In this document: one piece after another, positions 1 through 33,300 of the stretch
How the letters are laid out: each line of letters starts with the position of its first letter
Position numbering within the stretch: position 1 is the first letter of the stretch
From: Blastococcus tunisiensis
GTDB taxonomy: Bacteria > Actinomycetota > Actinomycetes > Mycobacteriales > Geodermatophilaceae
Reading direction: 5' to 3'
NCBI RefSeq assembly: GCF_900112815.1
Contig: NZ_FOND01000032.1
Coordinates: 1 to 33,300, forward strand
DNA: 33,300 bases
Made by a program: the position numbers and the translations under genes
The notes under the pieces: model-generated
Seen by the model: only the letters and a program-made list of their open reading frames with translations
Told to the model about the DNA's origin: nothing
Database searches by the model: none

Positions 1-658
1 CCACGCTGACGCCCTTGATCGTGCCGTGCTCGTCGACCTCGCCGGGCTGGCCGTACGGGCGGGTGATCGTGTCGGCCGGCGGCCAGTTCGGGATGCCCTC
101 GATCGGGAACGGCACCTGGTAGGTCGGGCCGTCGTACTGCAGCAGCGGCTCGGCCCACGCCTTCTTCATGATCTTGAAGTTCTCGGAGAAGAGCAGCCGG
201 TTGCGCTGGTCGGCGTCGCTCATGTCCGACGCCGTCGACGTCACGCCGAACCGCTGACACAGGATGTTCTGCCAGCGCGCCTGGTAGCCGCGCGCCATGC
301 CGACGAACAGCCGGCCCTTGAGCATGTGGTCCACCATGGCGATCTCTTCGGCCAGCCGGATCGGGTCGTGCGCGGGGAGCACCAGCCCGAGCTGACCGTG
401 GCGGAGCCGCTTGGTGTGCTGCCCGAGGTAGAGGTTGAGCATCAGGGGGGACGGCGAGATCTCCATGCCCTCGGAGTGCATGTGGTGCTCGACGTGGGTG
501 ATGCCCCAGTAGCCGAGGTCGTCGGCGGCCTTGACGAGCTCGACAAGGCTCTCGAGCATCCGCTGGTAGGCGTCGTTGTCCCGTCCGATCGGGCGGCGGG
601 CGGCCATCTCCTGCTCGTCACCGAGCGTGGGATAGACCTGCAGGATCACTTCGGTCAT
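1..658 (-). CDS. LLM-class flavin-dependent monooxygenase, 3' end outside window
   Basis: The first 219 residues are present; the C-terminus lies beyond base 1. The protein has the luciferase-like (LLM) TIM-barrel pattern: an early segment GYWGITHVEHHMHSEGME (His pair typical of the group), then PAHDPIRLAEEIAMVDHMLKG and a glycine-rich GMARGYQARW. This arrangement is seen in FMN-dependent bacterial luciferase relatives that use reduced FMN and oxygen, supplied by a separate reductase. The ATG at 658 is preceded by GGAG about 6 bases upstream, which supports this start. It lies 72 bases downstream of the FAH-family hydrolase on the same strand, so the two are probably co-transcribed. It resembles the LLM at 2929-4206 more than the F420-like ones at 10512 and 22079. 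The substrate is unknown. Confidence 0.8.
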   Translation of the reverse strand, partial: MTEVILQVYPTLGDEQEMAARRPIGRDNDAYQRMLESLVELVKAADDLGYWGITHVEHHMHSEGMEISPSPLMLNLYLGQHTKRLRHGQLGLVLPAHDPIRLAEEIAMVDHMLKGRLFVGMARGYQARWQNILCQRFGVTSTASDMSDADQRNRLLFSENFKIMKKAWAEPLLQYDGPTYQVPFPIEGIPNWPPADTITRPYGQPGEVDEHGTIKGVSV

Positions 659-730
659 GCGCGTCTCCGTCGTGTTGCGGGGGAGCCGGTCTGCCGGGCG
701 GCAGTCCGGTACGTGCAGCAGGGGGACGGC

Positions 731-1693
731 TCAGGCCGTCGTACGGACGAGGTCGATGCCGTAGCCGGGTGCCAGCCGCTTCTGGCCGACGGTGTTGCGC
801 AGGACGCCGATGCCGGTGACCTCCAGCTCGACGACGTCGCCGGGTGCGATCCAGCGGTCCATCTCCAGGCCGCAACCGCGGCCGATGGTGCCGCCGCCGA
901 AGACGTCACCGGGCTGCAGTGGCTGGTCCACCGACAGGGTTGAGATGACCTCGGCGAAGCTGAAGACCATCGCGCCCAGAGTGCCCTCGGACCAGGTCTC
1001 GCCGTTGACCCGAGCGCTCATGCGGGCGGTGGAGATGTCGATCGAGTCCGCAGTGGTCAGCGTCGGGCCCAGGGTGGTGGCGAAGTCCTTGCCGAGGGCC
1101 GGCCCGAGCTGCACCTCCATCTCGCGGAACTGGATGTCGCGGGCGCTCCAGTCGTTGAAGATCGTGTAGCCGACGATGCAGTCCAGTGCCTGCTCCGGCG
1201 TCACCTGGAAGGCGCGCTTGCCCAGGACCGCGGCCACCTCGAGCTCGAAGTCAAGCTTGTCGGTGTAGTGCGGCCAGGGGACCTCATCGTCCGGGCCGAT
1301 GACCGTGTCGGGATTGCCCTTCCAGTGGATCGGCAGTCGGTACCACTCGGCCGGCACACTGCCGAAGCTGTTCCTGACGTGCTCCTCGACGAGCATGAAG
1401 TCACGCATCGAATTGGGGCGGGGGAGGGGTGCGAGCAGTCGGACCTCGCTCGCAGGTGCCGAGAACTCGCCGGTGTCCCGCGCCCGGTCCAGGCACTTCC
1501 GGGCGAGGTCGAGACCCTCGTCGCCGAGGCGGAGCAGCTCGAGCATCGAGCCGGGAACGGGATGCCCACCGGGGCGACTCCCCGCCGCGTCGACGAGGTC
1601 GACGATCCGCTCGCCGTCGGCGATCCCGACGCGGGGAGAGTCCGCGCCGTCCCGACGGCGGTAGCTGACCAGCTGCACGGTGCCTGCTCTCAT
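731..1693 (-). CDS. Fumarylacetoacetate hydrolase (FAH) family protein
   Basis: A 320-residue member of the FAH superfamily, which cleaves C-C bonds of 1,3-diketo acids, hydrates or decarboxylates related compounds, and needs a divalent metal. The core starts near residue 95 with SMRDFMLVEEHV (acid/His pair). The metal ligands E150, E152 (in DFELEVAAVLG) and D181 (FNDWSARD) are visible, followed by LGPALGKDF and the closing GDVVELEVTGIGVLRNTV. The ATG at 1693 gives the normal family length; the open frame runs further upstream but there it crosses the divergent promoter region and the regulator gene. The neighbours are the LLM monooxygenase just downstream and the divergent LysR gene, its likely regulator. 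In this setting it probably hydrolyses a ring-opened dicarbonyl product, but the substrate is not evident. Confidence 0.85.
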   Translation of the reverse strand: MRAGTVQLVSYRRRDGADSPRVGIADGERIVDLVDAAGSRPGGHPVPGSMLELLRLGDEGLDLARKCLDRARDTGEFSAPASEVRLLAPLPRPNSMRDFMLVEEHVRNSFGSVPAEWYRLPIHWKGNPDTVIGPDDEVPWPHYTDKLDFELEVAAVLGKRAFQVTPEQALDCIVGYTIFNDWSARDIQFREMEVQLGPALGKDFATTLGPTLTTADSIDISTARMSARVNGETWSEGTLGAMVFSFAEVISTLSVDQPLQPGDVFGGGTIGRGCGLEMDRWIAPGDVVELEVTGIGVLRNTVGQKRLAPGYGIDLVRTTA

Positions 1694-1718
1694 CCGGTGG
1701 TTCAGGTGACCATGAACG

Positions 1719-1734
1719 GACCGAACGTACGGTC
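1719..1734. promoter_or_regulatory. Near-perfect palindrome in the FAH/LysR divergent region
   Basis: GACCG-AACGTA-CGGTC: 5-base arms around a centre whose ACGT is itself palindromic, with a single mismatched pair. It sits 26 bases upstream of the FAH start, where an operator for the minus-strand operon would be expected. Which protein binds it is not known. Confidence 0.4.
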
Positions 1735-1770
1735 GGCGGATGTGACCTGGGAAACACTGTTCTCTGGTCG

Positions 1771-1793
1771 ATTCACCAACTAGATTGGTGAAT
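1771..1793. promoter_or_regulatory. Perfect 9-base inverted repeat, probable LysR-type operator
   Basis: ATTCACCAA (1771-1779) and TTGGTGAAT (1785-1793) form perfect arms around a 5-base spacer, between the divergent FAH-family and LysR genes. An AT-rich interrupted palindrome in this position fits the autoregulatory site of a LysR-type regulator. It overlaps the in-frame TTG at 1785, which argues that translation of the regulator starts later, at GTG 1821. Confidence 0.65.
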
Positions 1794-1820
1794 CTGTTTG
1801 GGCAGAGAAATGGGCATGCG

Positions 1821-2813
1821 GTGGCTGACAACTTCGAACTTCGGCACCTGAGGGCGTTCGTCGCCGTCGCCGAGGAGCTGAACTTCTCCCGCGCGGCGCG
1901 CAAGCTGCACATGGTCCAGCAGTCGCTGAGCGCCCAGGTGCAGCAGCTCGAGCACGAACTCGGCGTCCAGCTCTTCCGGCGCACCACGCGGCGGGTGGAA
2001 CTCAGTGAGGCCGGCGCGGTGCTGCTCGACCACGCCCGCACCATCCTGCAGCGGGTGACCTCGGCTGCCGAGGAGGTCCGGCGCACCGCCGCTGGCGAGA
2101 CCGGGCGGCTGGTTGTCTCCTACACCCCGACCCTGGTCAACGAGACCCTTCCCCGGCTGGTCACCGCTGTGCACGAGCAGTGGCCCGGGCTCTCACTGCA
2201 GATGGTCGAGATGTGGCAGACGGAGAGCATCGAGTCGGTGAGGGCCGGACGGGTGGACGTCGGGATGGCCCGCCCCGCGCACGTGGACGAGGACCTCGAG
2301 TCGGTCCGGCTGCGGGACGAGCCGATCGGGGTGGTGCTGGGGGAGCGGCATCCCCTGGCGGGCAGACCCCTCCTGACCATGGAGGACCTGGCGAACAGCA
2401 CCTTGGCCATCTGGCCCCGCCAATTCTCGCCGGACTTCTTCGACCAGGTGGTCGACTCCTTCCGGGGACACGGCTTCCGGGGCCGGATCCAGGAGTTCGA
2501 GTACCTGACGTCGGCGCTGTTCCACCGCGATCCGGCGGCCCGCGCGGAGATCGCGGCCGGCCGCGCGTTCTCGGTCGCGTTCGTGACCCAGTTCGACCCC
2601 CTGCCAGAGGGGTTCGTGTGGCGCGCGGTCGAGCCGCAGACGCTGATCCCCGTCCAGCTCTACTGGAGCCGGGGAGCCGGGGCCGCCGTCCGGCGGTTCG
2701 TCGACGTGGCGGTCGAGGTTTCCGCGGCCGACGGCTGGCTGAGTCCCGGCCGGTCGGCGGCGTCCTCGCCGCCCGGCCCGACAGCGGCCGGGGTGTCGGG
2801 ACAGGTGGGCTGA
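1821..2813 (+). CDS. LysR-family transcriptional regulator
   Basis: About 330 residues from GTG 1821. The N-terminus is a classical LysR winged helix: FELRHLRAFVAVAEELNFSRAA, then QQSLSAQVQQLEHELGVQLFRR and VELSEAGAVLLDHAR. A periplasmic-binding-protein-like effector domain follows from about residue 90 (RLVVSYTPTLVNETLPRLV). An in-frame TTG at 1785 would add 12 residues, but it lies inside the 1771-1793 inverted repeat and would leave no room for a leader. The gene is transcribed away from the FAH-LLM operon, the usual LysR arrangement, so it probably activates that operon in response to a pathway intermediate and represses itself. The C-terminal tail after about residue 300 is low-complexity Ala/Gly/Pro/Ser and probably disordered. 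Confidence 0.9.
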   Translation: MADNFELRHLRAFVAVAEELNFSRAARKLHMVQQSLSAQVQQLEHELGVQLFRRTTRRVELSEAGAVLLDHARTILQRVTSAAEEVRRTAAGETGRLVVSYTPTLVNETLPRLVTAVHEQWPGLSLQMVEMWQTESIESVRAGRVDVGMARPAHVDEDLESVRLRDEPIGVVLGERHPLAGRPLLTMEDLANSTLAIWPRQFSPDFFDQVVDSFRGHGFRGRIQEFEYLTSALFHRDPAARAEIAAGRAFSVAFVTQFDPLPEGFVWRAVEPQTLIPVQLYWSRGAGAAVRRFVDVAVEVSAADGWLSPGRSAASSPPGPTAAGVSGQVG

Positions 2814-2857
2814 GAGCCGGGCCCTCGCCGGGCGGCCCGCACCACGATGGGTTGAAG

Positions 2858-2892
2858 CCCGGCACACCGCGCTGGAGCGCGCCGCCGCCGGG
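2858..2892. terminator. Hairpin between convergent genes
   Basis: Nested inverted repeats: CCCGGC (2858-2863) pairs with GCCGGG (2887-2892), enclosing CGCGCT-GG-AGCGCG (2868-2881). It lies between the LysR stop (2813) and the stop of the convergent LLM gene (2929). There is no T-tract, as is common in high-GC actinomycetes, so a bidirectional terminator is an inference. Confidence 0.4.
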
Positions 2893-2928
2893 GATGACTC
2901 TGGTCGAGGCACCCCCGGCGGGCGGGAT

Positions 2929-4206
2929 TCAGCGGACGGGGGGCGTCTCGTCCCAGATCGGTGTCTGGAACTCGGGACGCAGCGTCGGCTTGAACTGCTC
3001 CAGGGTGATTCCGAGCTTGGGCAGCACCTTGTCGACGAGCAACTCGTTGCTGGCCAGCATTTTGTCGATGGACGCCGGCCCGATGCCCTGCCACAGCACG
3101 AGCAGGTCGGTGTCGAAATCCTCGATCACCTGCTCGAGTTTGCGGGCGACAGTGTCGACCGAGCCGGTCAGCGAGTACCCGCGGTCGACCATCGCCCTGT
3201 AGTTGTTCGGGATCGGCCCCTCCTCACCCGGGTAACGCAGCGCCTCGTTGAAGCCGAAGAAGTCGTGCCACTCCGGCCAGATGAAGCCCAGGGCGTTCGA
3301 ACCGATCTCGAACGCCTCTTCGTCGGTCTCCGCCACGACGATCTCGCGGAAGTGGCCGACGTTCTCGCCGCGCTTGATGTTCGGATCCCGCTTCAGCGCC
3401 TCCTCGTGGTAGGCGTCCAGGCAGGAGTCGACGATCTCCTTGATCGGGCTGAAGATGATCGGCCAGGCGGCCTCCTGAGCCGCCCACCGGATCGTGTTGG
3501 GGCTCAGCGTGAACGGAACCATCAACTCGATGGTGGACGGATCCTGGAGCGTGTTCGGGGCGATCCCGATCTTGCGCAGCATCCCGTCCGCGTCGACCGT
3601 CGACGGCGCCATCTTCTGGGTGCCGGGGTGCTCCCAGGAGATGCCCGCCGGGGGCACGTTCCAGTGCTTTCCCTCGAAGGAGTATTCGCGGTTCTCCCAG
3701 AGGCCCCGGATGATCTCGTAGCTCTCCTCGAAGAGCTCCCGGTTGACCTTGTCGTGCGCGGCGTAGTCCGGGTCGGTGGCGAACGTCGCGAACGCGTTGT
3801 TCTTTTGGCCGACGGTCATCACGTGGCGGGACTGGTAACCGCGGGCGAAGCCCGCGAACATCCGGCCGCCGCTGAAATGGTCGAGCATCGCCAGATCCTC
3901 GGCGACGAGGATCGGGTTCCGAGAGGGCAGCACGGATGCCATCTGCCCGATGCGCAGCCGGCTGGTGATGCCGGCCGCCCAAGCGCCCAGCAGGATCGGG
4001 TTGTTCGACATCTCGAGGCCCTCGAGATGGAAGTGGTGCTCGGAGAACGCCACGAAGTCGAAGCCCAGGTCGTCCATCTGCTTGATGATCTGACTGTTCT
4101 CGAACAGCGCCCGCTGGTAGTAGTTTGGGTTCGCGCCGGCGTACCCCTTGCGGAACTCAGCGGGCGTCGCAGCCGCACTGGGCAGCAGGAAACTTCCAAG
4201 CCTCAT
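2929..4206 (-). CDS. LLM-class flavin-dependent monooxygenase
   Basis: A 425-residue luciferase-like protein beginning MRLGSFLLPS. It has the family's early LGFDFVAFSEHHFHLEG segment, then LPSRNPILVAEDLAMLDHFSGGR and GFARGYQSRH, and a C-terminal GSVDTVARKLEQVIEDFDTDLLVLW. The extra length over the 330-360 residues of F420-type LLMs, and the overall pattern, resemble FMN-dependent monooxygenases that take FMNH2 from a reductase. An in-frame TTG at 4218 would add four residues, but GAAGGG then abuts the start with no spacing; ATG 4206 is preferred, with GAAGGG about 12 bases upstream. It lies downstream of ribBA on the same strand (118-base gap) and may share its transcript. The substrate is unknown. 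Confidence 0.85.
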   Translation of the reverse strand: MRLGSFLLPSAAATPAEFRKGYAGANPNYYQRALFENSQIIKQMDDLGFDFVAFSEHHFHLEGLEMSNNPILLGAWAAGITSRLRIGQMASVLPSRNPILVAEDLAMLDHFSGGRMFAGFARGYQSRHVMTVGQKNNAFATFATDPDYAAHDKVNRELFEESYEIIRGLWENREYSFEGKHWNVPPAGISWEHPGTQKMAPSTVDADGMLRKIGIAPNTLQDPSTIELMVPFTLSPNTIRWAAQEAAWPIIFSPIKEIVDSCLDAYHEEALKRDPNIKRGENVGHFREIVVAETDEEAFEIGSNALGFIWPEWHDFFGFNEALRYPGEEGPIPNNYRAMVDRGYSLTGSVDTVARKLEQVIEDFDTDLLVLWQGIGPASIDKMLASNELLVDKVLPKLGITLEQFKPTLRPEFQTPIWDETPPVR

Positions 4207-4324
4207 GGTTCGGGTCAACCCTTCGTAGGGGTGCCGGCGCGGTGCCGGCGGGGTGGATTCGTCCGACGGAGGTCGGCTGCCGCGGGGTTGCGACGGGTTA
4301 GCGGTCCGGACCTGCAGCCTCTGC

Positions 4325-5641
4325 CTACGTCAGGCCGGCCTCGCCGCGGAGGGCATGCACCTCTTCGTCGAGTGCGCCCAGTTCGTGGCCGAGCCGGTCG
4401 CGCTTGGCCCGCAGGTACCGGACGTTCGCCGGACCGGGTACGACGACGATCGGCTCGCGCGTGCTCACTGCGACGCCGTGCTCGACAAGACCGCGGCTCT
4501 TGTCGGGGTTGTTAGTCATCAGCCGCACCGAGCGGACGCCGAGGTCGATCAGGACCTGGGCGGCGACGTCGTACCGGCGGAGGTCGACCGGCAAGCCCAA
4601 CGCCAGGTTCGCATCCAGCGTGTCCAGCCCCTGCTCCTGCAGTTCGTAGGCGCGCATCTTGTTCGCCAGCCCGATACCGCGGCCTTCGTGCCCCCGCAGG
4701 TAGACCAGGACGCCCCGGCCGGTCGCTGCGATGAGCCGCAGTCCGGCGTCCAGTTGCTGACCGCAGTCGCACCGGTGCGAGCCGAACAAGTCGCCGGTGA
4801 GGCACTCCGAGTGGACCCGGACGAGCACGTCCCGGCCGTCCCGCACGTCACCCATCACCATGGCCATGTGCTCCACCGCATCGCCGGTCCCGGTGTAGCA
4901 GTAGGCCCGGAACGTCCCGTGGTCGGTCGGCAGCGATGTCTGGGCCGCGCGCCGCACGACCGGTTCGGCGGCGCGCCGGTGCCGGGCCAGATCGTCGACG
5001 GAGATCAGGTGCAGATCGTGCTGCACCGCGAACCGGCGGAGGTCGCCACGGCGGGCCATCGAACCGTCGTCGTTGACGACCTCGGAGATGACTGCCGCGG
5101 TGCGCAGCCCGGCCAGCCGGCTGAGGTCGACGGCGGCCTCGGTGTGGCCTGCGCGCTCCAGCACGCCACCCGGGCGTGCACGCAGCGGGAAGATGTGCCC
5201 TGGCCGAACAAAGTCCTCGGCGGTAGAAGACGGATCAGCCAGCGCGCGCACCGTCGCGGCACGGTCGGCGGCCGAGATGCCGGTCGAGATGCCGGTGCGC
5301 AGGTCGACCGAGACCGTGAACGCAGTGCCCTTGGGGTCCTCGGTGTCCTGAACCATCTGCGGCAACCGCAGCGCCGCCAGTCGGTCAGCGTCCATCGACA
5401 CACAGACCACACCGCCGGTGTGTCGGACGATGAAGGCCATCAGCTCCGGGGTCATCAGTTCGGCGGCGGCCACCAGGTCGCCTTCGTTCTCCCGGTTTTC
5501 GTCGTCGACAACCAGCACCGGCTCGCCTCGCCGGAACGCCGCGACGGCAGCAGCGAGGTCGCCGCGACGTAGGCTTGGCAGCGAGACCTCGGGCGCACCG
5601 GTGGGCGCGGAGATCCCTGGACGGTATGGAGAACGATTCAT
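4325..5641 (-). CDS. ribBA: Bifunctional DHBP synthase / GTP cyclohydrolase II
   Basis: A 438-residue RibBA. The N-terminal half makes 3,4-dihydroxy-2-butanone 4-phosphate from ribulose 5-phosphate: acidic loop [10 protein letters not shown] at residues 46-55, [10 protein letters not shown] near 146-155 and HTEAAVDL at 166. The C-terminal half opens [14 protein letters not shown] with zinc ligands C280, C291 and C293 (HRCDCG) and [10 protein letters not shown] near 316-325. The GTP branch leads to 5-amino-6-ribitylaminouracil, the shared precursor of riboflavin and of FO, the F420 chromophore. AGGAGGGG at 5645-5652 fixes the ATG at 5641; the 19 residues further upstream in frame are rejected. 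It stands alone, without ribD, ribE or ribH nearby, and its predicted leader (about 20 bases) is too short for an FMN riboswitch. It therefore looks like a dedicated copy serving the pathway. Confidence 0.96.
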
Positions 5642-5650
5642 CGACCCCTC

Positions 5651-5662
5651 CTGACATGCTAG
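5651..5662 (-). promoter_or_regulatory. CTAGCATGYCAG box, copy 1 (ribBA)
   Basis: Read on the minus strand this is CTAGCATGTCAG, seven bases downstream of the predicted -10 and touching the ribBA ribosome-binding site. With the preceding bases, ACGCTAGCATG is identical to the sequence at the hydroxylase promoter (7380-7390). A repressor bound here would cover the transcription start. Confidence 0.6.
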
Positions 5663-5698
5663 CGTGCCGACCGTAGCCGGGTGAGACCCGCGCCACAA
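5663..5698 (-). promoter_or_regulatory. Predicted ribBA promoter
   Basis: On the minus strand, TTGTGG (5693-5698) and TACGGT (5670-5675) are separated by 17 bases, fitting an actinobacterial sigma-70 promoter (TTGnnn and TAnnnT). Transcription would start near 5663, leaving a very short leader before ATG 5641. Confidence 0.5.
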
Positions 5699-5784
5699 GT
5701 GTTGCGTCGGGTGTCTGTCGAATCGGCGATGCCAACTGCCGCGGCACTCCAGCGGACGTGCGGCGACCGAGGGCCCATGAGCTA

Positions 5785-6467
5785 GGGCATGTCTTTGAAG
5801 TCAGGCCAGCCAAGAGCAGGATCGCCGCCAGGACCGTGCCGCCTCGGTAGACGGGACGTGTTTGTCATACCGGGTCGCCAGGCCGCGCCAGTTCTCGAAG
5901 TGGTTGAAGGCCCGTTCGGCGACGTTGCGGTTCTTGTAGTCACCGGTATCGAAGTCGACCGGTCTGCCACCGCGGGAGCCCTTGTTCTTGCGGTGCCGGA
6001 TCTGGTCGGAGGGCTCGGGGATGACCACGGCGTCCGGCGGGAGCCCACGTGGGCCGGTGCCCCCGCGCGGAGTAGGCCTTGTCCGCCCGCAACGCCGCCG
6101 GGGCCGTTCGGGGCCGACCGGGACCGACGCGGGAAACGCGCAGCTCCGCGAGCAGTAGTGGCAGCCCTGGGGAATCGTTGGCCTGACCGGGTGTCACGGC
6201 GATGACCAGCGGCAGCCCGTTGCCATCGACGAGCACATGGGTCTCGGTGGTCAGACCCCCGCGGACTGGTCCCGCCAGGGGAGGCCCGTCGATGTCGGTA
6301 GATCGTCCCGTCCGCCAGCGACCGGTGTTGCCCGCATCGGCCGGCCCATCGCACCCTTACCGGCGGCAGCGCAGGATCGACCCGAGCCCAATCTCGTCAC
6401 TGACCACCGACATCAGCGTTACCCAGCAGCAGTGAGCACCTCAGGGCGCCGACATCCGGGACACCCC
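5785..6467 (-). mobile_element. Decayed IS5-family insertion sequence
   Basis: The 3' end (5785-5802, GGGCATGTCTTTGAAGTC on the plus strand) abuts CTAG, a target typical of the IS427-like branch of IS5. The other end, read on the minus strand at 6467-6451, is GGGGTGTCCCGGATGTC and matches it at 11 of 17 positions, so these are probably the two terminal inverted repeats. The total of about 680 bases is shorter than a full element and reflects an internal deletion in the transposase. It sits between ribBA and the GntR regulator. Confidence 0.65.
5801..6413 (-). pseudogene. Broken IS5-family transposase
   Basis: Reading on the minus strand from ATG 6413, the typical start MSVVSDE is present, but the next part is missing or out of frame. 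The central DDE region resumes in one frame (RGGLTTETHVLVDGNGLPL, later RADKAYSARG) and then shifts near 6050 into another (VIPEPSDQIRHRKNKGSRGG, then NVAERAFNHFENWRGLATRYD), ending at 5801. At least two frameshifts and an internal deletion separate these blocks, so no functional transposase is possible. Confidence 0.8.
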
Positions 6468-6498
6468 CCGGGATCGGGTCGGTGGACCCGTAGGGGGA

Positions 6499-7272
6499 TC
6501 AGCTGCCGGCGGCGCGAACGGCCTCCGTGTCGGCCTCGGACTGGATGACCGCCAATGTGCCGACGATGTGTCGCTCCATTGCGGCGCGGGCGCCCGCCGC
6601 ATCTCCGGACGCCAAAGCCACGCGGATCTGCTCGTGATCGGCGTGTCGGTCGTCGAGTGCGCTGCTGAGGGGCTGGGGGATGCCGGCGGTGTTGATCAAG
6701 AAGTCACTGAGGTCCCACATGCGCAAGCTCATCTCCTCGACCATGTCCGACCTGGCCATGCGGTGAATGACCCCGTGGAACTCACGATTGAAGACGCGAT
6801 AGGCGTGCGCGCGGGCGCCGGTGTCCTGCGCGCTGCACAGGTCACCGATCCGGGCGTGGACTTCGTCCAGGGCGAGCAGGTCGGCTGCTGTTCGGCGCTC
6901 GGCCGCGACGGCGGTGATGGCTCCTTCGAATGCCCCGAAGAGCGTAAAGAAGTCGCCGACGTCCTGCGGGCCGTAGGACGCAACCCGGCACCCCACCTGC
7001 GGAACGATCTCGACGAGGCCGTCTGCGCTCAACCGACGAAGGGCTTCCATGATCGGTTGCTTGCTGACGCCGAGCGCCGACTTGAACATCTCGACCGACA
7101 GCCGATCCCCGGCCGTCCAGCGGCCGTCGAGGAGTTGTTCCTTGATCTGTCGATAGGCCGCCGTCCCTCGCCGCAGGTAGGGGTCCACCGCCGGCATCAT
7201 TGAGACGTCGTCGAGCGAGCCGGGGCTGGAATGTGTGGGGTCACCGGCCATGGTCGAAGCGTAATCGCTCAT
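6499..7272 (-). CDS. GntR-family regulator with FCD domain
   Basis: 257 residues from ATG 7272. A GntR winged helix occupies about residues 38-100 (AYRQIKEQLLDGRWTAGDRLS, then LGVSKQPIMEALRRLSADGLVE). An all-helical FCD ligand-binding domain follows, with FNREFHGVIH and a late DRHADHEQIRVALASGDAAGARAAMERHI that supply the usual metal-binding histidines. FCD regulators sense small organic acids and usually repress nearby catabolic genes. The start is uncertain: ATG 7251 and ATG 7200/7197 are in frame, and none has a strong ribosome-binding site. It is transcribed away from the hydroxylase operon across a 135-base region holding the promoter and box at 7343-7393. It is therefore the best candidate for the protein that binds CTAGCATGYCAG, but this is inference. 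Confidence 0.9.
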   Translation of the reverse strand: MSDYASTMAGDPTHSSPGSLDDVSMMPAVDPYLRRGTAAYRQIKEQLLDGRWTAGDRLSVEMFKSALGVSKQPIMEALRRLSADGLVEIVPQVGCRVASYGPQDVGDFFTLFGAFEGAITAVAAERRTAADLLALDEVHARIGDLCSAQDTGARAHAYRVFNREFHGVIHRMARSDMVEEMSLRMWDLSDFLINTAGIPQPLSSALDDRHADHEQIRVALASGDAAGARAAMERHIVGTLAVIQSEADTEAVRAAGS

Positions 7273-7342
7273 CACGGCTCGCATCGACAGAGCTCGGCGC
7301 GTGCCCTTGCGGACCGACAGCTCCGCGTTTCGCGCGCAAGGC

Positions 7343-7371
7343 TTGCGTGGGATTAGGACGGCCGCTACGTT
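7343..7371 (+). promoter_or_regulatory. Predicted promoter of the hydroxylase operon
   Basis: TTGCGT (7343-7348), a 17-base spacer and TACGTT (7366-7371). The layout matches the ribBA promoter: TTG-type -35, 17-base spacer, TACGnT -10, then the shared box within 10 bases. Confidence 0.5.
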
Positions 7372-7372
7372 C

Positions 7373-7393
7373 AGCGAAACGCTAGCATGCCAG
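7373..7393 (+). promoter_or_regulatory. AGCG-AAA-CGCT repeat and CTAGCATGYCAG box, copy 2
   Basis: AGCGAAACGCT (7373-7383) is an inverted repeat with an AAA centre. It overlaps CTAGCATGCCAG (7382-7393). Both lie immediately downstream of the predicted -10, over the expected transcription start: a repressor-type operator position between the GntR gene and the operon. Confidence 0.6.
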
Positions 7394-7407
7394 TTGGGAG
7401 ACAGTTC

Positions 7408-8901
7408 ATGCCGATCCGTACGGGTGCGCAGTACATCGAACGGCTGCGCAAGACGCCCCGCGACGTATGGATCCGCGGTACGCGGGTCGAGGACGTCACC
7501 ACCCATCCCGCCCTCGCCGCTCCGATCGAGCAGATCGCCCACCTCTACGACATGCAGCGCGACCCGGAACTGGGCCCCGTCCTCACCCGCCCCGGGCCGG
7601 ACGGGCCGATCGGGATCGCCTTCGTGCCGCCGCGCTCCTACGAGGACCTGGTCGCCCGGCGCGAGGCCTTCCGGGTGTGGTCGGAGGCGACGCTCGGTCT
7701 GATGGGCCGCTCGCCGGACTTCCTGAACACCACGCTGATGGCGTTCGCCGAGGAGCCGGCCGTGTTCGAGGAGCTCGGCCCCCAGTACGCACGCAACGTG
7801 CAGGCGTACTTCGAGTACGTCCGGGACAACGACCTCTTCCTCACCCACGCCCTGATCACCCCGCAGACCGACAGGTCGCGCTCGGCCGGGGAGCAGCAGG
7901 ACGCCTTCCTGCACATGGGCGTCGTCGAGGAGACCAGCGACGGTCTGGTGGTCCGCGGGGCCCGGATGCTGGCCACCCTCGCGCCGATGGCCGACGAGAT
8001 GATCATCTACAGCCTGCCGGGGCTGCGCCCGGGCGACGAGAAGCACGCCGCGGTCTTCGCGGTACCGATCGACGCCCCCGGGTTGCGGCTGATCGCCCGC
8101 GAGCCCTACGACGACGGCAGCCGCAACAGCTTCGACCACCCGCTCTCCTCGCACTTCGAGGAGGCCGACTGTCTGGTCGTCTTCGATGACGTACTCGTCC
8201 CCTGGGACCGGGTGTTCCTGCACGGCGACGTCGCGCTGGCCAACGCGATGTACAGCCGCACCAACCTGCGCCAGCACACCGGTCACCAGACCGGCGTCCG
8301 CGGGCTGGTGAAGATGCAGTTCGTCACCGGAGTGGCCATGGCGTTGTGCCAGTCGGTCAAGACCGACGGCTTCCTGCACGTGCAGAAGGCCCTCGGCGAG
8401 GCGATCGCCGCGGTGGAGACCTGCCGGGCGCTGATCGTGGCGGCCGAGACCGAGTTCGAGGTCGGCGCCAACGGATCGGTGCGGCCGCGGTTCCAGGCGT
8501 TGCAGACCCTGCGCATGCACCTGTCCTCCGCCTATCCCAAGGTGGTGGAGACGTTGCAGACACTGGGAGCCGGCGGGCTGCTGATGATGCCCTCGGCCGA
8601 GGACTTCGGCAGCGAGATCGCCCCCGACATCGAGAAGTACTTCGTCGGGGCGGAGGGGTTGCCGGCGGTCGACCGGGTCCGGCTCTACAAGCTCGCCTGG
8701 GACCTCTGCGGGGACGGCTTCGGCCAACGGGCCCTGCAGTACGAGCGGTACTACGCCGGCGACCCGGTGCGCCTCTACGCCGCGAACTACCTGACCTACG
8801 ACAAGACCGACTGCCGGCGCCTGGTCGATCGGGCACTCGAGCTGGCCGGCGACCCCGGGGACGCCGTGGCTGCCGTCCGGTCCCGCGCGGCCGAGGCGTG
8901 A
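7408..8901 (+). CDS. HpaB-family flavin-dependent phenol/4-hydroxyphenylacetate hydroxylase, oxygenase component
   Basis: 497 residues covering the whole HpaB family fold. It starts RTGAQYIERLRK, then VEDVTTHPA, GLMGRSPDF, the flavin-side segment NDLFLTHALITPQTDRS, and a long C-terminal helical domain ending in AGDPVRLYAANYL. HpaB enzymes use FADH2 from a partner reductase to ortho-hydroxylate phenols to catechols. From memory of Thermus HpaB, substrate-contacting R100, Y104 and H142 correspond here to R101, F105 and H147; the Tyr-to-Phe change may indicate a different substrate. ATG 7408 is chosen over ATG 7387 because GGGAG sits 7 bases upstream and 7387 lies inside the operator box. The reductase gene follows immediately, then an extradiol dioxygenase, which agrees with hydroxylation preceding ring cleavage. 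Confidence 0.92.
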   Translation: MPIRTGAQYIERLRKTPRDVWIRGTRVEDVTTHPALAAPIEQIAHLYDMQRDPELGPVLTRPGPDGPIGIAFVPPRSYEDLVARREAFRVWSEATLGLMGRSPDFLNTTLMAFAEEPAVFEELGPQYARNVQAYFEYVRDNDLFLTHALITPQTDRSRSAGEQQDAFLHMGVVEETSDGLVVRGARMLATLAPMADEMIIYSLPGLRPGDEKHAAVFAVPIDAPGLRLIAREPYDDGSRNSFDHPLSSHFEEADCLVVFDDVLVPWDRVFLHGDVALANAMYSRTNLRQHTGHQTGVRGLVKMQFVTGVAMALCQSVKTDGFLHVQKALGEAIAAVETCRALIVAAETEFEVGANGSVRPRFQALQTLRMHLSSAYPKVVETLQTLGAGGLLMMPSAEDFGSEIAPDIEKYFVGAEGLPAVDRVRLYKLAWDLCGDGFGQRALQYERYYAGDPVRLYAANYLTYDKTDCRRLVDRALELAGDPGDAVAAVRSRAAEA

Positions 8902-8903
8902 CC

Positions 8904-9452
8904 ATGACGGTGGACGCCGACGTCGACCCCGGGCTGATGCGCCGGGCGATGGGGCAGTTCGCCACCGGCGTCACCGTGATCACCACGGTGACCGGGAACG
9001 CCGAGCCCGTCGGGTGCACCGTCAGCGCCTTCGCCTCGCTGTCCCTGGACCCGCCGCTGGTCCTCGTGTGCATCGGCCGGGACCGCCGGATGCACGATCC
9101 GCTGACCTCGGGGCCCGGCTTCACGGTGAACGTGCTGGCCCACGACCAGCGGGAGGTCGCGTACGCCTTCGCCCGGGCCGGCCAGGACTGGTTCGCGAAC
9201 CTGGCCGTGCGTCCGGGGCGGCACGGGATCCCGCGGATCGACGGTGCGCTGGCGCAGATCCAGTGCGATCTGCACGGCGTCCTGGACGGCGGGGACCACG
9301 CGATCGTCGTCGGCAGGGTGCGGCAGGTGGACCTCGCGCCGGGGGAGCCGCTGCTGTACAGCCAGGGCGCCTTCCTCGACGTGCCCGACGCCGACTGGGA
9401 GCGCGTCACGGCCACCGCTCCCTCCGAATGGCTCCTCTCGGCCCCCTGGTGA
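8904..9452 (+). CDS. HpaC-type flavin reductase
   Basis: 182 residues of the flavin reductase-like (FMN-binding split-barrel) family: GLMRRAMGQFATGVTVITT, then VGCTVSAFASLSLDPPLVLVCIGR, GFTVNVLAHDQREVAYAFA and a late DHAIVVGRVRQVDL. It reduces free FAD or FMN with NAD(P)H for the preceding HpaB oxygenase, and could also feed the FMN-type LLM monooxygenases. ATG 8904 lies two bases after the oxygenase stop (TGA 8899-8901); GTG 8898 overlapping that stop is an alternative start in the same frame. RutF and HpaC belong to the same family, so the name gives the reaction but not the partner. Confidence 0.9.
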   Translation: MTVDADVDPGLMRRAMGQFATGVTVITTVTGNAEPVGCTVSAFASLSLDPPLVLVCIGRDRRMHDPLTSGPGFTVNVLAHDQREVAYAFARAGQDWFANLAVRPGRHGIPRIDGALAQIQCDLHGVLDGGDHAIVVGRVRQVDLAPGEPLLYSQGAFLDVPDADWERVTATAPSEWLLSAPW

Positions 9453-9487
9453 TGACCTCGACCCCCGACGCACGGAAGGCGAACCCG

Positions 9488-10426
9488 ATGTCCCTGGCGG
9501 TGTGCACCGTCTCCCACTCGCCCCTGATGGCCCGCAACGAGCCGGCTCCCGGCGTCCGGGACCGGGTGGAGGCCGCCTTCGCCGAGGCCCGGGCCTTCAT
9601 CGGCGACTTCGCCCCGGACGTGGTCGTCGTCCTCGCGCCGGACCACTACAACGGCTTCCTCTACGACATGATGCCGCCGTTCTGCATCGGCACCGAAGCC
9701 CGGTCCGTGGGGGACTACGGATACGAGGAGGGCCCGCTGCGGGTGGACCGCGACCTGGCGCAGTTCCTCGCCTCGGCCGCGCTCGCGGCCGGCATCGACG
9801 TGGCCGTCTCCGAGCGCATGCACGTCGACCACGGCTTCACCCAGCCACTGACCCTGCTCTTCGGTGGGATCGCGGCGGTGCCGACCGTCCCGGTCTTCAT
9901 CAACAGCGTCGCCGAACCGCTCGGCCCGGTCAGCCGCGCCCGACTCCTCGGGGCCGCGCTCGGTCGGGCAGCCGCCGGGCTGGACAAGCGGGTGCTGTTC
10001 CTCGGCTCCGGTGGGCTGTCCCACGACCCGCCGGTGCCGGCCCTCGCCGGCGCCACCCCCGAGGTGGCCGAGCGGCTGATCAGCGGGCGCAACCCGACGC
10101 GCGAACAGCGGGCCGAACGGGAGACGCGGGTGACTGCGGCTGCCCGGGAGTTCGCCGCCGGCACCCTGCCGCTGCAGCCGCTCAACCCCGAGTGGGACCG
10201 GGCGCTGCTGGACGTCCTCGCGTCCGGGGAGCTCGAGGAGCTCGACTCGTGGAGCAACGAGTCGTTCGTCACGCAGGCCGGCCACTCCTCGCACGAGGTA
10301 CGCACCTCGATCGCGGCCTACGCCGCGCTGGCCGCGGCCGGTCCCTACGTCGTCACGCAGTCCTTCTACGAGCCGATCCCGGAGTGGATCGCCGGGTTCG
10401 CCATCACCACCGCACGACCGGCCTGA
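9488..10426 (+). CDS. mhpB: MhpB-type extradiol ring-cleavage dioxygenase (LigB family), copy 1
   Basis: 312 residues, co-linear with E. coli MhpB (2,3-dihydroxyphenylpropionate 1,2-dioxygenase, 314 aa), which cleaves a catechol next to its hydroxyls using Fe(II). The diagnostic blocks are there: CTVSHSPL, LAPDHYNGFLYDMMPPFCIG, catalytic H115 in VDHGF and H179 in GSGGLSHDPP, and the closing IPEWIAGF. ATG 9488 has GGAAGG 8 bases upstream; the frame-linked ATG 9452, overlapping the reductase stop, would add 12 atypical residues. It follows the HpaB/HpaC pair, so the substrate is probably the catechol they make. Its paralogue is at 17417-18361. Confidence 0.93.
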   Translation: MSLAVCTVSHSPLMARNEPAPGVRDRVEAAFAEARAFIGDFAPDVVVVLAPDHYNGFLYDMMPPFCIGTEARSVGDYGYEEGPLRVDRDLAQFLASAALAAGIDVAVSERMHVDHGFTQPLTLLFGGIAAVPTVPVFINSVAEPLGPVSRARLLGAALGRAAAGLDKRVLFLGSGGLSHDPPVPALAGATPEVAERLISGRNPTREQRAERETRVTAAAREFAAGTLPLQPLNPEWDRALLDVLASGELEELDSWSNESFVTQAGHSSHEVRTSIAAYAALAAAGPYVVTQSFYEPIPEWIAGFAITTARPA

Positions 10427-10470
10427 CCGCACCAGAGCACGACCGCATCAGAGCGCGACCGCACCACCCC
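10425..10470 (+). repeat. Short tandem repeat, 16-base unit, about 2.7 copies
   Basis: GACCGCACCAGAGCAC, GACCGCATCAGAGCGC and a partial GACCGCACCA follow one another from 10425, overlapping the mhpB stop and filling most of the gap to the next gene. No function is evident. Confidence 0.7.
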
Positions 10471-10511
10471 CCACCCACATCCGGCCCAGCCGGAGCCGCA
10501 AAGGAGCAGCA

Positions 10512-11585
10512 GTGGATTTCGTCATCGGCACGTGCGCCAAGATCGACCAGATCGGCATGGTGAAACAGGCCGAGGACCTCGGCGTCTCGCACTTCGGTGC
10601 CGGTGAGGGGCCGCTGCTGTTCAGTGACCCGTACCAGTTCCTCGCCATCGCCTCCCAGCAGACGTCGACCATCCAGCTGGGCACGATGGTCACCAACCCG
10701 CTGACCCGGATCGCGCCGGTGACCGCCAACTCGATCGCCACGCTCAACGCCCTCGCTCCGGGGCGCACGTTCCTCGGCATCGGCACGGCCAACAACGCGT
10801 TGCGCTCGATGGGTCACCGCACCGCCCGGATCAAGGAGCTCACCGATTCCCTCGAGGTCTCCCGCGGGCTGCTGAACGGGGAGCGGGTCGTCCACGACTG
10901 GCTGGGGGAGCAGCGCGAGATCGAGTTCCTCGACCCCGACGCCGGTTGGTACAACATCAAGGACCGGGTGCCGATCTGGGTGGCCGCCGGCGGCCCCAAG
11001 GGCCTGCACGAGGCCGCCCGCTACGCCGACGCCATCGTCTACTGCCTCGGCCCGAACCCCGAGATGATCGGGCTCGTCCGCCGCGAGCTGGACAAGGCGG
11101 TCGCCGATGCGGGCCGCCCGGCCGGCTCGGTGAAGCTCGTCGCCGTCACCTGGTTCTACGAGCTGCGCAACGGCGAGACCTGGGAGGACGGGATCTCGAA
11201 GGGCTTCGGCTCGGGTCCGATCAGTTCCTGCCTGACGAACATCGGGTTCATGAACCAGCACGTCGACGAGCTCGGCGGCGACATCGTCAACGCCACCAAC
11301 GAGGCGGCGATGGCCTACCTCGGTGACCCGAACGCCGTCGACCGGCCGCACTACCTCGACGTCTGGAAGCAGTACCTGCGCGGCCTGGACCCCAAGCACC
11401 TGCCGCTGATCACCAAGGAGCTCGTCGACTACTGGTGCCTCTACGGCAGCCCCGACGAGCTGCTGGAGAAGGCCCAGCTCATCACGGAGTCCGGGGCCGA
11501 CATGGTGCAGGTCTTCCTGTCCAACCCCTACACGGCAGAGCGCGACATCAACGACATCGGCAAGAGCATCCTTGCCCGCGCCTGA
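10512..11585 (+). CDS. LLM-class oxidoreductase, F420-dependent (Mer-like) type
   Basis: 357 residues from GTG 10512, with AAGGAG 5 bases upstream. The sequence is of the shorter LLM type related to methylenetetrahydromethanopterin reductase and other F420-dependent enzymes: LTRIAPVTANSIATLNALAPGRTFLGIGTANNA, then [24 protein letters not shown] and a C-terminal YGSPDELLEKAQLITESGADMVQVF. It is a clear paralogue of the protein at 22079-23161, which is translationally coupled to the F420 gene fbiC, so F420 is the likely cofactor here too. Such enzymes transfer hydride to or from a substrate. It is placed between ring cleavage and an isochorismatase-fold protein. The reaction is unknown, and an FMN-dependent monooxygenase cannot be excluded. 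Confidence 0.85.
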   Translation: MDFVIGTCAKIDQIGMVKQAEDLGVSHFGAGEGPLLFSDPYQFLAIASQQTSTIQLGTMVTNPLTRIAPVTANSIATLNALAPGRTFLGIGTANNALRSMGHRTARIKELTDSLEVSRGLLNGERVVHDWLGEQREIEFLDPDAGWYNIKDRVPIWVAAGGPKGLHEAARYADAIVYCLGPNPEMIGLVRRELDKAVADAGRPAGSVKLVAVTWFYELRNGETWEDGISKGFGSGPISSCLTNIGFMNQHVDELGGDIVNATNEAAMAYLGDPNAVDRPHYLDVWKQYLRGLDPKHLPLITKELVDYWCLYGSPDELLEKAQLITESGADMVQVFLSNPYTAERDINDIGKSILARA

Positions 11586-11637
11586 CCTGCCCGTCCCGAT
11601 CCGTCCGCCCCTGATCCACCCCACCAGGAGGAATCCC

Positions 11638-12255
11638 ATGGAGCTCGACCCCCGCACCACCGCACTGCTGGCCGTGCACCTGCAGAACGACGTCGTCAGC
11701 GCCGGCGGCGCCTTCGCCGACTTCTTCCACGAGCAGGTCGTGGCCCGCGATGTGGTGGCCGTCAATGCCGATCTGATCGCCGCGGCCCGGGCGGCCGGCG
11801 TTCCGGTGATCTACACGCGGGTGGCGTGGAAGCCCGACTACTCCGACCTGCACGCCAACTCCCCGCTGCTGGGCATGGTCGCGCAGTTCGGCTGCCTCAA
11901 GGACGGCAGCCCCTCGGCCGAGATCGTCGCCGAGGTCGCGCCGACCGACGGCGACCACGTCGTCACCCACCAGCGGGTCGGTCCGTTCGTCGACTCCCCC
12001 CTGCAGGACCTGCTGAAGGAGTTGGGCGTCAGCACGCTCATCGTCTCGGGCGTGGCCACCAATGCCTCGGTCGAGGCGACCGTCCGCGGTGCCAGCGACC
12101 ACGGGTACCGCACGATCCTGGTCGAGGACGGTTGTTCGGCCGGGACCCTCGAGGCGCACCAGGCCTCCGTCGGCTCGATGGGGCTGCTCGCCGAGATCAC
12201 CACGGCCGCCGAGGTGACCCAGGCGCTGGGCGCCACGGAGGGCGCGACCGCATGA
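11638..12255 (+). CDS. Isochorismatase-fold protein lacking the canonical catalytic triad
   Basis: 205 residues with the full isochorismatase/cysteine-hydrolase fold: TALLAVHLQND, GVPVIYTRV, the HQRVGPFVDSPL segment, then TLIVSGVATNASVEATVRGA and GYRTILVEDGCSAGT. Family amidohydrolases use Asp, Lys and Cys. Here the Asp position is H14 (VHLQND), the Lys position appears to be H111, and the Cys position is S144 (TNASVE). This argues against ordinary Cys-dependent amidohydrolysis; a Ser- or water-based reaction, or a non-amide substrate as in true isochorismatases, is more plausible. ATG 11638 follows AGGAGGAA with ideal spacing. It is coupled to the next gene by an ATGA overlap. The order LLM, isochorismatase-like, alpha/beta hydrolase recalls RutA-RutB-RutD of pyrimidine ring opening; that is analogy only. 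Confidence 0.85.
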   Translation: MELDPRTTALLAVHLQNDVVSAGGAFADFFHEQVVARDVVAVNADLIAAARAAGVPVIYTRVAWKPDYSDLHANSPLLGMVAQFGCLKDGSPSAEIVAEVAPTDGDHVVTHQRVGPFVDSPLQDLLKELGVSTLIVSGVATNASVEATVRGASDHGYRTILVEDGCSAGTLEAHQASVGSMGLLAEITTAAEVTQALGATEGATA

Positions 12256-13109
12256 GCGACACCCCCGTCTGGGTCGCCCTTGGCGACGTGCCGCACACCG
12301 TGGAGTACATCGACGTCGGTCCGTGGCGCACCCGCGTCCTGCAGGCCGGCGCCGGGGAACCGCTGGTGCTGATGCCCGGCACCGGTGGCCACCTGGAGGC
12401 CTACGCCCACAACATCGGACCGCTGTCCGAGCACTTCAGGGTGATCGCCTACGACTACCCGGGGCACGGGTACACCACCCACGCCACGAGCAACCTCGAG
12501 CTGCCCGACTACGTCGAGCACCTCGCCGGCCTGCTCGACGTCCTGGGCGTGGCCAGGGCGCACCTCAGCGGGGAGTCCCTCGGCGGGTGGGTGGCGTTGA
12601 AGTTCGCCGCCGCCCACCCCGACCGGACCGCGCGTCTGGTGCTCAACACCCCGGGCGGGACGATGGCCCGCCCGGAGGTGATGGAGCGGATCCGCAGCCT
12701 CTCCCAGGCGGCCGCGGACGATCCCAGTGATGCGAACATCCGGGCCCGGCTGGAATGGCTGATGGCCGACCCGGCAACCGTCACTGACGAATTGGTGGCC
12801 ATCCGCCGGGCCATTTACGCCCGGCCCGGTTTCGCCGAGTCCATGCGACACCTGCTGTGCCTGCAGGACCCCGAGATCCGTCGCCGGAACCTCGTCACCG
12901 ACGAGGAGCTGGCGGCGGTGCCCCACGGGGCGATGGTGATCTGGACGTCGGACGACCCCTCCGGCCCCGCCGGCGTGGGCATGGACATGGCCGAGAAGAT
13001 CCCCGGCGGTCGGTTCGAGTTCATCGACGGGGCAGGGCACTGGCCGCAGTGGGAGCAGCGGGCGGCGTTCAACCAGCTGGTCATCGACTGGCTGACGAAG
13101 GAGGGATGA
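12252..13109 (+). CDS. Alpha/beta hydrolase, probable meta-cleavage product (C-C bond) hydrolase, copy 1
   Basis: 285 residues of the alpha/beta-hydrolase fold: LVLMPGTGGHLEAY (oxyanion region), nucleophile S109 in GESLGG, acid at D234/D235 (WTSDDP) and H263 in GAGHWPQWEQ. The cap region contains ARPEVMERIRS and LQDPEIRRRNLVT, shared with the paralogue at 15709-16563. In MhpC, BphD and relatives this fold hydrolyses 2-hydroxy-6-oxo-dienoates produced by extradiol cleavage, releasing an acid and 2-hydroxypentadienoate, the substrate of MhpD. The ATG overlaps the previous stop (ATGA, 12252-12255), so it is translationally coupled. The substrate side chain cannot be inferred. Confidence 0.87.
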   Translation: MSDTPVWVALGDVPHTVEYIDVGPWRTRVLQAGAGEPLVLMPGTGGHLEAYAHNIGPLSEHFRVIAYDYPGHGYTTHATSNLELPDYVEHLAGLLDVLGVARAHLSGESLGGWVALKFAAAHPDRTARLVLNTPGGTMARPEVMERIRSLSQAAADDPSDANIRARLEWLMADPATVTDELVAIRRAIYARPGFAESMRHLLCLQDPEIRRRNLVTDEELAAVPHGAMVIWTSDDPSGPAGVGMDMAEKIPGGRFEFIDGAGHWPQWEQRAAFNQLVIDWLTKEG

Positions 13110-13207
13110 CCGGGGACCGGAACGCTGTGGTGGACGGCGAGCCTCCTCGCCCGGGGACTCGCCGTCCACCGCGGCCGGGCACCGGCCGTGCGGTTCGGAG
13201 CGGAGAG

Positions 13208-14221
13208 ATGGTGAGCGATCAGCCGGCCGGTCGTCGTCGGCACGGGACGGAACCGCTGTCCCGCCATGTCGTGCTGGCGTCCGGCGACCTCGACGAGGCC
13301 CGCCGCGGCATCGGGAACGTCTTCGTGCCACACCAGGTCGACGTCGCCGGCCCGGGAGTGGTGGCCGCCCGGCTGCACGCCGTCCAGCTCGACCGGGTCA
13401 CGTTCGCCTACTCGCGGTACGGCGCCCCCGTCGAGATCGGCGGGCTCGGGGCCATGGGGCCGTGCTACCACCTCAACGTCCTGCACCGGGGCGCGGTCCG
13501 GTCGTGGCGCGGACGGGACGAGGTGGACCAGTCGCGCCGCGGTGAGGGCGTCGTCTTCACCCCGGACGAGGGGTGGCGGATGAGCTGGGGCAGCGACTGT
13601 GCCCAGGTAGCGGTCCGCATCGACCAGCAGGCGCTGCACCGGCACTTCGAGCGCACCGTCGGCCGCCCCAGTGGCCGGTCGATCGTCTTCCGTTTCGCCC
13701 TCGACGAGAGCCCGGCGGTCCGCAGCTTCGTGTCCCTGCTGAGCAGCATCGTGACCGAGCTCGACACGACCGCCGAGAGCTGGCTCTCCAGCCGGCTGAT
13801 GGTCGCCCAGGTCGAGGACTTCGTCATGAGCGGACTGCTGGCCGCCCAGCCGCACGACCACTGCGACGCCCTCGCCGCCCCGCCCGGGCCGAGCCGGCCG
13901 CGGCACGTCCGGCGGGCGATGGACCTCATGGTCGAGCGCCCCGACGACCCGCTGACGACGACCGACCTCGCCGATGCGGCCGGGGTGAGCGTCCGCACCC
14001 TGCAGGCGGCGTTCCACAGCCACGTCGGGATGTCCCCGATGGAGTTCCTGCGTGACGTCCGGCTGGAGCGGGTGCACCGGGAACTGGCGGACGGGGGCGC
14101 CCACACCACGGTGACCGCCGTGGCGCTGCGCTGGGGCTTCGGCCACCTCGGCCGTTTCGCCGTGGCCTACCGGCGCAAGTACGGCCGCTCCCCGTCGGAC
14201 ACGTTGCGCTCGGGCGGCTGA
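13208..14221 (+). CDS. AraC-family transcriptional regulator
   Basis: 337 residues. The N-terminal about 200 residues form an AraC-binding-like sensor domain (RHVVLASGDLDEARRGIGNV, later EGVVFTPDEGWRMSWGSDC). A double helix-turn-helix occupies about 240-335: PLTTTDLADAAGVSVRTLQAAF, MSPMEFLRDVRLERVH, then VTAVALRWGFGHLGRFAVAYRRKYG. ATG 13208 is chosen because GGAG precedes it by about 7 bases; ATG 13106, overlapping the hydrolase stop, is possible but would add a Pro/Arg-rich stretch unlike the family. It is the last gene of the plus-strand run, so it is probably expressed with the pathway and activates it or the divergent LLM/hydrolase region at 15386-15708. Confidence 0.9.
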   Translation: MVSDQPAGRRRHGTEPLSRHVVLASGDLDEARRGIGNVFVPHQVDVAGPGVVAARLHAVQLDRVTFAYSRYGAPVEIGGLGAMGPCYHLNVLHRGAVRSWRGRDEVDQSRRGEGVVFTPDEGWRMSWGSDCAQVAVRIDQQALHRHFERTVGRPSGRSIVFRFALDESPAVRSFVSLLSSIVTELDTTAESWLSSRLMVAQVEDFVMSGLLAAQPHDHCDALAAPPGPSRPRHVRRAMDLMVERPDDPLTTTDLADAAGVSVRTLQAAFHSHVGMSPMEFLRDVRLERVHRELADGGAHTTVTAVALRWGFGHLGRFAVAYRRKYGRSPSDTLRSGG

Positions 14222-14237
14222 CCGGGATGGCCCCGGA

Positions 14238-14255
14238 GCCCGCGACGGCGCGGGC
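14238..14255. terminator. Hairpin between convergent AraC and LLM genes
   Basis: GCCCGCG (14238-14244) and CGCGGGC (14249-14255) form a perfect 7-bp stem with a 4-base loop, flanked by further GGCCCC/GGGGCT complementarity. It lies between the stops at 14221 and 14273 and probably serves both strands. Confidence 0.55.
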
Positions 14256-14272
14256 CCCGGGGCTCCGTAGGC

Positions 14273-15385
14273 TCAGCCGGCGTTCGGCTCCTCACCGGGG
14301 AGCTTCAGACCCTTGAGCGCCGGGATGACGTTCTTGGAGTACAGGTCGTACGAGCGCTTCGTCTGCTGCTCGGTGAGCGAGCCGAAGGTGCCCCAGACAA
14401 TGATGTTGCCACACTCGAGCTCCTCGGCCTGGGCGACGAGCTTGTCCCGGACCGTCTCCGGCGAGCCGACGCAGATGATCCCGGCGTCGTTGAGGTCCTT
14501 CCAGCTCACGTTGTCCTGGACGAAGGGCCGGAAGAACGACTGGTAGTACTCGTAGCCCTTCGGGACGTTGTCGAGGTCCTCGAAGATGGCGTGCGTGCGG
14601 AAGAGCCCGAACAGGTGGTCCAGAGCCGGCTCGGCGAGGTCGTTGGCCTCGGCGTCGGTCGGGGCCACGAAGATGTTGCGCATCACCGCGACCCGGTCGG
14701 GCGCCGTCGAGTTGCCGGCCTCGCGGGCGGCCTTGCGGTACCGGTCGAACATGTCCTTGGTGTCCGGGACCGGCAGGAAGGTGTGGGCCATCTTGTAGCC
14801 CTGGGTGCCGGCCCACTCGGTGGTCGCCGGGCTGAGCGCGGTGATCCACACCGGCGGGTTCGGCTGCTGGATCGGCTTCGGCCAGACCGCGACGTCGTCG
14901 TAGTCCCAGAAGCGGCCGTGGTGGGTGAACGACGGGTTGCGCCACGCCTCGTGGATGAGCTGCATGCCCTCCTCGAACCGGGGGCGCGTCTCCTCCATCG
15001 GGATGCCGGCCTTGGAGAACTCCAGCTCGTCCACGCCGCGGCCCATGCCCACCTCGAGGCGGCCGTGGGTGAGGTAGTCGAGCATGGCCGCCTCTTCGGC
15101 GAGCCGCAGTGGCTCGTGGAACGGGATGATGTTGGCCATCACGCCCAGTCGGATGTTCTTGGTCCGCGCGGCCACCGCCGCGACGAGGAGGTTCGGCGAC
15201 GGGCTCACCGTGTAGGCGGTGAAGTGGTGCTCGCTGAAGAAGATGCCGTCGAAGCCCTGGTCCTCGGCCCCGACCCAGGTGTCGAAGTGCCAGTCGTACA
15301 GCTCCGAGCAGAGCTCCGGGCTGAAGTTCTCCGCCCGCTTGTCGTAGGGGTAGTTGAAGATGTCGAACATCCAGGACTTGACCAC
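14273..15385 (-). CDS. LLM-class flavin-dependent monooxygenase
   Basis: 370 residues from GTG 15385 (VVKSWMFDIFNYPYD), supported by AGGAG at 15391-15395 with a 5-base spacer; the internal ATG five codons later is less likely. It has the luciferase-type barrel: GFDGIFFSEHHFTAYTVSPSPN, IIPFHEPLRLAEEAAMLDYLTHGRLEVGMGRG, PVWITALSPATTEWAG and GSPETVRDKLVAQAEELECGNIIVW. The conserved SEHHF and the length suit FMN-dependent monooxygenases rather than F420 enzymes. It is divergent from the second C-C hydrolase operon across 323 bases. An oxygenative step on a ring or side chain is likely, but the substrate is not known. Confidence 0.87.
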   Translation of the reverse strand: MVKSWMFDIFNYPYDKRAENFSPELCSELYDWHFDTWVGAEDQGFDGIFFSEHHFTAYTVSPSPNLLVAAVAARTKNIRLGVMANIIPFHEPLRLAEEAAMLDYLTHGRLEVGMGRGVDELEFSKAGIPMEETRPRFEEGMQLIHEAWRNPSFTHHGRFWDYDDVAVWPKPIQQPNPPVWITALSPATTEWAGTQGYKMAHTFLPVPDTKDMFDRYRKAAREAGNSTAPDRVAVMRNIFVAPTDAEANDLAEPALDHLFGLFRTHAIFEDLDNVPKGYEYYQSFFRPFVQDNVSWKDLNDAGIICVGSPETVRDKLVAQAEELECGNIIVWGTFGSLTEQQTKRSYDLYSKNVIPALKGLKLPGEEPNAG

Positions 15386-15455
15386 GGTGTCTCCTGTCGA
15401 CGGTGCTGGTCGGGGTGGGTCGGGCGCACGGTAGCCGTGGACCGACGCCCCGTCC

Positions 15456-15475
15456 GAGCCGAAAAACGCCGGCTC
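15456..15475. promoter_or_regulatory. Inverted repeat in the LLM/hydrolase divergent region
   Basis: GAGCCG (15456-15461) and CGGCTC (15470-15475) around an A-rich loop. A second repeat, CGCAA-N5-TTGCG, lies at 15487-15501. Both fall between the LLM start (15385) and the promoter at 15563, where operators for the divergent pair would be expected. Apart from these and the elements at 15552-15591, I see no gene in 15386-15708. Confidence 0.4.
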
Positions 15476-15551
15476 CGGCCGCCCTGCGCAACCGGTTTGC
15501 GACCCACGCGCCGGCGAGGAACTCCTGGTCGGAAGCCCGTCGAGTCTGGTT

Positions 15552-15562
15552 GTATAAAATAC
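15552..15562. promoter_or_regulatory. GTAT-AAA-ATAC inverted repeat upstream of the second hydrolase
   Basis: A 4-3-4 inverted repeat, AT-rich in an otherwise GC-rich region, abutting the -35 at 15563. It has the same geometry and AAA centre as AGCG-AAA-CGCT at 7373. TATAAAATACTTG (15553-15565) nearly repeats TATAAAACGCTTG at 20891-20903, beside the second GntR gene. It is a candidate GntR/FCD operator. Confidence 0.45.
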
Positions 15563-15591
15563 TTGACCATGGCGACGTCCCCGCCTAGCTT
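15563..15591 (+). promoter_or_regulatory. Predicted promoter of the hydrolase-SDR operon
   Basis: TTGACC (15563-15568), a 17-base spacer and TAGCTT (15586-15591): a good sigma-70-type match reading toward the hydrolase at 15709, leaving a leader of about 110 bases. Confidence 0.55.
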
Positions 15592-15708
15592 GACCGCAGC
15601 AGGGGGCAGGCCGCCCGCGGCCGCGGAGTGAACGCGACGTCGGAGCCCTTCCCCTCGAGTGGCCGCGGGTCCCTCGACGTCGCCTCCGACCAGATCTGGA
15701 GATCACCG

Positions 15709-16563
15709 ATGACCGTGTGGACGGACCTCACCGGGCTGGAGTTCAGCGTCAGCACCGTCGACGTCGGCGGGGTGCCCACGCGGAGCCTGCAGGCCGGCTC
15801 GGGCCCGCCGTTGGTCTTCCTGCACGGCACCAGCGGGCACCTCGACGGCTTCAGCCGCAACATCGCCGCACACGCGGAGCACTTCACCGTGCACGCCATC
15901 GACATGCTCGGCCACGGGTATACCGGCAAGCCCGACCGTCCGTACACGATCCCCACCTACGTCGAGCACCTGCTGGGGTACCTGGACGCCTGCGGCGTGG
16001 AACGTGCGCACCTGGCGGGCCAGTCCCTGGGCGGCTGGGTCGCCGCCTGGGCGGCTGCGGAGCACCCCGACCGGGTGCGCTCGCTGTCGCTGCTCGCCCC
16101 CGGGGGGACCGTGGCGAAGCCCGAGGTGATGAACCAGATCCGCACCTCGACCCTCGCGGCGGTGGAGAACAGCGACCCGGCCGGCACCCGGCGGCGGCTC
16201 AAGTGGCTGATGGCCCACCCCGGGACCAGCGTGACCGACGAACTGGTCGCCATCCGGCACGCCATCTACCAGCAGCCGGAGATGAAGCGGAACGTCGGGA
16301 ACATCCTCGTCCTGCAGGACCTCGACGTCCGTACCGAGAACCTCATGACCGAGGAACGGCTGGGGCGCATCCAGGCCCCGACGCTGGTGGTGTGGACCAC
16401 CGACGACCCCACGAGCGAGATCGCCGAGGGGCACTTCTGGGCGGACTCCATCCCGGGCTCCCGGTTCGAGCTGATCGAGGACGCCGGCCACTGGCCGCAC
16501 TACGAGCAACCGGACCGGTTCAACGCCCTGCACCTGGACTTCCTGCTCTCCACGCTCCCGTGA
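15709..16563 (+). CDS. Alpha/beta hydrolase, probable meta-cleavage product (C-C bond) hydrolase, copy 2
   Basis: 284 residues: LVFLHGTSGHLDGFSRN (oxyanion loop), nucleophile S106 in GQSLGG, acid D232/D233 in WTTDDP and H261 in DAGHWPHYEQ. It is a paralogue of 12252-13109, with aligned blocks throughout including the cap (KPEVMNQIRTS, TDELVAIRHAIY, LQDLDVRTENL). ATG 15709 has GGAG 7 bases upstream; the frame is open to 15628 but no earlier start has a ribosome-binding site. It is probably the ring-fission product hydrolase for the second MhpB-type dioxygenase (17417) or for a different substrate. It is followed 58 bases later by the SDR gene. Confidence 0.87.
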   Translation: MTVWTDLTGLEFSVSTVDVGGVPTRSLQAGSGPPLVFLHGTSGHLDGFSRNIAAHAEHFTVHAIDMLGHGYTGKPDRPYTIPTYVEHLLGYLDACGVERAHLAGQSLGGWVAAWAAAEHPDRVRSLSLLAPGGTVAKPEVMNQIRTSTLAAVENSDPAGTRRRLKWLMAHPGTSVTDELVAIRHAIYQQPEMKRNVGNILVLQDLDVRTENLMTEERLGRIQAPTLVVWTTDDPTSEIAEGHFWADSIPGSRFELIEDAGHWPHYEQPDRFNALHLDFLLSTLP

Positions 16564-16621
16564 CCCGGATGCCCGCCGACGCCGGTGGGCCCGCACCAGC
16601 ACCACTGCAGAGAGGCAGGAC

Positions 16622-17368
16622 ATGGACCTGGGCATCGCCGGCAGGCGGGCAGCCGTGGCCGCATCCACCCGTGGGCTGGGCTTCGCGACGGCGCAGGCGC
16701 TGGCGGCCGCCGGTGTGCAGGTCGCCATCTGCGGTCGGCAGCGGGACAGCGTCGAGCAGGCCGCAGCCCGCATCGGTGCAGCGGCCATGCCGATCGTCGC
16801 CGACGTCAGCACGCCGGAGGGCGCGACGCGGTTCGTCGAGGGCGCCGAGCGTGTCCTGGGCGGGATCGACATCCTGGTCGTGAACGTGCCGGGGACGCCG
16901 GCCGGGACCTTCGCGTCCACCGCGCTGGAGGAGTACGGCCCCGCGCTGCAGAACCACGTGCTCAGCGGGGTGGCGATGTGCAAGGCGGCCGTGCCCGGCA
17001 TGCAGGCGCGCGGCTGGGGGCGGGTCGTGGCGATCACGTCGGTCGGCGTCCGCCAGCCCTTCCCCGACCTGATCCTGTCCAACACCGGCCGCTCCGGGCT
17101 GACCGCGTTCCTCAAGACGCTGGCACTGGAGGTGGCGCCCGACGGCGTCACGGTGAACAGCGTCCAGCCCGGCCTGCACCGGACGGAGCGGCTGGAGAGC
17201 TGGGCGGGGGACCGCCTGCCCGACATGGCGGCGGAGGTGCCGGCGAAGGCCGTCGGCGAGCCGGCCGACCTCGGCGCGGTGGTGGCGTTCCTCTGCTCCG
17301 AGCCGGCCCGCTACGTCACCGGGACGGCGGTCCCCGTCGACGGGGGCCTGTACCGCGGGCTGCTGTAG
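16622..17368 (+). CDS. SDR-family protein with altered active site
   Basis: 248 residues with Rossmann-fold SDR architecture: cofactor-side ASTRGLGFA (residues 15-23) in place of the usual TGxxxGxG, NVP near 88-90 in the NNAG position, catalytic-type S140 (AITSVG), and the typical end AVVAFLCSEPARYVTGTAVPVDGG. The YxxxK pair is missing: LILSNTGRSGL puts S153/N154 and R157 where Tyr and Lys should be. A minor SDR subgroup with an SN..R motif is known to me only as uncharacterised oxidoreductases. It may therefore bind NAD(P) without classical alcohol dehydrogenation, or use another mechanism. AGGA just upstream supports ATG 16622. It is in an operon with the hydrolase and convergent with mhpB copy 2. 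Confidence 0.85.
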   Translation: MDLGIAGRRAAVAASTRGLGFATAQALAAAGVQVAICGRQRDSVEQAAARIGAAAMPIVADVSTPEGATRFVEGAERVLGGIDILVVNVPGTPAGTFASTALEEYGPALQNHVLSGVAMCKAAVPGMQARGWGRVVAITSVGVRQPFPDLILSNTGRSGLTAFLKTLALEVAPDGVTVNSVQPGLHRTERLESWAGDRLPDMAAEVPAKAVGEPADLGAVVAFLCSEPARYVTGTAVPVDGGLYRGLL

Positions 17369-17372
17369 CCGC

Positions 17373-17404
17373 GGCGGCCGGCCCCGTACGGAGGGCCGGC
17401 CGCC
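17373..17404. terminator. Strong bidirectional hairpin
   Basis: A perfect 12-bp stem, GGCGGCCGGCCC (17373-17384) with GGGCCGGCCGCC (17393-17404), and an 8-base loop. It fills the gap between the convergent SDR (ends 17368) and mhpB copy 2 (ends 17417). There is no T-tract, but the stem is exceptionally stable. Confidence 0.7.
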
Positions 17405-17416
17405 GGTCCGGCCGGC

Positions 17417-18361
17417 TCAGCGGCCGCGGGTCTCCGCGGTGGTGACCCCGAACCCGGCGATCCACTCCGGGATCGCCTCGTAGAAGGTGGAGCGGACCTC
17501 GTAGGGCCCCATGGCACCGAGGGCGGCGTGGACCGCGATCCAGGTGCGCACCTCGTGGGAGGAGTGCCCGGCCTCCTGGACGAAGGACTCGTTGCTCCAC
17601 GAGTCGAGCTGCGCGAGGTCACCGCCGCCGAGCACCTCGAGGAAGCGCCGATCCCACTCCGGGTTGAGCGGCATGAGGTCCGACGTTCCCGCCGCGTAGG
17701 CCAGCGCCGCGTCGAAGACGCGGTCCTGCCGCGCGGCCCGCTCCTCCGGCGTGGGGTTCCGCCCGGAGATCAGCCGTTCGACCACCTCGGGCGGGGCCTC
17801 GGTCAGCCGGGGGACCGGCGGGTCGTGCGACAGCCCGCCGGAGCCGAGCAGGAGCACCCGGCGGTCGAGTGCGGCCGCGGCGCGGCCGACGGCCTCGCCC
17901 AGCAGCCGGACGCGGCTCACCGGTCCGAGCGGCTCGGCGACGCAGTTGATGAACACCGGCACCACGGGAACCGTGTCGATGCCGCCGAAGAGCAGGTCGA
18001 GGGGTTGGGCGCAGCCGTGGTCGACGGTCATCCGCTCGGAGAACGCCACGTCCACGCCGGCGTCCAGCACGGCCGAGGCCAGGGACCGCGCTGCGGCCCG
18101 GTCGACCGGCAGGGGCCCGGCCGAGGTCCCGTAGTCGCCGATCGCGGTCGCCTGGGCGCCGATGCAGAACGAGGGCATCAGGTCGTAGAGGAAGCCGTTG
18201 TAGTGGTCGGGCGCGAACACGACCACGAGGTCGGGATCGACGTCGGCCACGAAGGCCCGGGCGTCGTCGAGGGCGGCCTCCACCCGGGCGACGACCTCGT
18301 CGGCCGGCTGGTGGACGCCCATGACGGGCGTGTGCGACAACGCGCAGAGAGCTAGCGACAT
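17417..18361 (-). CDS. mhpB: MhpB-type extradiol ring-cleavage dioxygenase (LigB family), copy 2
   Basis: 314 residues, the same length as E. coli MhpB. It contains CALSHTPVMG, FAPDHYNGFLYDLMPSFCIG, catalytic H115 (VDHGCAQPL) and H179 (GSGGLSHDPP) and IPEWIAGFG. It is clearly homologous to copy 1 (9488) but diverged throughout, so this is not a recent duplication; the two may cleave different catechols. It lies downstream of the acyl-CoA dehydrogenase on the same strand, with only the 39-codon ORF (18352-18471) between. Side-chain processing (CoA-transferase, dehydrogenase) and ring cleavage may thus share a transcript. The ribosome-binding site is weak, consistent with translational coupling. 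Confidence 0.92.
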   Translation of the reverse strand: MSLALCALSHTPVMGVHQPADEVVARVEAALDDARAFVADVDPDLVVVFAPDHYNGFLYDLMPSFCIGAQATAIGDYGTSAGPLPVDRAAARSLASAVLDAGVDVAFSERMTVDHGCAQPLDLLFGGIDTVPVVPVFINCVAEPLGPVSRVRLLGEAVGRAAAALDRRVLLLGSGGLSHDPPVPRLTEAPPEVVERLISGRNPTPEERAARQDRVFDAALAYAAGTSDLMPLNPEWDRRFLEVLGGGDLAQLDSWSNESFVQEAGHSSHEVRTWIAVHAALGAMGPYEVRSTFYEAIPEWIAGFGVTTAETRGR

Positions 18362-18471
18362 CGTGGTCGGGTTCCCATCCCAGCCGCTCCGGGGACCCGG
18401 GCGCGGCTGTTGCCGTCGGACATGGACTGCTGTGTTCCTGCCGGGCTGCGTTCCTGTCGTGCGGGGGTCAT
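18352..18471 (-). CDS. Small ORF bridging two genes (39 aa), unrecognised
   Basis: Its ATG (18471) overlaps the acyl-CoA dehydrogenase stop as ATGA, and its TAG (18352-18354) falls just inside mhpB copy 2. The peptide (MTPARQERSPAGTQQSMSDG...) is Arg/Ser/Gly-rich with no recognisable domain. It may be a real small gene, or simply a path by which ribosomes reach the weak mhpB start. Weakly supported. Confidence 0.25.
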   Translation of the reverse strand: MTPARQERSPAGTQQSMSDGNSRARVPGAAGMGTRPRCR

Positions 18472-19628
18472 GAGTAGGGCAGTCCTCCCCGCTCGACGAG
18501 CTGCCGGGCGATGACCGAGCGCTGGATCTCGTTGGTCCCCTCGCCGACCACCATCAGCGGTGCGTCGCGGTAGAACCGCTCGACCGGGTACTCGGTGGAG
18601 TAACCGTTGCTGGCGTGGATGCGCACCGCCTGCTGGCAGAGCTCCAGGCACACCTCCGAGGCGTAGAGCTTGGCCATCCCGGCCTCGAGGTCGCACCGGG
18701 CGCCGCCGTCGAGGCGGTCCGCCGCCGCGAAGACCAGCATCCGGGCGGCCTCGAGCTTCACCGCCATGTCCGCCAGGTAGTTGCCGATCGACTGGTGCTG
18801 CCAGATCGGCACCCCGAACGAGACGCGTTGCTGGGAGTAGGCCAGGGAGGCCTCGAACGCGGCGCGGGCGACGCCGGTGGCCCGCGCGGCGACCTGGATC
18901 CGGCCGAGTTCGAGGCCCGTCATCATCTGCGTGAAGCCGGCGCCCACCGCGCCGCCGAGCACCCGCGCGCCCGGCACGCGGCAGTCGTCGAAGGAGATCT
19001 CGCAGGTCTCGACGCCCTTGTAGCCGAGCTTCGAGAGGTCCCGGGAGACCGTCATGCCCGGCCCCTGCTCCACGAGCAGGATGCTCATGCCGCGGTGCGG
19101 CGGGGTCGCCCCGGGGTCGGTCTTGCACAGCAGGGCGACCAGCCCGGCGCGGCGGGCGTTCGTGATCCACATCTTCGTGCCGGTGACGACGTAGTCGTCA
19201 CCGTCGGCGCGGGCGACGGTGCGCATGCTCTGCAGGTCCGAGCCGCCGTCGGGCTCGGTCAGGGCCATGGTCGCCCGCAGCTCCCCGGTGGCCAGCGCGG
19301 GCAGGTACCGGTGCCGCTGCTCGTCGGTCCCGAAGCGGGACAGCAGGTTGACCACGACGCCGTGCCCACCCATGGCCCCGGCCAGGCTCATCCAGCCCCG
19401 GGCGAGTTCCTCGGTCACCGCGGCGAAACACGCCGTGGAGACGCCGAGGCCGCCGAACTCCTCGGGCACGAGCAGCCCGTAGACGCCGAGGACCTTCATC
19501 CGCTCGATCAGCGCCCCGGGATAGGTGTTGGCGTGTTCCAGCTCGTCCACGACCGGCGCGACCTCGCGCTCCACGAACTGCCGGACGGTCGCGACGATGG
19601 CCCGTTCCTCGTCGTTCAGCTGTGTCAT
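18468..19628 (-). CDS. Acyl-CoA dehydrogenase
   Basis: 386 residues with the standard FAD acyl-CoA dehydrogenase layout: an N-terminal helical domain (LNDEERAIVATVRQFVEREV), the middle beta domain (ALTEPDGGSDLQSM, then YVVTGTKMWITNA) and a C-terminal helical domain (LAYSQQRVSFGVPIWQHQSI). The catalytic Glu lies in VVGEGTNEIQRSVIARQL. It introduces a C2-C3 double bond into an acyl-CoA and passes electrons to ETF. Its ATG overlaps the CoA-transferase stop (ATGA, 19628-19625), so the two are translated together; the transferase probably makes its substrate. This implies a substrate with a carboxylated side chain such as a propionate, which is inference. Confidence 0.93.
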   Translation of the reverse strand: MTQLNDEERAIVATVRQFVEREVAPVVDELEHANTYPGALIERMKVLGVYGLLVPEEFGGLGVSTACFAAVTEELARGWMSLAGAMGGHGVVVNLLSRFGTDEQRHRYLPALATGELRATMALTEPDGGSDLQSMRTVARADGDDYVVTGTKMWITNARRAGLVALLCKTDPGATPPHRGMSILLVEQGPGMTVSRDLSKLGYKGVETCEISFDDCRVPGARVLGGAVGAGFTQMMTGLELGRIQVAARATGVARAAFEASLAYSQQRVSFGVPIWQHQSIGNYLADMAVKLEAARMLVFAAADRLDGGARCDLEAGMAKLYASEVCLELCQQAVRIHASNGYSTEYPVERFYRDAPLMVVGEGTNEIQRSVIARQLVERGGLPYS

Positions 19629-20872
19629 GGTCCCTCTCCGGACGCGTGGGATGCCGCGGCCGGTCCGGCCGGCGGAACTGCCGTGGGGCCCAGGGCCGCC
19701 GCGATGTCGGCCTCGTCGAGGCCCGCCCAGCGCAGCACCGACCTGGTGTGCTCGCCGACGGACGGCACGGGACGCATCACCGCCGGACGGGCGGCGCCGG
19801 TCAGCGGGGGTTCGAGGGCCACGAGCGGGCCGGCCGGCGAGCCGACCTCCCGCAGGCGGGAGCGGGACTGCAGGGCCGGGTGGCGGCCGAGGGCCGTCAC
19901 CTCGGTGATGCGCGCGTGTGCGACCCCGGCGCGGTCCAGCAGGTCCTCCAGTGCACCCGCGGTGAGCCGGCCGATGCGCCGGTCGATCCGCTCCTGCAGC
20001 TCGGCCCGGTTCCGCACCCGACAGGTGTTCGTGGCGAACCGGGCGTCGACGGTCATCGACGGGTCGGCGAGCACCACGTCGCAGAACCGGGACCACTCGC
20101 GGTCGTTCTGCACGGCGAGGACGATCTGCTCGCCGTGGGCGGTGGAGAAGGGGCCGTAGGGGGCTATCGCGGCGTGCGCCGCACCGTTGCGGGGCGGCGC
20201 CGCCCCGCTGTAGGTCCCGTAGTAGAACGGGAAGCCCATCCACTCGGCGAGGGAGTCGAAGAGTGACACCTCGACGGAGCTGCCCTGGCCGGTCCGCTCC
20301 CGCTCGTAGAGCGCGGCGAGGATGCCGCTGAAGGCGTAGCTGCCGGCCGCGATGTCGGCGACCGGGATCCCGGCCTTCGCCGGCTCGTCCGGGGTGCCGG
20401 TGACCGACAGCAGGCCCGCCTCGGCCTGGACCAGGAGGTCGTACGCCTTGCGGTCCCGGTAGGGACCCTCCGTCCCGTACCCGGAGACGTCGCAGGTGAT
20501 CAGGCGGGGACGGGTGGCCCGGACCGACTGCGAGCCCAGGCCCAGCCGCTCGGCTGCTCCGGGGGCCAGGTTCTGCACGAAGACGTCCGCCCGGTCGAGC
20601 AGCTGCTCCACGGCGGTCACGGCGCCGGGCTGCTTCAGGTCCAGCGCCACCGACTCCTTCGAGCGGTTCAGCCAGACGAAGTGGCTGGACAGACCCTCGG
20701 CCGTCTCGTCGTAGCCCCGGGCGAAGTCGCCTCCGCCCGGCCGCTCGATCTTGATCACCCGGGCGCCGAGATCTGCCAGCTGCCGGGTGGCCAGAGGTGC
20801 GGCGACGGCCTGCTCGAGAGTGACCACGAGCAGGCCGGTCAGCGGGAGAGGGCGCGACGTCCGCTCAGTCAC
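19625..20872 (-). CDS. CaiB/BaiF (class III) CoA-transferase
   Basis: 415 residues from GTG 20872. Family hallmarks are LLVVTLEQAVAAPLATRQLADLGARVIKIERPGGGD, NRSKESVALDLK, catalytic Asp D145 in KAYDLLVQAEAGL, GIPVADIAAGSYAFSGILAALYERE, and EVSLFDSLAEW. These enzymes move CoA between carboxylic acids through aspartyl-CoA intermediates. The start lies only about 15 bases from an AT-rich stretch (20881-20898), so the mRNA may be nearly leaderless; no ribosome-binding site is visible. It is first of a minus-strand unit with the acyl-CoA dehydrogenase and mhpB copy 2, and divergent from a GntR/FCD gene that is its likely regulator. Confidence 0.92.
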   Translation of the reverse strand: MTERTSRPLPLTGLLVVTLEQAVAAPLATRQLADLGARVIKIERPGGGDFARGYDETAEGLSSHFVWLNRSKESVALDLKQPGAVTAVEQLLDRADVFVQNLAPGAAERLGLGSQSVRATRPRLITCDVSGYGTEGPYRDRKAYDLLVQAEAGLLSVTGTPDEPAKAGIPVADIAAGSYAFSGILAALYERERTGQGSSVEVSLFDSLAEWMGFPFYYGTYSGAAPPRNGAAHAAIAPYGPFSTAHGEQIVLAVQNDREWSRFCDVVLADPSMTVDARFATNTCRVRNRAELQERIDRRIGRLTAGALEDLLDRAGVAHARITEVTALGRHPALQSRSRLREVGSPAGPLVALEPPLTGAARPAVMRPVPSVGEHTRSVLRWAGLDEADIAAALGPTAVPPAGPAAASHASGEGP

Positions 20873-20881
20873 GGCGCGGAC

Positions 20882-20903
20882 TGTACAACATATAAAACGC
20901 TTG
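20882..20903. promoter_or_regulatory. AT-rich control region between CoA-transferase and GntR genes
   Basis: TGTACA (20882-20887) is followed by TATAAAACGCTTG (20891-20903), which repeats TATAAAATACTTG from 15553-15565 with two changes. On the minus strand the same stretch supplies TATATG/TATGTT as a possible -10 for the CoA-transferase. A shared regulator for both promoters is plausible. Confidence 0.45.
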
Positions 20904-21011
20904 GGACCAGGTGCAGCGCGGCGCCGTCAGGTCGGGACGGCGGCACGGCGTCGGGGAGTGCGATGCTGGCCCGCACGACGACACGGTCGTCCGCAGAGGG
21001 GAAGGGGAGAC

Positions 21012-21737
21012 GTGGAGCCTGGCGCACCCGGTCCGGACGCGCGCGGCGGTCGCACCGCGGCCGCGGACTTCCGGAAGCGGCGGCGCGCCCACCTCAGCGA
21101 CGAGGTGGCCTCCTACATCCGCGACCTCATCATGTCCGGCGAGGTCCGGCAGGGGGAGTTCCTGAGGCTCGAGCGGATCGCCGAGGAGGTCGGCGTGAGC
21201 GCCACCCCGGTGCGCGAGGCGCTGCTCTCCCTGCGCGGTGAGGGCTTCGTCAGCCTGGAGGCCCACCGCGGGTTCGTCGTCGCCCCGCTGAGCCGGCAGG
21301 ACGTCGTCGACCTGTTCCGGGTCCAGGCCGATGCGGCGGCGGAGCTGACCGGCCGGGCTGCCGAGCGCATGTCACCCGAGGTGGTGGATCGACTCGCCGA
21401 GTTGCAGGAGCAGCTGGAGGAGGCGGCCCGGCGGGGTGCGGCCGGGGAGATGGAGGACCTCAACTTCCGGTTCCACCGCCTCGTCTACCGGTCGGCGGAC
21501 TCCGCGAAGCTGATCTGGGTGCTGGGCAGCGTGGCCCGGTACGCGCCGCGGCGGTTCTACGCGAGCATCCACGGGTGGCAGGGCGCGTCGGTGGCGGAGC
21601 ACGGCGCGATCATCGACGCGTTGCGGCACCGGGACGCCGAGAAGGCCCGCGGCACGATGCGCAGCCACGTGGACCACGCCGGCGAGCTGCTCGTCGCCCA
21701 CCTGGAGAGTCGGGGCTTCTGGGCGGGCGCCTCGTGA
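21012..21737 (+). CDS. GntR-family regulator with FCD domain, second
   Basis: 241 residues from GTG 21012, which has AAGGGGAG just upstream; the longer open frame back to 20751 crosses the control region and is rejected. The winged helix lies near residues 25-85 (LSDEVASYIRDLIMSGEVRQ, then ERIAEEVGVSATPVREALLSLRGEGFV). It is followed by an FCD domain (FRVQADAAAELTGRAAERM, NFRFHRLVYRSADS, EHGAIIDALRHRDAEKARGTMRSHVDHAGELLV). Transcribed away from the CoA-transferase unit, it probably represses that unit and itself until a pathway acid or CoA ester appears. It resembles the regulator at 6499 only at family level. Confidence 0.9.
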   Translation: MEPGAPGPDARGGRTAAADFRKRRRAHLSDEVASYIRDLIMSGEVRQGEFLRLERIAEEVGVSATPVREALLSLRGEGFVSLEAHRGFVVAPLSRQDVVDLFRVQADAAAELTGRAAERMSPEVVDRLAELQEQLEEAARRGAAGEMEDLNFRFHRLVYRSADSAKLIWVLGSVARYAPRRFYASIHGWQGASVAEHGAIIDALRHRDAEKARGTMRSHVDHAGELLVAHLESRGFWAGAS

Positions 21738-21775
21738 GCTCCGCGACCGCAGGCTGAGCCGGACCCCGGCCGAGC

Positions 21776-21798
21776 CGGCCGCCGGCACCGGGCGGCCG
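21776..21798 (+). terminator. Hairpin downstream of the second GntR gene
   Basis: CGGCCGCC (21776-21783) pairs with GGCGGCCG (21791-21798) around a 7-base loop, 39 bases after the stop. No T-tract. The rest of 21738-22078 contains the box at 21827 and no gene that I can support. Confidence 0.45.
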
Positions 21799-21826
21799 CG
21801 AGGAAATCGGGGCGAGGTCTTGCCGT

Positions 21827-21838
21827 CTAGCATGCCAG
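21827..21838 (+). promoter_or_regulatory. CTAGCATGYCAG box, copy 3 (LLM-fbiC operon)
   Basis: CTAGCATGCCAG, identical over all 12 bases to copy 2 at 7382. A weak promoter can be drawn around it (TTGCCG at 21820, GATATT at 21844, 18-base spacer), which would place the box in the spacer. The six-gene operon starts about 240 bases downstream. Confidence 0.55.
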
Positions 21839-22078
21839 CGTGTGATATTCAGCCGCCCGCGACGGTTCGAGTCGCGGACTCGCCTGGGTTGGTAGGTCAG
21901 CGTTGACCGGAAGGGCCGGCATGTTTGCTTCGCGCACCATGCCGGCCGTCGGGCCGGCGACAGACACCTGTGATCACGGTGCGCAGCCCGGGTGCTGCGC
22001 ACCGGTCGATGGCCTCCCCCCTCGTTCCTCCGCCCCGGGTCAGCGTTCCCGTCCGCACACGAGACCGAGGAGCACGCG

Positions 22079-23161
22079 ATGGACTTCATCGTCGGCAATC
22101 TCGCGCACATCGCCGAACTCGACCAGGTCAAGCTGGCCGAGGACGTCGGCATCACCCACTACGGCGCCGGTCAGGGGCCGCTGCACTCCAGTGACCCCTT
22201 CCAGTTCCTGGCGCTGGCCGCCCGGGAGACCTCCACGATCAAGCTCGGGCCGTACGTGCTGGACCCGCTGACCCGGATCGCACCCTCGGTCGCGAACTCC
22301 CTGGCGACGCTGAACCTGGTCTCCGAGGGGCGCGGTTTCCTCGGCCTGGGCACCGCGAACTCCGCGCTGCACGCGATGGGCCGCAAGAGCGCCAAGCCCG
22401 AGGAACTGGCCGAGGCGGTGCAGGTGATCAGCGCCCTCGTCCGCGGTGGCCGGATCGACCACACCTGGCGTGGTGAGACCAAGGCGGCGCAGCTGCTGGG
22501 CGCGCCGGACGCCGGGTTCTTCCGGACCGACCCGGACTTCCCGATCTACATCGCCGCGGGCGGGCCGAAGGGTGTCGCCAATGCGGCCAGGTACGCCGAC
22601 GCCATCCTCTACTGCGCCGGCCCGAACCCGGAGTTCATCAAGCTGATCCGGCGCGAGCTCGAGAAGGAGGTGGCCGCGGCGGGCCGCGCCCCGGGCAGCG
22701 TCAAGCTGATTGGGCTCACCTTCTTCTACCAGTTGCGCAACGGTGAGACGTGGGAGGACGCCCTGACCAAGGGCTTCGGCACCACGGCCGCGATGGGCTC
22801 GACGATCAGCGACATGGGCTACCTCAAGAAGTTCCGCGAGGAGATCGGCGCCGACATCGTCGACCAGTCGATCGCCATGGTGCAGAACACGATCATGGGG
22901 GATCCCGGGGAGATGGGTGCCGAGAGCCACCTGGACCAGTGGGACACCTACGCCAAGGGCTTCGACGAGCGGCACATGCCGTACATCTCCAAGGAGATCC
23001 TGGACTTCTGGACGCTGTACGGGTCGCCCGACGACCTGCTGGAGAAGGCGCAGCTGATGATCGAGAGCGGGCTGGACGCGCTCAGCGTCTTCCTCTACAA
23101 CCCGTTCACCGCGCGCCGGGACATCGCCGACATCGGCTCGTCGATCATCGCCCGGATGTGA
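22079..23161 (+). CDS. LLM-class oxidoreductase, probably F420-dependent
   Basis: 360 residues; ATG 22079 with GAGGAG 6 bases upstream. It is a paralogue of 10512-11585, with co-linear blocks [72 protein letters not shown] and [30 protein letters not shown]. These fit the F420-dependent methylenetetrahydromethanopterin-reductase-like branch of the LLM superfamily. Its stop overlaps the start of fbiC (GTGA, 23158-23161), so the enzyme and the synthase for the F420 chromophore are translated together. That is direct circumstantial support for F420 as its cofactor. The likely reaction is hydride transfer to an aromatic or ring-opened intermediate; the substrate is unknown. Confidence 0.88.
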
Positions 23162-25740
23162 GCGACGACCTCCGGGCCGCCGGCACCGACCTGCGGCCCA
23201 CCGACAGTGCGATGCGCCGGGTCCTCCGCCGGGCCCGGGACTCGGTCGCCCTGGACCGCACCGAGGCCGAGGTGCTGCTCACCGCCCGGGGGGAGGCGCT
23301 CGTCGACCTGTCGGCCAGCGCCGCCCGGGTGCGCGACGCCGGACTGGTCGCCGCCGGGCGCCCGGGCGTCATCACCTACTCCCGCAAGGTGTTCATCCCG
23401 CTGACCCGGCTGTGCCGCGACCGGTGCCACTACTGCACCTTCGCCACCGTGCCGCACCGTGTCCCGGCGCCCTTCCTGGAACGCGAGGAGGTGCTGGAGA
23501 TCGCCCGCGCCGGCGCCGCGGCCGGCTGCAAGGAGGCGCTGTTCACCCTCGGCGACCGGCCGGAGGACCGGTGGGAGGCAGCCGGGACCTGGCTGGAGGA
23601 GCGCGGGTACGCCAGCACGCTGGAGTACCTGCGGGCCTGCGCCATCGCGGTGCTGGAGGAGACCGGCCTGCTGCCGCACCTGAACCCCGGTGTCCTGTCC
23701 TGGGAGGAGCTGTCCCGGCTCAAGCCGGTGGCGCCGTCGATGGGCATGATGCTGGAGACCACCGCCGAGCGGTTGTGGTCGGAGCCCGGCGGCCCGCACC
23801 ACGGGTCCCCGGACAAGGAGCCGGCGGTCCGGCTGCAGGTGCTGCACGACGCCGGGCGCACCGCCGTCCCGTTCACGACCGGCATCCTCATCGGCATCGG
23901 CGAGACCCTGGCCGAACGGGTCGACGCGCTGTTCACGCTGCGCGAGATCGCCCGCGCCTACCGCGGCGTGCAGGAGGTGATCATCCAGAACTTCCGCGCC
24001 AAGCCCGACACCGCGATGCGCGGCTCCGCCGACGCCGATGTCGAGGACCTCGCCGCGACCGTCGCCGTCGCCCGGCTGCTGCTGGGACCGGACGTCCGCA
24101 TCCAGGCGCCCCCGAACCTGATCGGTGAGGAGCACCGGATGGTGCTCGACGCCGGCATCGACGACTGGGGCGGGGTGTCCCCGGTGACGCCCGACCACGT
24201 GAACCCCGAACGCCCGTGGCCCGGGCTGGACGAGCTGGCGGCGCGGACCGTCGCCGCCGGGTTCACGCTGCGGGAGCGACTCACGGTCTACCCGCCCTAC
24301 CAGCGCGAGCCCTGGCTGGACCCGCGGGTGGCCGCGCACGTCGCCGCCCTCGCCGGGCCTGACGGACTGGCGCGCGAGGACGCCGTCCCGGTCGGCCGAC
24401 CCTGGCAGGAACCCGAGTTCGGGACCGCCGGCACCGGGCGGGTGGACCTGCACGCCGAGGTCGACACCCTGGGCCGGACCGACGACCGCCGCAGTGACTT
24501 CGACACCGTCTACGGCGACTGGGACACCGTCCGCGGGCACGCCGCGCGCACCGGCGCGCCGACGCCGGCGCCGCTGGCGGCGGAGGTCCGGGCCGCGCTC
24601 CGGCACGCGGAGCGGGACCCGGCCGGGTTGTCCGACGCCGGGGCGCTCGCCCTGCTCGACGCCGAGGGTCCCGCGCTGGAGGCGCTGTGCCGGCTGGCGG
24701 ACGACGTGCGCCGGGCCACCGTGGGGGACGACGTCACGTACGTGGTGAACCGGAACATCAACTTCACCAACGTCTGCTACACCGGCTGCCGGTTCTGCGC
24801 GTTCGCCCAGCGGCGCACCGACGCCGACGCCTACACGCTCTCGCTGGCCCAGGTCGGCGACCGGGTGGACGAGGCCTGGGCGGCGGGGGCGACCGAGGTG
24901 TGCCTGCAGGGCGGCATCCACCCCGACCTGCCGGGCACCGCCTACTTCGACATCGCCGCGGAGGTCAAGCGGCGGACGCCGGGCATGCACGTGCATGCCT
25001 TCAGCCCGATGGAAGTGGTGAACGGCGCGACCCGGACCGGGCTGAGCATCACCGACTGGCTCACCGCGGCGAAGGAGGCCGGGCTGGACACCATCCCCGG
25101 CACGGCGGCCGAGATCCTCGACGACGACGTCCGCTGGGTGCTGACCAAGGGGAAGCTGTCGGCGGCCACCTGGCTGGACGTGGTCGGAACCGCCCACCGG
25201 CTGGGCATCCGTTCCTCGGCCACGATGATGTACGGCCACGTCGACGCGCCGCACCACTGGGTGGCGCACCTGCGCACGCTGGCCGCGCTCCAGGACGACA
25301 CCGGCGGGTTCACCGAGTTCGTGCCGCTGCCGTTCGTGCACGCCAACGCCCCGCTCTACCTGGCCGGCGTCGCCCGGCCCGGACCGACCGCGGCGCAGAA
25401 CCGCGCCGTGCACGCCGTCGCCCGGCTGCTGCTGCACGGCCGCATCGACAACATCCAGTGCTCGTGGGTGAAGCTCGGGAACGGCGGCGTGCAACAACTG
25501 CTGACCGGCGGGGCCAACGACATGGGCGGCACCCTCATGGAGGAGACGATCAGCCGGATGGCGGGTTCCCAGCACGGCTCCGAACGGACCGTTCCCCAGT
25601 TGGAGGAGATCGCCACGGCCATCGGCCGCCCGACCCGGCAGCGCACGACCACCTACGGTCCGGTGCCGGCCGAACGACTGTCCACCCAGCAGCGCCTCAC
25701 CCGGCTGCTGCCCCTGATCCCCGCGGAGAGCGCCTCATGA
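23158..25740 (+). CDS. fbiC: FO synthase (7,8-didemethyl-8-hydroxy-5-deazaflavin synthase), fused CofG-CofH
   Basis: 860 residues, close to the 856 of mycobacterial FbiC. It contains two radical-SAM domains. The CofG half has C86, C90 and C93 in [10 protein letters not shown], and the CofH half has C540, C544 and C547 in [10 protein letters not shown]. Further blocks are [35 protein letters not shown], then [29 protein letters not shown] and [12 protein letters not shown]. The enzyme joins tyrosine to 5-amino-6-ribitylaminouracil to make FO, the chromophore of F420. GTG 23158 overlaps the LLM stop; the open frame further upstream is only the shadow of that gene. The mhpD start overlaps its stop (ATGA). 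fbiA and fbiB are not in the window and must be elsewhere in the genome. Confidence 0.96.
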
Positions 25741-26564
25741 CCGCAGACCGGTTCCCCGTTGCCGACGTCCCGAGCACGGCGACGATCGACGCCGCAGCCG
25801 CCCGCCTGCAGCAGGCCGCCCACACCGGCGTGCCCTGCGCACCGGTGCGGGACCTGCTCCCGATGAGCCTGGAGGCCGGCTACGCCGTGCAGCAGGTCCT
25901 CACCGCCGGTGCGCTGGCCGCCGGGCGGCGGATCGTCGGCCGCAAGATCGGGTTGACCAATCCGAAGGTGCAGGCGCAGCTGGGGGTCGACACACCGGAC
26001 CTCGGCGTGCTCTTCGAGGACATGGCCGTCGCCGACGAGGGGACGGTCGAGGTCGACCAGCTGCTGCAGCCGCGGATCGAGGCCGAGGTGGCGCTGGTCC
26101 TGGGCGCCGACCTCGACGGCGACGACCTGTCGCCCGCACGGGTCCGCGCGTCGGTGGACCGGGTGGTGGCCTCGCTGGAGATCGTGGACAGCCGGATCGC
26201 CGGCTGGGACATCACCCTGGTGGACACCGTGGCCGACAACGCGTCCAGCGGCCGGTTCGTGCTCGGGGGGAACCCGGTGCCGTTGCGGGACCTGGACCTG
26301 CGTGCCGTGCAGATGTCGATGCTGGAGGACGGCCGGGAGGTCTCCTCCGGGACCGGCGCGGACTGCCTGGGTGATCCGCTGGCCGCGCTGACCTGGCTGG
26401 CGGCCGCCGCCCGGGACCTGGGCGCACCCCTGCGCGCCGGGGACGTCGTCCTCTCCGGTGCTCTCGGCCCGATGGTGCCGGTCCGGCCCGGCGCCACCTA
26501 TTCCGCCGAGGTGACCGGACTGGGGTCGGTCACCGTCACCTTCACCGACAGGGGGACCGCGTGA
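25737..26564 (+). CDS. mhpD: 2-keto-4-pentenoate hydratase (2-hydroxypentadienoate hydratase)
   Basis: 275 residues of the MhpD/DmpE/HpaH hydratase family, part of the FAH-like fold. K70 in GRKIGLTN and metal-binding acids E115, E117 ([10 protein letters not shown]) and E148 (SLEIVDSRI) are visible, as are the closing blocks [20 protein letters not shown] and [18 protein letters not shown]. It adds water to 2-hydroxypenta-2,4-dienoate, the product released by the C-C hydrolases, giving 4-hydroxy-2-oxovalerate for MhpE. The ATG overlaps the fbiC stop and the next gene overlaps its own stop, so it is locked inside the coupled operon. Confidence 0.94.
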
Positions 26565-27508
26565 CCACCAAGGTCGCCATCATCGGTTCGGGCAACATCG
26601 GCACCGACCTGATGATCAAGATCCATCGATTGTCCGAGGAGCTCGAGGTCGCCGCGCTGGTCGGCATCGACCCCGACTCCGACGGCCTGGCCCGCGCACA
26701 GCGGATGGGCGTGCCGACCACGGCGGACGGGGTCGCCGGGCTGATCGCGATGCCGCAGTTCGACGACATCACGATCGTGCTCGACGCCACGTCGGCGCGG
26801 GCGCACCTGGCCAACGCCGAGGCCCTGGCCCCGTACGGGAAGCGGCTGATCGACCTGACGCCGGCCGCCATCGGCCCCTACGTCGTGCCGACGGTCAACC
26901 TCGACGAGCACCTGGCCGCCGGGAACGTGAACATGGTGACCTGCGGCGGGCAGGCCACCATCCCGGTCGTGGCCGCCATCGCCGCGGTCACGCCGGTGCA
27001 CTGGGCCGAGATCGTCGCCTCGATCTCCTCCCGGTCGGCCGGCCCCGGCACCCGGGCCAACATCGACGAGTTCACCGAGACGACGGCACGGGCGATCGAG
27101 ACCGTCGGCGGGGCGGCCCACGGCAAGGCGATCATCGTGCTGAACCCGGCCGACCCCCCGCTGATCATGCGGGACACGGTGCTGTGCATCGTCGACGACG
27201 GCGACCGCGACGCGATCACGACGTCGGTGGAGGAGATGGTCGCGCGGGTCCAGGCCTACGTCCCCGGCTACCGGCTCAAGCAGCAGGTCCAGTTCACCCC
27301 GCTGCCGGCGGCCGAACCGCTGCACGTCCTGCTCGGCGACGCCCCCCCGGCCGATCGCCTGCAGGTGACGGTGTTCCTCGAGGTCGAGGGCGCCGCCCAC
27401 TACCTCCCCGCCTACGCGGGCAACCTCGACATCATGACCTCGGCCGCCGTGCGGGTGGCCGAGCGGATCGCAGCCGGCACGTCCCAGCTCCTGGAGACCC
27501 GCTCATGA
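26561..27508 (+). CDS. mhpF: Acetaldehyde dehydrogenase (acylating)
   Basis: 315 residues of the MhpF/DmpF family. NAD-binding GSGNIGTDL lies at residues 9-17, the catalytic Cys is C128 in [12 protein letters not shown], and [16 protein letters not shown] and [18 protein letters not shown] are conserved. It oxidises acetaldehyde to acetyl-CoA with NAD and CoA, taking the aldehyde through a channel from its aldolase partner MhpE, encoded next. GTG 26561 overlaps the mhpD stop (GTGA). A truncated second copy of the 3' end remains at 31591-31806. Confidence 0.95.
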
Positions 27509-28560
27509 CCAGCATCTACGTCCAGGACGTCACCCTGCGGGACGGCATGCACGCCGTCCGGCACCGGTACAGCGTCGCGCAGGTGCGGTCCATCGCCGCC
27601 GCGCTGGACGCCGCCGGCGTGGACGCGATCGAGGTGACCCACGGGGACGGCCTGGCCGGTGCCAGCCTCACCTACGGGCCGGGCAGCCACACCGACGGCC
27701 AGTGGATCGCCGCCGCGGCCGAGGTGGTGACGCGGGCCAAGCTCACCACCCTGCTGCTGCCCGGCATCGGGACCATCGCCGACCTCGAGCGCGCCCACGC
27801 CCTCGGCGTGAGCTCGGTGCGGGTGGCCACCCACTGCACCGAGGCCGACGTCTCCGCCCAGCACATCGCCAAGGCCCGGGACCTGGGGATGGACGTGTCC
27901 GGCTTCCTGATGATGAGCCACATGAGCGACTCGGCCGCGCTGGCGAAGCAGGCGAAGCTCATGGAGTCCTACGGGGCGCACTGCGTCTACGTCACCGACT
28001 CCGGTGGGCGTCTCACCATGGACGGGATGCGCGAGCGGGTCCGCGCCTACCGGGACGTCCTCGACGAGAGCACCCAGATCGGTGTGCACGCCCACCAGAA
28101 CCTCTCCCTGGCCGTGGCGAACTCCGTCGTCGCCGTGGAGGAGGGCGCCTACCGGGTCGACGCCTCACTGGCCGGTCAGGGCGCCGGTGCCGGCAACTGC
28201 CCGATCGAGCCGTTCGTCGCCGTCGCGACCCTCCAGGGCTGGAGTCACGGCTGCGACGTCTTCGCCCTGCAGGACGCCGCCGACGACCTCGTCCGTCCGC
28301 TGCAGGACCGGCCCGTCCAGGTCGACCGGGAGACCCTCACCCTCGGATACGCCGGGGTCTACTCCAGCTTCCTCCGGCACGCCGAGAAGGCCGCCGCGAC
28401 CTTCGGGCTGGACACCCGCGACGTCCTCGTGGAGGTCGGCCGCCGCCGCCTGGTCGGCGGCCAGGAGGACATGATCGTCGACGTCGCGCTCGACCTCGTC
28501 GCCGCCCGCACGACCACCGGCGCGGGGCCCGCCGCCGGCACGGCCGCCGCTGCGCGGTGA
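27505..28560 (+). CDS. mhpE: 4-hydroxy-2-oxovalerate aldolase, copy 1
   Basis: 351 residues of the MhpE/DmpG family. The catalytic R12-D13 and H16 are in [11 protein letters not shown], the metal-binding histidines are in [16 protein letters not shown], and [15 protein letters not shown] is the usual active-site loop. A C-terminal communication domain carries the dehydrogenase contacts. It splits 4-hydroxy-2-oxovalerate into pyruvate and acetaldehyde. The start overlaps the mhpF stop (ATGA, 27505-27508) and its own stop overlaps fbiD (GTGA). The second complete copy at 31803-32858 is, by eye, about 90% identical in protein. Confidence 0.95.
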
Positions 28561-29240
28561 TCCGGCCCGGCTGGACGGTGCTCGTCCCGGTCAAGGCGCT
28601 GCACCGGGCCAAGACCCGCCTGCGGCCGTCCACCGGCCGGGACACGGCGGCGCTGGCGCTGGCCTTCGCCCTCGACACCGTCGAGGCCGCCGGCCGGGCC
28701 CGCGGCGTCGGCACCGTCCACGTGGTGACGTCGGACCCGCTCGTCGCAGCGGAGGCGGTGGGGATGGGCGCCGCGGTCCTCCCCGATCTCGGCGGCGGGG
28801 ACCTCAACCTCGCGGTGAGCCGGGCCGCGGAGCTGCTGACCGGGTCGGACGCCGGGCTCGGGCTCGCGGTGCTCCCCGCGGACCTGCCCGGGCTGGCCCC
28901 CGTCGACCTCGACCTCGCCCTGGCGGCGGCGGCGGCCCATGGCCGCGCCTTCCTACCCGATGCCCAGGGAGCCGGGACCACGCTGCTCACCGCCCGTGCG
29001 GGGCACCGACTCCGGCCCCGGTACGGCCCCGGTTCCGCCGCCGCCCACCAGGCGGAGGGAGCTCACCCGCTCGGCGTGCCGGCGCCCACGGTGCGCGCCG
29101 ACGTCGACCGCTGGGCCGATCTCCGCGCCCTGAGCCACGGCTCCTGCGGCCAACGCACACGAGAATGGCTCGACGGTCACCCGGCCCGCCGCGTCGGTAG
29201 GGGCCCGCCCGGCCGCGTCGCTGCCCCGCGTGCGCGTTGA
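28557..29240 (+). CDS. fbiD: Guanylyltransferase of F420 biosynthesis (CofC/FbiD)
   Basis: 227 residues; family members are about 210. It begins [17 protein letters not shown], the nucleotide-binding signature of CofC/FbiD, and continues with [25 protein letters not shown], the metal/nucleotide motif [16 protein letters not shown] and [23 protein letters not shown]. It activates phosphoenolpyruvate or 2-phospholactate with GTP; FbiA then transfers the product to FO. GTG 28557 overlaps the aldolase stop (GTGA). Having the second F420 gene as last member of a meta-cleavage operon, with three catabolic genes between it and fbiC, is unusual. The C-terminus after about residue 210 is Arg/Gly/Pro-rich and may be a run-on. 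Confidence 0.92.
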
Positions 29241-29278
29241 CCGGCACGCGCTCGACCGTGGTCAGCTCCCCCCGTGGG

Positions 29279-29398
29279 CTACCCTCCCGGTGCTCGAGCG
29301 TGGCCCGGGTAGGTCTCGACCCACACCAGCTCGGCGAGGCAGTCCGGGCAGTCGAGGACCGACCGGCGCTTCAGCCACCGGGGCCGGAGCCCACTCAC
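29279..29398 (-). CDS. Small Cys-Pro-Asp-Cys ORF (39 aa), second of a pair
   Basis: From GTG 29398, which overlaps the upstream small ORF's stop as GTGA, to TAG at 29279. The peptide contains VLDCPDCLAELVWVETYPGH, a CxxC knuckle that could be half of a zinc ribbon. It is not recognised further. The overlap with a neighbour that has the same motif is the main reason to list it. The region between fbiD and the transposase (29241-29695) holds nothing else that I can support. Confidence 0.35.
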   Translation of the reverse strand: MSGLRPRWLKRRSVLDCPDCLAELVWVETYPGHARAPGG

Positions 29399-29532
29399 GA
29401 CACACGTGAGAAGGTCGGCGGCGTGCAGTGACGGCAGGCGCGCCGCAACATCGAGGGCGGCACGAGCTCGCGAGGCCGCTCGCAGTCCGGGCAGACGTCG
29501 CTGTCGTTGTCCGTCGTCCCGGCTGACCGCAC
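29395..29532 (-). CDS. Small zinc-ribbon-like ORF (45 aa), first of a pair
   Basis: From GTG 29532 to TGA at 29395. The peptide has two cysteine knuckles, DVCPDCERPRELVPP and RRACRHCTPP, spaced as in a small zinc ribbon. GAGAGG lies just upstream of the GTG, somewhat too close for an ideal ribosome-binding site, and the frame stays open further upstream, so the start is uncertain. Convergent with fbiD and pointing away from the transposase. It may be a small regulator or a fragment of mobile-element cargo. Confidence 0.38.
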   Translation of the reverse strand: MRSAGTTDNDSDVCPDCERPRELVPPSMLRRACRHCTPPTFSRVS

Positions 29533-29562
29533 ATCCTCTCGGGTTCCGCAGCTGAGTGCCGT

Positions 29563-29650
29563 TCCTGGTGACGGGGGTTGGCGTTTTGCCTGGTCAGTGG
29601 GCGAGCGACCTGCACGGAGTGCGGAAACTCCTAGTGACGGAGGTTTTTGG
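29563..29650 (+). repeat. Direct repeat TCCTRGTGACGGRGGTT upstream of the transposase
   Basis: TCCTGGTGACGGGGGTT (29563-29579) and TCCTAGTGACGGAGGTT (29629-29645) differ at two of 17 positions. The second runs into TTTTT, and AACTCC...GGAGGTT could form a short hairpin. One or both may belong to the left end of the IS1634-like element; no inverted counterpart is visible on the right side. Confidence 0.5.
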
Positions 29651-29695
29651 CCTACAGCTTGACTGCCTGCGAGTACGTCTCTAGCGTCTGATGAC

Positions 29696-31579
29696 GTGTT
29701 CGTGCGTACGTCGACACGGCGAAACTCGGTCGGAGTGCCGGTGCGGTATCTGCAGCTGGTGCACAACACGTGGGATCCGGCGGCGGGTGCGGCGAAGATG
29801 AAGGTGCTGCACTCCTTCGGCCGGGAGGACCAGCTGGACCGGGCCGCGATCGAGCGGCTGATCGCCTCGCTGTCCAAACTGCTGCGCTCGACCGGCGGAC
29901 TGGTCGACGGGGCCGACGCGGATGCGTCCGCGGGCGGGTCGGGGCTGGAGTTCGTGTCGTCGAAGGTGCTGGGAGCGACCTGGGCCCTGGACGGTGTCTG
30001 GTCGCAGCTGGGCCTGGACACCTTGCTGCGGCGGCTGCTCAAGGGCACCCGCCGGAGCGCCCGGACCGAGCGGGTGATCTTCGGGCTGGTCGCGGCGCGG
30101 GCGATCGAGCCGGGCAGCAAGCTGGCCACCGCCGGCTGGCTGACCCGGCGCACCCACATCCCCGGCCTCACCGTCGCTCCGGCCGGCGGCGAGCCGATGG
30201 AGGTCAGCGAGGACGAGTGCTATCGGGCGATGGACTGGCTGATCGACGCCGCCCCGCAGCTCGAACGCGAGGTCTTCTGGTCGGTCGCCTCGCTGCTGGA
30301 CCTGGATGTCGACCTGCTGTTCTTCGACACCACCTCCACCTACTTCGAGATCGACGAGGACGACGAACCCGTCCTTCGCGACGACCGCGGCCAGCCCACC
30401 GACCCGGTGACCGCGTCTGCGACCGGCGCCGATGCGGTGAGCGAGCCGATGTCCGAGGCCACCGCCGACGGGTCCACCGCCGACGGGGCCCCCGCCGAGG
30501 ACGCCGACCGGTGGCGGGCCGGATTCCGGACCTGGGGGAAGTCCAAGGACGCCCGCGGCGACCTGCCGCAGAACGTGATCGGGATGGCCGTCACCCGCAC
30601 CGGGATCCCGGTGCGGGTGTGGTCCTGGCCAGGCAACACCACCGACTCGGCGTTGATCCGGCAGGCGAAGGCCGATCTGCGGGAGTGGAACCTCGGGCGG
30701 GTCGTGTGGGTCGGTGACCGCGGGTTCACCTCCGCTGCCAACCGGGCCGACCTGCGCCGTGGCGGGCACGCCTACATCCTCGGCGAGAAGCTGCGCTCGG
30801 GGTCCGCCGACGCGCAGGCGGCGTTGGCCCGGCCCGGCCGCTACGCCACGGTTGCGGGCAACCTGCAGGTCAAGGAAGTGAAGATCGCAGACGACGAGCG
30901 GTTCGTCGTCTGCTTCAACCCCGACCAGGCCACCCGTGACGCCGCGCTGCGCGAGGTGATGATCAGCAAGCTGGAGACGCTGATCGCCGGCTCCGACGCG
31001 CTCTCGGCCACCAAGCGGGCCGAGCTGGCCGGGAAGATCAGCGCGCAACCCGGCCCCTACCGCTACCTGCGCCGCACCCCCGCCGGGCTGCTGCGCGTCG
31101 ATCGGGCCAAGGCAGCCGCCGAGGCCAAGCTGGACGGCAAGTACCTGCTGCGCTGCTCGGACCCGAACCTGAGCGCCGCCGACATCGCGCTGGGCTACAA
31201 GCAGCTCATCCAGGTCGAACGCGGCTGGCGGGACCTGAAGACCCACCTGGAGCTGCGGCCGGTCTACCACCGCCTCGAGACCCGCATCCGCGCCCACGTC
31301 CTGCTCTGCTGGCTCGCCCTCCTGCTGGTGCGCATCGTCGAGACCACGACCGGACGCACCTGGACCGACGTCCGCGAGGACCTCTCCGACCTGCACGTCG
31401 GGATGTTCAGCGGCCAGACCGGCACCTTCGCCCAGACCAGCACGCCCACCCCCGGCACCCGGGACACCCTGGCAGCCCTCGGCCTCCCACCCCCGAAGAA
31501 GATCCTCGACCTGCGCCCGGCGGCCACCGCCGAACCCGCCGCCGACGCCCTTCCCAGCCAGGACCTCGCCGCGAGCTGA
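29696..31579 (+). CDS. IS1634-family (IS4-like) DDE transposase
   Basis: 627 residues from GTG 29696, apparently intact. The catalytic acids are visible: D211 in [13 protein letters not shown]341 in [10 protein letters not shown] and E508 in [22 protein letters not shown]. Helical N-terminal DNA-binding region ([23 protein letters not shown]) and a C-terminal domain ending in [16 protein letters not shown] low-complexity acidic insertion lies between the first two catalytic residues (about 220-275). It is followed within about 12 bases of its stop by the broken end of a second mhpF, so the right end of the element is very short or lost. Transposition by cut-and-paste of its own DNA is the expected role. 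Confidence 0.9.
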
Positions 31580-31590
31580 CCTCCGGCCCG

Positions 31591-31806
31591 GCCACCCCGC
31601 TGCCGGCCGGCGAATTGCTGCACGTGCTGATGGGCGACGTCCCCGTCGTCGACCGCTTGCAGGTGTCGGTGTTCCTCGAGATCGAGGGTGCCGCTCATTA
31701 CCTGCCGGCCTACGCCGGCAATCTCGACATCATGACCTCGGCCGCGCTGCGGGTGGCCGAGCGCATCGCCCTCGGTACCTCGACCCTCGTGGAGAGCCAG
31801 TCATGA
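31591..31806 (+). pseudogene. mhpF: 3' fragment of a second mhpF (acetaldehyde dehydrogenase)
   Basis: The last about 70 codons of an mhpF homologue: [20 protein letters not shown], then [18 protein letters not shown] and the end STLVESQS, matching residues from about 245 onward of the copy at 26561. The first three quarters, including the catalytic Cys, are missing; the break coincides with the end of the IS1634-like transposase. Its stop still overlaps the following aldolase start as ATGA, like the intact pair. It cannot encode an active dehydrogenase. Confidence 0.9.
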
Positions 31807-32858
31807 CCGACCGCGCCATCTACATCCAGGACGTGACGCTCCGCGATGGCATGCACGCCGTCCGGCACCGCTACAGCGTCGACCAGGTGCGGGCCATCGC
31901 CGCCGCCCTCGACGCCGCCGGCGTGGACGCCATCGAGGTTTCGCACGGCGACGGGCTGGCCGGGGGCAGCCTGACGTACGGGCCGGGCAGCAACACCGAC
32001 GGCGAGTGGATCAGTGCCGCCGCCGAGGTCGTGCGCCACGCGAAACTCACCACTCTGCTGCTGCCGGGCATCGGCACGATCGCGGACCTCGAGCGGGCGC
32101 ACGACCTGGGGGTCGCTTCGGTGCGGGTGGCGACGCATTGCACCGAAGCCGACGTCTCCGCCCAGCACATCGCCAAGGCCCGCGGCCTCGGCATGGACGT
32201 CTCCGGGTTTCTCATGATGAGCCACATGAGCGGGCCGTTCGAGCTGGCCCGGCAGGCCCAACTCATGGAGTCCTACGGCGCCCACTGCGTCTACGTCACC
32301 GACTCCGGCGGGCGGCTTACCATGGACGGCATGCGCGAGCGGGTGCGCGCCTATCGCGACGTCCTCGACGAGGCCACCCAGATCGGCGTGCACGCCCATC
32401 AGAATCTGAGCCTGGCCGTGGCGAACTCCGTGGTCGCCGTGGAAGAGGGCGCCTTCCGGGTGGACGCATCGCTCGCGGGGCAGGGGGCCGGCGCCGGCAA
32501 CTGCCCGATCGAGCCGTTCGTCGCCGTAGCGACCTTGCACGGCTGGAAGCACGGCTGTGACGTCTTCGCGTTGCAGGACGCCGCGGAGGACCTGGTCCGC
32601 CCGCTGCAGGACCGGCCCGTCCAGGTCGACCGGGAGACCCTGACGCTTGGCTACGCAGGGGTGTACTCCAGCTTCCTCCGGCATGCCGAGAGGGCCGCCG
32701 TCACCTACAGGCTGGACACCCGAGACATCCTCGTGGAGGTGGGCCGGCGGCGCCTGGTCGGTGGCCAGGAGGACATGATCGTCGATGTGGCCCTCGACCT
32801 GGTCGCCTCTCGTGCGGCCGCAGACCAGAACACCGCCGCAGCGACCAGCGCGCGGTGA
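31803..32858 (+). CDS. mhpE: 4-hydroxy-2-oxovalerate aldolase, copy 2
   Basis: 351 residues with all MhpE/DmpG features: [11 protein letters not shown] near the start, [31 protein letters not shown] and the conserved end [20 protein letters not shown]. By eye it is about 90% identical to the copy at 27505, with changes clustered around residues 142-150 ([11 protein letters not shown] against [11 protein letters not shown]) and at the C-terminus. Many synonymous differences argue against a recent duplication; a second, related meta-cleavage cluster reduced by IS activity is more likely. It has lost its natural upstream genes, so expression would depend on the IS or on read-through. Probably catalytically competent. 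Confidence 0.93.
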
Positions 32859-32940
32859 GCCCGGGACCTGCCCCCTGACCGTCCGGGACGCCGGTACCCG
32901 TCCTTCCGCCCTCCGCCGTGGCCCGGTCGCGGCTCTGCTA

Positions 32941-33215
32941 GCGCTGGCGGTTGAGGACGTCCTTCTGCAGCGGGCTGAAGAAGGACTCGATCGCGGCGCT
33001 TTCCGCGCAGGCCCCCGCCCGGCCCAGGGGGCCGAGCAGCTACGCGGTCCGCCGGGTTCGGATGTAGGCGTGAGAGCGGAATTTGGGCTGCCCCGGTCCG
33101 AATGCACGATCGCCCCGATCCAGCCGCGGAGCGCGAGCGCATGGGCCAGCCACAGCAGGTGGGTGGCTGGGCGGTGAAGTCGCGCAGCACCAGGTCGACT
33201 TGGACCTGTCTCGCC
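32941..33215 (-). pseudogene. Remnant of an IS3-family OrfB (integrase-core transposase)
   Basis: On the minus strand, blocks of an IS3-type OrfB appear in order but in different frames: VDLVLRDFTA (about 33208-33170), a GWIGAIVHSDRGSP block (around 33120-33080), then AAIESFFSPLQKDVLNRQR (33000-32945). The middle of the catalytic domain is deleted and several frameshifts separate the blocks. Nothing functional remains. The gap 32859-32940 shows no feature. Confidence 0.75.
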
Positions 33216-33258
33216 CCGGGTTTGATGGAGGCTCTCAATCCACGTGAGGATGAGAGTC

Positions 33259-33300
33259 ATGGCGGCACCGAGGAAGTACCCCGACGAGCTGCGTGAGCGG
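33259..33300 (+). CDS. Start of an IS3-family OrfA, runs off the window
   Basis: ATG 33259 begins MAAPRKYPDELRER, the typical N-terminus of IS3-family OrfA (a helix-turn-helix protein that works with OrfB). Only 14 codons are in the window. It points away from the decayed OrfB at 32941-33215, so it belongs to a different or inverted insertion. Confidence 0.7.
   Translation, partial: MAAPRKYPDELRER

Follow-up and report, generated by a model that had tools for sequence, protein, structure and literature searches.

The window analysed here is a stretch of 33,300 nucleotides of Blastococcus tunisiensis DNA that makes up an entire contig. Profile matches on translated open reading frames (ORFs) place six genes on the forward strand between positions 22,079 and 29,240, in the order LLM_D, fbiC, mhpD, mhpF, mhpE and fbiD, and all five junctions from LLM_D to fbiD are formed by overlaps of 4 nt (Table 1). 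The gene identities and gene order given in a preliminary description of this DNA are confirmed by the family profiles and positions. The genes for the aldolase (mhpE) and the acylating dehydrogenase (mhpF) are adjacent and both score above their family cut-offs; the best match of the MhpD-like protein lies below its cut-off, so that this protein is not assigned to one particular hydratase equivalog. The FbiC of the island also exceeds the cut-offs of TIGR03550 (506.8 vs 213.35) and TIGR03551 (578.1 vs 374.1), and it possesses both radical-SAM CxxxCxxC motifs, at residues 86 and 540, as does its counterpart in Geodermatophilus ruber.

Table 1. Genes of the aromatic-degradation island and the six-gene operon, with the matches on which their assignments are based
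Gene or product	Positions	Strand	Match or remark
LLM_A, LuxA/FMN-type LLM	2929..4206	-	
RibBA, start of pathway to flavins and FO precursor	4325..5698	-	NF006803, 613.2 bits (cut-off 569)
GntR regulator, divergent from HpaB-LLM_B operon	6499..7200	-	52-80% homologues at other LLM_B loci
HpaB-type FADH2 phenol ortho-hydroxylase	7387..8901	+	TIGR02309, 485.2 bits (cut-off 480.2)
Flavin reductase partner	8898..9452	+	PF01613
MhpB1, class III extradiol dioxygenase	9452..10426	+	NF009910, 483.8 bits (cut-off 291); start set with codon model
LLM_B, second Mer-like LLM	10512..11585	+	53% to LLM_D
ICH, isochorismatase-fold protein, His-His-Ser replacing Asp-Lys-Cys	11572..12255	+	PF00857, 133.4 bits vs 27
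Alpha/beta hydrolase, meta-cleavage-product hydrolase type	12252..13109	+	
AraC-type regulator	13271..14221	+	AndR-like, below AndR cut-off
LLM_C, LuxA/FMN-type LLM	14273..15385	-	
Second alpha/beta hydrolase	15628..16563	+	
SDR oxidoreductase	16622..17368	+	
MhpB2, class III extradiol dioxygenase	17417..18361	-	NF009910, 492.2 bits (cut-off 291); 69% to MhpB1
Acyl-CoA dehydrogenase	18468..19628	-	
CaiB-type CoA transferase	19625..20872	-	
GntR regulator, immediately 5' of six-gene operon	21012..21737	+	Start by codon model
LLM_D, Mer-like LLM oxidoreductase, predicted F420-dependent	22079..23161	+	NF002619, 92.9 bits, below Mer cut-off
Extra fbiC, FO synthase (CofG-CofH fusion)	23158..25740	+	NF006687, 1485.8 bits (cut-off 1018)
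mhpD-like 2-hydroxypentadienoate hydratase	25737..26564	+	Best: NF008461, 303 bits (cut-off 350)
mhpF, acetaldehyde dehydrogenase (acylating)	26561..27508	+	TIGR03215, 457.4 bits (cut-off 282.25)
mhpE, 4-hydroxy-2-oxovalerate aldolase	27505..28560	+	TIGR03217, 548.5 bits (cut-off 286)
Extra fbiD/cofC, 2-phospho-L-lactate guanylyltransferase family	28557..29240	+	TIGR03552, 136.4 bits (cut-off 105)

The identical six-gene order is encountered in G. ruber, where the proteins are 82-93% identical at the amino acid level and contain no internal stops, and where four of the five junctions are 4-nt overlaps and the first, given the chosen start codon, is a gap of 8 nt. Values of dN/dS for the six genes between the two species range from 0.106 to 0.465. 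On the basis of the shared order, the level of identity, the absence of stops and the low dN/dS, the operon is neither a chance arrangement nor an assembly error. A MAG labelled Modestobacter carries the 3' part of fbiC followed by mhpD, mhpF, mhpE and fbiD on a 4.1-kb contig. Scans for promoters and terminators returned none of either, and a search for repeats around the IS element gave nothing usable.

The host possesses a second fbiC on contig C26 (72% identical to the island FbiC), a second fbiD above the cut-off on contig C21, and a single site, elsewhere than the operon, at which fbiA adjoins fbiB. The fbiC and fbiD of the operon are therefore extra genes, and the possibility, raised beforehand as one that would count against a dedicated role, that they are the host's only copies is ruled out. 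A third FbiD-family match, on contig C33, reaches 33.7 bits, below the cut-off, and was excluded from the copy count. Two fbiC genes are likewise found in G. ruber and in G760, a genome of the same genus. In the FbiC tree the three FbiCs encoded on islands group in a single clade (100/100), to which none of eight housekeeping FbiCs of the family belongs, and this rules out a recent duplication of the host's own gene; the island FbiC is probably of separate, foreign origin, and it is predicted to form FO.

The sole solved-structure match of the island FbiD is 6bwg, a 2-phospho-L-lactate guanylyltransferase, and a search for FbiD relatives on plasmids (E<=1e-20) returned no match. This FbiD is just 49.5% identical to the housekeeping copy of the host and has the highest dN/dS among the six genes (0.465), figures that would suit an enzyme of altered substrate, supplying a distinct F420 with another phospho-acid tail to the LLMs of the pathway only; a 3PG-F420 variant is described from Paraburkholderia rhizoxinica in the available text of a review (PMC8498797). 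That explanation is nonetheless very improbable, as no extra fbiA was found in the host.

LLM_D is conserved at 93% identity in G. ruber and 86% in P. acidicola. When it is compared with solved structures the nearest are Mer, Fgd, hMAD and Adf, and 10 of the 11 distinct solved sequences that match are named Mer or F420-dependent, the eleventh being a "Luciferase family protein"; LLM_B matches the same 11. Mer is the top solved match for both (75 bits for LLM_D, 73 bits for LLM_B), yet the scores of LLM_D fall far short of the Mer cut-offs (NF002619, 92.9 vs 276; TIGR03555, 81.7 vs 348.7), which excludes that it is Mer itself. An AlphaFold model of LLM_D had a mean pLDDT of 42, too poor for a fold search. 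These matches agree with the earlier description of the LLM coupled to fbiC as a Mer-like protein of an F420-using type, and both LLM_B and LLM_D are predicted to be F420-dependent.

The direction of hydride transfer is a separate matter. Because the solved matches include Fgd, hMAD and Adf as well, and an alcohol dehydrogenase gene lies 3' of ICH in four of eight plasmid regions, the LLMs could be dehydrogenases that oxidise an alcohol or aldehyde intermediate, so that the pathway would yield F420H2. We hold this to be unlikely, given that the top-scoring solved match is Mer and that in G760 a gene for an NADPH-dependent F420 reductase (npdG), whose product supplies F420H2 and would then be redundant, sits between fbiC and fbiD. 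In that genome LLM_B, ICH, FbiC, NpdG and FbiD are encoded on one strand, followed by an ABC transporter, IclR and MhpDFE, and the placement of npdG points to the use of F420H2. The window itself holds no NpdG gene; the NADPH:F420 reductase of the host is located elsewhere.

The distribution of these genes was surveyed from LLM_D or LLM_B matches, which served as seeds in place of every fbiC locus. Relatives of LLM_B and LLM_D occur in 4 of the 112 genomes of the Geodermatophilaceae, and each of these four carries fbiC and fbiD next to the genes mhpD, mhpF and mhpE, although in the MAG LLM_D is on a separate contig from the fbiC-mhp-fbiD genes. Conservation of the order in species that lack the pathway, a second point on which the proposal could have failed, was not seen in this survey. 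Two distinct gene arrangements thus show fbiC and fbiD tied to one and the same LLM family. Outside the family, LLM_B relatives of 72-75% are found on 13 Rhodococcus/Gordonia plasmid records, and a module of GntR, LLM_B and ICH with MhpA or HpaB, MhpB and a hydrolase is present on plasmids and chromosomes. None of five such genomes and none of eight plasmid regions (of the 13 records) has fbiC or fbiD beside the module, within regions that span 11-40 kb and do not exclude genes farther off, so that the pathway itself does not require this linkage.

At the level of whole genomes fbiC is common, being found in 353 of 397 genomes of the order, and the co-occurrence of an LLM with F420 in a genome therefore proves little. 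With two candidates scored per genome, and second copies inspected for G000 and G181, two FbiC matches were obtained in 14 of the 397 genomes, some of which, in drafts, may be split genes. Two of the family genomes with two FbiC matches each (G253 and G300) do not belong to the four that have the LLM family, and hence an extra fbiC appears to be carried by genomes lacking this pathway as well. This finding, together with the lack of fbiC in the regions examined outside the family and the public annotation of most plasmid relatives as "LLM class flavin-dependent oxidoreductase", is what one would expect if the LLMs used FMN and fbiC and fbiD were hitchhikers from a foreign island, unrelated to the pathway. 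Such an origin is quite unlikely in view of the five 4-nt overlaps, the order kept in G. ruber, dN/dS values below 0.5, solved matches of the Mer/F420 type, and the G760 locus, in which the linkage is rearranged and npdG added. A catabolic pathway with an F420-dependent step and its own cofactor supply, as was originally suggested, is supported by the second gene copies and by the survey of the family.

The island contains a further gene of potential relevance to cofactor supply. Its RibBA (85% identity in G. ruber) may be part of that supply; the host has three more RibBA-like matches and also a shorter match to the RibBA C-terminal part. The ICH protein is unusual in its active site. In an alignment to solved hydrolases, where the columns for Asp and Cys are unambiguous and that for Lys is less certain (shifted in one alignment), the positions that we take to be those of the Asp-Lys-Cys triad of isochorismatase-fold hydrolases are occupied by His, His and Ser in 15 of 15 sequences, that of G760 included. 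This rules out a normal cysteine amidohydrolase and makes simple amide hydrolysis doubtful; as P. bannensis has no ICH adjoining LLM_B, a scheme in which an amide is reduced and then hydrolysed is further weakened. A Mo-hydroxylase 3' of fbiD in G. ruber was considered as a sign of N-heterocycle use and rejected, since the adjacent PucR suggests purine use.

We consider it likely that the island specifies aerobic degradation by meta-cleavage, that the pathway includes a reduction dependent on F420H2, and that it provides the F420 for itself. The six-gene operon would be the lower part of an aerobic aromatic-degradation island whose upper part includes the F420H2-dependent reduction, and it would be induced when the substrate is present, as we infer from the regulators and the operon structure. 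FbiC would then form FO and FbiD the activated phospho-acid tail, the chromosomal FbiA and FbiB would complete F420, and an NADPH:F420 reductase, encoded elsewhere in the host and within the operon in G760, would reduce it. With F420H2 as the hydride donor, LLM_B and LLM_D could reduce an electron-poor C=C or C=N bond, either in the aromatic substrate itself or in an intermediate formed early in the pathway. HpaB with its flavin reductase (in relatives, an MhpA-type FAD hydroxylase) would generate a 3-substituted catechol, MhpB would cleave the ring, the alpha/beta hydrolase would release a side-chain acid and 2-hydroxypenta-2,4-dienoate, and MhpD, MhpE and MhpF would convert the latter to pyruvate and acetyl-CoA.

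As to the substrate, the most likely class is that of fused lactones or lactams resembling coumarin or 2-quinolone, a suggestion that we offer tentatively and with low confidence. Reduction and opening of such a ring would give 3-arylpropionates, which are used by MhpB-type enzymes. Aflatoxins and further furanocoumarins are broken down by F420H2-dependent reductases that belong to a different family (FDR-A/B), according to the accessible part of PMC3288000, and quinoline degradation in a Rhodococcus strain has been proposed to proceed via 8-hydroxycoumarin to 2,3-dihydroxyphenylpropionate, according to that of PMC9029321. In its widest form, on which our judgement is evenly balanced, the proposal is that an aromatic compound without nitro groups is degraded aerobically by an F420H2-dependent route not described so far, which has been disseminated on Rhodococcus/Gordonia plasmids and on islands in actinobacteria and includes an ICH with a new His-His-Ser site. 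In the Geodermatophilaceae this route would have captured fbiC and fbiD, and in some cases npdG as well, with the result that cofactor synthesis switches on together with the pathway.

Actinobacterial F420 is usually treated as a constitutive housekeeping cofactor, and the extra F420 genes within an aromatic-degradation operon suggest a pathway that carries its own cofactor supply. The joining of FO-forming and tail-activating genes to a degradation operon makes an F420-dependent catabolic step testable in the type strain G. ruber DSM 45317, the island draws attention to a family of likely F420 reductases carried on plasmids, and the linkage of fbiC, fbiD and npdG provides a handle for discovering more F420-dependent pathways. 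In Rhodococcus, Nocardia and Nocardioides, F420 roles beyond nitroaromatic remediation are little known according to the consulted portion of a 2021 review (PMC8498797).

The island can be compared with several known systems. The npd clusters for picrate and 2,4-dinitrophenol are not known to contain mhp-type meta-cleavage genes. As far as the available text of PMC8498797 and PMC5352752 goes, these clusters of Rhodococcus and Nocardioides likewise serve aerobic actinobacterial catabolism with F420H2 hydride transferases of the LLM superfamily and carry an F420:NADPH reductase gene in the operon, like npdG in G760; they differ in that their substrates are nitroaromatic, and this text makes no mention of an operon-borne fbiC or fbiD. 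Another plasmid-borne pair, overlapping fbiC and cofC on pRHL3 of Rhodococcus jostii RHA1, lies near genes for an LLM, a flavin reductase and a deazaflavin-dependent oxidoreductase, and the locus tag of the plasmid-encoded FGD1 of RHA1, as given in the portion of PMC5352752 at hand, is near this pair. It differs from the island in having no annotated mhp genes in 26 kb and an FbiC that the tree places at a great distance from the island clade. On a Leisingera plasmid, Sinorhizobium pSymA and Novosphingobium pSA2, cof genes, npdG and an F420-type LLM adjoin catabolic genes of other pathways (pyrimidine-like, CoA-transferase and Rieske). The novelty implied at the outset stands in part: among the matches listed, including the available text of PMC8498797, PMC13101518, PMC10662689, PMC9029321 and PMC5352752, there was no description of fbiC or fbiD in an mhp-type operon, but it is somewhat reduced by the presence elsewhere, also on plasmids, of cof/fbi genes beside LLM and catabolic genes.

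The mhp (3-phenylpropionate) pathway of Escherichia coli comprises MhpB, an MhpC-type hydrolase and MhpD-F-E. Compared with it, the island adds the LLM proteins, ICH and the F420 genes, and its hydroxylase is HpaB, with an MhpA-like enzyme in relatives.

The operon carries F420 genes around mhpDFE in the gene order that the preliminary description had proposed, namely LLM_D, fbiC, mhpD, mhpF, mhpE and fbiD, with a 4-nt overlap at every junction between consecutive genes. FbiC (FO synthase), MhpF, MhpE and FbiD (guanylyltransferase family) exceed curated family cut-offs; MhpD scores 303 against the 350 demanded by its best-matching equivalog, and LLM_D, a Mer-like LLM oxidoreductase, scores far under the cut-offs for methylenetetrahydromethanopterin reductase (Mer). 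Comparison of LLM_D places a Modestobacter MAG (99%) and Geodermatophilus ruber (93%), both Geodermatophilaceae, closest to the host among named organisms. Between the host and G. ruber all six operon genes are intact and constrained, with dN/dS ranging from 0.106 (LLM_D) to 0.465 (FbiD).

The host genome (5.04 Mb in 43 contigs, estimated completeness 99.7%, with the window as one complete 33.3-kb contig, C5) holds both F420 genes outside the operon as well, so that the operon copies are extra, in keeping with the dedicated cofactor supply first suggested. A second fbiC, 72% identical to the operon FbiC, is located on contig C26 and a second fbiD, over cut-off, on C21; a third FbiD-family match is under cut-off. 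There is one fbiA, which overlaps fbiB on C28, and one npdG (NADPH:F420 reductase) over cut-off, on C33. Since fbiC and fbiD are encoded elsewhere and fbiA and fbiB form a single pair, the island holds the two biosynthesis genes that lie outside that pair. A tree built from 32 FbiC proteins places the island copies of the host, G. ruber and G760, a genome of the host's genus, in one clade (100/100), and eight Geodermatophilaceae housekeeping copies, those of the same three genomes among them, in a group apart (100/100). The island FbiC is of separate origin from the housekeeping FbiC of the family.

The surroundings of the operon are an aromatic catabolic island (see table). Paralogue pairs within the window include LLM_B and LLM_D (53%), the two MhpB-type extradiol dioxygenases (69%) and the two hydrolases (50%). 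The second MhpE behind the transposase hints that another mhp operon may continue past the end of the contig. Two RibBA-like matches in the host have the same start offset on two contigs (C41:333 and C1:333) and similar scores, and may represent a repeat or an assembly effect.

Features of the island in the window and of related loci
Feature	Location	Remarks
GntR; HpaB, flavin reductase, MhpB-type dioxygenase, LLM_B, isochorismatase-fold protein (ICH), hydrolase		in order; GntR divergent; hydrolase of meta-cleavage-product type
ICH	11572-12255 (+)	
AraC regulator, LLM_C, second hydrolase, SDR, second MhpB, acyl-CoA dehydrogenase, CaiB, second GntR		next segment
F420/mhp operon	22079-29240	six genes
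IS1634-family transposase	29696-31579	directly 3′ of fbiD
Second MhpE	31803-32858	after the transposase; 91% identical to first MhpE
LLM_A, RibBA, LysR, FAH, cut-off LLM		opposite end of window
G. ruber, caprolactamase/hydantoinase-like alpha and beta subunits	L025:6576-11147	just upstream of island; under those cut-offs; another isochorismatase-family gene alongside
G760, MhpA-like FAD hydroxylase	L088:5762-7647	split across two ORFs
Pseudonocardia acidicola, Mo-hydroxylase FAD and 2Fe-2S subunit genes, hydrolase, LLM_D (86%)	L003:153-3593	possibly one operon
Pseudonocardia bannensis, 6-phosphogluconate dehydrogenase gene	L005:4803-6263	between LLM and HpaB parts; possible reducing-power source

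Relatives of LLM_B and LLM_D, the two Mer-like proteins, occur in 4 of 112 family genomes: the host, G760, and G770 and G788, which share their match coordinates with G. ruber and the Modestobacter MAG and are taken as these. Operon order in G. ruber is the same as in the host, and the MAG has the 3′ part of fbiC followed by mhpD, mhpF, mhpE and fbiD on one contig and LLM_D at the end of another. In G760, a single-contig genome that also has a housekeeping fbiC, one region encodes on a single strand LLM_B (89% identical to that of the window), ICH (65%), FbiC (84%), NpdG (TIGR01915, 187.4 bits; cut-off 149.8), FbiD (49%; TIGR03552, 151.7), an ABC transporter, IclR, MhpD, MhpF and MhpE. The linkage of F420, LLM and mhp genes recurs here in an arrangement unlike that of the host. 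A strict link between fbiC and the LLM is argued against by two further family genomes (G253 and G300), each with two FbiC matches and no LLM.

In wider samples the LLM family is rare, being found at E<=1e-60 in 4 of 397 genomes of the order by LLM_D and 2 of 394 of the class by LLM_B, host included. Relatives of LLM_B at 72-75% are present on 13 plasmid records (12 Rhodococcus, 1 Gordonia). All eight plasmid regions inspected have GntR, LLM_B and ICH, with an MFS or similar transporter, an FAD hydroxylase, MhpB and a hydrolase close by; an alcohol dehydrogenase follows ICH in four, and the Gordonia region additionally has MhpD, MhpF and MhpE. On plasmid 4 of R. opacus PD630, MhpB/hydrolase modules and ICH-type genes are each present twice, and LLM_B, an acetolactate-synthase-like gene and transporters fall within the same 25 kb. 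ICH does not adjoin LLM_B in P. bannensis and is lacking at the P. acidicola LLM_D locus, where two Mo-hydroxylase subunits lie upstream. Neither fbiC nor fbiD was found in the eight plasmid regions or in five genome regions from outside the family, even at E<=1e-3, although some of the contigs are short and may end before such genes. The simplest history would be that a widespread LLM-mhp module acquired its own fbiC and fbiD in Geodermatophilaceae.

LLM_B and LLM_D match the same 11 solved sequences, comprising Mer, Fgd, hMAD, Adf and one "Luciferase family protein"; the best solved match of LLM_C and LLM_A is bacterial luciferase. These matches, together with NpdG within the G760 operon, point to an F420H2-dependent reduction by the predicted F420-binding LLM_B and LLM_D. 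The sequences themselves show which genes are present and in what order, the place of FbiC in the tree and the selective constraint; F420 binding, reaction direction, substrate and induction of the operon are inferred. MhpB and MhpDFE imply conversion of a 3-substituted catechol to 2-hydroxypentadienoate. Candidate substrates are coumarin- or 2-quinolone-like compounds, which would fit because reduction and ring opening yield 3-arylpropionates. As parallels only, furanocoumarins are degraded by F420 enzymes from another family (PMC3288000), and a route for quinoline via 8-hydroxycoumarin has been proposed in a Rhodococcus (PMC9029321). The simplest version of the pathway is argued against by ICH, in which His-His-Ser replaces the Asp-Lys-Cys of cysteine hydrolases in 15 of 15 sequences, the Lys column being less certain than the other two. 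These derive from 13 loci (that of G. ruber joined from two pieces), from the additional copy that plasmid 4 of PD630 carries, and from G760. Besides the window copy, homologues with this conserved His-His-Ser are in regions L029, L030, L032, L065-L072, L025/L026 and L088; public records label the homologues cysteine hydrolase or isochorismatase family.

Aerobic catabolism of picrate and dinitrophenol uses F420, with the F420 reductase and hydride transferases in one operon (PMC8498797, PMC5352752). Plasmid pRHL3 of R. jostii RHA1 (L073) carries fbiC and cofC as an overlapping pair, close to which lie an LLM, a flavin reductase, a Ddn-like gene and, judged by locus tag, a plasmid-encoded FGD1; on a plasmid of R. 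opacus VOC-14 an npdG-like gene, fbiC and an FbiD-like gene are consecutive. In Proteobacteria cof clusters adjoin catabolic genes, as on a Leisingera aquaemixtae plasmid (L078), where cofG-cofH-cofD-cofC-cofE-npdG and a TIGR03842 LLM adjoin genes for dihydropyrimidinase, a Zn hydrolase, an aminotransferase and NAD(P) transhydrogenase, a set that resembles a reductive pathway of pyrimidine type dependent on F420. Given these Rhodococcus plasmid and proteobacterial examples, the travelling of F420 genes with catabolic genes is not unique. In the literature searched we found no description of extra fbiC and fbiD around mhpDFE in a catabolic operon.
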